This document shows positions 1 to 48,209 of a stretch of DNA of 48,209 nt, piece after piece (within the stretch, counting starts at the first letter, position 1; every line of letters starts with the position of its first letter). The notes beneath the pieces were generated by a model. The model was given only the letters and a program-made list of their open reading frames with translations. It did not search any database and was not told where the DNA came from. Source of the DNA: a virus; the IMG/VR virus record IMGVR_UViG_3300028030_000015, positions 1 to 48,209 of that record; one strand, written 5' to 3'. The translations under genes and the position numbers were made by a program.

Positions 1-1
1 G

Positions 2-121
2 CGAAAGACCACGACAATTTCACTCTGGCCTGAAAGCTGGGAAGCCCTGGATAAAATAGGTCCGTCCAGGGGGAAGGCGGTAGAAAAATTGCTCCGATTC
101 TGGCAAGAGCACCATTTATAG
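2..121 (+). CDS. Ribbon-helix-helix protein, 3' end only
   Basis: An open frame enters from the left edge and ends at a TAG, giving the last 39 residues of a protein. It begins RKTTTISLWPESWEALDKIG and continues with a helix rich in Lys, Leu and Arg. A short beta strand (TTISLWP) followed by two helices is the signature of CopG/MetJ-type ribbon-helix-helix DNA-binding domains, which act as dimeric repressors or antitoxins. The start and any N-terminal part lie outside the window. An attC-like palindrome follows 60 bases downstream, so it may be a cassette gene or a phage gene next to the array. Another small protein of the same general fold lies at 3631-3837, but the sequences are not close. 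Confidence 0.55.
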   Translation, partial: RKTTTISLWPESWEALDKIGPSRGKAVEKLLRFWQEHHL

Positions 122-183
122 AGAACGCACGGGTTAAGTGGCTGGCCGTGCCGAACCACAAAGATGATTAAGACAAAACAAAA

Positions 184-240
184 TCAATAACTTTTGAGGT
201 TCGCCAGGTGAGCCAGTCCATCTTGAACCCATTGTTATAC
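184..240. repeat. attC-like recombination site A (first of four)
   Basis: A 57-base imperfect palindrome. The left arm ATAAC...GAGGTTC pairs with the right arm GAACCCATTGTTAT, and it ends in GTTATAC at 234-240, matching the integron R' core (GTTRRRY) except at one base. The length and outer-arm complementarity resemble the classical 59-base element. It is one of four such sites spaced through 184-3239. Confidence 0.55.
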
Positions 241-282
241 AATTTTACATCATAATAATATGAATATTTTTTGGTTTGCTGG

Positions 283-846
283 TTACTGTTTGTTATTTAT
301 TTTCTGCATTGCACTACTCATGTTGGGGGTGGCATCTTTTTTAATGGATTTGTATAGGTCTGTACCCGCAAATTCTACGCCGAAAAGAAATGCAGTAAAC
401 AAAAGAACAACAAACGACACATAGTAACGATATGGAACATTATCAATAAGCCATTTAACAGTGACTTTTTCAGGACAATTTAAACTTGTTTCAGCATTGC
501 AATCTTTATTGTTATTTTTAAGTTTTTCAGGTAAGTTTGGGTTACGTCTAAACCTCGTGATTGTTGAATTAATAACAGAGATAACACATTCGATACTATG
601 TATATTTGGTGTATTTAAAAAACCTGTAAAACCATTTCTATAATGTTCACCGATCATATAGGAATATTTGTTTGTACCAAGATAATCATTAAGCAGGTCG
701 CAGGTTTCTATAATAATGGTTCGATATGTTTTTTCGTCATCAATATTAATTAATAATCCAGAAGATGATTTTGAAAATCTTGTAATAATTTGTTCAAGAT
801 TCTTTTTTGTTTTTTCCAAGATATTAATTATTTTGTCGTGATCCAT
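283..846 (-). CDS. Cassette protein with C-terminal membrane segment, unknown function
   Basis: A 187-residue protein, AT-rich relative to the phage genes. The N-terminal ~125 residues are predicted soluble and mostly helical, with many Asn, Ile and Lys. A single strongly hydrophobic segment near residues 142-161 (YYVSFVVLLFTAFLFGVEFA) is followed by a short charged tail. No family is recognised. The gene fills the interval between two attC-like sites and is read leftward. No convincing Shine-Dalgarno sequence precedes the ATG; upstream is A/T-rich. Tail-anchored or single-pass membrane proteins of unknown role are common among integron cassettes, and some are phage-defence effectors, but nothing here proves that role. 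Confidence 0.6.
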   Translation of the reverse strand: MDHDKIINILEKTKKNLEQIITRFSKSSSGLLINIDDEKTYRTIIIETCDLLNDYLGTNKYSYMIGEHYRNGFTGFLNTPNIHSIECVISVINSTITRFRRNPNLPEKLKNNNKDCNAETSLNCPEKVTVKWLIDNVPYRYYVSFVVLLFTAFLFGVEFAGTDLYKSIKKDATPNMSSAMQKINNKQ

Positions 847-859
847 TTTTTATTTTTTT

Positions 860-986
860 GTATAACGGCAGTAATCAGGGGCAAGCGAGGGAATGCCCCT
901 GGACTTGGATGAAGCCTGGACGGTGGCAGCAGGAAAGCGGTTGAAAAACTGTGCTGCTCGCTTGTCCCTTGAATTACATTGTTATC
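860..986. repeat. attC-like recombination site B
   Basis: A 127-base imperfect palindrome. The left end reads GTATAACGGCAGTAATCAGG and the reverse complement of the right end reads ATAACAATGTAATTCAAGGG, after which both arms share CAAGCGAG. The right core is GTTATCT at 980-986. The unpaired centre, rich in GC, is typical of long attC sites. Confidence 0.7.
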
Positions 987-1149
987 TCTTTTATTTTATT
1001 TGTACGAAGCGTTTCCTCTCCGTGTCCCGGTGATAGAGAGGTGTAGGCCATCTTTTTTGTCGCCTGATGAGGGTTTAACGTACCCGAAATAGCAATATAG
1101 CGACACTTCCCCATGGTGGCTACGATGGGAAGACAGCGGGACTTTTTAT

Positions 1150-1260
1150 TACGGATGTGGCGAAAATGGTAGCCGCACTGTGAAGGGTAGCACCCTTTAG
1201 GATGTCAGTATCCCCAAAACATGAACTGACGTGCAGGTTCGAGTCCTGCCATCCGTACCA
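1150..1260 (+). ncRNA. tRNA-like element with encoded CCA and aberrant middle
   Basis: Both ends look like a tRNA. A 7-bp acceptor stem pairs ACGGATG (1151-1157) with CATCCGT (1250-1256), or 8 bp if T1150 and A1257 pair. A class-II-style D arm (GGCGAAAATGGTAGCC) follows, and a perfect 5-bp T arm (GCAGG-TTCGAGT-CCTGC) precedes the acceptor 3' strand, discriminator A and encoded CCA. The middle, about 1178-1230, is wrong for a tRNA. It holds no 5-bp/7-base anticodon arm. Instead it has a tight AAGGGT/ACCCTT hairpin and a GTCAGT...ACTGAC stem with a large loop. Total length is about 110 bases, against roughly 75-93 for bacterial tRNAs. It may be a tRNA pseudogene, a tRNA mimic or a tRNA with an insertion. 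It sits between attC-like sites B and C. Confidence 0.5.
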
Positions 1261-1334
1261 TTTTACAGGAAGATAACGCCACGCATCACCTGACCCAAGC
1301 GGCCTACCGACCAGCTTGACACGGAGGAAAAAGG

Positions 1335-1574
1335 ATGAATAACCCGAAAGTTAAACCTGAAAAACCGAGATGCTTGGGGTCAGTGTGTATGCGATTGTTA
1401 TATTCTTTAATTCGTATGCTTAGAGCGCAGGCCGACAATAAGAAAATAAACGAAACTATAGCCTTATCACGAGAAGCTCTTCACAAAGGCGCTGTTGTGC
1501 ATTCTGGCGATATATCTACTGTAACCGATTCAGCTAGTGTCACGGAGTTTGTTTCTCCTCATTATGATGATTAA
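1335..1574 (+). CDS. Small cassette protein, unknown
   Basis: 79 residues. A strong Shine-Dalgarno (GGAGG, 1323-1327) sits upstream of the ATG, which is the main support for it being a gene. The N-terminus is basic with a conspicuous Met/Leu/Arg-rich amphipathic stretch (SVCMRLLYSLIRMLRAQ), and the C-terminal half is Ser/Thr/Asp-rich. No family is recognised. Its last 35 bases overlap the 3' end of the oppositely oriented ClpP-like gene, a tail-to-tail overlap often seen in compact cassettes. It follows the tRNA-like element by 75 bases. Confidence 0.45.
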   Translation: MNNPKVKPEKPRCLGSVCMRLLYSLIRMLRAQADNKKINETIALSREALHKGAVVHSGDISTVTDSASVTEFVSPHYDD

Positions 1575-2118
1575 TTTGTAAAAATGGAAAGCCATGGTCA
1601 ATAGTTATCTCTTTTATGCTTTGTATTATTCCTTTGTCCTGTGCTTGTTGCGTGTCGAGTGTCTGGCCAATGGCGATATCCTTCTTTAGTTCTTCTAAGG
1701 AAAAAGAGGTGTTGTCGATGATATTGGCAATTACTTTCTCTTGATCTTTTTGTAGGGACGTGAAATCTGAATACAATTGCTCAACGGTTAGTGTGACATC
1801 TCTATTATATGTTCGTTTGGCACCGTGGATTAAAAATGTTGTTCCTTTTGCTGCGAATCGTTCTTCACCTGCAAGAAAAACATTAATACCACAAGAATCG
1901 ATATTCCCTGAACCATGCATCACCACTTTAACATGAAGTGCTTTAAGATAAGAGTAAAGTATGAGGCCAAGATTAATGTCGCCACCATTTGAGGAGAATA
2001 AAATATGTAGTTCTTCTGGGGAATGTTTCTGTATTGATTCGGAGCATGTTTTTATGAATGCGTCAAACTGCTTTTTGTGTATTGAATCGACGAAACTAAT
2101 ATAAACTTTTTCAACCAT
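1540..2118 (-). CDS. ClpP-like serine peptidase (cassette-borne)
   Basis: 192 residues from the ATG at 2118, preceded on the minus strand by AAAGG. An upstream in-frame ATG at 2199 lies inside the attC-like site, so it is not used here. The protein shows the ClpP/crotonase-type fold signature: a strand with FSSNGGDINLGL (residues 41-52) like the ClpP oxyanion glycine motif, the nucleophile context NIDSCGI (Ser75), and the His context FLIHGA (His98). The expected third catalytic Asp, just before the TAEEA-like helix, is not clear; the local sequence is IGQTLDTQQAQDKGII. It is closer to the ClpP/S14-like proteases of mobile elements than to housekeeping ClpP. Substrate and any partner ATPase are unknown; none is encoded nearby. 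Confidence 0.75.
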   Translation of the reverse strand: MVEKVYISFVDSIHKKQFDAFIKTCSESIQKHSPEELHILFSSNGGDINLGLILYSYLKALHVKVVMHGSGNIDSCGINVFLAGEERFAAKGTTFLIHGAKRTYNRDVTLTVEQLYSDFTSLQKDQEKVIANIIDNTSFSLEELKKDIAIGQTLDTQQAQDKGIIQSIKEITIDHGFPFLQINHHNEEKQTP

Positions 2119-2140
2119 AATGATGCCTTTTGTTTTTTTA

Positions 2141-2232
2141 ATATAACGGTTTGAGGTCAGCGGAAACCGGCCAATGAGGCGGATAGATGAAAACCGCATG
2201 TTCCGGTTTTCCGCTGGAGCGATTTGTTATAC
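2141..2232. repeat. attC-like recombination site C
   Basis: A 92-base imperfect palindrome from ATATAACGG to GTTATAC (2226-2232). The arm TCAGCGGAAACCGG on the left is mirrored by CCGGTTTTCCGCTGGA on the right, leaving a short spacer. It has the same core sequence as site A. Confidence 0.7.
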
Positions 2233-2244
2233 AGCGCGTAAATT

Positions 2245-3114
2245 ATGAAGATAGCATTACATGACCACGAAAACAACGGCTACCCGAATTTAGCCCTGAT
2301 GAAGCTGAGTGCATGGCATAAAGCACAAGGTGATTCTGTGGAGTGGTTCAATGCTATGTTTTCCTATGACAAAGTTTATTCAAGCAAGGTTTTCACTTGG
2401 ACAAAGAAAGATCCTTACTTGCCAAAAAACGCAGTTATAGGTGGAACAGGGCATGATATTGCAGCAACATTGCCTGATGATGTGGAAAAAATGATGCCTG
2501 ATTACAGCCTTTATGATTGTGATAAATCGTACGGATTTCTCACCCGTGGCTGTATTCGCTCTTGTCCATGGTGTTTTGTACCCAAAAAGGAAGGGCGGAT
2601 CAGGGCACACCAAGACCTTGAAGATTTTTTACAGCATAAAGAAGCGGTGTTGATGGATAATAATGTATTGGCTCATAAACACGGAATTGAACAGATAGAA
2701 AAAATGGCAAAAATAGGAATAAAGGTGGATTTTAATCAGGGTCTTGACGCAAGATTGATTGATAATGCCATGGCAAAATTACTTGGTAAGTTAAGATGGA
2801 AACCATCTATAAGACTTGCTTGCGATACGGTAGCCATGATTGAGCCGATCCGAAAGGCTGTCGAGCTGTTACGTTGGCATAACGCCACCCCATCACAGTA
2901 TTTTTGCTATGTGCTGGTAAAAGATATTGATGACGCCTTGGAGCGTGTAAAATTTTTGAAGGGTATTTATGTGTACCCATTTTGCCAGCCTTACAGAGAT
3001 AAAGACGGCACAGAACCTACAAGAGAGCAAAAGGCTTTCGCAAGATTTTGTAATCATCGAGCTGTTTTCCGTAGCACGACATGGGAAGATTATAGATTTG
3101 CAAAAGCTGTATAA
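2245..3114 (+). CDS. Radical SAM protein (cassette-borne)
   Basis: 289 residues. The diagnostic C-x3-C-x2-C [4Fe-4S]/SAM motif is present as GCIRSCPWCF, with Cys103, Cys107 and Cys110. Before it is an ~95-residue N-terminal part resembling the cobalamin-binding-like front of many radical SAM proteins, including a GGTGHD segment. Downstream, the FNQGLDARLID and SIRLACDT segments fit the later strands of the partial TIM barrel. Substrate cannot be inferred. The gene almost fills its cassette, starting 12 bases after site C and ending inside the left arm of site D, the standard packing of an integron cassette. No obvious Shine-Dalgarno precedes the ATG. Confidence 0.8.
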   Translation: MKIALHDHENNGYPNLALMKLSAWHKAQGDSVEWFNAMFSYDKVYSSKVFTWTKKDPYLPKNAVIGGTGHDIAATLPDDVEKMMPDYSLYDCDKSYGFLTRGCIRSCPWCFVPKKEGRIRAHQDLEDFLQHKEAVLMDNNVLAHKHGIEQIEKMAKIGIKVDFNQGLDARLIDNAMAKLLGKLRWKPSIRLACDTVAMIEPIRKAVELLRWHNATPSQYFCYVLVKDIDDALERVKFLKGIYVYPFCQPYRDKDGTEPTREQKAFARFCNHRAVFRSTTWEDYRFAKAV

Positions 3115-3239
3115 CGGTTAAGCTGAGCTGTTTGTGGATAATAAAACAGGGAATACGCTCAACAATGGAGGTTGTTGATAATGTGCGAGCTACAAAATAC
3201 CGGCCAGGGTAACAAGTCCGCTCAAGCGCCTTGTTGGGC
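3109..3239. repeat. attC-like recombination site D
   Basis: A 131-base imperfect palindrome from GTATAACGG (3109) to GTTGGGC (3233-3239). The right core is a perfect match to the integron consensus GTTRRRY. The arms pair through GCTGAGC-like sequence on the left and GCTCAAGCGCC on the right. It overlaps the end of the radical SAM gene by a few bases and is the last site before the phage genes. Confidence 0.65.
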
Positions 3240-3286
3240 AAATGATTTCCGTGTGCATTTTTTTTGATTTATTTTTAATTTAGGTG

Positions 3287-3322
3287 TTGACGTTAATTTA
3301 ATTATGGTGTACATTGTAATTA
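3287..3322 (+). promoter_or_regulatory. Sigma70-type promoter overlapped by a 24-base palindrome
   Basis: The -35 TTGACG (3287-3292), a 17-base spacer and the -10 TACATT (3310-3315) make a good sigma70 promoter. A three-block palindrome, TAATTA-N3-TGTACA-N3-TAATTA (3299-3322), is centred on the -10 and would be expected to bind a dimeric repressor. The first gene downstream starts at 3364. Confidence 0.65.
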
Positions 3323-3363
3323 AGAAATGAGGGAAACCAAATTAACCTAAACGGAGACACAAA

Positions 3364-3627
3364 ATGAAAAAAACAAAAACAACTTTAATAGTATCACATG
3401 GCCAATATGAGACAAGTGCTGTTGAGATCGTTGTTAATCATACAACTGAGCGTGGTTTAATGAGACGCGCTCGTCAGTTGAGCCGTGAGTATGCCGTTTA
3501 TGGCGACAATTGGGTTGGGTGGATTCCAGCACAGGTCGCTATTGCATCAGATAATGATAAATGGGGAGACAACCATATAATAGGCGGTCAATGGTGTGAG
3601 CCTGCTAATGGTTGGCTGGAGCTATAA
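3364..3627 (+). CDS. Hypothetical phage protein
   Basis: 87 residues, with a GGAG ribosome site a few bases upstream of the ATG. It is the first gene behind the palindromic promoter at 3287-3322. No domain is recognised. The sequence has an Arg-rich central helix (RGLMRRARQLSREY) and a Trp-rich C-terminal half with several Gly, typical of a small, tightly folded phage protein. The next gene starts 3 bases after its stop, so the two are co-transcribed. Confidence 0.7.
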   Translation: MKKTKTTLIVSHGQYETSAVEIVVNHTTERGLMRRARQLSREYAVYGDNWVGWIPAQVAIASDNDKWGDNHIIGGQWCEPANGWLEL

Positions 3628-3630
3628 AAG

Positions 3631-3837
3631 ATGACCACCAGCAACCCAAAAGGGGCAGGCCGTAAACCTGCCCCGCCAAACTTGAAAAAGAACTCAGTCC
3701 ACATGAAATTGCCTCAATGGTTGATCGAGTGGACGGCAAGGCAGGAGCAGAGTCGGGCGGTATTGGTTGAGGAGGCGCTGAAAAAGGTGCATGGCCTCAA
3801 AACCCCTGCCCCGGACTACAATGATGGTGAAAAGTAA
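3631..3837 (+). CDS. Small ribbon-helix-helix-like DNA-binding protein
   Basis: 68 residues, with a ribosome site (GGAG, 3618-3621) inside the preceding gene. After a basic, Pro-rich leader (residues 1-22), the segment NSVHMKLPQWLIEWT followed by two short helices matches a CopG-type ribbon-helix-helix. A beta strand contacts DNA in a dimer. It could regulate its own promoter at 3287-3322, whose palindrome is the kind of site such dimers bind; this is inference from position only. Confidence 0.65.
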   Translation: MTTSNPKGAGRKPAPPNLKKNSVHMKLPQWLIEWTARQEQSRAVLVEEALKKVHGLKTPAPDYNDGEK

Positions 3838-3938
3838 GCCCAACAGTGTTAATAAGCGGAAAGTAATTTCCACGTATTCCCCGTTTTTGTAAGGGAAAAC
3901 GTGATATTGTGGAAAAAATAATAAATAAGGGTGGAAAA

Positions 3939-4337
3939 GTGGTAAATAGAGTTTTTTTAATTGGCAACCTGGGGGCTGATCCCGAAATACGGTACACCCA
4001 GAGCGGAACCCCCGTGGCAACTTTCAACATGGCGACTACTCGGCGTTGGAAAGACAAGGACGGGCAGCAGCAGGAAGAAACGGAATGGCACAGGCTCGTA
4101 GCATGGTCACGGCTGGCTGAAATTTGTGGCGAGTATTTTAACAAGGGCTCTAAAGTCTATATTGAAGGCCGCCTCCAGACCAGGAAATGGCAGGATCAGG
4201 GCGGTAGTGACAGATGGACAACCGAGGTAGTAGCAGAGGCCATACAGATATTGTCACCGCGAAAAGGCGATAACAGCGGAGCATCGCAAACGCCACTACC
4301 TCAAGGGGGTGGCGGAAACAACAACGTCCCTTTTTAG
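3939..4337 (+). CDS. ssb: Single-stranded DNA-binding protein
   Basis: 132 residues starting at the GTG at 3939. An AAGGGTGG ribosome site lies just upstream and the protein then begins VNRVFLIGNLG, the usual start of bacterial-type SSB. An in-frame GTG at 3909 would add ten residues with no family support. The OB-fold is complete, with the DPEIRYTQSGTPVATFNMAT, WHRLVAW and GSKVYIEGRLQTRKW segments. A Gly-rich linker follows. The C-terminal tip is NNNVPF where cellular SSBs have the acidic DDDIPF, so the charge used to recruit host repair and replication proteins is missing. It coats ssDNA during phage replication or recombination. Confidence 0.92.
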   Translation: MVNRVFLIGNLGADPEIRYTQSGTPVATFNMATTRRWKDKDGQQQEETEWHRLVAWSRLAEICGEYFNKGSKVYIEGRLQTRKWQDQGGSDRWTTEVVAEAIQILSPRKGDNSGASQTPLPQGGGGNNNVPF

Positions 4338-4377
4338 CAGTTTAAATATAGCACAAAAGATTTGGAGGAGTTGATTA

Positions 4378-4593
4378 GTGTTTAAAGATCGAACGGGAGT
4401 CGACCCTGACAAACTCGGGAAAGAAATTGCCAGGGTCTATAGGTCTGCAGCAAAAGCGAAATTCACAGGTACGCTTATCTTTAATTTTGCCATGAATTCC
4501 GGTGGGGTAACCTCCATACGGAGGGAGATGAAACCGTCAACAATCGAAATGTTACATGATGTGAAAAAATATCCAAAAGGAAGCATGAAATAA
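4378..4593 (+). CDS. Hypothetical small protein
   Basis: 71 residues from a GTG start with a strong ribosome site (GGAGGAG about 9 bases upstream). It lies between ssb and the late promoter. Basic, with a central hydrophobic strand (TGTLIFNFAMN) and a charged C-terminus. No family is recognised. It is probably the last gene of the transcription unit begun at 3287. Confidence 0.65.
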   Translation: MFKDRTGVDPDKLGKEIARVYRSAAKAKFTGTLIFNFAMNSGGVTSIRREMKPSTIEMLHDVKKYPKGSMK

Positions 4594-4598
4594 AAAAA

Positions 4599-4627
4599 TT
4601 GACAATTAGGAAAGATATGGCAATAAT
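4599..4627 (+). promoter_or_regulatory. Late promoter 1 (head operon)
   Basis: A perfect -35 TTGACA (4599-4604), exact 17-base spacer and -10 AATAAT (4622-4627, one mismatch to TATAAT). Predicted start near 4634. It sits between the end of the preceding gene and the leader/terminator at 4664-4750, and would drive terminase and the head genes. Confidence 0.7.
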
Positions 4628-4663
4628 GGAGCATTATTATAGTTAAATCTTTTTAGTTTAGCT

Positions 4664-4750
4664 GGATACCAAGAGCCTCCTGCAGCAGGATAGGACAACG
4701 GCCCAGTCTCGATATCGCAACATGCGGTGACGAGATTGGGCTTTTTTTTG
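4664..4750 (+). terminator. Leader attenuator 1: GGATAC box, small hairpin, intrinsic terminator
   Basis: GGATAC (4664-4669) is followed by a small TCCTG/CAGGA hairpin (about 4677-4690). After it comes a strong terminator whose stem GCCCAGTCTCG (4701-4711) pairs with CGAGATTGGGC and runs into eight T residues. The ribosome site GGAG of the terminase small-subunit gene lies directly after the T run. Transcripts from the promoter at 4599 should stop here unless antiterminated. The same arrangement recurs at 22057 and 36099. Confidence 0.75.
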
Positions 4751-4762
4751 GAGTTTTTTTCG

Positions 4763-5320
4763 ATGGGTAAACTTTTCGACGCACTTCCTCCACATTATCA
4801 AGTTTTCGTGAGCGAATATGTCACACACGGGAAAGTTGGTGATAGTGCGAAGAAATCAGGCTCTAAAGCTAAGAACTTGTCTCAGGCTGGAAAGCAATTA
4901 CTTAAAAAAGCTGAAATCAACGATGCTTTAGCTGAAATTAAAGTTGAATTAGCTGAATCTTTAGCCGCTAAACCTGAAAGAGTGCTGAAAGAACATGCCA
5001 GAATAGGGTTTTCTGATATCCGCAACCTATTTGATGATCTTGGCAGGCTGAAGCCGGTTAGCCAGATTGATGACGACCTGGCCGCTGCAATATCGTCTGT
5101 TAAGGTCGTGGCTAGGCAGACAGGTGGCGACGATCCTCTGGACGTTGAATATGTGCACGAAATTAAGCTGTGGAACAAAGGGACAGCACTGGACGCTCTG
5201 TCGAAACATCTTGGCCTGTTTGAAAAGGATAACGAGCAGAAGGGTGACCATACTGTAATCCTGCACGATCCAACTAACCCGGATGCAAAGGAAGAACCAG
5301 GGGAAGATGGCGACTCATAA
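4763..5320 (+). CDS. Terminase small subunit
   Basis: 185 residues from the ATG at 4763, with GGAG about 10 bases upstream. A GTG 36 bases earlier lies in the terminator and is not used. The N-terminal ~60 residues carry the helix-turn-helix-like pattern of terminase small subunits (YQVFVSEYVTHGKVGDSAKKSG, then a second helix), used to recognise the packaging site. The middle has the KPERVLKEHARIGFSDIRNLF segment typical of Terminase_2-type proteins, and the C-terminus is acidic. It overlaps the large-subunit gene by 14 bases from the preferred start of that gene. Confidence 0.85.
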   Translation: MGKLFDALPPHYQVFVSEYVTHGKVGDSAKKSGSKAKNLSQAGKQLLKKAEINDALAEIKVELAESLAAKPERVLKEHARIGFSDIRNLFDDLGRLKPVSQIDDDLAAAISSVKVVARQTGGDDPLDVEYVHEIKLWNKGTALDALSKHLGLFEKDNEQKGDHTVILHDPTNPDAKEEPGEDGDS

Positions 5321-6755
5321 GTACATATTTTCTCCGCCTGGGGGTGTTTTGAGCCGATATTATTATGATAGGTCTCCGGTTTCAATCATTACCGGACCGC
5401 TCGGCTCGGCTAAGACAACCACAACATGCTACAAACACTTGGCCTTAATGATGGAGCAGGCCCCGAGCAGGAAAGGCGTCAGGCCCAGCCGATGTATCGC
5501 TATCAGGAACACTTACGGCGAATTGCTATCCACCACGGCAAAAGACTTTATCACGATATTTGAGGATCTCGGGAAGTTTAAACAAGGTGGATCTGCGCCC
5601 CCAAGTTTTAAGATGAGGTTTTGCCTGGCTGACGGGACGACGGTCGACCACGAAATGCTTTTTATTGCCCTGGATAGACCTCAACATATCAAGAAACTCC
5701 GTGGCCACCAGGTGACATGGTTTTGGCTATCAGAGACAAAGGAGTTACCAAAAGAGGTTATCGACATGGCAGATCTCCGGCATGGTCGTTATCCCTCAAT
5801 GCAGCTGGGCGGCGTGTTGCCAACGTACTCAGGGATGCTTGGCGATACAAATCAGTGTGACGAGGATCACTGGCTGTATGAGTTTCAAGAGGTTAAAAAG
5901 CCAGCAGGTGACCTGCCGGACTGGTCTTTTTTCGTTCAGCCCGGTGGTGTTAAAAAAGTTAACGGAAAATGGCTGCTCAATAAGCAGGCGGAAAACCTGG
6001 ATAACCTGCCTGCAGGGTATTATGACAAGCGGATTCAGGGTAAATCAGACGATTGGATAAAAGTTAACCTTGGCAACGAGTATGGGTTTGTCATGGATGG
6101 TAAACCAGTCCATCCTGAATATTCTGATGGGGTACACTGTGTAGATAATGTTGATTACCTGGTAGACGTGCCGATAATACTGGGCTTCGACTTCGGAAGA
6201 ACCCCGGCATGTGCCATTATTCAGCAGATAGGTGATTCCTGGTACTGCCTCGATGAGTTTGTAACTGTCAACATGTCTGCTGCCAAGTTTGCACCGTCAC
6301 TGATCACATACCTGGCGCATAATTACCCGGGGGCTGGATTTATTGGGTGGGGTGACCCGGCAGCTGCTAATAAAGGTGAGGTGGTTGAATACTCTGCCAT
6401 TGAGACGCTTAACGCATGTGGCATCCCGTGTGAGCCCTGCGAGACTCAAGACCCATTGCAACGACGGGCTGCGGTGTCTAACCCACTGACAGAGCTTGGA
6501 GTGTCTGGAAAGCCGCGTCTCTTGATATGCAAAAAGGCAAAAATGATAAGGAAGGGCCTGGCTGGTAAGTTTTGTTACAGGCGACTGCAGGTGGCCGGTG
6601 ATGCAAAGTATATGGACGTTCCGGACAAAAACGCCTGGTCACATCCCGTTGAGGCCCTTGAGTATGGGCTGTTAGGCGAGGGTGAGGGCGTGGCCCGGCT
6701 GATAGCAGGTAGTAACCAGCTCGATTATCAGGAGCGGCCTAACGCCCCGTATTGA
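5307..6755 (+). CDS. Terminase large subunit
   Basis: 482 residues from ATG 5307 (AGGGG just upstream); an ATG at 5283 lacks a ribosome site. It is the packaging motor. The ATPase Walker A is GPLGSAKT (residues 30-37) and the Walker B region is VTWFWLSE (136-143). The C-terminal RNase H-like nuclease shows its first Asp in LGFDFGRT (Asp295), a second acidic site in WGDP (Asp350) and a late acidic/His region in SHPVEALEY (~446). It cuts concatemers and drives DNA through the portal encoded downstream. Length and motif order are normal. Confidence 0.95.
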   Translation: MATHKYIFSPPGGVLSRYYYDRSPVSIITGPLGSAKTTTTCYKHLALMMEQAPSRKGVRPSRCIAIRNTYGELLSTTAKDFITIFEDLGKFKQGGSAPPSFKMRFCLADGTTVDHEMLFIALDRPQHIKKLRGHQVTWFWLSETKELPKEVIDMADLRHGRYPSMQLGGVLPTYSGMLGDTNQCDEDHWLYEFQEVKKPAGDLPDWSFFVQPGGVKKVNGKWLLNKQAENLDNLPAGYYDKRIQGKSDDWIKVNLGNEYGFVMDGKPVHPEYSDGVHCVDNVDYLVDVPIILGFDFGRTPACAIIQQIGDSWYCLDEFVTVNMSAAKFAPSLITYLAHNYPGAGFIGWGDPAAANKGEVVEYSAIETLNACGIPCEPCETQDPLQRRAAVSNPLTELGVSGKPRLLICKKAKMIRKGLAGKFCYRRLQVAGDAKYMDVPDKNAWSHPVEALEYGLLGEGEGVARLIAGSNQLDYQERPNAPY

Positions 6756-6793
6756 TCGGGTTTATTATTAATAACTGAAAAGGAGATGTCTAA

Positions 6794-7258
6794 ATGGCAC
6801 CAAGAAAACAAACACCTAAAAAATTACCAAAGACAGGCAATGAGAAGGAAACGAAGTCTACCCCTGATGACAACGCTGGCAGTGATGGGCAAGGTGCAGG
6901 TGTTGACGCCACGGTAAACGAAAATGTTTCACCGGCTGCAGGTGAGGAAAAGGAAAATACTCCGGCTGCAGGTGAAGGTGACACTGGTGAGGCTGCAGGT
7001 GAGGAAGGCAAAGACGACGCGACTATCGTTTCTGTTGAGAGCAGCGAGCCAAGTAAAAAGGTGGCGGCTTCCTCTCCGTGGAAGACTGTTGCCATTCTCA
7101 GTGATGATGAGATGCAGGTTGAGGCCGTTAATATCGGAGCCTACCAGCGGTCAGCTATGCTCTTGCGATTTAGGGTTGACGGCAAGTTGACAGGGACTGT
7201 TATCATGGCGGATCGGCTGCAATATAAAGACCACGATGGATCAATTAAGGCCAGGTGA
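6794..7258 (+). CDS. Head-operon protein with low-complexity N-terminus
   Basis: 154 residues, with an excellent ribosome site (AAGGAGA). The N-terminal ~85 residues are Lys-, Glu-, Gly- and Ala-rich and contain three copies of an AAGE motif, encoded by a repeated CCGGCTGCAGGTGA-like sequence at about 6930, 6960 and 6990. A compact C-terminal part (from SPWKTVAILSDDEM) looks folded. It lies between terminase and portal genes and is likely a minor head component, but the family is not recognised. Confidence 0.7.
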   Translation: MAPRKQTPKKLPKTGNEKETKSTPDDNAGSDGQGAGVDATVNENVSPAAGEEKENTPAAGEGDTGEAAGEEGKDDATIVSVESSEPSKKVAASSPWKTVAILSDDEMQVEAVNIGAYQRSAMLLRFRVDGKLTGTVIMADRLQYKDHDGSIKAR

Positions 7259-7264
7259 TAAGCC

Positions 7265-9382
7265 GTGAGGATTACAGAGGCTAACCCAATATTGCAAAAC
7301 CTGTTAAGCGATATAGCAGCGCAACCTCCCTGGAGGGGCGCTGCTGCTGTCGATATGGCATGGCGAGACAATATTCAGTGGACCAAGGAGCAGCGTGAGT
7401 ATTATGAGTCGCTGGGCCTGCCAAAAGATCTTTTTGTTAACTTGATGGCTGCGGCTATAGATGCCGTAACAGGGCATGAGGCTAAGCATCAGGTTGACTG
7501 GATGATTATCGGTGCCGACGAAGCTCACGATGAGATGGCAGAGGCGATTAACCATAAGCTCAACGATGTGATGCGCCTGTCAGATGCGAATCACGCATGT
7601 TCTGAGGCTTATGAGTCTCAGGCGTGTGTAGGTATCGGATGGGTTCATGTCTGTCGCAATCCTGATCTATTAGGGGCCTCCAAGTACCTGATAGAGGATG
7701 TCCACAGGGACGAAATGTTCTGGGACATGCGGAGCAGGTCAGAGGATCTGCGTCGAGATTGTCGATGGGTAGCCAGGCGACGGTTTTTCGATCACGACGA
7801 GGCAAAATCTTTCCTCCCTGGGAAATACCACGAGCTTGTTGATTATACATATTCTGACAGCCTGAGCATGGATATCAGCGAGGAAGGAATACAATATGAA
7901 TGGTTTGCCGACCTGAGTGAATATACAGATCCAATAGATTTGATCATGGATAACAATTCCGAGCGTAAAAGGATTGCTATCTATGAGGTGTATTACAAGG
8001 TTTTTGAAAAACGCGATTTGATAGCGATGCCTGGCGGCATGATGACGGAGTTTAAGCCGGGAAATCCTATTCATCTTGAGATGCTGGCGACAATGCAGGC
8101 GTCGTTACATAAAAGCATACCGGTAAATGTTGTCAGGGTCGCATGGTTTGTGGGACCGCATATTATTTATGATGGGCCAAGCTCTGCCCCTCACAATCAT
8201 TTCCCCTATATTCCTTTTTTTGGGCCAAGAGAGGATTCTACCAACGCACCTACCGGCTTGTTGCGCAGGATGCGAGGACCGCAGGAACAGTACAACAGAG
8301 CTGTAGTTGAGATCCAGCGTATATTAAGGAGCAGGAGAATCGAAAAAGACTCAGACGCTTTGATCGGAATGAATGATCAGCAGGCGGTGTTTGAGATAAA
8401 CAGGTCTGATGGAGTTATCAACCTCAAGGCCGGCAGGAAATTTCAGGTTATCAGGGAATGGGAAAAAATAGCAGTCCTTGAGAGGATCTGCGAACGGGCC
8501 CGTGGTGAGATTAACGCCGCTTCTGGTATTTATCAGACGTTTCAGGGGCAGACAGAGGCTAGTCAGTCAGGGATAGCGGTTGAGAGCATCGCCGAACTTG
8601 GAGCGCAGACGCTTGGCAAAATCAACGCAAACTATCAGCTGGGCCGTAAAATGGTCGGGGATCTGGTGTTCTCATATCTGGTTGAGGACATCGGCGTAAA
8701 TCCTGAAGTGGTGAAAATCCCGCAGCAGATAGGGCAGGCAAAAAAGATGGTCGTGCTCAATGACGGCATTAATAACAGGGTCGCCACTTTCAGGGGGCAG
8801 GTTGCATTGCAACCGGTGCATACAAGCGCTGGTTACAGGCAACATGCCCACCAGCGCATAACCGGTATTATTGATAAAATGCCGGATGATTTCAAGCCAA
8901 TACTGCTCCCGTTTTGGATCGAGAGTTCAGACATGCCAAAAAAAGAGCAGGCCATGAAGCTTATAAACAAAAAACTTGGCTACGAGGAAGACGAGAACAA
9001 GCGGGCAGAGATGGAGGCGCAACAAGAAAATGAAGCGCAACAGCAAAAAGAAATGGAAACCAGGGCTCTCCTTGCTGACATTGCGGAAAAAGAGGCGTCT
9101 GCAAAGGATAAAAAAGCCCAGGCCAATAATCACCTGGCTGATGCTCTTAAAAAACGGGTAGAAACGGCCAAGCTGTTAAGAGAGTTTAAACTGATTGGCT
9201 CTCCAGGCCAGCAGGCAGGGAGTGGAAGTGCTGATCAGGAAATGCAGGGAGGCCAGGCCGATCACTTGGCGAACCCTGTCCCTCGGGGTATAGGGAGAAC
9301 GGAAGAACCGGCGCAGCAATACCCTGTAGCGCCCCACCCTGACAAGCGGTTGCAAAGCCTGTCCCGTGAGACAACACTGTAA
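7265..9382 (+). CDS. Portal protein, P22-like
   Basis: 705 residues from a GTG start, right behind the previous gene. The size (P22 gp1 is 725) and features fit the P22 portal family: an N-terminal helical start, the VTGHEAKHQVDWMIIGAD region, a conserved 'WVHVCRNPD...HRDEMFWDMRS' block, and the INAASGIYQTFQGQTEASQSG region near residues 415-440. Last comes a long Glu/Gln/Lys-rich helical barrel-like C-terminus (residues ~560-640). Twelve copies form the ring at one capsid vertex through which DNA is packaged by terminase and ejected. The Gln/Gly-rich tail (last 60 residues) looks disordered. Confidence 0.85.
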   Translation: MRITEANPILQNLLSDIAAQPPWRGAAAVDMAWRDNIQWTKEQREYYESLGLPKDLFVNLMAAAIDAVTGHEAKHQVDWMIIGADEAHDEMAEAINHKLNDVMRLSDANHACSEAYESQACVGIGWVHVCRNPDLLGASKYLIEDVHRDEMFWDMRSRSEDLRRDCRWVARRRFFDHDEAKSFLPGKYHELVDYTYSDSLSMDISEEGIQYEWFADLSEYTDPIDLIMDNNSERKRIAIYEVYYKVFEKRDLIAMPGGMMTEFKPGNPIHLEMLATMQASLHKSIPVNVVRVAWFVGPHIIYDGPSSAPHNHFPYIPFFGPREDSTNAPTGLLRRMRGPQEQYNRAVVEIQRILRSRRIEKDSDALIGMNDQQAVFEINRSDGVINLKAGRKFQVIREWEKIAVLERICERARGEINAASGIYQTFQGQTEASQSGIAVESIAELGAQTLGKINANYQLGRKMVGDLVFSYLVEDIGVNPEVVKIPQQIGQAKKMVVLNDGINNRVATFRGQVALQPVHTSAGYRQHAHQRITGIIDKMPDDFKPILLPFWIESSDMPKKEQAMKLINKKLGYEEDENKRAEMEAQQENEAQQQKEMETRALLADIAEKEASAKDKKAQANNHLADALKKRVETAKLLREFKLIGSPGQQAGSGSADQEMQGGQADHLANPVPRGIGRTEEPAQQYPVAPHPDKRLQSLSRETTL

Positions 9383-9399
9383 AAACAAGGAGAGATTTT

Positions 9400-10464
9400 A
9401 TGAGTACGGATAGTAAACTGGATGACATTGATAATCTGAGCCATGAGGAACTTGTCGCTCTTGAGGACAGTTTGATTGAGGGCGAAGAGACCGGCGGTGA
9501 AGATGCTGCTGAGCAGAACCAGACGGTAGTGGATAAATCCGAAAGCGATAGCGACGACTCGGCCGGCACAGAAGGCGAACAGCCTGCCGGTGGAGAAGAT
9601 GCCGCAGAACCGGAGGTCTCCATACAGGACGGAGAACCTGCTACAGGTAACAGCGAAGAGGATGATCCCGTAAAGCACATAAGCCCACCCTCAAAGTGGG
9701 CAGCCGAAAGGCAGCGACGGCGGGAGTTGAAAGCGGAGCTTGATGCAGCTCGGGAAAAAGCGGCCATGGCTGAACAGATGGAAGCTGAACTTGCCGAACT
9801 GAAGGATAAGCTCAACTGGATAGAGCAAACCGTGGAACGTAAAGGAATTGATCTCCCAGACGGCCCCATGGAAGCGTTCTCTGACGAGAATATCAATGAA
9901 ATACGGGATGAATATGGCGATGAGCTGGCCGACATGATGGCGGCTGCCGCTATGATCATTAAGAGGCAGGGTGGCGATAACCCCGGGAAGGCTATGCCAG
10001 ATCCGGAGCCTGAGCCTGCTCCTGGCGAGAAGGAAACAACGTCAGCAGCGCAACCAAATGATGAGATGGTAAACAGAGCCATTTCTGAGGCGATAGAGTC
10101 GAATGATGATCTCTCTTATTGGAGAGAGAAATCGCCTGCGTTGTGGAAACTGGCTGTTGAAAAAGATGATCAACTCCTTAAAGATCCAGAGTACCAAAAA
10201 CTCTCCTTTGAAGAGCGGTTTGAAAAAGTTGTAACAGAGGTGAAGCAGGATATCAAAGGCGGTACCGGAAAGGCACAGCCAGATCAGGCGGAGATGCCCG
10301 ACTCGCTCACCGGTGCTCAAGGTGCCGCCCCTGCCGTTAACGATAACAATAACAATGCCTTGAACAAGATTCTCTCAACAGATGATCCGGATAAGCAGTT
10401 AGAACTTTATAACCGTTTGTCAGAGTCTGAACGAGATGAAGTTGACAAGGCGCTTAATATTTGA
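9400..10464 (+). CDS. Scaffolding protein
   Basis: 354 residues with ribosome site AAGGAGA. The protein is very acidic and dominated by Asp, Glu and Ala. It has a disordered N-terminal ~90 residues, a long predicted coiled coil (AAERQRRRELKAELDAAREKA onward, residues ~105-150), another acidic linker, and a short charged helical C-terminus. This composition and the place between portal and capsid genes match podovirus scaffolding proteins, which line the procapsid and bind capsid protein through the C-terminus. Sequence motifs are not diagnostic, so the call rests on composition and order. Confidence 0.75.
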   Translation: MSTDSKLDDIDNLSHEELVALEDSLIEGEETGGEDAAEQNQTVVDKSESDSDDSAGTEGEQPAGGEDAAEPEVSIQDGEPATGNSEEDDPVKHISPPSKWAAERQRRRELKAELDAAREKAAMAEQMEAELAELKDKLNWIEQTVERKGIDLPDGPMEAFSDENINEIRDEYGDELADMMAAAAMIIKRQGGDNPGKAMPDPEPEPAPGEKETTSAAQPNDEMVNRAISEAIESNDDLSYWREKSPALWKLAVEKDDQLLKDPEYQKLSFEERFEKVVTEVKQDIKGGTGKAQPDQAEMPDSLTGAQGAAPAVNDNNNNALNKILSTDDPDKQLELYNRLSESERDEVDKALNI

Positions 10465-10471
10465 GGCCAAC

Positions 10472-10570
10472 ATGAAACTTGAGGATTTTTTAAGAATTCT
10501 GGTTCGGGTGGCCAAACATTTTGTTGCTATCTCTGAGCAGGAATTGAATAAGGGAAAAGCAAAGAAGTAA
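10472..10570 (+). CDS. Small basic helical protein after scaffold gene
   Basis: A 32-residue frame with GAGG correctly spaced from its ATG, 7 bases after the scaffold stop. It reads as one amphipathic helix (MKLEDFLRILVRVAKHF and so on) with a Lys-rich end. Its size is below common gene-calling cut-offs. Good ribosome site and tight spacing favour translation. Function unknown; it could assist assembly together with the scaffold. Confidence 0.45.
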   Translation: MKLEDFLRILVRVAKHFVAISEQELNKGKAKK

Positions 10571-10582
10571 AAACGAAGTAAC

Positions 10583-10617
10583 CACCCCACCCTCGCATCT
10601 TGTGCCACGGTGGGGTG
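10583..10617 (+). other. mRNA hairpin without T run
   Basis: A 9-bp perfect stem CACCCCACC / GGTGGGGTG with a 17-base loop lies between scaffold and capsid genes. There is no T run after it, so it is more likely an mRNA stability or processing element than a terminator. Confidence 0.55.
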
Positions 10618-10638
10618 AAGCCCGTCACGCCATAAAGG

Positions 10639-10677
10639 CCTCATGGGAATAGACAATTAACTCTCTATTCTACGAGG
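10639..10677 (+). promoter_or_regulatory. Hairpin that pairs the capsid gene ribosome site
   Basis: CCTC (10639-10642) can pair with the GAGG Shine-Dalgarno (10674-10677) of the capsid gene. An inner 7-bp stem GAATAGA / TCTATTC (10647-10653 with 10664-10670) supports this. Capsid translation could therefore be controlled by RNA structure. Confidence 0.5.
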
Positions 10678-10684
10678 TATTATC

Positions 10685-11902
10685 ATGGCAGATTCTCGCC
10701 AAGTCCTTGCGGACAGAATTGTATTCGGAGAGTGCCATAAGCAGCACTCTCTTCCTAACCTGCTCACTGCCGACGCACCGAGCATGATCAGCGCCCAGGA
10801 TGGCAAAAAGCAGACCCCTCCAACAGCCCCTGTTGTTCAGATCAATGACCTGAGCAAAACCCATGGTAACCAGGTCGGTGTTACCATTATTCACGATCTT
10901 GTTCAAAAACCGTCAATGGGCATAACCAAGCGTGACGGCTATGAAGAGGATATCAGCGAAGCTACCTTTAAAATGCGGATTGACCAGTATCACCATGCGG
11001 TAAAAGTGCCGCTGATGATGGAAGCGCAAAAGGTTGGTTACAATCGGAAGAAGCTAGGTCGTCCGTTGCTGGCCAAATATCACGGCAATGTGAACGATGA
11101 GATTGCGTTGACCATGCTCGCTGGTGCCCGTGGCACAGCATCAGGCAGCGACCGCATACTCCCCCTTGCGTCTGATCCTGATTTTGCAGAGATCATGGTT
11201 AATGACGTGACTGCTCCCACCTATGACAGAAAATTCTATTGTGGTGATGCCGGATCAATCGACGGCTCTGACGGGGCTGCCATAACAAACGCAGACATCT
11301 TTACCGCTGCAGACACCAGAAAATTCAAAGAAAAAATTGAACTGATGTCTCATCCTCCCCAGCCTGTAAGTCTGGGCGGAAGCGACAAATCACCCGGCAC
11401 CGATCCCATGTACGTTGCGTTTATCACGCCTAAAATGTGGACTGATTATGAAGCGTCCTCGACGGATTTTCAGCACTACGTTTCAAATGCCATTAAGCGT
11501 ACTTCAGGGTTCAATCATCCGCTGTTCAAAGGCGAGATGTTCATGAAAGATAACATCCTCTTTCGCCGCTATTTGAAGCCTATCAGCTGGAAGGAAGGCG
11601 AATCTGTCAAGGTATGTGACAGCGTTGACGATGCGACAGAAGTCGATCAGGTCGTGCCCGCAGGCGTTAACGTGGAGCGTGGAATCATTCTCGGGGGGCA
11701 GGCGTTGGCCATGGCCTATGGCAATGTTCTCCCCGGCGGAATGGGTAACTTTAAGATGGACGGTGAAGTTTACAATCAGAATGCCTGGTGGCGTCAATGG
11801 ATGGACTGGGTACTTGGACTTGCCAAGGTACGCTTTAAGGATAATGCCGGCCGGATGAATGATTACGGTGTTTGTGCATTTGACGCAGCTGTAAGCGGAT
11901 AG
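10685..11902 (+). CDS. Major capsid protein, N4 gp56/DUF4043-like
   Basis: 405 residues, GAGG ribosome site. The order after portal and scaffold, the length, and the text pattern support the call: an N-terminal 'VFGECHKQHSLPNLLT' arm, 'VTIIHDLVQKPSMG..GDG-like YEEDIS', 'DQYHHAVKVPLMMEAQKVGYN', and the C-terminal 'GVNVERGIILGGQALAMAYG' block. The last block recalls the phage capsid family represented by N4 gp56 (DUF4043), which has an HK97-type fold. It forms the icosahedral shell. The assignment to that family is from memory of its motifs; assignment as major capsid protein is secure from context. Confidence 0.85.
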   Translation: MADSRQVLADRIVFGECHKQHSLPNLLTADAPSMISAQDGKKQTPPTAPVVQINDLSKTHGNQVGVTIIHDLVQKPSMGITKRDGYEEDISEATFKMRIDQYHHAVKVPLMMEAQKVGYNRKKLGRPLLAKYHGNVNDEIALTMLAGARGTASGSDRILPLASDPDFAEIMVNDVTAPTYDRKFYCGDAGSIDGSDGAAITNADIFTAADTRKFKEKIELMSHPPQPVSLGGSDKSPGTDPMYVAFITPKMWTDYEASSTDFQHYVSNAIKRTSGFNHPLFKGEMFMKDNILFRRYLKPISWKEGESVKVCDSVDDATEVDQVVPAGVNVERGIILGGQALAMAYGNVLPGGMGNFKMDGEVYNQNAWWRQWMDWVLGLAKVRFKDNAGRMNDYGVCAFDAAVSG

Positions 11903-11926
11903 CCGATCAGTAATGAAGGTTATAAC

Positions 11927-11976
11927 TTGTGGCGCTGAGATGTTTTGTCTCGGGGCCACAATAATTTGTTTTTTTT
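11927..11976 (+). terminator. Partial terminator after capsid gene
   Basis: The stem TTGTGGC...CTGAGA pairs with TCTCGG..GCCACAA (11927-11961), and an 8-T run follows after 7 bases. The gap before the T run makes it weak. It may reduce transcription of the genes after the abundant capsid gene. Confidence 0.45.
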
Positions 11977-11988
11977 GGGAGAAATACA

Positions 11989-12393
11989 ATGCAATCACAG
12001 AACTATAAATCACCGGCTTGTGAGTCTGGAGTCGGTAACGTCTCCGCTGATGTGCAGTCCTATACATTTGCGGGCAATGAGCCTAACGGGACAGTTGTAC
12101 TCATGCGCAGGATGTCTGAATACAACTCATACCTGCGGATTACCGCCATTGCAGAGTCAGGCATGACCGGTTCCATTGATATTGGTTATGCGTCACGGGA
12201 CGAAAACCAGATCGACGATACCAAGTTTTTTAAGGATGCGATTGATCTGTCAGTGGCTAATCAGGCCGTAATTGCAGATGTCAGAGAAGTGCCTTTTAAG
12301 CATGATATTACGATATTGATTGCTACCAACAATGCTGGCAATGCCGATAAAAAGGTAAAACTGCTGGTTGAATTTATCAACACTGCCGGGTAG
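11989..12393 (+). CDS. Small head protein, possible decoration protein
   Basis: 134 residues, GGGAG ribosome site. Predicted all-beta, with alternating hydrophobics and no long helix (for example SYLRITAIAESGMTGSIDIGY, then VKLLVEFINTAG at the end). It directly follows the capsid gene and a partial terminator, the usual place for a capsid decoration or cement protein. No family is recognised, so the role is inference from position and fold type. Confidence 0.6.
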   Translation: MQSQNYKSPACESGVGNVSADVQSYTFAGNEPNGTVVLMRRMSEYNSYLRITAIAESGMTGSIDIGYASRDENQIDDTKFFKDAIDLSVANQAVIADVREVPFKHDITILIATNNAGNADKKVKLLVEFINTAG

Positions 12394-12412
12394 TTCGGCT
12401 CTGTTATTAATG

Positions 12413-12449
12413 ACGCTGAGTATGGGCGGAATTTGCCCGTGCTCAGCGT
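12413..12449 (+). other. Intercistronic hairpin
   Basis: A strong hairpin with stem ACGCTGAG/CTCAGCGT plus inner GGGC/GCCC around a 7-base loop. No T run follows. It lies 25 bases before the next start codon and is a probable mRNA-processing or stability structure. Confidence 0.55.
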
Positions 12450-12473
12450 GCAACGGACTGGTTAGGTAAAGAG

Positions 12474-13133
12474 ATGAACGCACCTGATTTGATCAGTGAA
12501 ATTATTGATATCGTTGACAGCGAACCGTACGATTTTAGAGATCTCATCTTAAAATATCTAAATCAATCCATTGTCTCTGTCTCTGAGACATTATTGCTGC
12601 CAGATCTGGCGGACGGTCACGAAGTTGTAACTACGGCAATAAATGGGTACAGCGCCCCGTTGCCTGATGACTACCATAAAGGCCTGTTTCTTGCCAACGT
12701 GGATGGAAAAGAAATTGATATTCACAAAGATTTAAAAACACTCTCAATGATGATGGGGACTGTCTCTGCCGGTAAAACAGGGGACGTTGCGGGTGTTGCT
12801 GTTAATGGAAAGAATTTAATTTATCAATCTGTCCCCTCCGCCGCTGTAGACATTGAGCTGTTTTATTATCGCAGACCTGGCGTTGTCGAGGATAAAAAAA
12901 CAAGTTTTCCCGAGGGCCTGGCAAATAATGATGACTTTGACTGGTGCCTGATACATAAAGCCTGCAGCAAGATATTTAATAAAATTGAGGATGGAATAGA
13001 GGGGGCAAAGGTAAACACGAACAAGCATGAAGCGCAATTCAATGAACGATTGGCAAATCTTGATGTTTACGCATATCGAGAAGGGATTAGTTTTCCGGTC
13101 CGGCCAGCGTGTAATCTTCGGTGGTTAGGGTAA
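12474..13133 (+). CDS. Probable head-to-tail adaptor protein
   Basis: 219 residues, AGGT-type ribosome site. The N-terminal half begins with a helix (APDLISEIIDIVDSEPYDFRDLILKYLNQ) like those of podovirus gp4-type adaptors. It then has a beta-rich middle, and the C-terminal half has a long helix with Lys/Glu/Asn that would lie along the portal. Position after capsid/decoration and before tail-type genes fits an adaptor ring that docks under the portal. No diagnostic motif. Confidence 0.6.
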   Translation: MNAPDLISEIIDIVDSEPYDFRDLILKYLNQSIVSVSETLLLPDLADGHEVVTTAINGYSAPLPDDYHKGLFLANVDGKEIDIHKDLKTLSMMMGTVSAGKTGDVAGVAVNGKNLIYQSVPSAAVDIELFYYRRPGVVEDKKTSFPEGLANNDDFDWCLIHKACSKIFNKIEDGIEGAKVNTNKHEAQFNERLANLDVYAYREGISFPVRPACNLRWLG

Positions 13134-13136
13134 ACC

Positions 13137-14048
13137 TTGAAAAAAATCTCTATATGCAGCGCTATTTCCGGCCTTGACACTATCGTTGATCCTGTACGGG
13201 TTCAGCATGACGGGACTGTTGCGGGTCTGTCGTCGTGTAGCAATGTTCGCATAGACAGGACTGGCCGAATAGGCATGAGGCGTGGAACATTGCTCAAGTT
13301 TGCCGGAGCGTACCATTCGGTGTTTTGCAACAATGGAGATACCTTTGTCGGGCTGAACTTTGATAACGACACTTCTATCATGCAGATCAAACGTGATCAT
13401 GTGCATGGTGTCAGGAGCGGATTAACCAAGGGAGCTCGTATTTGGTACTGCCAGGTTGGTAGAAAGACCTTTTACAGCAATGGTTTTCAAAACGGATTTA
13501 TTGAGGATGGGGTTTCTCATCCATGGCCAGCAGCAAACTATACCGGGCCGACAACCACAAAACAGTTTGCCGAAGCCCCAAGAGGCACCATGCTGTTCTG
13601 GTGGGCCGGGCATATCTTTATTGTGGTTGATAAGGCCTTGATGTGGTCACAACCCATGAACTACGGGACGTTTCGCCTCGACGCTAACCATGTGCAGTTT
13701 GATAGCCCGATACAAATGGTTAAGCCGGTTGCGGGTGGGGTCTTTGTATCTGATGCTGATGTGACATGGTTTTTCAGGGGAAGTAAGCCTGGTGAGTTTA
13801 TCCAGGAGCTGAAAGCAAATTATCCGGCTCTGTATGGCAGCCAGGGCCTTGATTCTCCTGACGCAATTGATTTTGGCTTTGAAGTCCCTGGCCTGTGCGC
13901 TGTCTGGAATTCAGCACAAGGCCATTGTATCGGCCTGCCGGACGGTACGATGATGAACGTGATAAACAAAAAAGTGAAATATCCAACAGGGTATAACAAT
14001 GGGGCATGTCTTGTCGATGGTTCCCATATCATAGCAACAGGTTATTAG
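13137..14048 (+). CDS. Probable tail hub/stopper protein with beta-propeller-like repeats
   Basis: 303 residues from a TTG start 4 bases after the previous gene. The opening 'AISGLDTIVDPVRVQHDGTVAGLSSCSNVRIDRTGRIGMRRGT' resembles the first blade-like unit of phage tail hub or 'stabilisation' proteins, which list a set of parameters and then a column of beta blades. The rest continues in short beta units with aromatic/Gly turns (WWAGHIFIVV, WFFRGSKPGEF). It probably closes the tail below the adaptor. The exact family is not certain; P22 gp10-like proteins are longer. Confidence 0.55.
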   Translation: MKKISICSAISGLDTIVDPVRVQHDGTVAGLSSCSNVRIDRTGRIGMRRGTLLKFAGAYHSVFCNNGDTFVGLNFDNDTSIMQIKRDHVHGVRSGLTKGARIWYCQVGRKTFYSNGFQNGFIEDGVSHPWPAANYTGPTTTKQFAEAPRGTMLFWWAGHIFIVVDKALMWSQPMNYGTFRLDANHVQFDSPIQMVKPVAGGVFVSDADVTWFFRGSKPGEFIQELKANYPALYGSQGLDSPDAIDFGFEVPGLCAVWNSAQGHCIGLPDGTMMNVINKKVKYPTGYNNGACLVDGSHIIATGY

Positions 14049-14058
14049 GAGTAAGATA

Positions 14059-14520
14059 ATGTCAGAAAGACGATCTACAGGGTTCCGGAATGCCCTGGGA
14101 ACTGCTGGAGCAGGCAATTACCCGGACATTTTAGCCAATGGAGTTATTGGCGTCTTTACCGGGACACAGCCAACCGATGCCGATCAGACGGAAGCCGGAA
14201 GCACGTTGTTGGGGTACATGACAAAAGATGCTCAACCATTTATCCCAGGTCAGCCCACCAATGGTCTTAATTTTGAGGCTGCTACCAATGGCATAATGTC
14301 TAAATCATCTACCGAAACATGGCAAATGGTTGTCCTGGTTGACGGGTACGCCGGTTGGTTTCGCCATTATGACAATGATCGTGTGACAGGGGCAAGCACC
14401 ACCGCTAAACGGCTCGACGGAGCTATATCTACAGGATCAAGCACGGAAATCACCATGGCCAGTACCAGACTCAAGGCGGGTGAAACTGTTACCCTTGATT
14501 CATACCAAATTGCTCTGTAA
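14059..14520 (+). CDS. Tail/virion protein, paralogue of 14945-15391
   Basis: 153 residues, AGGAG ribosome site. The C-terminal half (GWFRHYDNDRVTGASTTAKRLDG...GETVTLDSYQIAL) aligns by eye with the C-terminal half of the protein at 14945-15391 (YYRVCDVADTNAASTTALRLQG...DDQRIDYFTIGLPE). This suggests duplication of a beta-sandwich structural module. The N-terminal part is Gly/Asn-rich. Probably a minor tail or neck component. Confidence 0.6.
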   Translation: MSERRSTGFRNALGTAGAGNYPDILANGVIGVFTGTQPTDADQTEAGSTLLGYMTKDAQPFIPGQPTNGLNFEAATNGIMSKSSTETWQMVVLVDGYAGWFRHYDNDRVTGASTTAKRLDGAISTGSSTEITMASTRLKAGETVTLDSYQIAL

Positions 14521-14534
14521 ACGAGGTTATAATT

Positions 14535-14933
14535 ATGAGCGGATTAACTAATTTTTCAGAAAACCTACTGCTGCAGTGGCTGTTGACTACAGACGCAGTT
14601 ACCCGGCCAACGGCGGTTTATGTGGCGTTGCATACGGGAGATCCTGGCGAAGATGCGGCTTCAAATGAAGTCACGACTGCCATGGACTCTGACTATGTTC
14701 GCAAAGTCATTACTATGGCCACCCCCGCCAGTGGGCAAACAGCGTCTTCAACAGCGGTTTCTTTTCAGGTGAATTCCGGGTCGAGCGGATACACCGTAAC
14801 ACACCTATCTTTATGGGATGCGTCAACTGGTGGAAATCCTCTGTTTAAGGGGCCTCTTGCTGCTAACAGGGTGTTGGCGGCTGATGATATTGTTACTTTC
14901 AATGCCGGTTTTATTCTGGCCATGCTCGATTAA
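14535..14933 (+). CDS. Virion structural protein, Gp80-like
   Basis: 132 residues, GAGG ribosome site. The start 'GLTNFSENLLLQWLLT...RPTAVYVALHTGDPGED' followed by a Val/Thr-rich beta region with 'VTHLSLWDASTGGNPLFKGPL' is a recurring small phage structural protein (the phage tail-fibre-associated 'Gp80'-type family as I recall it). It is expected to be a beta-sandwich. It lies between the two paralogous proteins, with about 12-base gaps on each side. Confidence 0.6.
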   Translation: MSGLTNFSENLLLQWLLTTDAVTRPTAVYVALHTGDPGEDAASNEVTTAMDSDYVRKVITMATPASGQTASSTAVSFQVNSGSSGYTVTHLSLWDASTGGNPLFKGPLAANRVLAADDIVTFNAGFILAMLD

Positions 14934-14944
14934 GGAGATAGCAG

Positions 14945-15391
14945 ATGTTTTTTATTTCAGACGCTTTACGGGACCAGTTACTGCAGGCACTGGCGATGAT
15001 GATGAACGGCCTTGATACGGTTGTGCAGATTTATGATGGCATTGTGCCACTTGACTCAAGTGCAAGTATTGGCTCATCAAATAAGCTGGTTGAGATAACC
15101 GTTGATGCCTTGGCCGCCGGGTATGTTTCTTTTGATATGACTCCTGTAGGCGGGACGATTGTAAAGACGGCCTCAGAGGATTGGCACGGAGCGGTTCTGG
15201 CCAACGGGACGGCCACTTATTACCGGGTGTGTGATGTGGCTGACACCAACGCAGCGTCTACCACGGCATTGAGGCTCCAGGGCAGTGTAGGCACGGTCAA
15301 TGCTGACTTGCTGGTTAATGACGTTAACCTGATACTGGGTGATGACCAGCGGATTGATTATTTCACCATCGGGCTGCCAGAGAGTGCATAA
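14945..15391 (+). CDS. Tail/virion protein, paralogue of 14059-14520
   Basis: 148 residues, strong AAGGAGA ribosome site. An N-terminal helix is followed by a beta-rich module that matches the C-terminus of the 14059 protein in order of Thr/Ala/Ser-Leu-Arg motifs and in the closing 'YFTIGLPE'. Its stop codon shares one base with the start of the next gene (TAATG), indicating translational coupling. Confidence 0.6.
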   Translation: MFFISDALRDQLLQALAMMMNGLDTVVQIYDGIVPLDSSASIGSSNKLVEITVDALAAGYVSFDMTPVGGTIVKTASEDWHGAVLANGTATYYRVCDVADTNAASTTALRLQGSVGTVNADLLVNDVNLILGDDQRIDYFTIGLPESA

Positions 15392-15741
15392 TGGGTTGTC
15401 CTTTTTACACGGGGAATACAGGTCAGGCTGAGGAGTGTACTGAATCGTTTGGCATTAACCGGACGCTGACCCCAGCAGTTTGGCGGCATTGCTGGGGTGA
15501 CGATATTTTTATCTATGTCAATAATCCAGGTGATGGTGACTGGACAATAGATTCTGACGCTGGTGAGGACGTTATTTATGAGCTTACCTCTGGAGGAGAA
15601 TACTACGATGGCCCCTTTCTGGTGTCGGGGCAAAATCATGTGATAGGATTCACCTACCTTGATGTCGGGGAATCTATAACTATTACCGTTACAAATGGCA
15701 CTGATACAGATGTAATGGTCTTCCCCGTGGTGGCTTGCTGA
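15391..15741 (+). CDS. Small beta-rich virion protein
   Basis: 116 residues, starting at the last base of the previous stop. Five Cys (at 3, 12, around 31, and the terminal VVAC) are unusual in a cytoplasmic phage virion protein. The middle is Gly/Asp-rich with beta propensity (DWTIDSDAGEDVIYELTSG) and the end is hydrophobic-Thr-rich. No family is recognised. Start and stop overlaps with both neighbours make it part of the tail block. Confidence 0.6.
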   Translation: MGCPFYTGNTGQAEECTESFGINRTLTPAVWRHCWGDDIFIYVNNPGDGDWTIDSDAGEDVIYELTSGGEYYDGPFLVSGQNHVIGFTYLDVGESITITVTNGTDTDVMVFPVVAC

Positions 15742-16541
15742 TGAGTTACGTCCAGAAGAAGCAGATTTTAACGGTTATCCCTGGTAATCCTGGCACCCCT
15801 GCCACGGCAGGCTCCCCGGCTGTTCCAGCACGTTGCGTTACGGAAAAGAACTGTAGTCCTGATTCCGGCCATTGGGAATATGAGTACATAGGGACAAAAT
15901 ATGTCCCCGACGGTTGCAGTATGGCCGAAAACCCGCCAGCAGGAACACCGAAATGTACAGCTGTTAAGCAATATGCAAAGGTCTGGGTTTCCGGAACGTC
16001 TGTTGAAGACTGCGATTATGTGACTACCTGCACCCCTGAACGTCCGGCGGTGCCTCCGTCTCCCGGTGTCCCTCCTACTCCTACCCAAATCGATTACAGC
16101 AATAATCGTGGCTGGAATACATGGTCACGGTCTATTTACAAGCTTGGCCTTGGGCAACGATTCACCTGTAAAATACCAGATGGCGGGTTTGAATCCTGTG
16201 CACTGGCGGTTGGCCTTAAATCTATGCTCGGTCATAGCCTTGGCAGTTTTAAAAATTCTGTCATTGTCGATCTTGGCGGGGTTCTTGCCGCTGATAATGG
16301 ATCTGTTAATTCACAAGTACATCTTGGCTCACCTCTCGGCGGGGAGGTGAGGATTACCCGGCAGGAAAACGGGCGGTTAGTATACTCTTTTTGCAAAGGC
16401 TCAGTGGTCAAGGTGGTTGAAGGCGCTGACAACTTCAGTATGCTGGCCGAACTGTACGTTTTCACATATTTGAGAGTTGCACCTGACATGGTTGAGGATT
16501 CAGATATTACCAACGGCGAAGTTCAATACGGGGCTGCTTAG
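15741..16541 (+). CDS. Tail-fibre-like protein with Pro/Gly-rich linker
   Basis: 266 residues from ATG 15741 (the previous stop overlaps it in TGATG). The N-terminal ~115 residues contain collagen-like and Pro-rich runs (PGNPGTPATAGSPAVPA; later VPPSPGVPPTPTQ) framing a Cys-rich block with eight Cys. The C-terminal ~150 residues look like a globular beta domain with a helical insert. The pattern of flexible Pro/Gly linker plus beta head suggests a fibre or tail accessory protein. Product name is inference. Confidence 0.55.
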   Translation: MSYVQKKQILTVIPGNPGTPATAGSPAVPARCVTEKNCSPDSGHWEYEYIGTKYVPDGCSMAENPPAGTPKCTAVKQYAKVWVSGTSVEDCDYVTTCTPERPAVPPSPGVPPTPTQIDYSNNRGWNTWSRSIYKLGLGQRFTCKIPDGGFESCALAVGLKSMLGHSLGSFKNSVIVDLGGVLAADNGSVNSQVHLGSPLGGEVRITRQENGRLVYSFCKGSVVKVVEGADNFSMLAELYVFTYLRVAPDMVEDSDITNGEVQYGAA

Positions 16542-17483
16542 ATGCAAGGAACTGGTACGCTCATACTGGCTGAGTCAAAAATAGTATTAAGTGGTTCAGG
16601 CAGCCTTGCTGCAACATGGGATTACGACGCTTTGTTGTCAGGCTCTGGCAGCAGCTTTGCAATGGCCACTTCCTCTAAAATGGGTTCAGCCACTCTTTCC
16701 GGGGTTGGGCTTATCGAGGGCAGAGCTTATTTCCCTTCCGGATCCAGTGTAAGTTTAGCCCCGTTTGCGGCACGGGCCTACAGCGGTACCGATGTGGCAG
16801 AGGGCAGAGCCAGCTTAGCCGCCCTTACATCAGAGGCCAGATCAGAGATTTACCAACCACCTCATGCTGTAACAGGGTACAGCAACATGCCTATTATGGG
16901 TGCTGCCGGGATTATGGTACGCAGTCGGTTTGGTGGGGCGTTTGCAAATATGAGTCCCTTTATCACGCAGGCATCCGAGGGCGCTTATTCTTTTACCACT
17001 GATCAACGATTACACGCTGTTACCAGCATAGCCTTTGACGATTCATTCAACTTCGTCATTCCTACAGGTGATTGTATCGGGGCGGTAGGCATAACCGAAC
17101 CAAGGATCACCGGAGCATTTGGGGCAATCGGGGCCATTACTGTAGATGAGCCTGTTATCAATGCCTCCGCTTCACTGTTGCCGGTTATGGATGGAAGCTT
17201 TTCCATTGAAGAAATAACGATAACCGGATCAGCCAGGCAGCTTGCAGTTATGCGAGGCGACTATTCTGTTGATGATGTGGCTATATCCGGAACACTGCTT
17301 GGTGGACACTTGGTGACGGGCAGTATTGATATTTCTGAAATAGATATAACCGGACACATGAGCTTGAATGCTGTTGGCTATGGCTTTATTGACCTGGCTG
17401 AAATTGTCATAACCGGCCATACCGACGGCACCTTGTCAGACGATACCATTTCTTACACAAGAGGTTCAGATTGCCAACTTTAG
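16542..17483 (+). CDS. Repeat-rich fibre-like protein
   Basis: 313 residues starting on the base after the previous stop. The N-terminal half is Ser/Gly/Ala-rich (LSGSGSLAAT, LLSGSGSSFAM). The C-terminal half carries at least five degenerate repeats of about 25 residues ending in an 'I-T-G' turn, such as SFSIEEITITGS, DYSVDDVAISGT, SIDISEIDITGH and FIDLAEIVITGH. Such periodic beta repeats are typical of fibrous virion proteins. It ends 13 bases inside the next gene. Confidence 0.6.
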   Translation: MQGTGTLILAESKIVLSGSGSLAATWDYDALLSGSGSSFAMATSSKMGSATLSGVGLIEGRAYFPSGSSVSLAPFAARAYSGTDVAEGRASLAALTSEARSEIYQPPHAVTGYSNMPIMGAAGIMVRSRFGGAFANMSPFITQASEGAYSFTTDQRLHAVTSIAFDDSFNFVIPTGDCIGAVGITEPRITGAFGAIGAITVDEPVINASASLLPVMDGSFSIEEITITGSARQLAVMRGDYSVDDVAISGTLLGGHLVTGSIDISEIDITGHMSLNAVGYGFIDLAEIVITGHTDGTLSDDTISYTRGSDCQL

Positions 17484-17932
17484 ACACCAATATGCTTAAC
17501 CGGGCGACAACTCAATATAATAATTTCCCGTTTACTGAATACTGTAATACCGGCCACTGTCTCTTGGCCATAGGGCCTGAAGGCGTGTATCAGATAGGTT
17601 GTGGAACCTCTGACGGAGAAGAAAAAATAGATGCGTGGTTCCATCTGAACATGACCGACTTCGGCATCTCGAACCCTAAGAGATTGCGGTTTATGTATTT
17701 TGGGTTTGAGAGTGACGAAGATCTGAAGGTTACCGTTTACGCCGATGAAGTCGTAAAGAGGGAATATTTTATACCCAGTTACAGACCCAAGCAACAGCGC
17801 ACCAGAATACCTATTGGCAGAGATGTAAAAGGCCGGTACTGGTCTTTTAAAATAGCAAACATCAATGGTTGTGATTTCTCTATGGACAGTATCATGGCCA
17901 TGGTGGTGATCTTAAATGAGGGCCATGTATGA
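17471..17932 (+). CDS. Virion protein, unknown
   Basis: 153 residues from a TTG start with GAGG seven bases upstream; it overlaps the preceding gene by 13 bases. Predicted beta-rich with several aromatic residues (RYWSFKIANINGCDFSM) and a conserved-looking 'RLRFMYFGFESDEDLKVTVYADEVV' block. No family is recognised. Its stop overlaps the next start (ATGA), so it is coupled to the larger coiled-coil protein downstream. Confidence 0.65.
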   Translation: MPTLDTNMLNRATTQYNNFPFTEYCNTGHCLLAIGPEGVYQIGCGTSDGEEKIDAWFHLNMTDFGISNPKRLRFMYFGFESDEDLKVTVYADEVVKREYFIPSYRPKQQRTRIPIGRDVKGRYWSFKIANINGCDFSMDSIMAMVVILNEGHV

Positions 17933-19311
17933 CAATGCAAAATGAAGGCGAAAAGGTAACGATTGACAGGAGTAATTTTCTGCCAACGCCTGATGCCCCT
18001 TGGGATTTGGTAATATCTCGATTTGATGAGACGCTGGCCCTTGCAACCCAGATGGTTAACTTACTGGTTGGGGCTGATGGGAATTCTGGGTACCTGGGCG
18101 TACTCTATTCGCTTATTCAGGATGCGCCGTCCAGCAGTGTAATTGCGCCCAGCATTGACACCACACTCAATGCACCGGATAAAGCCTCTGTTCCACGGTT
18201 TGATTATAGCAAGTTAGTGGAAATTCCTGACTGCAATCAGACTGAGCCGGCCCTGATGGCTATCCCTACCCTTGATTTGTCGGGAATGATCAACACTGAT
18301 CCGCCTGATGATATTACCAGTGCTGACATTGATTGGGCGGAAAGGGCTTATGACTCTGACATTTACGGGCCTGTGCTGGCAAAGCTGTTGGCCGACCTGG
18401 TTAATGGTACAACTGGCCTTGATCCTGATGTTGAGGCAGCAATTTACGCCCGTGGCCAGGAGCGGCAGAGGGTCGCAAACGACGAAGCATATCAAAAGGT
18501 GAACGAGGATATAGCCGCACGGGGTTTTACCTTACCTCCAGGAGCCTTAACAGCTGCAATTGGTGCGATTAACGCAGAAATACTGCGGCAAGACACCGAC
18601 CTGAATAACAACATAATTGTGGCGCAGGGTGACCTTGCCCAGAAGAATGCTCAATTTTCTGTAACCTCTGCTTTACGACTGGAAGAGCTGATCAGGAACA
18701 GCTTTGATAAACGGGAAGATCGAAGCCTTGAATACGAGAAGTCTGTTGCTACCTTTGCCGTGCAGCTCTACTCAGAGGCAATCAAGAAATACCTTGCTGT
18801 GATGGAGTGGAACAGGACGTATGTTTCAACCCAGGTAGAGGGGATTAAGGCGACCAGTGCATATAACACGGCGTTGCTCGATGAATACAAAGCTAAGATT
18901 GATGCCTGTTCCGTGCGGGTCGATGCGGCCGCTAAGACGAATAGCAATGTAGCGGATATTTTCAAATCTGAAATGACTGGCTACGGCATTGAAGCAGACT
19001 CGTACAACAAAGATGCTCAAGTTGATATTGAGCAGTTGAAGGCTCGTATTCAGGCCGGTGACATGGAGCTGAGGGCGAGTATAGCTGAAGCTGAGAACAT
19101 GATTAGCGGGTACTCCACTGCGGCACAGTTAAAGGAAAAAGTGGCAAACGATATGGCTACCCTTGCGGCTCAGTCTCTCCATGGGGCCTTGAATGCTGTT
19201 AACGCTGGTGCAAATATTGGATATTCCGGATCTGAATCGAGAAGTGAGCAATGGGGCCACCATGACAGCCTTTCAGAAAGCCATGGTTACGAACACGATC
19301 CTATAGAGTAA
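17929..19311 (+). CDS. Helical virion protein of ~460 residues
   Basis: 460 residues from ATG 17929 overlapping the previous stop by four bases. N-terminal ~140 residues are mixed. Residues ~150-430 are long helices with few Gly/Pro, including 'DEAYQKVNEDIAARGFTLPPGALTAAIGAINAEILRQDTDLNNNIIVAQG' and many Ala/Glu/Lys heptads. The tail is Ser/His/Glu-rich (GSESRSEQWGHHDSLSESHGYEHD). It could be an internal ejection protein or a tail-tube-associated protein. No transmembrane segment or lytic motif is visible. Confidence 0.6.
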   Translation: MTMQNEGEKVTIDRSNFLPTPDAPWDLVISRFDETLALATQMVNLLVGADGNSGYLGVLYSLIQDAPSSSVIAPSIDTTLNAPDKASVPRFDYSKLVEIPDCNQTEPALMAIPTLDLSGMINTDPPDDITSADIDWAERAYDSDIYGPVLAKLLADLVNGTTGLDPDVEAAIYARGQERQRVANDEAYQKVNEDIAARGFTLPPGALTAAIGAINAEILRQDTDLNNNIIVAQGDLAQKNAQFSVTSALRLEELIRNSFDKREDRSLEYEKSVATFAVQLYSEAIKKYLAVMEWNRTYVSTQVEGIKATSAYNTALLDEYKAKIDACSVRVDAAAKTNSNVADIFKSEMTGYGIEADSYNKDAQVDIEQLKARIQAGDMELRASIAEAENMISGYSTAAQLKEKVANDMATLAAQSLHGALNAVNAGANIGYSGSESRSEQWGHHDSLSESHGYEHDPIE

Positions 19312-19312
19312 A

Positions 19313-21025
19313 TTGATACTTCATCCTGCAAAAAAATATACCGGCAACAAGGAAGAGGCGAAACGGCTCTCAGGAAAGGCAAACTCGAACCTTGCCGTTT
19401 TGCAAAATCAGCTTGCCCTGTTGAAGCAGGATTCAGGGAGCAGGACAGTCCGCCTTGAGGGTGGCAAGTCTGTCACTGCTACCATAGATAACGGTCACCC
19501 CTATATTACGATGTTTTCACCTCCAGCTTATGGCGGCGAGAGCGATACAGAATCAACAAATTATTGGTATTTGTTCATTAAGGTTGATGGAGAGCTGCTC
19601 AGCTCTCTATTTGAGTTTCGACCGATCTCAGACGGTGAATTGGAATTGTTTGGGATTACCGGAGGGTCTTCTTCCCCTGCTGACTTCGGCGGTCATTTCT
19701 CTGTTATAAAACTCAGCGAGTTTGGTAATAATATATTAACTTTTTTAACACCTGCTGATACCCTCGGGGCAGACAGTGACGCCCTTACCGGCTGGGGTGG
19801 GGCTATTACCGACTTCGGCACGGTATATGCCGCTGATGAAGGTGATAAGAATTGCAGAATGCTTTGCCCTCATCAAGGATGGGGGATTAAGATAATACGT
19901 ATTCCAAGCCATGACTTGGTTAACGCAGTGAGTCTTTTTTATTTGTCGTCTACTGTGGCACTTGCCATGGTAGACACTAAGCGGAATGACCCTCTTTTCC
20001 CCATCACGTATATGTCTATCCTCACAGTCGGGTCTGAGGATGGCAATGAAATTTGGACAAAATCATTTGGGTTCCTCACTTCTCCTGGTGGTCAACAATA
20101 TAATACTGGTAATTACCCGACTTATATTTCTATATACCAAAGCGGAGTCTATATAATAGGCTCAACCGGCGTTTTCGGCACTTTGTTCGCAGCAACTGTT
20201 ACAAAGCTATCACTGTCAACTGGTAGCCATTTGTGGTCTAAAAAAATTATTTTAGACCCTGTTGACGTGACCACCCCAATTGGCAATTTTACGAGGATGT
20301 ACGGGCGTGGCGGCGTAATGGATGACCACGGGAACCTCTACACAGTAACGTTTTTTCAGCAGTCACCGGACGGCATCGCCAACAGAAGAGCGAATATCTA
20401 TATACATAAAATAGACCATGCCGGGAACATCCTCTGGGCAATCGGTGAAGATATTGCCAGCGTAAGGACTGACGAGGCTGGAAATGCTTATTCAGGGGGG
20501 GCGGCGTTTATTCGGCCTCAGCTTCATTACGACACGACACGCAATGAATTGATTTACTCAAGGCGTTTGCCTGAAAAGCATTATCCCAACTGGGGGTGGA
20601 CATTCACCAGTATCAACCCTGTTGACGGATCGTTAAAATGGAGAATGGATATTTCTTTTGGTGGCGTAGATTTGCCGCCTCATTTCACTGACAGGTATGG
20701 TATAATAGTTACAAGAGTTGAGATAACGCCTAAGTTTTTCTACATTTCAGGCATGACAGATGATTCGTGGGACAGGGGATTTTTAATAAAGCTGCCTCAC
20801 ACATCTGAGAAGTTTGGGCAGAGAGGTGTTTTTCTCATAAAAAATATAGTCGATGTTCACGGGGATGTTCCAGCCTGGCAGGCTCCGGCATATTTCCCAA
20901 CTTTTGAAGATTGCAGCGATTGTTATAGCGAAAAGCCACCGCCATTTACGACAGAGCATATAACCAGTACCTTCTCCAGAGGTACTTCAACGGAATGGAA
21001 GACCAATATTATAATAGGTGAATAG
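19313..21025 (+). CDS. Beta-propeller-like tail protein (tailspike candidate)
   Basis: 570 residues from a TTG start, weak ribosome site. After a helical N-terminal ~40 residues, the remainder is beta repeats that recall WD/quinoprotein-type propellers: 'NEIWTKSFGF', 'SGSHLWSKKI', 'GNILWAIGEDIA', 'GSLKWRMDI' each end a strand with a Trp. The protein resembles 36247-37554 in type, though not closely in sequence. Position at the end of the tail block and size fit a receptor-binding or adhesive component. A start slightly downstream cannot be excluded. Confidence 0.55.
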   Translation: MILHPAKKYTGNKEEAKRLSGKANSNLAVLQNQLALLKQDSGSRTVRLEGGKSVTATIDNGHPYITMFSPPAYGGESDTESTNYWYLFIKVDGELLSSLFEFRPISDGELELFGITGGSSSPADFGGHFSVIKLSEFGNNILTFLTPADTLGADSDALTGWGGAITDFGTVYAADEGDKNCRMLCPHQGWGIKIIRIPSHDLVNAVSLFYLSSTVALAMVDTKRNDPLFPITYMSILTVGSEDGNEIWTKSFGFLTSPGGQQYNTGNYPTYISIYQSGVYIIGSTGVFGTLFAATVTKLSLSTGSHLWSKKIILDPVDVTTPIGNFTRMYGRGGVMDDHGNLYTVTFFQQSPDGIANRRANIYIHKIDHAGNILWAIGEDIASVRTDEAGNAYSGGAAFIRPQLHYDTTRNELIYSRRLPEKHYPNWGWTFTSINPVDGSLKWRMDISFGGVDLPPHFTDRYGIIVTRVEITPKFFYISGMTDDSWDRGFLIKLPHTSEKFGQRGVFLIKNIVDVHGDVPAWQAPAYFPTFEDCSDCYSEKPPPFTTEHITSTFSRGTSTEWKTNIIIGE

Positions 21026-21026
21026 A

Positions 21027-21998
21027 ATGGGAAGTTACAGCATTTCTAACAGCAGTTGGACTCCAGATGAGAAGAAGCGGTTTTCCAGGACACCGGTAAG
21101 GCCGACAGCACAAATAGACAGGTTCAATTCAAGGAAAGGATCTTCGGTGCCGATACATCCTGATTACAGTGACAAAGAAGAAACAGGCCCTAAGTATCTT
21201 ACAAAAGAATCAGGAATCGGGTGGAAGAGTCGAGCGGTTCTTAATAAACAGATTGGCGCTGATTACAGGCAGCAAATGACGGAGGACGGCGCGACCAGCA
21301 GAGCAATGAATCGTGATGAGACTACGCTGAAGAATACCGCTCTTGCCGGGTTAAATACGCTGGAAAATACCAGGTTGAACGGTGCAAACACATTAGACAA
21401 TACCGCTCTTGCCGGGTTAAATACGCTGGAAAATACCACGCTCAGAGGAAATCTTGATTCTGAAAAGGCCGTGCTTGATGATCGACTGACCAGGGGGCGG
21501 CTAAAGGAGGCGGATGTGCGTGGTCTAGGCATAGATGCCGTGAAGTCTGGCCTCAGTGGACCAGAGGTTGAAGGCCTTGTCAACCAGAATGGATCGCAGT
21601 TTGTATCTGGTTTGAGATCTGTTAAATTCCCGCAGCGAAGAGCAGACCAATACAGTTTTGAAAAAATTGATAAATACGCCGATGACGGTAAAGGGCTGGG
21701 GCCGGTCAAGGTCGGGCAACGGCTAGTGAGGACAAACAGGGCAACAGGGGAAATATCTGAGCCTGAAATTACTGGCAGCCTTGGGGGACTAAAAGATGTT
21801 GGGAAAGGGCCTGATGTGAATTCCAGCCCATACAGCAGTGACGATGTTGATATGGCGAGGATCACCCTTGGGCCTGATTTTGACCCGGCAAACGCCTCTG
21901 AAAAAAATAAAGCATATTTAGCAGAGCTGAACAAGTCCAACCCTGACCTGTTTCGATACATAATGAGCCAGCATCGGCCAGGAAACGTGGTGCAATAG
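21027..21998 (+). CDS. Virion-associated protein with internal repeats
   Basis: 323 residues from ATG 21027 (AGGTG upstream); a GTG nine bases earlier is less likely. N-terminal part is Lys/Ser/Arg-rich and likely disordered. Residues ~95-140 contain Asn/Thr/Leu repeats (NTALAGLNTLENT twice, with related variants between), encoded by two identical 40-base direct repeats. The C-terminus ends with a short helical region. It is the last gene of the head/tail transcript before the promoter at 22006, and may be a partner of the giant protein. Confidence 0.6.
   Translation: MGSYSISNSSWTPDEKKRFSRTPVRPTAQIDRFNSRKGSSVPIHPDYSDKEETGPKYLTKESGIGWKSRAVLNKQIGADYRQQMTEDGATSRAMNRDETTLKNTALAGLNTLENTRLNGANTLDNTALAGLNTLENTTLRGNLDSEKAVLDDRLTRGRLKEADVRGLGIDAVKSGLSGPEVEGLVNQNGSQFVSGLRSVKFPQRRADQYSFEKIDKYADDGKGLGPVKVGQRLVRTNRATGEISEPEITGSLGGLKDVGKGPDVNSSPYSSDDVDMARITLGPDFDPANASEKNKAYLAELNKSNPDLFRYIMSQHRPGNVVQ
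21333..21438 (+). repeat. Two identical 40-base direct repeats
   Basis: Positions 21333-21372 and 21399-21438 carry the same 40 bases, 66 bases apart, in frame with the gene. They encode repeated NTALAGLNTLENT units. Identity at DNA level suggests recent duplication. Confidence 0.9.
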
Positions 21999-22005
21999 TT
22001 TATGT

Positions 22006-22034
22006 TTGTCACAGCATGTCCGTTCTGCTATACT
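22006..22034 (+). promoter_or_regulatory. Late promoter 2 (giant gene)
   Basis: -35 TTGTCA (22006-22011), 17-base spacer, -10 TATACT (22029-22034), predicted start near 22041. It lies 8 bases past the stop of the preceding gene and just before a leader of the same design as the first late leader. Confidence 0.65.
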
Positions 22035-22056
22035 AAATAAAATCGAATAAATTATC

Positions 22057-22140
22057 GGATACTAAACGGTCCTGAGAGAAGGAAACCAATTTTAGCCCGA
22101 TTGAGCGTAGATACCTGCGTTCAATCGGGCTTTTTTATTT
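22057..22140 (+). terminator. Leader attenuator 2
   Basis: GGATAC (22057-22062), small TCCT/AGGA hairpin (22070-22083), then terminator stem AGCCCGATTGAGCG (22094-22107) with CGTTCAATCGGGCT and a T run to 22140. The GGATAC-to-GCCC distance is 38 bases, against 37 and 39 in the two sister leaders, while the terminator stem sequence differs. The RBS GGAG of the giant gene follows at once. Confidence 0.75.
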
Positions 22141-22155
22141 TCTGGAGATACCACA

Positions 22156-25100
22156 ATGGGAGATGTTTTCGACGACATACTTTCCGAGCAAGGGGCAACA
22201 CAAAGAAAACCTGACGTGTTTGACGAAATATTGTCAGGGAATAGCGGTGCAAATAGTCACAGGCTGGGCGCTGTTGCCCAGGGGCCGGTAAGTGCTGGTG
22301 GCCAGGGGGCAAAGATGGCTTCAATGGTCAGTGCCGCAGAAAATAGAATTGCAGACAACCCGGGCGGTGGCCGCATGGTTGAAGCACAGGTTTCGACGCC
22401 AGCAGCGGAATCACAATCATTAGGGCAGACACGCCTTGGAGACGTGGGGTCTTTTGCGCCCACCCATTCACCCGTTAATGAACGTGCTGCCTCTACTCTT
22501 GATGAGGGCGCGAGCAGGGCCATACAGGAGAATGAAGGCGGTGGCAGGATAATCAGAACCGCCGGTGGCCGCAAGCGGTATTCAGATCGGGGCGATCTCG
22601 AAGAACAGCCTGCAAAACCCATTGATAACCGTAGCAATTGGGAAAAGCGAGACACGTCAAAAGATAACTTTGCTCAGAGACTGTTCGCCCCGGTAATGGC
22701 CCGTAACGAATTCCAGTATAAAAATGCAGATGAGCTCAGTCCTGAAAAACAGCAGGAACAACTTAATTACCTGTTCAGCGACACCAATCCTGATTCATAC
22801 GATGCGAGCGGAACCCCTGATTACACCAGTTTCATTTCCAAGGCCCAGCACCACGGGTACGACGGAAAGACGATAAAAAAATTCCTCGATACGTCAAGCA
22901 AGGCCGATATCCCGCTTGCTCCAACAGGCGACGGTTTTTCTGGCGGCGTTGCTGAGGTAGGACGTGCCGGGGCTCGTGGGCTTGCCAAGGGAACAAAAAT
23001 GGTTGCGCAGTCTGGGCAATGGTTCACCCCTTCATCTATGGAAGAAGAGGGTATATTTAAGGACGCTGTTGACCGCATAGAGGCCGTGATAAAGCGCAAT
23101 CCACAGCTATTTGCAGAGTCTGAGAAGAATAAAGACAGATCGTGGTACAACCCGATGAAGGCGGTTGTCGGCGGAACAGAAATGGTCAGCATGATGGCTC
23201 CTGGAATGGTCATGCCAGGAGGAGTTGCCGGGCAGTTTTGGGGGGCAATGGCCCAAGAGAAGTATGACGAGTTGGCCAAAAAGAAGCCCGGCATGTCTGA
23301 AGCAAAGAAGATCGCCTATGCCACTGGGGAGGGTATTGTTCAGGGTGGGCTCGAATGGCTGCAAACCAAGATACCAGCGGGAGTTCTTGGCAAGTTTATC
23401 CCCGGGAAAGCTAAAGGCGATATTATCAGGCGAGCCGCAGGCATGGTCAAGACAGGCAAGGGTAAACTTCTTGGAACCCTTGGAGTGGCTTATCTTGGCG
23501 AGCTTGCAACTGAAACTTCCCAGGATATGGGAAGCAAGGAGCTTGATTATTTTTCAGGACTTGAGAAAGAAGGTGTAAGCCTGCGTGATATAGGTGAAAG
23601 CCTGAAGGTTAATGCTGGACCTGTTCTTTTCACTACATTCGCTTTGTCTGGTCCTGCTCATATTGCTGACAACCGGAGGCGAGAGCAGATAAAAAGCGTT
23701 TTGACCGCCAGCCCTGAAATAGTTTCCAGGCAAGACAGGATTGCAGCGGTCAAGGCTGTATATGATTCAGTTGCCGAAAGTGACAAGTCGCTTGCTAACG
23801 AATGGTTGAAAGAGGCCTTACCCATGGCCGAAATGAACCGCCCTTTGGCAATCCCAACAGATGATAAATATCTGAACAGAAAACCTGATCCGGGGGCGCT
23901 GGAGAGGAATAGGGCTGTTCTTGATTTAAAGAAACAGAACCTGCCCACCCGTGACCTGCTGGAGATGAAAAATAACCCAACTGATGGTGGTGTCTCATCA
24001 AGTGATATTGACCTCATTCTTGAGGAGAGATACGGGGAAATGGGCGAGATGTGGGATGCCCTTGACAGCGAGATGGAAAACGACCCCATAGGTCGAGCCG
24101 CAACCGGCTCTATCCGTGACGCTCTGAACGAATTGATTGGCGAAAGAGCAGCAGAACGGGACAGGGCCCAGAAAGCGGCGGACAGAACCGCCATGGATCA
24201 GGGACTTGCCGAATACAACCCTGAAGCGCCGTTCCCTGAAAGTTCTCAACGGAAATTGTTTTCTACCCCTGATGTATCTTACAGGGACGTTCCTGTTGAT
24301 ACGGAAATCAACAGTGATCTGAGTAGCGAAAGCGGCTCAACTAAAGAACCAGCGCAAAGCCTTGACAACTCCGAGCTTGACAGGCTAGGCGAAGATCTCT
24401 CGAAGTCCGGCGCAAGCAAGGAAACCGTTCATACTGTTCAGGCCGTATTGTCTGATATCAATACGGCTGATCCCGGCAGGCTTGCAGAGATGAAGGCCAA
24501 CATCGGGAATGACCTTGGCAACTACAAAGAGTTAATTCCTTTCAGCAAGGTTTTTGAAAGGGCAATATCTAAGAGGGAGCAGGAGCTATCAGGTGCTTCC
24601 ACTGTCGCCACCAAGAGTGAAGACGTGGAAGCACCTGATACTGTGGACGGCAAACAAGAACTTGCAGGCAAGGCGTATCCTCATGATGGCGGCTTTTCTC
24701 CTGTTAATATCAACCAGCAGGATAAAAACCTTCTACAAAGCGAATTGGCAAACGATTTTATGGATTCTTCGCGGCTAGTGCAAGATGCAGAGAATGCTAA
24801 AAAAAGGCGGCGCAACTTTGAGAAGTTACAGCAGGGATATGGTTCAGATGTCACTGGCCAAACCAATGCCGACGAAGATCAAGTCCAGGCCGTTGGAAAC
24901 AAGGCCTCTGTCGCTCACGGGCAGGATGTCAATGTTAATCCGTCTGATGCCCAGAAGAAAGCTGAAAATTATAAAAAAGCCCATGTGCGCCTGGATGGAA
25001 TGGATATTTCCATAGAGAACCCTGCGGGGTCAACCAGATCAGGGACAGATAAGAGCGGCCGGCAGTGGTCACAAAAGATGAAACACGACTACGGTTACTT

Positions 25101-28100
25101 TAAAGGGACTGTTGGTTTTGATAAAGACCATGTTGATGTCTTCTTCAAAGGTGGCTACAAGGGCGGAGCCAAGAAGGTCTATATCGTCAACCAGTATGAC
25201 GGAAACAAATTTGACGAGCACAAGGTCATCATTGGAGATACCACCAAGGCCGGAGCTTTGAAAACATACAACGCCAACTACGAGAAGGGGTGGAAAGGCG
25301 GAAAAGATGTTGTTGAAATGTCAATGGATGATTTCAAAGAATGGGTGAAATCAGATGCGCCGAAACAAGGGCCCGCTGTCGGCAAGGTGACTCTTGGAAC
25401 AAAAAAAGCAAGTAAGCCCGGGCAGGTTACAAAAAAACTCACCAAGCGACAGCGGGAAATAATGAACTGGCTCAATGCCGGAAACTCTTTCAAGGATTTT
25501 GATATTGTCCCTGAGAAGAAACAGCCGATTGATACAGGATACCGGCCAAGCCCAAAAGTTATCGGTAACCTGATTAACAAGGGGCTTATCGAATTCCTTC
25601 CCAATCACGGTGAAAATGGTGAATGGTATTCCGTAAAGGTGATTGAGCGTGACAATATGCGCAAGGTTGACACGGAGATCACCCGTGGAAACGAAAAACC
25701 AAATCTCACGTTACGGGCAGAGGCTCAGGAGGCATTAAGCAAAAATCTACCAAAAGAAACAACAAACCAAGAGGATTTTATTCTTGCTCCAGGTGGAGGT
25801 CTTGATTTTGGAGAGATATCCAGAGAACAAGCAAATCTCATGCGTCGGCAAGCTGGAAAAATCAGGTTACAGCAGGGGCGGGATGACGATACTGCCCGTT
25901 TCGGGTTGGTTCACATTGAGAAGAGCCATGCGAATGACTTACCAGAGGTGAAGGAAGGCAATGTGCCTGATCTCGTAAAAGATATTGCGACCAACTTTAA
26001 TGAGATTTGGTCGGCATATGCAGGACAGTTGTTGTTGGTGAAGAGAAATGGTTCTGACAAGATTGCCTACATACAACTCAAGCCATCGGAAGATGCAGAC
26101 TTTTACACCGTAAATACAGTTTTCAGGTCACGAAAGCATAAAGGTAAAGAATTGCTTTGGTCTGCTACGCACGCACAGGCCGGTTCGACCGACAAGAACC
26201 CCGATTTTGCGGAAAACCCCAACAAGGCCGGTGGGGAAGCCCCAAACGTTACACCGGAAAGCAAATCTTCTGTTGATAATGTATCCTCTAAGCACTCACA
26301 AGTCAAGACGGATCAACGGGAAACACCGACAGGCGACAAGGCAGTTGTCACTACGCAAAATGAAGGGCCTGATCAGGCTGTTGCAGACAACGTAAAAACA
26401 AGCCTTGAACAGCATGAAAAAATTACATACCAACAGCTTTTTAAATGGGCTGATGATGCTTACGGCGGAACGCAGGGAGAGAACAAATACACACCTAAAG
26501 ACGCCTACGACGCCTTAGAGCTTGGTATTAATCAGTATATTGACAGCACCGCAAAGTTGAACCCGTCAGCAACGGAAAACCCCTCTGCTGCTCTTAATCT
26601 GCTTGCAGAAAATGTGATGTCGCTGATACCTACGCAATCAAAGCGAACGGAAGAAATGGACGAATTTCAGCAGTTTTCAACACCTCCACCGCTTGCTTAT
26701 ATGGCAAACTGGGTGGCCAAACCACAAAAAGGTGAAACATACCTGGAACCAAGTGCAGGCGTGGGCGGTATCGCAGTTTTCGGAAAGAATTCAGGGGCCA
26801 ACGTCGTTGTTAACGAACTCTCTGATCGCAGGCGTGGCCTTATCAGGCAGATGGGCTTCGACAGGGTGTTTGGCGAAAATGCAGAACACTTGAACTCTAT
26901 TTTACCAGCAGATGTAAAGCCGACGGTTATTGTGATGAATCCGCCATTCTCTGCCACTGCTGGCAGGATACAGGGGAAACGTGCGACGCAGGTGGGGGCC
27001 CAGCATGTTGAACAGGCATTGAAGCGCCTGGAACCAGGGGGGCGGTTGGTTGCCATTGTCGGCGAGGGCATGGCCATGGATAAGCCTTCTTTTAGTGGCT
27101 GGTGGAACAAAATAAAGGATGAGTATAATGTCCGGGCGAATATTGGGCTGAGCGGCAAAGGGTATCGTAAATACGGCACCACATTTGACAACCAGATGCT
27201 GGTAATTGACAAAACAGGACAGACAACAGATAATATAGTTACCGGGAAAGTCGACAGCCCGGCTGACCTTGTGCCACTACTGGAGGGCATACGCAATGAC
27301 AGAGAAAACGTTCAATCGCGACAGGTTGAGCAGGATAGCAAAGAAAAAGCTGCAGGAAGCAGGAGCAAAGGACGAGTTTCTGGACCCGGACCGGTGGTAT
27401 CCTCTCAGCCTGATGAGATGGGGCCTGGAAAACGGTCTGGACATGAAGGAGCGAACGACATATCTCAACATCCTGGAGCTATATCTTCCGTTCGAAGATC
27501 CGCGAAAGATACACCAGTTCATGGCGACAGCGGACAATATAGAGGGGGACAACCTGCAGCATCTTCTAAAAAAGCAAATGACTCCAAAAGAAGCGGCATG
27601 GGAGCTGTTGGACGTGCTGGAGACAGCGATAAAGGCAGCCCCGTATCCGTACAAAGATCCGCTGCCGAGGATATACCACGAGAGCTGCGTGTAGACGTTG
27701 CTCGGAATAGTGAATACTCTAACGTAAGTATTTCAGATTCTGTTTACGAAGAGTATAAACCTGAAAAGGTAAGAGTTCCTGGCGCAAAGAAGCACCCTGC
27801 CCCGCTTGCTCAAAGTGCGGCCATGGCTTCAGTATCGATGCCTGATCCTTCATATTCTCCAAAACTTCCGAAAAGAACAATTAAGTCTGGGGCGTTAAGC
27901 GATGCACAGCTTGAAGCTGTTGTTTATGCCGGTCAGGCGCACACGAGAGAACTGCCAAACGGTGAACGGCAAGGGTTCCTTATTGGTGATGGAACCGGCC
28001 TTGGCAAAGGTAGAGAGGTCGCAGGCATAATCTGGGATAACTGGAACCACGGACGAAAGAAGGCGGTGTGGATCTCTGAAACAAGTAATTTATTTAAGGA

Positions 28101-31100
28101 TGCAAAACGTGATATTGCCGGTATAGGATGGGATTCGGATGTCATTTTCCCTCATTCAAAAACAAAGGCCACAGGATCACTTCCCACTGGAGATGGGGTG
28201 TTATTTACAACATATAGCACGTTAAAGTCATCAGCAAGGGGCACCTCTGCCAAACCAGGGAAAACGAGGCTACAGCAGATAGTGGATTGGCTCGGAAAAG
28301 ACTTTGACGGGGTTATTGCCTTTGACGAATCGCACAATATGGGAAACGCTGTTCCTGTGAAAGGGAAAAGGGGCAATACTACCCCCTCCAAGATGGCATT
28401 GGCAGGGGTGGAACTGCAACAGTTGTTGCCGAAGGCAAGGGTAGTCTACCTCTCGGCTACAGGCGCTACTGAGATTCAAAACTTTTCCTATGCCGAACGT
28501 CTGGGCTTGTGGGGAGAAGGGACGGCATTCTCAAACAAGATGAGTTTCATTGATCAAATTTCTTCCGGCGGGACAGCAGCTATGGAGCTTATCGCCAGGG
28601 ATATGAAGTCAATGGGGGTATATCTTTCAAGGTCTATCAGTTATGACGGTGTGGAATATGACAGGGTTGAACATAATTTGTCAGAAGATCAATATAAAAT
28701 GTATAACACTGTTGCCGGAGCATGGCAGACCGTGTTGCAGAATATAAATGAGGCCATAGGCATTACCGGGGCAGATAATCGCGGCAGGGCTAAGGCGATG
28801 TCAGACTTCTGGGGCGCTAATCAACGGTTTTTCAGCCAGTATATCACTACATTGCAGATGCCATCTGTTCTCAAGTCTATTCATGATGATATTAAAAATG
28901 GCGATTCTGTTGTAATTCAACTGGTGAACACCTTTGAGGCTGCGACTGAACGAGGCCTGGCTAAACTTGATGAAGGGATGTCTATTGAGGATCTTGACAT
29001 ATCTCCTTTTGACGACCTGATGCTTCTGGTTGAACGCAGCTTCCCCGTCACGCAGTACGAGACATATACAGACGATAATGGAGCAGAGAAAAGCAGGCCG
29101 GTACAAGACTCAAAGGGTAATCCTGTCCTCAATGCAGATGCGGTAAAGATGCGTGAGCAACTGCTTGACGAGCTTGGCTCTATCAGAGGTGAAGTTGCTG
29201 ACAATCCCCTTGACCAGATTCTTGATGAGTTTGGTGTCGATAATGTAGCAGAGGTGACCGGCAGGAAAAGGCGAGTTGTCTGGGTGGAAAAAGACGGGCG
29301 GAAGAAGCGAGTGATCCAGAAAAGAAGTAAGGCCTCTGGCAGGGCTGACACACAAGACTTTATGGATGACAAGAAACGCATTCTCTTCTTCTCTCAGGCT
29401 GGTGGCACAGGTAGCAGTTATCATGCCGACAACACGGCAATCAACACAAGGAAGCGTCAGCACTATCTCCTGCAGCCTGGGTGGAGGGCAGACCAGGCCG
29501 TTCAGGGCTTAGGGCGAACCCACAGGTCGAATCAAAAGCAGCCGCCACGGTACAGGCTTGTAACTTCAAACCTGAAGGGACAGAAGCGTTTTCTCTCTTC
29601 CATTGCCCGTCGCCTTGAACAGCTCGGAGCCCTGACCAAGGGGCAGCGGCAAACAGGGAACCAGGGGATATTTAGCGAACGTGACAATCTGGAAAGCCCT
29701 TATGCTAAGGATGCTCTGCGCAAGCTGTTCCTTGATCTTGACAGGGGTCGAGTTGCAGGAATAACAATGGGCGAGTTCGAGAAGCAAACAGGACTCAACC
29801 TGACGGATAGTGATACCAGCAGACTGAAAGAAACACTCCCTGACGTTATACAGTTCTTGAATAGAATCCTAAGCATGGATGTCGATAGCCAGAACACGGT
29901 ATTCGATGAATTTTCACAGAGAATCGATGCTGTACTTGCTGCCCATGCCAAGGCCGGGACGCTTGATGTTGGCATGGAGACTCTTAACGCAGAGAGTGTG
30001 CGAAAGGTAAAGGAAATACCTGTCTACACCGATAAACTATCTGGTGCTGAAACTCGATATGTGAAATTGGCAGTAACAAATCCTGCGCAGCGGTTGTCTT
30101 TTGTAAACTCCAAACAATATGCCAACGATGGATATTATCAGAACAAGATAAGCGGGAAGACATGGGCTGTTACCAGGAGAATGTTGACCAACAGGAAGAC
30201 TGGGCAGGTTGTTGATACTATGGTGTTAACTTCTCCAACTTACAGAAAACAGAACATTCCATCCTCTGAGTTCGGGGAAAAGAAATGGAACAAACTCAAG
30301 AAAACAGAGGCGAAAAAATACTGGAATGATGATCTTGATAGTGTCCCGGCAACAACAACCTCTACAGAACACCTGATAACAGGAGCATTATTGCCAATTT
30401 GGGATAAGCTCAGCGGTAACCCTCGTATTATGCGGATACAGACAGACGATGGTGAACGGATGATCGGGCGAATGATCCCTGATGAAGCACTTGATAGTGT
30501 GCTTGATGCTCTAGGGGTAGATTCTACAGGGGCAAAGACAACTATCGATATGCCTGCAGTTGATGTATTCAGCAACGTCATTGACGGAGGAGATACAATC
30601 AGCCTCGCTGACGGCACCAGAATAGAGCGTCGCCGGGTATCTGGTGAAAATAGGATTGAAGTTAAAGGCCTCAATCGAGCAGATTTTCATAATCTTGAAA
30701 AGTACGGCATGTTTTCAGAGAGGATCAACTACCAGACAAGATACTTCGTTCCAACAACAAAAGATGGTGTGAAGATTATAGAAAAATTGACGGTTCGTAA
30801 CCCTATATCAAGCGTTAATGGGAGAAAGTCCTCTAAACCTGCGGAATTATCTGTTGATGGCGATGGCGCAAAGAGCACACCCCTCTACTCCAGGGCTGGA
30901 AAGAGATTGGCCGTCCTTGATAAAAAAGTATCGGCAACCAGAATCACGCTCAACAAAGCAATCACCCCGCAACAGGCAAAGCGCATTTATAATAATAAAA
31001 TCAAGGGGACTGAGCAGGTAAATAATGATACAGGGTGGAGCATAGGGTTTTCGGCCAAAGGAAGAGGCAAGGCTTTTTCGCATGGGCGCAAGCAGTCTGC

Positions 31101-34100
31101 GCATCTATCGTCAATTGTCGGTCTGAAAGAAATAGTGAAAAACGCTGTTCTGTTTAACACCGAAACTCTGCGCGAAGGGGAAAAAGTACATACTTTCTTT
31201 TCCTTGCTTGATATCGATGGAACGGCATACCGGGCAAAAATAATTGTTCGGGAGGATGGGCAGGGAAGAAAATTCTACGATTTGTCAGAGTCTGGAATAA
31301 GAAAGTCCCGTGTCCCTAGCAGGCTGCTTCGTGCCCAAGAGCATGAATCATCACCTACGACTCCGGGACTTTCTATTAAGACTTTAGATGATCTTCTGTC
31401 CATTGTCAATGATGAGTTTCATCACTACTCAAAAAACAGCCGTTCATCTTCCGGCTCAACCGTCACCCAAGCCAGTCGTGCAGTGCGTAAATTTCTGGGC
31501 AAGACCGGGTATATGAGGTGGAGGGCTGACAGGATTATTAGAATAATCGATAGCTCAAAAGCTCCGCCAAAACATACAGATAAGTTTTATACTCCAGATG
31601 GGAAACGTGTCGCAGGATATTATCATCCAAATGACGGCAGTATTACCCTGATAGCCGACAATATCAAACCTGAAGAGGTTGAGGGGGTGCTGCTGCATGA
31701 AGGGGTACACCGGCTGCTTGATACTGATAAGACGTTTATTAAAGACCGTGGCAATCTGTTGGCCTCGTTTGAAGCCCTGCAAGATGGAAAAGATCGTCAG
31801 TCTGATGCCGTTAAGGCCGCATTTAACAAGGCACGGCAAGCCGAGCCAGGTGGTAATGCTGATCTGATTCGGGAAGAGGCACTTTCGTACTACCTACAAG
31901 ACAAGGCGAACCGTACTCTCCCGCTTTACCGTAAAATTATCGCAGCGGTCAAGCGCGCCTTGCGCAGACTCGGCATACCTACCGGCAAACTCACTGCTGA
32001 TGATATTGTTGGTATCTTTGTTGCAGGGGTTAAGAAAGACGCAGCCAACTACAACGGGGAGAAATCAGGCGCAAGCCCCACCAGCGCAAGCAGTATTAAG
32101 AAATCTTATGCTGGCTTGTCTTCTGCAACAGCAGACAAGACTGCTCTCGATAAAGCTGTAGAAATGTATAGAAACGATTCTGATATAGAAACTATACGCC
32201 AAGAAACCGGATGGCATCTAGGTAAAGATAATAAATGGCGATATGAAATCGATGATAGTAAAGCATCGTTTGATTTCGGGAAAATACCAGAAGAGCAGCC
32301 AAGGATAAAACTTGCCGAATCTTACCTGAAAGAAAAACATAATATTCAGGCAAAATTCCCCATTGGTGATCCGAGAGTCCCGCAAAAGTTACAGAAAGAA
32401 GCCCTGGCATGGGCTGACAGCAGCCGGAAGCGGAACACTGTAAAGCTGGATACTGTTCTTGACCACAAGGAGTTGTTTGACGCATATCCTGAGCTGAGGG
32501 ACGTAAACATTGCGACAGAGACCGACCCTACGCTTGAAGGCAGCTACAACCCAGATACCAACACGGTGAGCGTTTCAAAAAACTTTATAACCTCGACAGA
32601 CGAAGATGCTTTCAAAACTTTGCTCCACGAGTTGCAGCATAAGATCCAGACAATAGAAGGTTTTGCTCCCGGTGGTCATCCTTCGCAGTTTGGTGGAAAT
32701 GTAGGAAAATATCAGAAACTCCATGGCGAGATTGAGGCCCGTGATACCTCTACCCGTAAAGACCTGACAGCTGAACAGCGGAGAGCTCTTCCCCCGTATG
32801 TTTCTGAAGGCATACCGATGGAAGATGCCATTGTCAAATTTTCCAAGGTTAATAATGCCAGCATCATAAAAGAAGGCTTCACGGAAGATCAGGAATCAGT
32901 TGTCCATCAAGCAGACAGGGTGATAAATAAAGATGACATAAGTTCGTTTGCAAGGGTCTTTTCTTCGTTTGAATACATGTCTCGAAAGAGTAAGGCTGCT
33001 TGGCGTGTAATGGAGGCACAGCTTTCAAGACGCGACAACAAGCATATCATGGAAACCAATATTGTCGGAGACTTTAACGATGTTGCCAGCGCCCTGAAGA
33101 AAGAAGATGAAAAACTATATGGAGAGTTCAGCGACTATCTGGTTGATATTGACCGGACAGGGAAGGCTTTTTCTGTGCGGGGCCAGTCAGGATGGACGGT
33201 TACCACGCCTGACGGTGCTTACGTCGGGACAGCTACCACCAAGGAGAAGGCCTACGCAATGAGCCAGGAAGCGGCAAAGGCCCATAACGCAAAGGCAAAG
33301 ATTAACGGTACAAAACAGTATCTAGTCAGGGATTACCCGGTTAATGAGGCTTCAGGATGGGAAGTCATCGGCCCTAAAGGTGAAGTGTTGAAGATAGCAG
33401 CATCTGAAAAAGAAGCTGTTGCTGAAATGATGGCTGCTGAAGCTAAGCAGATGGCAAAAGACAAGATAAACCGTAAGGTTATCAGGGCGGTTATGGCCTT
33501 TCGCGGCATGACAAACAGGGCCTTTGATGAAATGGTCGCTGATATGCGACGGGTGATAGCTGAGGCAGAAGAACAGGGCCTTGACATGCCGAGCGTTGAT
33601 GTCGTTGATGAGTCGAGACGGTGGGCCATATTCGGGCAACACCAGAAGAAGCCGACCGCAACCTTTTCTACCAGGGCAGAAGCTGAAGCGGCATTGCGTG
33701 AGCTTTCAAAGGTTCAGACGAAGACTGGTAAACGCCGGATAGCTGGTAAGCCGATGCCAGCTTATGATATTAAAAAACAGGACGATAGCGATATTATGAA
33801 GTCAATTACCATTAAGGAGGCCATTTCCTTAATGGGCGACTTGCGGGGGGCGTATTTCCCGCGTACAAGAAAACCTGGAGGGATAATACTCAAAGCCTAT
33901 AACAAAAAGGGGAACCGGAAATTCTTGAAAAAATTTGATTTTGCGATGCTCGAAAAACGGGGGATCGTCAACGAATGGGACGGAACAATTAAAGATGACG
34001 GTCTGATAGTCTCCAAGCTGAAAAAAGTCTTTAACGCTCTTACACCGCTTGGGGCTGAGATTCGCCGCTTGGAGAAACAGGGCTTTGAAGTTGAGGTCTC

Positions 34101-36036
34101 AAAGGACGAATCCTTGCCTGAAGATGTTTTTGAAGCGACGCAGCTCATGTCATCTGTTAATGCTCTCCTTGAAAAATCTCTTGATGCAGCGAAGAAGAAA
34201 GATCAAGGGGCCCATGAAGAGGCAGCGGCAGAGTTAAACAAAATCCTTACAGCAAATATTGCCGATATATTCAAACAGCGTGGTTACCTCAGTTCCAGAT
34301 TGAAACGATCTGATGACTATTACGAGGGATTTGAAACTGATCCTATCAAGGCCGGCGTTCAATATGCTCGTGGTCTTTCTGCAGGCATGGCAAAGAAACG
34401 GGCAGCAAGGGAGATGGTGCTTGCCCTTGCCGGTCGTGATATTCCTTATAAGCAGTGGCAGGATGATACGGGCAAAAGTGACTACACTGAATACCTTGAT
34501 TTTGTCGCAAGCAGGAGGATTGACCCTGGCAAGCAAAAGAACCTTTACGCTGAAACGATGTCATTTATTCGTGAGGTATTGAGGAATGAAGAGCGCTCAG
34601 ACCGTATCATGGGGACACTGCAGGGATTGACAGTTCTTAAATTCCTTGGTTTTCGGGTAAGCTCTGCTGCCGTAAACTTAACCAATATGGTGCAGGGCGT
34701 CCCCGCTACCATGAGCGGACATACAGGCTTATCTCTCACCAAATCGCTTAATCTCATCAGGCGCTCAGCAGTTGAGTACGGAAAACTACGATTGGGTAAG
34801 TCAAGTGGTGTGAACAAAGCTATTTTTGATTATGTGACAGATATGGGCTGGGATGAGGCACAATTCAACACCGACTTATACGGAGCCCTTAGATCAAAAA
34901 CGGAAGGTATTTATGACAGCGTTTCCGCCTTTTCCATGCTTGCCTTCGGTGTGACAGAGAAGGCTAACAGGGCTATGACACACTGGGCAGCGTACAAAGC
35001 TGTTATGAAATCACAGGGTAAAAAAATCACGGCAGAGATTGACGAATCCGCCATGAAAAAAGCTCATGAAATTTCAGACCGTGCGCATGGTGTTTACGGG
35101 AAAGAAACAAAGCCAGCCTGGACCCGTGGCGCATGGAACCCTTTAAAAATGGCATTCACTTTTCAGAAGTTCGGGCAAAACTACATGTTGAACATGTTGG
35201 AGCTTGGTTTTGATAAAAAGGATTACAAGGCAGCTGCGTACATGCTGCTCTCCCCTGCTGTCCTGGCCGGGGCCGGGGCCAGCATTGTAACGCCTCTCCT
35301 TGCCTCGATAGCTTCCGGGCTTGGTATAGGTGGCGATGATCCGGAAGAAGAGTTTTATGCCTGGGCCCGGGAGACGTTCGGAACTGACCGAGTATTTAGG
35401 AATGGCATTGCCGGTCTTGGCGGGATAAACCTCAAGGGATCTCTGCAAATAAATATGCCGTTCCCTACAAACATGAAGGAGATGATGACAACGCCTTTGA
35501 TCTCTGTTGCTGGTGCCCCTGGAGGTGTGATAAAAGATGAGTACGACGCAATCAACTACCTGTTACGCGGGGACGGCATGAAGAGTCTGGAAAAAATGTT
35601 ACCTACAGGACTGGGCGCACCTATTAAAGCGTACCGTGAGGGTACGCAGGGAATAACCACTAAAGGGAACTCTCCTGTCTTTTATGGGAACAAACCGCTC
35701 AAGGCTGATCGTACCGACATGGTTATGCGAGCGTTTGGATTTAACCCTGCAAAATTGTCTGGAATACGTGAAAGACAGTGGAGCGAAAGAAAAGTGTCGA
35801 AAGAATACAGCAAAATGAAGTCTGATATATCCGCCAGAGTAAAAGCCTGGATGCTCGGAGGAAGAGACAAGCAGGAGTGGGAAGATATTCTGGCAGATAT
35901 TCTGAAATTTAATGAGCGGGTAAAGACGAGGCGACCTTTTGGAGTTACCCCGATAACGAGAAAAACGCTTAGGCGATATATCAGATCTACGACCAAGGCC
36001 CCGAGGCGTGAACGAATGAGGCGTAGAACTGTGTGA
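22156..36036 (+). CDS. Giant polyvalent protein: DarB-like methylase/helicase with nuclease, peptidase and LPD modules
   Basis: 4,626 residues, GGAG ribosome site. Order by approximate residue: two tandem 'DVFD-IL' motifs (3-9, 20-26); a membrane-active-looking Gly/Ala region (260-510); an acidic linker; a phage inorganic-pyrophosphatase-like domain with GFDKDHVDVFFKG...FDEHKVIIGDT (935-1065); a winged-helix-like segment (1094-1162); a BECR-type nuclease-like domain (1206-1337); an adenine methylase with LEPSAGVGG and NPPF (about 1426-1687, NPPF at 1595). Next is a low-complexity linker (1714-1846) over an embedded gene, then a strawberry-notch-type helicase with GDGTGLGKG (1944), DESH (2057), LSATG, and AVQGLGRTHRSNQ (~2450). 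An LPD-like module (2909-3092) and two metallopeptidase-like sites, HEGVH (3181) and HELQH (3491), follow. The C-terminus holds an LPD38-like region (4155-4415) with a hydrophobic stretch (4359-4394). P1 DarB combines the same methylase-helicase core and enters cells with DNA to block restriction. By analogy this protein is likely packaged and ejected. Confidence 0.88.
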   Translation: MGDVFDDILSEQGATQRKPDVFDEILSGNSGANSHRLGAVAQGPVSAGGQGAKMASMVSAAENRIADNPGGGRMVEAQVSTPAAESQSLGQTRLGDVGSFAPTHSPVNERAASTLDEGASRAIQENEGGGRIIRTAGGRKRYSDRGDLEEQPAKPIDNRSNWEKRDTSKDNFAQRLFAPVMARNEFQYKNADELSPEKQQEQLNYLFSDTNPDSYDASGTPDYTSFISKAQHHGYDGKTIKKFLDTSSKADIPLAPTGDGFSGGVAEVGRAGARGLAKGTKMVAQSGQWFTPSSMEEEGIFKDAVDRIEAVIKRNPQLFAESEKNKDRSWYNPMKAVVGGTEMVSMMAPGMVMPGGVAGQFWGAMAQEKYDELAKKKPGMSEAKKIAYATGEGIVQGGLEWLQTKIPAGVLGKFIPGKAKGDIIRRAAGMVKTGKGKLLGTLGVAYLGELATETSQDMGSKELDYFSGLEKEGVSLRDIGESLKVNAGPVLFTTFALSGPAHIADNRRREQIKSVLTASPEIVSRQDRIAAVKAVYDSVAESDKSLANEWLKEALPMAEMNRPLAIPTDDKYLNRKPDPGALERNRAVLDLKKQNLPTRDLLEMKNNPTDGGVSSSDIDLILEERYGEMGEMWDALDSEMENDPIGRAATGSIRDALNELIGERAAERDRAQKAADRTAMDQGLAEYNPEAPFPESSQRKLFSTPDVSYRDVPVDTEINSDLSSESGSTKEPAQSLDNSELDRLGEDLSKSGASKETVHTVQAVLSDINTADPGRLAEMKANIGNDLGNYKELIPFSKVFERAISKREQELSGASTVATKSEDVEAPDTVDGKQELAGKAYPHDGGFSPVNINQQDKNLLQSELANDFMDSSRLVQDAENAKKRRRNFEKLQQGYGSDVTGQTNADEDQVQAVGNKASVAHGQDVNVNPSDAQKKAENYKKAHVRLDGMDISIENPAGSTRSGTDKSGRQWSQKMKHDYGYFKGTVGFDKDHVDVFFKGGYKGGAKKVYIVNQYDGNKFDEHKVIIGDTTKAGALKTYNANYEKGWKGGKDVVEMSMDDFKEWVKSDAPKQGPAVGKVTLGTKKASKPGQVTKKLTKRQREIMNWLNAGNSFKDFDIVPEKKQPIDTGYRPSPKVIGNLINKGLIEFLPNHGENGEWYSVKVIERDNMRKVDTEITRGNEKPNLTLRAEAQEALSKNLPKETTNQEDFILAPGGGLDFGEISREQANLMRRQAGKIRLQQGRDDDTARFGLVHIEKSHANDLPEVKEGNVPDLVKDIATNFNEIWSAYAGQLLLVKRNGSDKIAYIQLKPSEDADFYTVNTVFRSRKHKGKELLWSATHAQAGSTDKNPDFAENPNKAGGEAPNVTPESKSSVDNVSSKHSQVKTDQRETPTGDKAVVTTQNEGPDQAVADNVKTSLEQHEKITYQQLFKWADDAYGGTQGENKYTPKDAYDALELGINQYIDSTAKLNPSATENPSAALNLLAENVMSLIPTQSKRTEEMDEFQQFSTPPPLAYMANWVAKPQKGETYLEPSAGVGGIAVFGKNSGANVVVNELSDRRRGLIRQMGFDRVFGENAEHLNSILPADVKPTVIVMNPPFSATAGRIQGKRATQVGAQHVEQALKRLEPGGRLVAIVGEGMAMDKPSFSGWWNKIKDEYNVRANIGLSGKGYRKYGTTFDNQMLVIDKTGQTTDNIVTGKVDSPADLVPLLEGIRNDRENVQSRQVEQDSKEKAAGSRSKGRVSGPGPVVSSQPDEMGPGKRSGHEGANDISQHPGAISSVRRSAKDTPVHGDSGQYRGGQPAASSKKANDSKRSGMGAVGRAGDSDKGSPVSVQRSAAEDIPRELRVDVARNSEYSNVSISDSVYEEYKPEKVRVPGAKKHPAPLAQSAAMASVSMPDPSYSPKLPKRTIKSGALSDAQLEAVVYAGQAHTRELPNGERQGFLIGDGTGLGKGREVAGIIWDNWNHGRKKAVWISETSNLFKDAKRDIAGIGWDSDVIFPHSKTKATGSLPTGDGVLFTTYSTLKSSARGTSAKPGKTRLQQIVDWLGKDFDGVIAFDESHNMGNAVPVKGKRGNTTPSKMALAGVELQQLLPKARVVYLSATGATEIQNFSYAERLGLWGEGTAFSNKMSFIDQISSGGTAAMELIARDMKSMGVYLSRSISYDGVEYDRVEHNLSEDQYKMYNTVAGAWQTVLQNINEAIGITGADNRGRAKAMSDFWGANQRFFSQYITTLQMPSVLKSIHDDIKNGDSVVIQLVNTFEAATERGLAKLDEGMSIEDLDISPFDDLMLLVERSFPVTQYETYTDDNGAEKSRPVQDSKGNPVLNADAVKMREQLLDELGSIRGEVADNPLDQILDEFGVDNVAEVTGRKRRVVWVEKDGRKKRVIQKRSKASGRADTQDFMDDKKRILFFSQAGGTGSSYHADNTAINTRKRQHYLLQPGWRADQAVQGLGRTHRSNQKQPPRYRLVTSNLKGQKRFLSSIARRLEQLGALTKGQRQTGNQGIFSERDNLESPYAKDALRKLFLDLDRGRVAGITMGEFEKQTGLNLTDSDTSRLKETLPDVIQFLNRILSMDVDSQNTVFDEFSQRIDAVLAAHAKAGTLDVGMETLNAESVRKVKEIPVYTDKLSGAETRYVKLAVTNPAQRLSFVNSKQYANDGYYQNKISGKTWAVTRRMLTNRKTGQVVDTMVLTSPTYRKQNIPSSEFGEKKWNKLKKTEAKKYWNDDLDSVPATTTSTEHLITGALLPIWDKLSGNPRIMRIQTDDGERMIGRMIPDEALDSVLDALGVDSTGAKTTIDMPAVDVFSNVIDGGDTISLADGTRIERRRVSGENRIEVKGLNRADFHNLEKYGMFSERINYQTRYFVPTTKDGVKIIEKLTVRNPISSVNGRKSSKPAELSVDGDGAKSTPLYSRAGKRLAVLDKKVSATRITLNKAITPQQAKRIYNNKIKGTEQVNNDTGWSIGFSAKGRGKAFSHGRKQSAHLSSIVGLKEIVKNAVLFNTETLREGEKVHTFFSLLDIDGTAYRAKIIVREDGQGRKFYDLSESGIRKSRVPSRLLRAQEHESSPTTPGLSIKTLDDLLSIVNDEFHHYSKNSRSSSGSTVTQASRAVRKFLGKTGYMRWRADRIIRIIDSSKAPPKHTDKFYTPDGKRVAGYYHPNDGSITLIADNIKPEEVEGVLLHEGVHRLLDTDKTFIKDRGNLLASFEALQDGKDRQSDAVKAAFNKARQAEPGGNADLIREEALSYYLQDKANRTLPLYRKIIAAVKRALRRLGIPTGKLTADDIVGIFVAGVKKDAANYNGEKSGASPTSASSIKKSYAGLSSATADKTALDKAVEMYRNDSDIETIRQETGWHLGKDNKWRYEIDDSKASFDFGKIPEEQPRIKLAESYLKEKHNIQAKFPIGDPRVPQKLQKEALAWADSSRKRNTVKLDTVLDHKELFDAYPELRDVNIATETDPTLEGSYNPDTNTVSVSKNFITSTDEDAFKTLLHELQHKIQTIEGFAPGGHPSQFGGNVGKYQKLHGEIEARDTSTRKDLTAEQRRALPPYVSEGIPMEDAIVKFSKVNNASIIKEGFTEDQESVVHQADRVINKDDISSFARVFSSFEYMSRKSKAAWRVMEAQLSRRDNKHIMETNIVGDFNDVASALKKEDEKLYGEFSDYLVDIDRTGKAFSVRGQSGWTVTTPDGAYVGTATTKEKAYAMSQEAAKAHNAKAKINGTKQYLVRDYPVNEASGWEVIGPKGEVLKIAASEKEAVAEMMAAEAKQMAKDKINRKVIRAVMAFRGMTNRAFDEMVADMRRVIAEAEEQGLDMPSVDVVDESRRWAIFGQHQKKPTATFSTRAEAEAALRELSKVQTKTGKRRIAGKPMPAYDIKKQDDSDIMKSITIKEAISLMGDLRGAYFPRTRKPGGIILKAYNKKGNRKFLKKFDFAMLEKRGIVNEWDGTIKDDGLIVSKLKKVFNALTPLGAEIRRLEKQGFEVEVSKDESLPEDVFEATQLMSSVNALLEKSLDAAKKKDQGAHEEAAAELNKILTANIADIFKQRGYLSSRLKRSDDYYEGFETDPIKAGVQYARGLSAGMAKKRAAREMVLALAGRDIPYKQWQDDTGKSDYTEYLDFVASRRIDPGKQKNLYAETMSFIREVLRNEERSDRIMGTLQGLTVLKFLGFRVSSAAVNLTNMVQGVPATMSGHTGLSLTKSLNLIRRSAVEYGKLRLGKSSGVNKAIFDYVTDMGWDEAQFNTDLYGALRSKTEGIYDSVSAFSMLAFGVTEKANRAMTHWAAYKAVMKSQGKKITAEIDESAMKKAHEISDRAHGVYGKETKPAWTRGAWNPLKMAFTFQKFGQNYMLNMLELGFDKKDYKAAAYMLLSPAVLAGAGASIVTPLLASIASGLGIGGDDPEEEFYAWARETFGTDRVFRNGIAGLGGINLKGSLQINMPFPTNMKEMMTTPLISVAGAPGGVIKDEYDAINYLLRGDGMKSLEKMLPTGLGAPIKAYREGTQGITTKGNSPVFYGNKPLKADRTDMVMRAFGFNPAKLSGIRERQWSERKVSKEYSKMKSDISARVKAWMLGGRDKQEWEDILADILKFNERVKTRRPFGVTPITRKTLRRYIRSTTKAPRRERMRRRTV
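27296..27694 (+). CDS. Embedded gene inside the giant gene, +1 frame
   Basis: 132 residues from ATG 27296, with a ribosome site GGAGGG about 8 bases upstream. It is wholly inside the giant gene but in the +1 frame. Its product has ordinary globular composition: a charged helical start (MTEKTFNRDRLSRIAKKKLQ), then WYPLSLMRWGLENGLDM, a Leu/Ile-rich core, and a C-terminal helix ending in a Pro-rich tail (KAAPYPYKDPLPRIYHES). The giant frame across the same bases encodes a Ser/Gly/Lys/Asp-rich linker between methylase and helicase, so that frame looks unconstrained. No family recognised; no start-to-stop interruption over 399 bases. It may be a separate phage protein, or a gene that was trapped between two fused genes. 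Confidence 0.6.
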   Translation: MTEKTFNRDRLSRIAKKKLQEAGAKDEFLDPDRWYPLSLMRWGLENGLDMKERTTYLNILELYLPFEDPRKIHQFMATADNIEGDNLQHLLKKQMTPKEAAWELLDVLETAIKAAPYPYKDPLPRIYHESCV

Positions 36037-36044
36037 AAATATGC

Positions 36045-36073
36045 TTTACGCATTAAAACTGCTGTGATATTGT
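36045..36073 (+). promoter_or_regulatory. Late promoter 3 (accessory/lysis block)
   Basis: -35 TTTACG (36045-36050), 17-base spacer, -10 TATTGT (36068-36073), start near 36080. Weaker than the two sister promoters, but at the same distance before a GGATAC leader. Confidence 0.5.
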
Positions 36074-36098
36074 CAGGCAACATTTGAATAGTTTGACC

Positions 36099-36187
36099 GG
36101 ATACTTTTAAGACTCCCGATCGGGGAAAGTGCAATTAGCCCGGTATTGAAGCGGATAAAACCGCCTCGATACCGGGCTTTTTTTATT
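36099..36187 (+). terminator. Leader attenuator 3
   Basis: GGATAC (36099-36104), a small TCCCGATCGGGGA-type hairpin (about 36114-36126), then AGCCCGGTATTGAAGCGG (36137-36154) pairing with CCGCCTCGATACCGGGCT and running into seven T. The GGATAC to GCCC distance is 39 bases. The gene at 36247 follows, after a 60-base gap. Confidence 0.75.
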
Positions 36188-36246
36188 TTATCAGCAAGGG
36201 AAACGCCGCCATACACATAGATACAACCAAAACATAGGTGAACATC

Positions 36247-37554
36247 ATGGGAGTTAGCAAAGCGTATAAAGTCCTCAGTATATTATATGCAGTAAGAAGT
36301 GGCGGGGCCAGGCCACAAATAAGCGAAGAAGATTGGGAAGCTGCATTAACTGAAGCATCCGACCCACACTGCCAAATCTGGACAGACCACGCCCCGCCTG
36401 CTGGCTGGGATGACATCCCCGCCGGGGTTGTTGTCTCCTATTACAACAGCGATCCAGGGGCAGACTACCCGGCAAAAATACTGCGACGCCAGGTGAGCGG
36501 CGGGTACATGCTGCTTAACTATAATGCCGAGGCCAGCCTGTACAGCGCAGGCTGGGAGTATCAGGGGCGCATCCCGTTTGGCAAATACGGAGATCCGCAG
36601 TCGGTTGCTGACGGATATGCGGCTGTTTTGGGGGGGAGCTTGTCGCCTGATGAGTCAAAACTTGCGATCTGCTGCTACAACGATATGTGTGTACGTGTTT
36701 TTGACACGGTGGCAAAAACTGTCCTGTGGACATTTGGTGACGGATCGCTCGGCAACGTCGAGGATGGCAGAGCGGCCAGGCCGAGGGACTGTGAGTGGTT
36801 GCCAAACGGCAACCTTATAGTCTCCTGTGTGGACGGCACCGGCCATGCGCCTACAAACAACTACGGATCAGTATTTGAGTTGGCAGCGGCTGACGGGGCA
36901 GTGGTTGCAATCAGATTGGAGTACACCACCGATAATCTCGGTCGGATGAACCGTGATGGGGTCTATGACCCATACGGTATGTGCCTGATAGGTGACACCC
37001 TGTATATCGGATCGCTTGGGCTTGATGAGATAGGAGCATTTGACGTAACGCCTGGTAACTTCGATTTTATCCGGACTTACAAAAAGCCCCGTGGTCTCCC
37101 TGCAGATGCAGTCGATCCCTTGTGTATGTGCGAGGGGCCGGACAATACCCTGATAGTCTACTCTAACAGCACCAAAATATTTGCGGCTATTAACCTGGCA
37201 ACAGCAAAGGTTGTGTGGACAACTGGCATTACAGGATTTGATGCAAAGTCAAGCCCTAATAATAGGCCTCATGAGTTATGGGGTGTGCAGGGCTGTCTAT
37301 GGGATACTGCCAATAACCGCCTGTTGGCGGCTGACTATGGTAACCGGCGAGTAATGGGGCTGATCAACAGCAACAGCCACACGATACAGTACACCATCAC
37401 AGCCCCGGCAGGGTACGAACTGTCAGTTAAGCCACAAGGCTACGATCCAGATACCCAGATTTTGTCCATCCCGGTCAACGAGGTGGCAGGCCTCGGGTAT
37501 TCCTGCGCCGATAAAGGACACATCGTCCTGGGCTGGAAAAAGAGGTGTGAGTAA
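36247..37554 (+). CDS. Beta-propeller-like virion/fibre protein
   Basis: 435 residues from ATG 36247 (AGGTG upstream; a GTG nine bases earlier is possible). The N-terminal ~100 residues are a separate beta domain. The remainder has six or so repeats of the NHL/WD type, for example 'GGSLSPDESKLAICCYNDMCVRVFDTVAKTVLWTFGDGSLG', 'GNLIVSCVDGTGHAPTNNYGSVFELAAADGAVV', 'GDTLYIGSLGLDEIGAFDV' and 'NNRLLAADYGNRRVMGLIN'. Such propellers bind glycans or proteins. It follows the third leader directly and overlaps the start region of the next gene. The role as a fibre or adhesin is inference. Confidence 0.65.
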   Translation: MGVSKAYKVLSILYAVRSGGARPQISEEDWEAALTEASDPHCQIWTDHAPPAGWDDIPAGVVVSYYNSDPGADYPAKILRRQVSGGYMLLNYNAEASLYSAGWEYQGRIPFGKYGDPQSVADGYAAVLGGSLSPDESKLAICCYNDMCVRVFDTVAKTVLWTFGDGSLGNVEDGRAARPRDCEWLPNGNLIVSCVDGTGHAPTNNYGSVFELAAADGAVVAIRLEYTTDNLGRMNRDGVYDPYGMCLIGDTLYIGSLGLDEIGAFDVTPGNFDFIRTYKKPRGLPADAVDPLCMCEGPDNTLIVYSNSTKIFAAINLATAKVVWTTGITGFDAKSSPNNRPHELWGVQGCLWDTANNRLLAADYGNRRVMGLINSNSHTIQYTITAPAGYELSVKPQGYDPDTQILSIPVNEVAGLGYSCADKGHIVLGWKKRCE

Positions 37555-37600
37555 AAAAAATCCAGGCAACCAAAACAAAAACCATACAGGGAGTTATACC

Positions 37601-38032
37601 ATGCCAAAACTCAGTCTAAGGGGAAAATTACTACTTGCGTATTTCGGAATACTAGCGTTTGTCGGGATGTGTTCGTTCACACCGGCACATGCTGGAGATC
37701 TGGCCGTTAATCTCCAATGGGCTGTAAACGGGATGCCTGATACTGGTGGATTCCGATTGCATGTAAAAACGCCCACATCACCTGATTGGTTTGTTGCCTG
37801 GGAAACGCAGGATGTGACCTTGCGTAAAGCTGATGTTGTCATTTCTGGGGTTACAACAGGAGTAACTGAATTTTATTTTACATCGTTTACTGGATCGGGA
37901 AGCAACCTGGTTGAATCAGAAAAGTCGAGGGTAAGCACCTATGAGTACATCGAAGCTGAAACTCCGAGTGGCCCACCTGTGCCTACTGTTATTATTAAGT
38001 TTGGTGCTGCCACGGCTGGGACTGGCCAGTAA
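37601..38032 (+). CDS. Secreted protein with fibronectin III-like fold
   Basis: 143 residues from ATG 37601 with GGGAG upstream; an in-frame GTG at 37547 without good spacing would put 18 extra residues before a signal peptide. The start MPKLSLRGKLLLAYFGILAF...PAHA is a clear cleavable signal peptide (cleavage near AHA-GD). The mature part is beta-rich (VNLQWAVNGMPDTGGFRLHV; FYFTSFTGSGSNLVES) and looks like an FnIII-type sandwich. Its last 92 bases overlap the next gene in another frame. Secretion of phage proteins with this fold suggests a host-surface effect. Confidence 0.7.
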   Translation: MPKLSLRGKLLLAYFGILAFVGMCSFTPAHAGDLAVNLQWAVNGMPDTGGFRLHVKTPTSPDWFVAWETQDVTLRKADVVISGVTTGVTEFYFTSFTGSGSNLVESEKSRVSTYEYIEAETPSGPPVPTVIIKFGAATAGTGQ

Positions 38033-38312
38033 AACAATTATCTTTGCCTGGATTCCTAACCCAGAGCCGGAGGTAATTGGCTATAAAATTTTGGCCGGGA
38101 CAGCTCCAGGAGAATACACGGTTGAGTATGACGTAGGCCCCGGAACATTAAAAGATGGGATGGTTACTTATTCCATCCACCCTAAAGGCGGCAAGTGGTT
38201 TTATGTCTGTGTTGCCTACTCAGATAAAGATCACTCTGCCCCTTCAACAGAATTGAATAACTCTTGGATGCCTGTGCCGCAGGTGTTCATCAACGTGGAG
38301 AAAAACGAATGA
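37941..38312 (+). CDS. Second secreted FnIII-like protein
   Basis: 123 residues, GAGGG ribosome site upstream of ATG 37941. The start MSTSKLKLRVAHLCLLLLLS...RLGLAS is a signal peptide. The mature part (IIFAWIPNPEPEVIGYKILAG...GGKWFYVCVAYSDKDHSAPSTELNNSW) is a typical FnIII-like strand pattern. Its signal-peptide region overlaps the C-terminal end of the preceding gene in a different frame by 92 bases, a dense arrangement. The stop overlaps the next start (ATGA). It is likely coupled with the lipoprotein that follows. Confidence 0.7.
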   Translation: MSTSKLKLRVAHLCLLLLLSLVLPRLGLASKTIIFAWIPNPEPEVIGYKILAGTAPGEYTVEYDVGPGTLKDGMVTYSIHPKGGKWFYVCVAYSDKDHSAPSTELNNSWMPVPQVFINVEKNE

Positions 38313-39142
38313 AGTTAATTGCATTGTGTATGGTGGTTGCTTTTTCCGTAACTGGATGCGCCGATCTTTCAACATTTACCAGTAAAGGAAAAGAAACGAC
38401 CGTCTATTACGATAAAGATGGTAAGCAAACAAAAGCTGTGTCCAAGGATACAAATACGTCGGACGTTAGCAGTCATTACAGGACAATTGAAGCTGTGGCG
38501 GATTCAGTACAGGTATCCGTCAAGGCGAAGGTTGACGCCATCAAGTCAGTGGGCACGGCTCAGGCGAAACAGGCTCGTACTGCTACGGAATCAGCACTGC
38601 TGGGAGTGCTGACAATGCAAGCCATTGGGAATGTGCCAGTGGCTCAGGTGTTTAAAGACTCCATAGCTGCGATAGGTGATAGACCTATGACGGGGATAGA
38701 GGGTTTATCTCATGGTGCTGATACTGTAGTTGGTGCTTTAAAAGTTGGGGTCATAGGGAAATACACTGTTGATGGCCTGAATGCGGTTATGGGTGCAGTC
38801 GGGAATCGCATCGCTAACAGCATCACAGGCGACAGAAACTCTGTTGATGTTTCGACAAAAGACGTAAAAGTCACCACTACTAATCATAACAACTCGACAG
38901 GGGATAACTCCCCTCCCACGACAAACAACAATCAAACCGCCAACGGTTGCAAAGGTGATGATTGCCCAGCAACAGGCGATGAAGATACGACTGATGGCAA
39001 CGACAGCACCAATCTAGGCATGTGTACTTTGTCTGATGGGTCAGAGGTGCCAATTGTTACAACAGATGCTGAGGGCGTGGGTTTCGTGAACACCTCTGGT
39101 TGTAGTTGCAAGTCTGCACAGGCCGGTCATTGTGAGCCGTAA
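38309..39142 (+). CDS. Phage lipoprotein
   Basis: 277 residues from ATG 38309 (four-base overlap with previous stop). A signal II sequence MKLIALCMVVAFSVTGC puts the lipid-modified Cys at residue 17. The mature protein has a helical Ala/Val/Thr-rich middle (VADSVQVSVKAKVDAIKSVGTAQAKQART), a predicted turn-rich Asn/Thr linker (TTTNHNNSTGDNSPPTTNNNQTANG), and a Cys-rich C-terminus (GCKGDDCPA...NLGMCTLSDG...NTSGCSCKSAQAGHC). Surface lipoproteins made by phages include superinfection-exclusion proteins such as T5 Llp, but no match is seen. Confidence 0.7.
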   Translation: MKLIALCMVVAFSVTGCADLSTFTSKGKETTVYYDKDGKQTKAVSKDTNTSDVSSHYRTIEAVADSVQVSVKAKVDAIKSVGTAQAKQARTATESALLGVLTMQAIGNVPVAQVFKDSIAAIGDRPMTGIEGLSHGADTVVGALKVGVIGKYTVDGLNAVMGAVGNRIANSITGDRNSVDVSTKDVKVTTTNHNNSTGDNSPPTTNNNQTANGCKGDDCPATGDEDTTDGNDSTNLGMCTLSDGSEVPIVTTDAEGVGFVNTSGCSCKSAQAGHCEP

Positions 39143-39299
39143 TATAGTTGCAGCAATAGTGCTGCTATTACTGTCGAGCTGTACCAACACTCAGCATTGT
39201 ACGGTTGACGAAGAAAGCCGGTGTGCCGAAGTTATTACCCAGTTGATACAACGGGTACAAACCTGTAACTGCCAATGCCCAGAGGACGAAATTAAATGA
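39132..39299 (+). CDS. Small Cys-rich lipoprotein, Rz1-like candidate
   Basis: A 55-residue frame from GTG 39132, overlapping the lipoprotein gene by 11 bases and the next gene start by the ATGA pattern (39296-39299). The start MSRNIVAAIVLLLLSSC is a lipoprotein signal with Cys17, and the short mature part has five more Cys (C23, C31, C45, C47, C49). Size, lipobox and position just before a holin-like gene recall outer-membrane spanin subunits (Rz1). There is no partner Rz nearby and the Cys content is unusual, so the spanin role is open. Confidence 0.6.
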   Translation: MSRNIVAAIVLLLLSSCTNTQHCTVDEESRCAEVITQLIQRVQTCNCQCPEDEIK

Positions 39300-39595
39300 A
39301 CAATTTTTTACAGGCTTTGGACAATAACCTCCCGCCACTTCTGCTTGCTCTGGCCGGTGGATTGGCCGACTTTCTCACCTCTGATGATCACAGGCTTGGC
39401 ACATTGGCTATAGGGCTATTTTTGGCTGGTTTTACTGGGTATATCGTGTTGTTACTCTGCATCGAGTACAAACTTTCCACTGGCTGGACAGGTATTAATG
39501 TAGGGGTGGCTGGTTTGTCCAGTAAGTCTTTAATCAAGATCTTTAAATTATATGCAAAAAGAAGGGCTGAGAGACTGCTGAACGAGGGAAAGTAA
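39296..39595 (+). CDS. Holin-like protein
   Basis: 99 residues from ATG 39296 inside the previous stop. Two hydrophobic segments (residues ~13-28 and ~37-56) with a charged Lys/Arg-rich C-terminus (KLYAKRRAERLLNEGK), and a short acidic loop (TSDDHRLG), match class II holin topology. It lies 2.2 kb before the endolysin gene. The next gene also encodes a membrane protein, so the holin call is inferred, not proven. Confidence 0.6.
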   Translation: MNNFLQALDNNLPPLLLALAGGLADFLTSDDHRLGTLAIGLFLAGFTGYIVLLLCIEYKLSTGWTGINVGVAGLSSKSLIKIFKLYAKRRAERLLNEGK

Positions 39596-40387
39596 ATGGT
39601 TATGACTATAGGAGCAGATACCCAAATAATCATAGGTGGTCTGTCATCCATTATCACATTGTTTGGTTGGTACATGGCGTACATAATCCGTAGGCCCATG
39701 GTGTTCAGGGTCAAGTTGGGTATCACTTTCATCATCCCGGCTTGTCTTGCTGTCAGTTATTTATGCCCCGTGTTCAATATCTCCAGGGATTATCAGATGA
39801 TGTTGACATATGTATTCATCCTGCTACTGAATATTCTTTACTGGAGAGAGTTAAAGGCCATGGGTACCTCTATCGGGTATCACAAGAGTGTATTGGCAAA
39901 CTTCCTGGATAATATTCCAGATTGTGTATGGATGAAAGACTTGGATGGACGATTCACCTACACGAACAAAGCATTACACGACAAAATTCTACATTCTACG
40001 CCTGAAAACGTATTTGGGAAGACGGGGGAAGAAGTAACAGCTATTAGAGGGGACAGCTTTACTTTTGGGGCTATATGTTGCGACACGAACACCACAGCAA
40101 TGAGAGAGTGTGACTGCCGATTTATGGAGTGTGGGGAAGTAGACGGCAAGTTTATTGCTCTCCAGGTGTATAAGACCCCCATTGTGGCGACAATGCCGGA
40201 CGGAACAAAAAGAATTGTCGGGTCTATCTGCATGGGGCGTGATTTGACCTATGATTGGGAAGATCACGAACTTATCAAATCATTGTGTAACCAGAATAAG
40301 ATAACAGAGGCTTTACAGGCCTTGGATGTGCATATACAGCGGTACTGCAATAACAACGATTGTTGCAGTGCCGGTCTAATAGGATGA
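39596..40387 (+). CDS. Membrane-anchored PAS-domain protein
   Basis: 263 residues starting on the base after the previous stop. Three hydrophobic segments (about 10-30, 38-58, 68-86) precede a PAS-like domain from ~98 to ~230. The domain's opening 'FLDNIPDCVWMKDLDGRFTYTNKALHD' carries the PAS pattern IPDxxWxKDxxGRF-xxxN, and 'GTKRIVGSICMGRDLT' is the usual last strand. Seven Cys lie in or near this domain (GAICCDTNTTAMRECDCRFMEC). No kinase or cyclase output domain follows. A phage-encoded membrane PAS protein between holin-like and endolysin genes is unusual. It may sense redox or ligand and time lysis or superinfection; this is inference. Confidence 0.7.
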   Translation: MVMTIGADTQIIIGGLSSIITLFGWYMAYIIRRPMVFRVKLGITFIIPACLAVSYLCPVFNISRDYQMMLTYVFILLLNILYWRELKAMGTSIGYHKSVLANFLDNIPDCVWMKDLDGRFTYTNKALHDKILHSTPENVFGKTGEEVTAIRGDSFTFGAICCDTNTTAMRECDCRFMECGEVDGKFIALQVYKTPIVATMPDGTKRIVGSICMGRDLTYDWEDHELIKSLCNQNKITEALQALDVHIQRYCNNNDCCSAGLIG

Positions 40388-40401
40388 TAAAGGAGAATAT
40401 G

Positions 40402-40755
40402 ATGAGTGATAAAAAACAAATAAAACCGAGCATTAAAAGTGTAGAAGGGATTGTTCATCTCGGTACTGTGGGCACCGTGTTGGGTCTGGTATGGATTGCT
40501 ATAACGAGTCTCAATTCTCCGGTTGTCCCCGACTTGCCGATAGATGAGCTGTTGAAACAGGCCACCTCAGCACAAGAGATTGTCGCAATTTATAAAGCCC
40601 AAGCTATGCAAGCTGGTGGGTGGAACATGCAATCAATGTTTCATGGCGGTTTTAACATGGGATCAATTATGGGGCTACTCACGTTCCTTTATAAAATCAA
40701 TACAGCTTTTATAGAAAAGCGGACTGAATTAAAGAAGAAGCTGCTCGAAGTCTAA
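40402..40755 (+). CDS. Small membrane protein of the lysis block
   Basis: 117 residues from ATG 40402 (AAAGGAG at 40389-40395; ATG 40399 directly before it also possible). Two hydrophobic stretches flank a Pro/Gln-rich loop: residues ~20-36 (LGTVGTVLGLVWIAITS) and ~82-97 (FNMGSIMGLLTFLYKI). A Lys/Glu-rich C-terminus follows. Could be a second holin/antiholin. No diagnostic motif. Confidence 0.6.
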   Translation: MSDKKQIKPSIKSVEGIVHLGTVGTVLGLVWIAITSLNSPVVPDLPIDELLKQATSAQEIVAIYKAQAMQAGGWNMQSMFHGGFNMGSIMGLLTFLYKINTAFIEKRTELKKKLLEV

Positions 40756-40758
40756 TAA

Positions 40759-41100
40759 GTGTCAGGCACGTTTAGAGAAATCGTATTAAAGCCCTACTTC
40801 TCTGGGCGTTCTCCAGAGTGGCCGAGTGTAAGGAAAAAACATTTATCGTTGTTCCCGTATTGTGCTTGCTGTGGGAAGAAACGACCTTCGTTTTTAATGC
40901 AGGTACATCATATCAAACCCTACCATTTGTACCCATGGCTGGAACTTGATTTTGGTAACCTGCTCACCCTGTGCAATAATCCTCGATGTCATCTTGATAA
41001 GGGGCATTTGGGGTACTGGAGGGCATGGAACCCAGAAGTTATAAGCGATTGTGAAACTTGGCTGGAGAAATACCAAACTAGACCATTGACGAAGAGGTAA
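40759..41100 (+). CDS. HNH endonuclease
   Basis: 113 residues from GTG 40759. HNH core: zinc-binding CxxC (C35, C38), VHHIKP with His50-His51, the Asn67 of FGNLLTLCNN, and C72/C77-H78 as the second zinc pair plus late His. This is a standard phage HNH protein that nicks or cuts DNA, often acting in packaging or as a mobile nuclease. It is placed before the endolysin genes and not beside terminase, as in many phages. Ribosome site is weak. Confidence 0.85.
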   Translation: MSGTFREIVLKPYFSGRSPEWPSVRKKHLSLFPYCACCGKKRPSFLMQVHHIKPYHLYPWLELDFGNLLTLCNNPRCHLDKGHLGYWRAWNPEVISDCETWLEKYQTRPLTKR

Positions 41101-41102
41101 TC

Positions 41103-41552
41103 ATGTCTGACGGATCAATACCTGACCCCTTGATATTCAGGGAATCAAAGCACATACATTATTTTACGAAAGTTAAATATGTGCTGTCCGAAGATGCGTG
41201 GTTTCTTACTCCATTTAGGGGGTACAAAGGCAAGACAGAATTTGTCGAATTGTTTAAGTCCGGCTGGGTGTGCGTGAAAGCTGGCTGGGCATGGGACGGG
41301 GCTTCTGGCCCGACCATAGACACCAAGGCCTCGATGAGAGCTAGTCTTGCCCATGATCTGGGGGCAATGCTTATGAGACAAGAGATCATTCCAAGAGAGC
41401 TTTGGTTTCAGAATGACAGGATGCTTGAAAGGTTGTGCCTAGAAGATGGTATGTGGAGCTGGAGGGCTAGGGCATGGAGAAAATTTCTGTCTCTAGTAAA
41501 AGGGGCATATGGTCGCCCTGAAAAGAAACGAATAGTACATGTAGCACCATGA
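41103..41552 (+). CDS. DUF1353-like protein
   Basis: 149 residues, GAGG upstream. The central 'FKSGWVCVKAGWAWDGASGPTIDTKASMRASLAHD' block is the hallmark of DUF1353, a small phage-borne family of unknown function often near lysis genes. The C-terminal part is a basic helical segment (WSWRARAWRKFLSLVKGAYGR). Stop overlaps next start by four bases. Confidence 0.75.
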   Translation: MSDGSIPDPLIFRESKHIHYFTKVKYVLSEDAWFLTPFRGYKGKTEFVELFKSGWVCVKAGWAWDGASGPTIDTKASMRASLAHDLGAMLMRQEIIPRELWFQNDRMLERLCLEDGMWSWRARAWRKFLSLVKGAYGRPEKKRIVHVAP

Positions 41553-41749
41553 CGAATAATAAAAGAAATTTCGAGATTAGAAGAAACAGCCAGGTTTGTT
41601 CTGGCGAAAGAGCGTGTGGGGAATGCTCCGCTTTTTTGCCTGGAATAAATAATACCGGTGGGCTTCCTCTCACAGAGGCAAATGAAGATGCGGCTGATGA
41701 GGCTATCTTGTTTTGCCCTGTGGGTGCCTTGGAGATAAGAGAGATTTAA
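41549..41749 (+). CDS. Ferredoxin-like mini protein
   Basis: 66 residues, start inside the previous stop (ATGA). It has C17, E20, C23, C26 and C56-Pro57 ('QVCSGERACGECSAF', then 'ILFCPVGALEI'). The C-x2-E-x2-C...CP spacing resembles one-cluster [4Fe-4S] ferredoxins in which an acidic residue takes the place of one Cys, as in Pyrococcus furiosus ferredoxin. A helix rich in Ala/Asp/Glu joins the two halves. Product could hold an iron-sulfur cluster or zinc. The stop shares one base with the endolysin start. No partner redox enzyme is encoded. Confidence 0.6.
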   Translation: MTNNKRNFEIRRNSQVCSGERACGECSAFLPGINNTGGLPLTEANEDAADEAILFCPVGALEIREI

Positions 41750-42132
41750 TGGAATCCCTTGTTGAAAAAATATTCTGGATGACAATAAACTGTTATCACG
41801 AAGCCAGGGGGGAACCTTTTGCCGGTAAAGTCGCTGTCTGCAAAGTGGTTCTCAATCGCACCACCGATGATCGGTGGCCGGATACGGTCAAAGATGTTAT
41901 CTGGCAGAGTAGCCAGTTCAGTTGGACGTTGAACAAAAAGTTGTTCCCTCTAAAAAATTACAATGCGCTTTTGTCCTGCGCTAAAGCTGCATTACGGGCG
42001 TACATGCAATGGATGGTTGGTGGTACCATGTCAGGGGTCAATCACTATCATACAGTAGACGTTCATCCATCGTGGGACAGAGACATGGTATTAATAGACA
42101 GGATCTACAGTCACCTGTTTTTTCGTGGATAG
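41749..42132 (+). CDS. SleB-type cell-wall hydrolase (endolysin)
   Basis: 127 residues from ATG 41749 (TAATG overlap). The family hallmark is 'INCYHEARGEPFAGKVAVCKVVLNRTTDDRWPDTVKDVIWQSSQFSW'. Glu18 in YHEARGE is the expected catalytic residue of the SleB/Hydrolase_2 transglycosylase fold. The C-terminal part (SGVNHYHTVDVHPSWDRD) matches the usual late His-rich end. It lacks a signal peptide, so it needs the holin(s) to reach the wall. It is the final rightward gene before the integrase. Confidence 0.88.
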   Translation: MESLVEKIFWMTINCYHEARGEPFAGKVAVCKVVLNRTTDDRWPDTVKDVIWQSSQFSWTLNKKLFPLKNYNALLSCAKAALRAYMQWMVGGTMSGVNHYHTVDVHPSWDRDMVLIDRIYSHLFFRG

Positions 42133-42436
42133 CTCTATACTTCGTCGCTCTTTTATTAGTGATAATACTCCCCTGTTGGTGCATTATCCTCACCTGTCCC
42201 CGTTTACCATATCACCAATGCAGGCAAGGGGAACATCGTGCGCCATTTGGGGAACTGAAAATTATCTTCCTTGCAACACGGTGTAATTAAATAGATTTTT
42301 ACAAAAGTGCGTAGTATTCCCTATTCAAAAATTGAATTTTCCAACCTGATATGTTACTGTTTTTCTGTTGTTTTGCCTTTTTTGCGTTCCCTCAAATACC
42401 CTCCAATAATGCGCCTAAATGCGACCAGTTTTATAC
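42133..42436. other. Intergenic region facing integrase: attP candidate
   Basis: 304 bases between endolysin and the 3' end of integrase, the usual place for attP. A short perfect dyad TTCAAAAATTGAA (42324-42336) might be a core or arm site. A weak 43-residue frame (GTG 42159 to 42290) has a hydrophobic start ending in three Cys, but no ribosome site. No tRNA 3' end is seen here. Confidence 0.4.
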
Positions 42437-43579
42437 TCAAATAGCCAACGAAAGCAAACCGCCTTTATTCTCCAGATTTCCGGTGCCATCAAGAAGGTTT
42501 CCGTACCTGTTTTTGTCGTCCCTTATCCAGTGGCCATACCTGTCTATCGTGAACGAAATTGAAGAATGCCCAAGCATCCGTGAAACGTATATTGGCGGCA
42601 CTCCCATACTTAAAAGGATACTGGCGTAACTATGTCTGATATTGTGCAGACCTCTTCGCGGCAGCCCCTGCTTTTCAAGAGCACGGTGGAATACCCCTGT
42701 TATGGTGGCATGGGCGTAGAGCCTACTATTTTTTGTCTGAAATATGTATGAACAATTGTGGCCGGCAATCCTCTTTGTTTTCCAGGCAATGTTCAGCTTT
42801 CTTAATTCTGCCACCAGGTCAGGGGTTAGTTCCACCTCCCTGATGCTGCTGGCTGTTTTGGGCTTTTCTGAGACATACTGTTCTTTTGCTGTTCGTCTGA
42901 TTTTTGCAGTATTGTCAGAAAAATTTATGTCGTCCCAGCGCAGGGCCAACCCCTCGCCAATCCGTGCCCCAGTCCTGAATAAAAATAAAAACAGAGGGTA
43001 GTATTTACCATTTTTGAGGCAGTTGAGAACTTGCTGTGACTCTTTTAGGGTTAGCGGCTCTATTTCTCTTCTGTCGGCTGGTAGGTTGAGCTTTTTTGTT
43101 ATTGATGATGCCGGGTTATGCTTTACCAGCTCATCGTCAATGGCGTATCCAAAGATACTTGATATTACTCGCCCTAAGAGCTTTACAGTGTCGCTGCTTT
43201 TCCCTGATCGGTGGTAATCCTTGAGGGCCTGCTTTATCATCGCCCTGGTGACATCCGGGAGCGGCACGTCACGCAGGTTGCGAAGTTCCCTGATCTCCAG
43301 CATGGAGCGATACCTGTTGTATGTACTCACTGCACGGGCAGGAGGTTTTATGTCGTTCTCAAGCCATTGCTCTGCGTACTCGGCAAATGTTGGGCCAGCG
43401 TTCTTTTTTGGAGTGACCAGCCCCAGATCAATGTTGACCAGGGTAGCATTGACCTGGCGAGCCTTTTTTTCGGCAATGGTCCGGCTGGGCATTTTTGTTA
43501 ATTTGCGCCGACCATCCTTGCACACCTGGACGTACCATTTCCCAGAATTACGTGGTTTTTCAACTACAGTTGCCGCCAT
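42437..43579 (-). CDS. int: Phage tyrosine integrase
   Basis: 380 residues, leftward. The N-terminal arm domain (KPRNSGKWYVQVCKDGRRKL) is of the AP2/arm-binding type, and the core-binding helices follow. The catalytic domain shows the Arg in RTGARIGEGLALRW, HNIRH (His-x-x-Arg), LGHSS and the Tyr in TIDRYGHW. All active-site residues needed are present and length is normal. It catalyses site-specific recombination between attP (expected in the adjacent 304-base gap) and a host attB. Confidence 0.95.
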   Translation of the reverse strand: MAATVVEKPRNSGKWYVQVCKDGRRKLTKMPSRTIAEKKARQVNATLVNIDLGLVTPKKNAGPTFAEYAEQWLENDIKPPARAVSTYNRYRSMLEIRELRNLRDVPLPDVTRAMIKQALKDYHRSGKSSDTVKLLGRVISSIFGYAIDDELVKHNPASSITKKLNLPADRREIEPLTLKESQQVLNCLKNGKYYPLFLFLFRTGARIGEGLALRWDDINFSDNTAKIRRTAKEQYVSEKPKTASSIREVELTPDLVAELRKLNIAWKTKRIAGHNCSYIFQTKNSRLYAHATITGVFHRALEKQGLPRRGLHNIRHSYASILLSMGVPPIYVSRMLGHSSISFTIDRYGHWIRDDKNRYGNLLDGTGNLENKGGLLSLAI

Positions 43580-43591
43580 GACGTTATGCCG

Positions 43592-43930
43592 CTATTTTCC
43601 AGGGACGAATTCACCAGTATCCGTGTTTATATATCCACCAGCGGCTTTTTGCATAAAGGTACCGTCATCTCTAATGAGGTTCCCTCCGCCTGCAGGAGTA
43701 TAATGCCTCCCCTGCGCATCCCATTCCATGTGGGATCCACTTCTTTTTGAAGAAGACCTCATCCTACGGGCTTTTGCCTTCATCCTCCTTATTTCTGCAC
43801 ATTTCTCAGCGTCAAGCCTGGACATCTTTTTGCCGCACTTTACATTATCAAGCCGTGACCCTGGCCTGCTCAATGCGCCAACAGGAATAAAAAGGATACA
43901 GGTCGCTATTGCGATAATTGCTATTTTCAT
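43592..43930 (-). CDS. Small exported basic protein
   Basis: 112 residues from the ATG at 43930 (AGGAG upstream); a more distant in-frame ATG at 44023 adds a Lys/Arg-rich leader with no support. Signal peptide MKIAIIAIATCILFIPVGALS is clear. The mature part is Lys/Arg/Gly-rich with a helix of Met/Arg/Lys (AEIRRMKAKARRMRSSSKRSG) and ends in a Gly-rich 'WDAQGRHYTPAGGGNLIRDDGTFM' repeat-like tail. This tail is common in small exported proteins of temperate phages. It is expressed with the integrase, possibly from the lysogen. Confidence 0.7.
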   Translation of the reverse strand: MKIAIIAIATCILFIPVGALSRPGSRLDNVKCGKKMSRLDAEKCAEIRRMKAKARRMRSSSKRSGSHMEWDAQGRHYTPAGGGNLIRDDGTFMQKAAGGYINTDTGEFVPGK

Positions 43931-43979
43931 GGTGTTTCTCCTGTTTCTTGATTTCATTTGATGTGTTACCAGCCTGTCT

Positions 43980-44162
43980 CTATCGCTTGGTTGGCGATAC
44001 TCTGACGAATTTCCCTTGAACAACTTTTCCGCAACGCTTGCAGCCCCATACTTTGTGTCCTTCTAAATTTACAAACCAGAAAGACCACTTGTGCCCCATC
44101 AGCAGGCACACAGCTTTCCCAAATAGTGAGGATAATTTTTTATCAGTGTTAAATCTCCTCAA
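43980..44162 (-). CDS. Small zinc-ribbon protein
   Basis: 60 residues from a TTG at 44162 (AAAGGTG upstream). His24-Lys-Trp and CKRCGK (two Cys in CxxC) with a Lys-rich end suggest a half zinc ribbon; 'LLMGHKWSFWFVNLEGHKVWGCKRCGK' is typical of small phage proteins. ATG 22 residues in is a possible alternative start, which would keep the ribbon. Confidence 0.55.
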   Translation of the reverse strand: MRRFNTDKKLSSLFGKAVCLLMGHKWSFWFVNLEGHKVWGCKRCGKVVQGKFVRVSPTKR

Positions 44163-44317
44163 TATTCACCTTTTAGCAATGGCACAATTCCTATGTTGTT
44201 ACAAGCCAAGGCATCGCCAGGACCTACTCAATACGCTTGCGGGGATAAAGACACAGACAATAACGATTAAAAATATTTTTTCAGAGTAAATGAACGAGTT
44301 ATATCTTTTTAAGAGGT

Positions 44318-44845
44318 TCAATGATGATGCCCTGAATATCTCAGAGCGTCACGAATTAAATAATTATTTTTGTACTTGTCACTGTCTTCACAGAGAATAT
44401 CATCAAATACATTTTTTCCAGGTCTGCTGCAGTATTCATCTACCGCCATACGAACCATAACTTTTTGATAGCAAAGACCAACAGCCTGGCCCAGTAATAA
44501 AACCGCGGCGACCACCACCACTACCCTGATGACCCACTTTCCAAATTTTTCGCCCCACGCTTGGATTTGGTTCTGGTAACCAGAGATAAACCATAATGAT
44601 GCTGAAATGACAGCAAACAGCAGTAGAAATAATATGGTGCGAGGCAGCCCGCCCCCGTAAAACCCCAAGCGGTACAGTTTATGATGAAGCGCAAACACAA
44701 TTACCGGGAAGCTCGAACAGAGAAAGAATGTTACAGAAAATTTTTTTGAGAATATCTTTCCGACGCAAAAAAATAAAAATCGAGAGAAATAATTTTCTAC
44801 CCAAATATATATCTCCTTGAACCCGATAGTATCCCCCTTGGTCAT
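44318..44845 (-). CDS. Membrane protein next to repressor, exclusion candidate
   Basis: 175 residues with GAGG upstream of the ATG at 44845. Three hydrophobic segments: about 36-52, 68-87 and 105-125. The tail after the last segment is soluble with several charged residues and two Cys. It lies directly behind the repressor gene, read in the same direction and 4 bases after its stop, so it is likely made in the lysogen. Small membrane proteins in this place often give superinfection exclusion. The family is not recognised. Confidence 0.6.
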   Translation of the reverse strand: MTKGDTIGFKEIYIWVENYFSRFLFFCVGKIFSKKFSVTFFLCSSFPVIVFALHHKLYRLGFYGGGLPRTILFLLLFAVISASLWFISGYQNQIQAWGEKFGKWVIRVVVVVAAVLLLGQAVGLCYQKVMVRMAVDEYCSRPGKNVFDDILCEDSDKYKNNYLIRDALRYSGHHH

Positions 44846-44849
44846 AATA

Positions 44850-45572
44850 TCACATTACCTCGTGCCCTACCCATATCACCCTGCCAATCAGGGAGAAATT
44901 ATCTGTTTCTACCCGATAAGCAGGGTACATCATGGCGTTTTCGCTTGATGCGATCACCACGTTCCCTTGCCTGGACAATCTTTTTATCTTTATAGTATCG
45001 CCTTCCCGGTATGCGTAGGCCTTGCCGTCAGTTATTTCTCTGCTACTGCGGTCGACAAGAACAACGTCTCCTTCGTAAATAAAAGGCTCCATTGAATTGC
45101 CGGTTACCTCGAACAATGCCATCTGGTCAACCTGGCCACGTTTTGATAAAAAATCGTGTCTGAACATCAAGTTTGATTCTATCATATCTGAAGCATCGAA
45201 TGTCCCGTGCCCTCCTGAAGGCCTTGCCTTGTATTTTGGCACGGAGACAAAACAATCATGATCGATTAGCCCCATCCCCCCTCTTGCCTGGAAAGGCGGA
45301 AGCGTTGCCCCTCTTTGGCCCTCTTCGCTCTGGCCGTCGAGAATGCGCCTGCCAATGGAGAGCATTTCTTCGTAGGTGTACCCAAGGGCGCTTGAAATAC
45401 TGCGGCGCACATCTTCTGTCCCTGGCCTGTCACCGGATACAATTCTGTTTATATAGGGCGGTTCTTTGCCGATCTTACGGGCTATCTCTGCCTGTAAGCC
45501 TCTCTTCCCTTCGCTGATTATGCGGGAAAAAGCGGCGTGAAAGGCCCTCTCTGTTGTCGTTTTCAAACTCAT
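44850..45572 (-). CDS. Repressor, CI/LexA-type with S24 peptidase domain
   Basis: 240 residues. N-terminal HTH_3-type domain (GLQAEIARKIGKEPPYINRIVSGDRPGT, residues ~25-52). The C-terminal S24 self-cleaving domain has GNSMEP (Ser160) and IKIKRL (Lys195 or 197) as the catalytic pair. 'LIDHD' and 'SGGHG' between the domains could include the cleavage site. It represses lytic promoters and is inactivated by RecA or by antirepressor; a P22-type antirepressor gene begins at 47804. The ATG follows a -10 element by 6 bases, so its mRNA is predicted to be leaderless. Confidence 0.92.
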   Translation of the reverse strand: MSLKTTTERAFHAAFSRIISEGKRGLQAEIARKIGKEPPYINRIVSGDRPGTEDVRRSISSALGYTYEEMLSIGRRILDGQSEEGQRGATLPPFQARGGMGLIDHDCFVSVPKYKARPSGGHGTFDASDMIESNLMFRHDFLSKRGQVDQMALFEVTGNSMEPFIYEGDVVLVDRSSREITDGKAYAYREGDTIKIKRLSRQGNVVIASSENAMMYPAYRVETDNFSLIGRVIWVGHEVM

Positions 45573-45578
45573 GCTTCA

Positions 45579-45607
45579 CGTATATTGCCTATTGGTAAAT
45601 AAGTAAA
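45579..45607 (-). promoter_or_regulatory. Repressor promoter (PRM-like), leaderless
   Basis: On the minus strand: -35 TTTACT (45607-45602), 17-base spacer, -10 TATACG (45584-45579). Six bases later is the repressor ATG (45572), so transcription should start at or within a base of the start codon. The operator-like dyad 45585-45598 fills the spacer. Confidence 0.65.
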
Positions 45608-45665
45608 GAAAAATTTTATTGCATTTGCGGAAACTTTTTCTTGACAATTATTTCCCGATGGGCAA
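45585..45665. promoter_or_regulatory. Three operator-like dyads in the repressor/Cro control region
   Basis: TTNCCNATNGGNAA fits twice: TTGCCTATTGGTAA (45585-45598) and TTCCCGATGGGCAA (45652-45665). A degenerate third copy TTGCATTTGCGGAA lies at 45619-45632. Their centres are 34 and 33 bases apart, about three helical turns, as for lambda-type operators. The outer sites sit in the two promoters and the middle one lies between them. Confidence 0.65.
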
Positions 45666-45669
45666 CAAT
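45641..45669 (+). promoter_or_regulatory. Lytic promoter of cro-like gene, leaderless
   Basis: Perfect -35 TTGACA (45641-45646), 17-base spacer, -10 AACAAT (45664-45669). The ATG at 45677 is 8 bases past the -10, so the start of transcription should be at or next to the start codon. No ribosome site is present. The dyad 45652-45665 overlaps spacer and -10, so repressor bound there would block it. Confidence 0.6.
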
Positions 45670-45676
45670 GGGCAAC

Positions 45677-45901
45677 ATGAGAACGGAAACACAGAAACAG
45701 ATAGCGCAATGGTGCGGATTGAGAGAGCCTTTTTTGTCACAGATTTTTAACGGCAGAAAGCGCCCCAGCGCTATGAGAGCCGCTGAATTGGAGGAGATTA
45801 CGGGCGTATCGTTAAGGGATTGGTTGCTCTTGCCGCACGATGAGTTGAAGAGGAAAGTTATTGTTGCCTACAGGGTGCAATGTTTCCAGAAAAAAAAATA
45901 A
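45677..45901 (+). CDS. Cro-like DNA-binding protein
   Basis: 74 residues from ATG 45677; ATG 45668 is an alternative, but the -10 would overlap it. The helix-turn-helix KQIAQWCGLREPFLSQIFNGRKRPS lies at residues 7-31, with the recognition helix REPFLSQIFN. The remainder (RAAELEEITGVSLRDWLLL) is the small helical dimerisation part. Divergent from the repressor with 69 bases of shared operators, it is expected to switch the phage to lytic growth. It could also be called a small Xre-type regulator. Confidence 0.8.
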   Translation: MRTETQKQIAQWCGLREPFLSQIFNGRKRPSAMRAAELEEITGVSLRDWLLLPHDELKRKVIVAYRVQCFQKKK

Positions 45902-45905
45902 TATT

Positions 45906-46157
45906 ATGCCGCACGTCAGCAAAAAACAACTTGAATCCATAGCTCAGACTGTCACCGGTATTGGCTGGGCAGACACCAAGCAAGCGGCTGTTTATCTGTC
46001 ACTCGGATACCAGACTATACGATCTGCAATCAAAGACGGCGAGATCAAGGCGAGCCGGGTTGGTCGCCTGGTGAGGGTTAGATATTCTGATCTTGATGAA
46101 TACATGCTTGCGAGACGGATGAGCGTAAGCCGTGAAATTGATGAGTTATTACCATGA
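45906..46157 (+). CDS. Excisionase-like helix-turn-helix protein
   Basis: 83 residues from ATG 45906 (weak ribosome site; A-rich leader). 'WADTKQAAVYLSLGYQTIRSAIKDGEIKASRVGRLVRVRYSDLDEYM' is a MerR/excisionase (HTH_17) domain: winged helix with a wing at GRLVRVR. Such proteins bend DNA at attP to favour excision, or act as regulators. It starts 5 bases after the cro-like gene, so it is made early in lytic growth. Stop overlaps next start by ATGA. Confidence 0.75.
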   Translation: MPHVSKKQLESIAQTVTGIGWADTKQAAVYLSLGYQTIRSAIKDGEIKASRVGRLVRVRYSDLDEYMLARRMSVSREIDELLP

Positions 46158-46339
46158 GTAAAGGGAAAAACAACCAGCAGCTATTAAATGTTTTAGCTGG
46201 CATATTTTTTATAACCACGACCGGCTGCTGCTGGTGGCTGTTTCTGCAGGCACTCGATATGAAGGCGGCAAGGTCTTTTGAGCATAACCTTTCAACATGC
46301 AGCGCGGTTTGCCAGGATGCCGGCATGGTGGAAAAATGA
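46154..46339 (+). CDS. Single-pass membrane protein
   Basis: 61 residues, starting in the previous stop. One hydrophobic segment (LLNVLAGIFFITTTGCCWWLFLQAL, residues ~10-34) with a basic N-terminus and a soluble C-terminus containing two Cys. Function unknown. Coupled to the early operon by the four-base overlap. Confidence 0.6.
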   Translation: MSKGKNNQQLLNVLAGIFFITTTGCCWWLFLQALDMKAARSFEHNLSTCSAVCQDAGMVEK

Positions 46340-46427
46340 CCTCCTTGAAAGATATAGGTTGCCGTGTCCTTAATAATTTTGGCAACACGGCCTTGCGTAG
46401 CACAGGGAAAAAACTGGGGGCGTTATC

Positions 46428-46961
46428 ATGCCGGACTTAATTACACCAACCATGTCGCAGGGTGACAGGGTAAAGACCCTTGTTGACCTGTACGGGAAAT
46501 ATAAAAACAAAAAGAAGGTTACCATGGGAAAAACAGGAATATGCGGCGTTTGTGGAGAAGAGCGGACTGTAACTACATCAAAGAACAAACTCTGTTGTTC
46601 GGTCTGCAAGATTATCAGGGGCGCAGCCAAAAACAAACCCGAGATCGTTGTTGATCAGCTTCGGGAGTGGCACGGAGACAAGTACCTTATCTGCACGGAC
46701 AAGGGCCCCGATACGGATGAAGCTAAGACGCTCGTTGAGAGTATGACCTTGCAAATTGAAGATCTCTCAACGGCCAACGATGATCTGGCAAAACAGGTTA
46801 TGGAACTTGAGCAACAACTTGAACTGTACGAGAAGGGCGGGGACAGCGGAAACACCGGCGACAAGGGTGAAACTGTTCAGATTTTATCGCTTGATAAGCT
46901 GATTTTAAACCCCGATCTGTTGAAGGCTGTGAACGTGCTTGCCGGGGAGATATCACAGTGA
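46428..46961 (+). CDS. Zinc-ribbon/coiled-coil early protein
   Basis: 177 residues with GGGGG upstream of ATG 46428; ATG 46452 is a possible alternative. It has a zinc ribbon with two CxxC-like pairs (CGVCGEER and CCSVCK, residues ~39-62). A central region (PEIVVDQLREWHGDKYLIC) and a coiled coil (MTLQIEDLSTANDDLAKQVMELEQQLELYEK) follow. The arrangement suggests a DNA-linked or scaffold function in early growth. No family is assigned. Confidence 0.65.
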   Translation: MPDLITPTMSQGDRVKTLVDLYGKYKNKKKVTMGKTGICGVCGEERTVTTSKNKLCCSVCKIIRGAAKNKPEIVVDQLREWHGDKYLICTDKGPDTDEAKTLVESMTLQIEDLSTANDDLAKQVMELEQQLELYEKGGDSGNTGDKGETVQILSLDKLILNPDLLKAVNVLAGEISQ

Positions 46962-47119
46962 AGGGTAATGATAAAGAAGAATCAAAGGTCATTGAGCGCC
47001 GGTGCGAAGAATGCAATGGGGTTTTCCCTGCTGACGAACTGACGGATCATTTTGGTTCGGTTATTTGCTGGCACTGTATATCGAGTCATGCCCAGCATGG
47101 TTCTTTGCCGAGCCGCTGA
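46958..47119 (+). CDS. Small double-CxxC protein
   Basis: 53 residues from GTG 46958, overlapping the previous stop (GTGA) with GGGGAG upstream. CEEC (16-19) and CWHC (37-40), with a His-rich end, make a minimal zinc ribbon. Too short for many gene callers. It ends one base before the ATG of the next gene. No known family. Confidence 0.6.
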   Translation: MKGNDKEESKVIERRCEECNGVFPADELTDHFGSVICWHCISSHAQHGSLPSR

Positions 47120-47120
47120 T

Positions 47121-47492
47121 ATGTGGCGGCAAGGCAAGAAACGCCGGAAGTATGGGAACAAGAAGTGTGTCTACCAGGGCATTACCTTTGACAGTCGCAA
47201 GGAAATGGCGAGGTATATTGAACTGTCAATTCTGCAGCGGACCGGAGCTATCAGCGGCCTTGAGTTACAGCCTTATTTCACTATCAGTAAGGGTGGAATT
47301 ATTGACCCTGCAACCGGGCGGAAGATGGCAGCGAGAAAATATTATGCTGACTTCAAGTACCTCGATGAGGAAGGCCGGGTGATAGTAGAGGATGTAAAAA
47401 GCACGGCCACGGCAAAGGATAGCCTGTACCGGCTGAAAAGACAGTTATTTCTGGAACAGCATGGTGAAGACGTTGTTTTCAGGGAAGTATAA
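47121..47492 (+). CDS. DUF1064-like endonuclease
   Basis: 123 residues from ATG 47121, just after the preceding stop. The pattern KYGNKKCVYQGITFDSRKEMARY...LELQPYF...KYYADFKYLDEEGRVIVEDVKST is typical of DUF1064, a phage/prophage family placed in the restriction-endonuclease-like (PD-D/E-x-K) fold: D in ADF, E-D-V-K in the strand after. It probably acts in recombination or DNA repair. A longer open frame begins further upstream but without ribosome-site support. Confidence 0.8.
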   Translation: MWRQGKKRRKYGNKKCVYQGITFDSRKEMARYIELSILQRTGAISGLELQPYFTISKGGIIDPATGRKMAARKYYADFKYLDEEGRVIVEDVKSTATAKDSLYRLKRQLFLEQHGEDVVFREV

Positions 47493-47510
47493 AAAAATAC
47501 GGTGCCAATA

Positions 47511-47807
47511 ATGTTTGACAATTCAGTTTCCGGTGGTAACATAGAAACAGTTGCAGCAAAATCTGCAGCCGGGTTTGCAAGGCCCAAAACCAAAGGCGGA
47601 CGCGCCGCCTCTCCTCTCTGGATTGAGCGGTTTTTTTGCGCGTCCAAACTTCATGGCACTGCTCTACTGTTGGGTGATCATGTGGGGAGCCCTTGTGGCT
47701 CGCCGGTTCCTTTGGTCCGGTCTTGCAACCCGCATGGTCGCCCTTTTTTGTTTGCAAGCTGGAAAGGGCGAATACTTTTCAGTTTCACCAAAGGAGTACA
47801 GCTATGA
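47511..47807 (+). CDS. Ash/Icd-like small early protein (tentative)
   Basis: 98 residues, MFDNSVSGGNIETVAAKSAAGF..., ending exactly in an ATGA overlap with the antirepressor start, which is the main support. The VAAKSAAGFARP motif recalls the Ash/Icd group of small phage proteins near antirepressor genes. A second frame, shifted by one (47551-47811), is also open and encodes a hydrophobic segment MALLYCWVIMWGALVARRFLW; either or both may be real. No clear ribosome site. A GGCGG/CCGCC hairpin (47595-47609) and a T run (47631-47637) lie within the region, so it might instead be an untranslated leader. Confidence 0.35.
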   Translation: MFDNSVSGGNIETVAAKSAAGFARPKTKGGRAASPLWIERFFCASKLHGTALLLGDHVGSPCGSPVPLVRSCNPHGRPFLFASWKGRILFSFTKGVQL

Positions 47808-48209
47808 GTAAATCCCCTGTAGTAATCCGTAAGGATTCAGTCCACACAGTACCATTTCACAGTCACGATCTCTTTCTTGTTGAGTATGACGGGCAGCCTT
47901 TTGTTCCGATGCGTCCTGTTATAGAAGGTATGGGGCTTGACTGGAAGTCTCAGTACGCAAAGCTCCATAATAACAGGAAAAGATGGGCAACTGTGGTGAT
48001 TAACACCACGGTTGCCGGGGATGGTAAAAGCCGCAAGATGGTTTCCATGCCATTGAAAAAGTTTCCCGGTTTTATCTGTTCCATTCAGCCTGCCAAAGTT
48101 AAAACATCTCTCCGTTCAACAGTCGTTCAGTTTCAAAATGAATGTGATGACGTGCTGTGGGAACACTGGGAGAAAAAAATTAAACCATCAGCTGCCACCC
48201 CAACCAAAC
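47804..48209 (+). CDS. ant: P22-type antirepressor, 3' truncated by window
   Basis: The first 135 residues of a protein that continues past the window. AAGGAG ribosome site. P22_AR_N domain: TVPFHSHDLFLVEYDGQPFVPMRPVIEGMGLDWKSQYAKLHNN, then VVINTTVAGDGKSRKMVSMPL, then FQNECDDVLWEHWEK. It binds and blocks the repressor of the phage or of others during induction. It is encoded at the end of the visible early operon; the repressor is at 44850. Confidence 0.9.
   Translation, partial: MSKSPVVIRKDSVHTVPFHSHDLFLVEYDGQPFVPMRPVIEGMGLDWKSQYAKLHNNRKRWATVVINTTVAGDGKSRKMVSMPLKKFPGFICSIQPAKVKTSLRSTVVQFQNECDDVLWEHWEKKIKPSAATPTK

Follow-up and report, generated by a model that had tools for sequence, protein, structure and literature searches.

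Antitermination as a control of late genes is known in detail for few model phages. In lambda, the small phage protein N acts with the RNA site nut, and terminators are passed by the polymerase so modified. Other arrangements are described in published accounts. The lambda Q protein loads at a DNA element at a sigma-dependent pause (PMC7171158). The put RNA of phage HK022, of ~70 nt with two stem-loops, belongs to early promoters and works with no phage protein (PMC9378689). In the AlpA system a promoter is followed by an intrinsic terminator, which the regulator lets the polymerase bypass (PMC9371919, PMC7969949). The LoaP/dfn system of Bacillus velezensis has a hairpin in the leader with a terminator behind it, and a dedicated hairpin-binding protein promotes readthrough (PMC12691694).

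The DNA studied here, referred to as the window, is the whole of a 48,209-base virus record of a tailed phage. The phage is probably temperate, because an integrase and a CI-like repressor are encoded; an SSB, a small terminase subunit (TerS) and a 4626-aa ORF are also present. The large subunit, TerL, has its closest relative among the phage records searched in that of Burkholderia phage BcepC6B (46.5%). Our analysis gives good support to a two-part late-gene control module, in which an RNA element present in three copies would act in cis and a protein of 50-70 aa in trans. We could show the anatomy of the module, the conservation and covariation of its RNA, and that protein and element go together in several phage lineages. 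Descriptions of the RNA element or the small protein were not found in the text portions searched of the open-licence PMC literature, and the available part of a survey of 104 RNA motifs (PMC2864571) contains no such phage late element.

Three copies of the element in the window

The window holds three pairs of GGATAC and terminator, as the preliminary description stated, with the hexamer at 4664, 22057 and 36099 and the terminator stems starting at 4700, 22094 and 36137 (Table 1). The distance from the start of GGATAC to the start of the stem is nearly constant at 36, 37 and 38 nt; the values of 37-39 given earlier are the same distances counted slightly differently. It is also correct that the three stems share the form GCCC...GGGC-T yet differ in sequence. 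By our own terminator score these are the only plus-strand terminators of the window above the cut, with one more on the minus strand. A stock terminator scan, which accepts no mismatch and loops of up to 8, finds the copy 2 terminator alone of the three, and its terminators are not in excess over shuffles in the first 40 kb. GGATAC has 24 matches on both strands of the window (15.8 expected), a count reached by 3 of 100 shuffles. From the 15 matches on the plus strand, the chance of finding the hexamer in a 7-nt span for one given terminator is 0.0022, so that its presence at three of three terminators lies far beyond chance, despite a hexamer chosen post hoc.

Table 1. Positions in the window of the small ORF, the parts of the three element copies and the genes behind them
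Feature	Position	Strand	Basis or remark
Small ORF, 71 aa, GTG start, candidate antiterminator	4378..4593	+	GGAGGAG ribosome site by eye
Copy 1 promoter TTGACA-17-AATAAT	4599..4627	+	0.2% of random 90-mers score as high
Copy 1 box TGGATAC	4663..4669	+	
Copy 1 bulged hairpin CC-TCCTG(CAG)CAGGA-[TA]-GG	4676..4694	+	
Copy 1 intrinsic terminator with T-run	4700..4749	+	own terminator score; absent from stock scan
Terminase small subunit TerS, first late gene behind copy 1	4763..5320	+	PHROG 51 / PF03592
Copy 2 promoter TTGTCA-17-TATACT with TG	22006..22034	+	
Copy 2 box CGGATAC	22056..22062	+	
Copy 2 bulged hairpin GG-TCCT(GAGAGA)AGGA-[AA]-CC	22068..22087	+	
Copy 2 intrinsic terminator	22094..22137	+	own score and stock scan
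4626-aa ORF behind copy 2	22156..36036	+	ORF call
Copy 3 weak promoter-like site TTTACG-17-TATTGT with TG	36045..36073	+	equalled by 6% of random 90-mers
Copy 3 box CGGATAC	36098..36104	+	
Copy 3 bulged hairpin AC-TCCC(GATCG)GGGA-[AA]-GT	36112..36130	+	
Copy 3 intrinsic terminator	36137..36185	+	own terminator score; absent from stock scan
438-aa ORF behind copy 3	36238..37554	+	no PHROG match

The start codons behind the copies lie 20 nt (TerS, 4763), 24 nt (22156) and 59 nt (36238) past the end of the stem, and transcripts into these genes must therefore cross a strong terminator. TerS alone of the three has a family match; for the other two genes, the label late is derived from their position. 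No PHROG match was obtained with the first 500 aa of the 4626-aa ORF; relatives of these 500 residues and of ORF 36238 were not confirmed in viral contigs, nor was a TerL alignment in genome contigs, and a nucleotide search of the element region against phages gave no match. The copy 1 promoter, earlier called perfect, falls one position short (11/12), with a -10 of 5/6. The late promoter as such holds for copies 1 and 2, in which the terminator sits between promoter and late genes; the promoter-like site of copy 3 is weak, and a promoter is not a fixed part of the arrangement, being absent between small ORF and box in other phages. Likewise the small hairpin is not significant by energy in any window copy taken alone (p = 0.19, 0.10 and 0.21 against mononucleotide shuffles), and plain folding pairs the outer part of the copy 3 hairpin otherwise; it is the comparison across phages that bears the hairpin out.

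Rfam at its curated gathering scores gave no match in the window, in the related loci L002-L005 described below or in 8 further loci; the best sub-threshold match within 4590-4770 was NsiR1 (E 0.37). Elsewhere in the window, a perfect 40-nt direct repeat (21333-21372 and 21399-21438, 66 nt apart) lies inside ORF 21018-21998. A ClpP-like protease gene (1540-2199, minus strand, PF00574) is situated outside the head gene block, and the plus-strand gene at 2245-3114 encodes a Radical-SAM-like protein by PHROG 9298 (E 5e-86), with no Pfam match.

The element in other phages

A scan with TerL yielded 29 loci. In four of them (L002-L005) TerS is immediately preceded by a terminator. Upstream lies a promoter-like site that 0-1% of random 90-mers equal in score, and a box and small hairpin come between the two. 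In the window and these four loci the promoter-like site ends 18-37 nt before the box (weak for copy 3). GGATAC was rejected as the defining motif, since L002 has CTGACAC, L003 has CGGTCCC and L004 and L005 have CGGAGCG in its place. Relatives without box and hairpin, which the preliminary description counted against its proposal, do exist (L006, L007, L008 and L011), and L002-L005 keep both parts. The four former loci have a promoter-like site before TerS and, by eye, no terminator; the stretches searched there (in L007, ~1.2 kb upstream of TerL) held no match to the small protein, which fits absence of the whole module. In two loci of the TerL scan, L009 and L010, intein-like sequence (GCLSGDTEF..., by eye) occurs around 9101-10011, just before the matched TerL part, and judged from this sequence TerL may be interrupted by an intein in both.

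The covariance search proposed in the preliminary description did bring out further copies. A model of seven sequences, taken from the window and L002-L005, was applied to 12 whole records. It matched its five source records, some of them also on the reverse strand with the terminator part only, and found second copies (L063, L064) at E 0.009 and 8e-4 in the records of L004 and L005, 29-31 kb downstream. Reverse-strand terminators by themselves reach 16-28 bits, a range that includes the scores of these copies (20 and 25), so the terminator alone could account for these scores. Box and bulged hairpin were recognized by eye in both; with a second model, R2, the two copies score 34 and 46 bits, the latter being a member of the R2 training set. 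Their promoter-like sites are weak, and they precede a gene that looks lipoprotein-like by eye and has no PHROG match. The other seven records gave no match to the seven-sequence model, and two BcepC6B regions gave none with model R1. In L004 a minus-strand pair (8625-9153) that we take to resemble BrnA/BrnT stands between small ORF and late promoter, and in L005 what is presumably an IHF/HU-like gene (by eye; 8718-9083, minus strand) has a similar place.

An independent scan used the DNA pattern CGGATAC - 18-40 - AGCCC - 20-50 - GGGCTTTTT, which covers box and terminator only and has no term for hairpin or protein. It returned 30 viral stretches, 24 of them distinct. For these loci (L065-L094) the pattern itself forces conservation of GGATAC and of the GCCC stem, which we therefore leave out of the evidence. 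It also raises their R1 scores, with non-elements among them at up to 23 bits. The segment from box to terminator folds better than its shuffles (p <= 0.07) in 13 of the 24 and does not in the other 11. One of the 13, L077, has no R1 match at E <= 1 and looks like chance, and in L090 plain folding prefers another hairpin. Nine of the 13 folded loci have an upstream ORF of the small-protein family, seven recognized by a profile (HMM) and two (L081, L089) by hand, against none of the 11 unfolded loci by HMM. In these nine the ORF, of 52-72 aa, ends at the box or within 63 nt of it. In seven distinct loci 1-10 nt separate the stop codon of the small ORF from the start of the box, in L090 box and ORF overlap, and a stop codon close to the box is also seen in L121 and L131. 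No promoter can lie in such a gap or overlap, and the promoter was accordingly dropped as a fixed part of the module.

The genes behind the element differ among these loci. In the group of L093 the next gene looks scaffold-like by eye and is followed by the major head protein (PHROG 9953 for L093, L089 and L131), and in L075 the next gene is TerS. No family ORF was found for L092, which carries the RNA element, or in the stretch of L078 that was searched; the element-like RNA of L078 (667-748, 39.9 bits with R1), on a 331-kb contig, may be a true member or a chance match. Several copies per record occur in G018 (at 11987, 15239 and 39654, with the same scores in G020 and G027), where the copy at 11987 follows a small ORF ending in '...TGPVNLEVNMTQGMINN...', and the sister locus L069 has one further copy. 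Over 45 sources (603 kb), R2 found 13 elements at 34-72 bits with the best other match at 23; five of the 13 (window copy 3, L063, L111, L115 and L118) are outside its training set.

The box is degenerate and usually reads CGG(A), with L002 (CTGACAC), L131 (CAGATAC) and the virus MetMV (AGGATAT) as deviants. Between box and terminator lies one bulged hairpin of about 20-30 nt, and the terminators mostly have 6-23 uninterrupted pairs followed by a T-run. In the common fold of the hairpin 2-5 pairs form the outer stem and 3-9 pairs the inner one; a bulge, frequently rich in A, interrupts the 3' side, and the loop size is 3-8. The outer pairs vary (CC/GG, GG/CC, AC/GU, AGA/UCU, GC/GC, UUUA/UAAA, UUUG/CAAA, AAAG/CUUU, UUAA/UUAA), as do the loops (CAG, GAGAGA, GATCG, ACCA, AACC, GCAA and others). 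MAFFT, applied to whole elements, failed to align the hairpin correctly, and we did not judge covariation from these alignments; a hairpin grammar was derived from the same nine sequences that it scores. Covariation was assessed by a swap test, in which the 5' flanks were paired with the 3' flanks of other elements and compared with the own pairs. The own pairs win with p = 0.0002 (20 elements), and in subsets with p = 0.002 (8 elements of the first phages) and p = 0.0004 (12 others); for six later elements alone, two of them mis-parsed, p = 0.21. The test keeps base composition and ignores kinship, and its parameters were not blind, as the hairpins had been read by eye before it was written. 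Its hairpins were chosen by a scoring script; L002, L064, L090, L111 and L118 were kept without an outer stem, which was missed mostly through a wrong inner hairpin. Near-copies were left out (L005, of L004, also from the set of 26 elements used below; L087, of L070), and L078 is in the swap test and absent from the set of 26. The recurrence of a hairpin with covarying stems in independent phages upholds the earlier view of a structure under selection.

Two motifs recur within the set of 26 elements, some of which are close relatives. GGA is present in the stretch from box to terminator of 22 elements, where 9.5 would be expected, and GGATA is contained in the terminator of 10, against an expectation of 0.94. 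Repeats of GGA are suggestive of CsrA-type recognition; the small proteins have no CsrA match in Pfam.

A small protein family linked to the element

The family beside the element consists of proteins of 50-70 aa with a GG motif. In an alignment of fourteen members M1 and two G are invariant and a third G is nearly so, and the C-terminal half fits a beta-hairpin. The predicted fold has one helix and two strands, in a model of mediocre quality (pLDDT 72.6, pTM 0.50), with which a PDB fold search gave nothing at E <= 0.001 (best E 0.89). The small proteins match no Pfam or PHROG family below E 0.06, and tblastn against phages and plasmids gave matches at E 5 or worse, or none.

A founder HMM was built from five proteins (window, L002, L003, L004 and L005) and run on the 2987 ORFs of the 24 pattern loci. 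Seven of the eight best ORFs (ranks 2-8) end at the element; the first rank goes to an opposite-strand ORF in L072, the 11 unfolded loci contribute no ORF to the top eight, L089 is at rank 18 and L081 is not among the best 40. When held out of the HMM, the window small ORF was the best non-training ORF (E 0.0022); with L004 and L005 both dropped, these two were at ranks 25 and 12. The dN/dS ratio is 0.15 for L004/L005 and for L070/L072 and 0.54 for L070/L087, two further pairs being saturated at silent sites; the small protein is thus under purifying selection in two of three scorable pairs.

The reverse search, with scans for the protein motif, led to 13 viral loci and two genome loci, of which seven were new. 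Six of the seven have an element in downstream position and in the same orientation (R2, 38-54 bits); they represent three distinct types, one also present on a Deltaproteobacteria MAG contig (L121). The seventh, L122, is a 10-residue chance match. An extended HMM search covered 57 held-out loci, with the 15 training loci excluded along with loci listed by hand as overlapping or near-duplicate. Its top two of 8153 ORFs were the small ORFs beside the elements of L115 and MetMV, both weak (E values of 0.017 and 0.15).

MetMV (MK170447) is called a Methanosarcina virus on in-silico evidence only, according to its description (PMC7164591). Its annotated hypothetical gene 14520-14789 encodes the small protein and is followed by the element and then by the capsid gene block; its capsid protein and that of L093 share 58% identity, and the rest of the record has no R2 match at E <= 1. 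The element of this virus (L118, 5521-5972) has an intrinsic terminator of bacterial type despite the archaeal host assignment. The archaeal polymerase differs in its use of hairpin terminators of the bacterial kind, and the host assignment may deserve a second look.

Packaging genes differ among the phages that share the module. The window TerS has no tblastn match in L002-L005 at E 1e-4, and the TerL of L075 has PHROG matches that the window TerL is without. On account of these differences, protein and element seem, as judged by sequence comparison, to have stayed together while the packaging genes changed. The module appears to be shared by phages whose terminase and capsid genes are unrelated, and possibly by an archaeal virus.

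Proposed mechanism and relation to known systems

The preliminary description suggested an antitermination system based on a put-like RNA or a Q-like protein. The core of that idea is supported, in that the hairpin comes back with covarying stems in independent phages and transcripts into the genes behind have to pass a strong terminator. In place of the choice between put-like RNA and Q-like protein stands a new small protein family with ties to the element, and a logic like that of N/nut or LoaP/dfn becomes likelier than put alone or Q. We consider it reasonably probable, from the sequence comparisons, that the small protein antiterminates through the box and hairpin RNA at late-gene terminators. 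The default state would be a polymerase halted by the terminators that precede TerS, the giant gene and ORF 36238. Either a transcript ending with the first copy or a promoter further upstream would supply the small protein. After its accumulation, the protein would bind nascent RNA at the box and bulged hairpin, perhaps by way of repeated GGA(UA) motifs, and let the polymerase read through all copies at once, so opening the late segments together. The GGA and GGATA repeats may be further contacts, and binding there could in addition interfere with the terminator hairpin itself. Four points of this scheme are inferred from sequence: arrest of transcription at the terminators, binding of the RNA by the protein, antitermination rather than the opposite effect, and the time course.

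Several other explanations were weighed. The RNA alone could make RNA polymerase resistant to terminators, as the nascent put RNA of HK022 does without protein (PMC9378689), the small protein then having another role or a tuning one; box and bulged hairpin directly before a terminator make a plausible cis element. We regard this as unlikely, since it leaves the reciprocal linkage with one protein family unexplained, put has ~70 nt and two stem-loops where the element has one hairpin of about 20-30 nt, and the terminator behind every copy would presumably serve no purpose if RNA alone abolished termination. A protein that binds the box as DNA, loads on the polymerase near the promoter and is carried past the terminator, in the manner of Q or AlpA, would suit the window and L002-L005, whose promoter-like site 18-37 nt before the box repeats the lambda pR' layout. 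It is distinctly improbable given the covarying hairpin, which points to RNA, the small ORF that abuts the box in seven loci and overlaps it in L090 with no promoter between, and the lack of a match to PF03589 or PF06530 in the window. The sign of regulation is presumably not fixed by sequence, and a protein encoded before the first copy, where an autogenous repressor might sit, could repress by stabilising the terminator, with late genes expressed by basal readthrough. This too we hold to be quite improbable: most of the terminators look efficient by themselves, with 6-23 uninterrupted pairs and a T-run, and the need for TerS, scaffold and capsid behind them would call for a positive factor.

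The closeness of stop codon and box (1-10 nt in seven loci, and close in L121 and L131) could also mean that the small ORF is a leader peptide and that a ribosome over the box decides whether the terminator forms. Such translation-coupled attenuation was rejected as the main model and appears very unlikely, because a promoter lies between ORF and box in the window, in L002 and in L003, the ORF is 0.8-1.1 kb from the box in L004 and L005, and window copies 2 and 3 have no such ORF directly before them; moreover, amino-acid conservation across lineages, with dN/dS of 0.15 in two of three scorable pairs, points to a trans-acting protein. There may, lastly, be no regulator, the hairpins serving processing or stability or being partial terminators that merely lower late expression, for U-runs do not prove termination and the evidence is drawn from sequence. 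That would leave the recurring box, the bulged hairpin and the linked protein unexplained, and we give it hardly any weight.

With antitermination by the small protein as the preferred reading, we see a slightly better than even chance that the system is a new class, in which an RNA-binding protein of 50-70 aa and of no known family acts on a repeated unit of CGGAUAC-like box, bulged hairpin and terminator, one to several per phage, as a regulon-wide late switch. Antitermination itself is already known; what would be new, on present comparisons, is an RNA element and a protein outside the named systems, the RNA element and tiny protein being linked across lineages that differ in packaging and head genes. 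If confirmed, a family of hypothetical proteins would have a testable function and late-gene onset would be easier to predict from sequence.

Among the known systems, put shares with the element the position of a cis RNA before phage terminators and is set apart by its two stem-loops against one hairpin here, a distinction drawn from the published description of put. The AlpA arrangement resembles copies of the element in its promoter followed by an intrinsic terminator and differs in that the binding element of AlpA lies within the promoter. With lambda Q, pR' and tR', the locus has in common a regulator gene, here a candidate, just upstream of a late promoter and a terminator between this promoter and the late genes; unlike Q, it has a covarying RNA hairpin, several copies and promoters that are not always present. 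The Q families PF03589 and PF06530, whose controls matched, have no match in the window, and for a third, PF06323, the control itself gave no match. Lambda N/nut is similar in pairing a small phage protein with a (here predicted) RNA site. It differs in that the element has no fixed boxB-type loop and no boxA was seen in it by eye, its copies stand directly at late-gene terminators, and the protein is here predicted to be a helix with a beta-hairpin. LoaP/dfn may be likened to the module, by analogy, in its small RNA hairpin, the intrinsic terminator behind it and a dedicated protein, here a candidate. LoaP is a NusG paralog of antibiotic operons, whereas here phage late genes are concerned and no NusG family match occurs in the window (PF02357, with 10 of 14 controls matched); the dfn hairpin has a UNCG tetraloop, whereas here the loops vary and a 3' bulge recurs. 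If confirmed, the module would offer a further small protein-RNA antitermination pair to compare with N/nut and LoaP/dfn.

Follow-up and report, generated by a model that had tools for sequence, protein, structure and literature searches.

Evidence for a small gene nested in the methylase-helicase linker of a giant polyvalent-protein gene of phages and conjugative plasmids

Can the stretch of DNA that a giant phage gene reads as a low-complexity linker also encode a second protein in another frame? The window that we analyzed, the whole 48,209-base stretch of IMG/VR virus record IMGVR_UViG_3300028030_000015, encodes a portal protein, a major head protein, and an integrase and therefore represents a temperate tailed phage. 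A giant polyvalent (DarB-like) gene on the plus strand (22156..36036; 4626 aa) lies 3' of the structural genes, in the phage late region, and carries InPase, adenine methyltransferase (MTase), AAA_34 plus Helicase_C_4, LPD3, and LPD23 domains. Its methylase part (approximately 26602..27270, plus strand) is recognized by an NPPF motif, conservation, and a weak Pfam MTS match, and its Strawberry-notch-type helicase part (approximately 27790..29980, plus strand) is recognized by Pfam AAA_34 (residues 1879-2185) and Helicase_C_4 (residues 2350-2608). The domain matches and the NPPF motif place the gene among the DarB-like ones, with an adenine MTase fused to an SF2 helicase and other conflict domains present. 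Based on the literature and on the position after the structural genes, the giant protein is probably packaged in the virion and injected. Between the two parts, at 27295..27693 (plus strand; residues about 1714-1846), the giant frame encodes a hydrophilic linker that joins methylase to helicase; the first-pass annotation had called it low complexity, and its translation, which is rich in G, S, R, P, and T, agrees. Over the same bases, entirely within the giant ORF and in the +1 frame relative to it, lies an ATG-initiated ORF of 132 aa (27296..27694, plus strand) with a predicted all-helical product of a new family. Its Shine-Dalgarno (SD) motif GGAGGG (27282..27287, plus strand) sits inside the giant codons for L-E-G, 8 nt before the ATG, and is kept in relatives.

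The length of the ORF gives a first indication. The +1 open stretch here spans 151 codons, and none of 500 shuffles of the giant codons produced one as long, the longest being 124. The same test over 47 loci gave a median P of 0.016, and many single relatives are less extreme than the window. This modest median reflects the fact that such linkers favor open +1 frames; gene-free GC-rich linkers, found in plasmid fusions that lack the nested gene, also show +1 open frames of 80 to 190 codons, so ORF length alone is not decisive. The earlier claim that overprinting of this length is unlikely by chance thus holds for this locus but only moderately for many of its relatives. The decisive evidence for a nested gene is comparative and comes from 80 relatives and the periodicity of their substitutions.

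Relatives were gathered by anchoring on the giant gene, in sets of 3, then 46 viral plus 14 genomic, and then 29 loci, with some contigs included twice. They yielded 80 distinct nested proteins, all encoded in the +1 frame over this linker, with a median length of 120.5 aa (range, 83 to 145 aa), and their carriers are phages, conjugative plasmids, and metagenome-assembled genomes of Pseudomonadota and Bacillota. The start is an ATG in 78 of the 80, an SD-like motif precedes it in 72, and in nearly all two-domain loci the ATG falls at or near a single homologous codon; its distance from the DKTG anchor is usually 79 nt. In none of the listed loci does a stop codon interrupt the giant frame in the linker. 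The nested frame, too, is open in close relatives, with start and ribosome site kept in nearly all, and a pair of flanking sequencing indels, which the first-pass annotation had named as a possible artifact, is excluded because independent relatives carry the same arrangement.

When the nested protein of the window was used alone as a query, nothing useful was found in phage, plasmid, and viral-contig sets, PHROGs, or Pfam. A profile built from 41 nested proteins (A3) convincingly matched only the nested ORFs of the loci, and no record or genome held more than one copy. The same maximum was seen in a search of about 1000 genomes, where a weak match (E value of 7.7e-4) lay in a 1054-codon frame (G123) and the genomes inspected held a single solo copy. 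Divergence within the family is rapid (15 to 30% identity). Three Bacillota members (L035, L057, and L060) fall outside the A3 profile, and two others (L118 and L119) give weak matches to it (E values of 2e-4 and 1e-6). An alignment of L118, L119, L035, and L060 showed a common C-terminal end and a partial profile match to A3, and homology of the Bacillota members to the main family is likely, though short of proof. Three further loci (L023, L024, and L042) have linker ORFs that the profile does not recognize. Six linkers (L030, L031, L032, L044, L059, and L117) contain roughly 100 to 250 aa of extra in-frame sequence between the nested gene and the helicase, and in L034 a shortened nested remnant (4671-4826) is present and the giant gene is joined to other sequence where the helicase would be.

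The substitution pattern bears directly on whether the nested frame is protein-coding. In disjoint close pairs, counted over the loci that remain when eight Methylococcales loci are set aside, the changes at giant codon positions 1, 2, and 3 were 149/80/484 in the methylase flank, 179/109/86 over the nested ORF, and 175/108/675 in the helicase flank (chi-square P of about 1e-44). The giant third position thus takes 484 of 713 and 675 of 958 changes in the flanks and is the least changed position over the nested ORF (86 of 374), where the nested third position is the most changed (179 of 374). In 60-codon sliding windows, the share of giant position 3 falls to 0.24 to 0.25 over nested codons 0 to 119 and nowhere else in the scanned stretch, and each of the 25 closest pairs has a higher amino acid identity in the nested protein than in the linker. 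The Glu codon within the SD is GAG in 63 loci and GAA in 9, against a background of 3539 versus 3750 in the methylase part (P of 6e-12); judged from this codon choice, the SD itself is under synonymous selection. Taken at the level of sequence, these comparisons demonstrate purifying selection on the nested ORF as a protein-coding gene with its own start. A chance open frame, arising from the biased composition of the low-complexity linker, would fit the long +1 frames of gene-free linkers and the many single loci that are only moderately unlikely, but it is already refuted by the homologous protein family found across loci, the nested-frame periodicity, and the conserved start and SD. Programmed frameshifting, which would give a methylase-nested fusion instead of a separate protein, is very improbable. 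The nested ORF does lie on the same strand and in the +1 frame, and at some loci the frame is open upstream of the ATG; the ATG, however, is conserved at one homologous codon, the SD is under synonymous selection, and in 28 of the 80 loci the nested frame is closed by a stop no more than 5 codons upstream of the ATG, which argues against expression by frameshifting.

We therefore consider the nested ORF at 27296-27694 a real gene that would be translated by internal initiation, with a probability of about 0.93. The proposal that a second gene is embedded here in another frame is borne out by the 80 distinct relatives, the conserved start and SD, and the switch in substitution frame, and that of true dual coding is supported as well, the nested frame being conserved and selected and the giant frame being free of stops over the linker. 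Ribosomes would initiate internally on the giant mRNA at the nested SD and ATG and produce a free-standing protein of about 120 aa that is predicted to be all-helical and is acidic in most members, and the giant frame would read the same bases as a flexible link between methylase and helicase. In this arrangement, the giant wobble base is the second base of the nested codon, and the nested wobble base sets the first base of the giant codon. The two readings may coexist because the nested frame carries the protein-level constraint, so that the linker need only stay free of stops and hydrophilic.

The product belongs to a family that, by its sequence profile, is new. Searches of Pfam, PHROGs, and PADLOC gave no matching family for the nested proteins, and the one weak NCBIfam match concerned a single member of the 41; in those databases, no described antirestriction or antidefense family corresponds to the nested product. 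AlphaFold2 applied to A3 gave a confident all-helical model (pLDDT of 81.8 and pTM of 0.77), and a Foldseek search with the nested model found no match at an E value of ≤0.001 in the PDB or BFVD. Profile matches in the PDB to a sigma factor (E value of 0.13) and to NELF-C/D (E value of 0.018) were weak and partial and were discarded, as were matches to DUF2316 and Ribosomal_L22, which fell far below the cutoff. Over 56 rows, the net charge averages -6.1, and it is negative in 50; this set also counts the Bacteroides protein and a Ruegeria-phage sequence from outside the family (+25). A DNA mimic resembling Ocr or ArdA was considered and not adopted; most members are acidic, but the window's protein has a charge of only -2 and some members are positive. 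The annotated records that we inspected, including plasmids, whose gene tables are incomplete, list no nested CDS.

The nested profile matched 20 of 301 Methylococcales genomes, one of them weakly. Named plasmids with the nested gene are those of Methylomonas sp. LL1, Methylotuvimicrobium alcaliphilum 20Z (NC_016108), Thioflavicoccus mobilis, and Methylomonas AM2-LC. In the LL1 and 20Z plasmids, the gene that holds it comes after traI, the coupling-protein gene, traF, and the topoisomerase III gene of an IncP-type Tra operon. In one Methylococcales mobile element, the nested gene occurs as a solo copy (L092:3722-4066, minus strand; genome G130, contig C2), with neither the methylase nor the helicase part. 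It follows a NikA/MobC-like gene and a relaxase-like gene whose product carries LPD7 and KfrB domains, and the segment covers about 515 bases, in which short flanks surround the nested gene and its SD. The changes between it and a near nested relative (44/22/15) favor the nested frame, and few are specific to the solo copy; this one locus could be the remnant of a recent deletion. Some relatives, conversely, lack the nested gene. A total of 239 plasmid records align with the methylase-helicase query over most of its length, and a protein-like nested ORF was absent from the 7 measurable alphaproteobacterial plasmids of the 9 that we examined; it was also absent from the linkers of L047/L048 and L033. 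The gene is thus not essential to the fusion protein. On the tree, L047, L033, and the plasmid fusion L109 branch among rows that bear the nested gene, and six plasmid fusions group in a single clade, with several basal forks unresolved. The 345-aa linker of L033 (4604-5639) apparently holds another inserted domain. In L109 (Azospirillum argentinense plasmid p7), the methylase-Strawberry-notch gene adjoins type I-E cas6e, cas1, and cas2 and a gene for a restriction endonuclease that binds phosphorothioated DNA.

These relatives also bear on the origin of the arrangement. The first-pass annotation had suggested that the nested gene may once have been a separate gene between methylase and helicase genes that were fused around it later. 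Mean codon usage is better for the nested than for the linker frame (0.056 versus -0.122; 43 of 65 loci), which speaks for such an ancestry, and a similar origin has been proposed for the hepatitis B virus S gene inside the polymerase gene (PMC8227390). However, none of the loci found carries methylase, small, and helicase genes as separate units, the relatives free of the nested gene (the alphaproteobacterial plasmids and L047) are already fused through shorter linkers of about 101 to 137 aa, and codon usage in this window does not favor the nested frame. We consider this origin unlikely.

A different protein occupies the same linker in Bacteroides phages. In the isolated phage BS-TP4 (PQ571277.1) and 12 relatives (L147 to L158), all 13 have a +1 ORF in this linker (in BS-TP4, L065:6749-7096, about 10044-10391 of the record), mostly preceded by an A-rich stretch and no SD. 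The BS-TP4 record annotates only the giant CDS and leaves the nested ORF unlisted. The substitution counts (110/76/464 and 34/27/223 in the flanks and 159/88/64 over the nested ORF) show the same frame switch. Comparison of the Bacteroides nested proteins with the main family by hhalign showed no profile similarity (probability of 0.1), and the Bacteroides model is confidently alpha/beta (pLDDT of 90.9 and pTM of 0.85), whereas that of the main family is all-helical, the two models being compared without superposition. The simplest reading of profiles and models is that nesting in Bacteroides phages arose independently, but the two proteins may be related and extremely diverged. It is conceivable, if short of an even chance, that the methylase-helicase linker is a recurrent site of nesting, occupied in the same +1 frame by at least two unrelated proteins that would be small counterdefense factors also mobile on their own.

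For the main family, a role as a small counterdefense or establishment protein is suggested, tentatively, by the mobile context, the fast divergence, the relaxase-associated solo copy, and the different nested protein in Bacteroides phages. Phages and conjugative plasmids would make it alongside the antirestriction giant that they inject or transfer. About as likely is a partner of the giant protein itself, which would act either as a chaperone or by holding the methylase-helicase in check inside the cell that produces it; this alternative concerns the role of the gene and not its reality. Translation from the same mRNA would match the amounts of the two proteins, and a partner would fit the site exactly between methylase and helicase, the nearly constant linkage to this dyad, and the single copy per record. 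The solo copy without methylase or helicase, however, and the seven alphaproteobacterial plasmid fusions without a protein-like nested ORF speak against a partner.

Same-strand nested phage genes with their own start in another frame are known from lambda, where Rz1 lies inside Rz, and from phiX174, where E lies inside D. Those are lysis genes within small genes, whereas the gene described here lies in the gene for a giant injected protein and is found on plasmids too. In hepatitis B virus, the S gene overprints the polymerase gene (reviewed in PMC8227390), and there, as here, a protein is encoded between two domains of a longer protein, on the same strand in a shifted frame. The nested gene differs in its carriers, phages and conjugative plasmids, in its location in the methylase-helicase linker of a polyvalent protein, and in its bacterial SD and ATG; we claim no homology. 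The antirestriction gene ardD, whose activity was assayed, lies within tniA of Tn5053 (PMC3533173) and is likewise a small gene in a larger gene of a mobile element, but it is antisense; the nested gene is on the same strand, is conserved across phyla, and has a putative function deduced from context. The likeness drawn here is one of arrangement. The DarB-like polyvalent proteins with a DNA methylase-helicase dyad were described by Iyer et al. in 2017 (PMC5512222), and our giant gene is of the same type, combining the adenine MTase-Strawberry-notch helicase with InPase, LPD3, and LPD23. The nested product is not among the domains of the giant protein; in that paper, the word "overlapping" is absent and the single passage on a "reading frame" concerns separate small ORFs. 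Gene-in-gene overprinting is known; as far as the searched literature and databases show, there is no earlier description of this family, of its location in a polyvalent-protein gene, of its occurrence in both phages and plasmids, or of its recurrence.

In the records that we inspected, annotation has missed this gene-in-gene, which is long, conserved, and on the same strand as its host gene and which occurs in double-stranded DNA phages and conjugative plasmids alike. It illustrates how a second, folded protein can offset the cost of a disordered linker. The loci with the nested gene, without it, with a solo copy, and with another fold form a natural series for the study of gene birth by overprinting, and they point to an unstudied protein family made together with antirestriction cargo. 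Cultured carriers exist in Bacteroides phage BS-TP4 and in the plasmid of M. alcaliphilum 20Z. Elsewhere in the window, further ORFs of more than 100 aa overlap the giant gene, one at 23225-23578 on the plus strand and several on the minus strand over 22257-24194.
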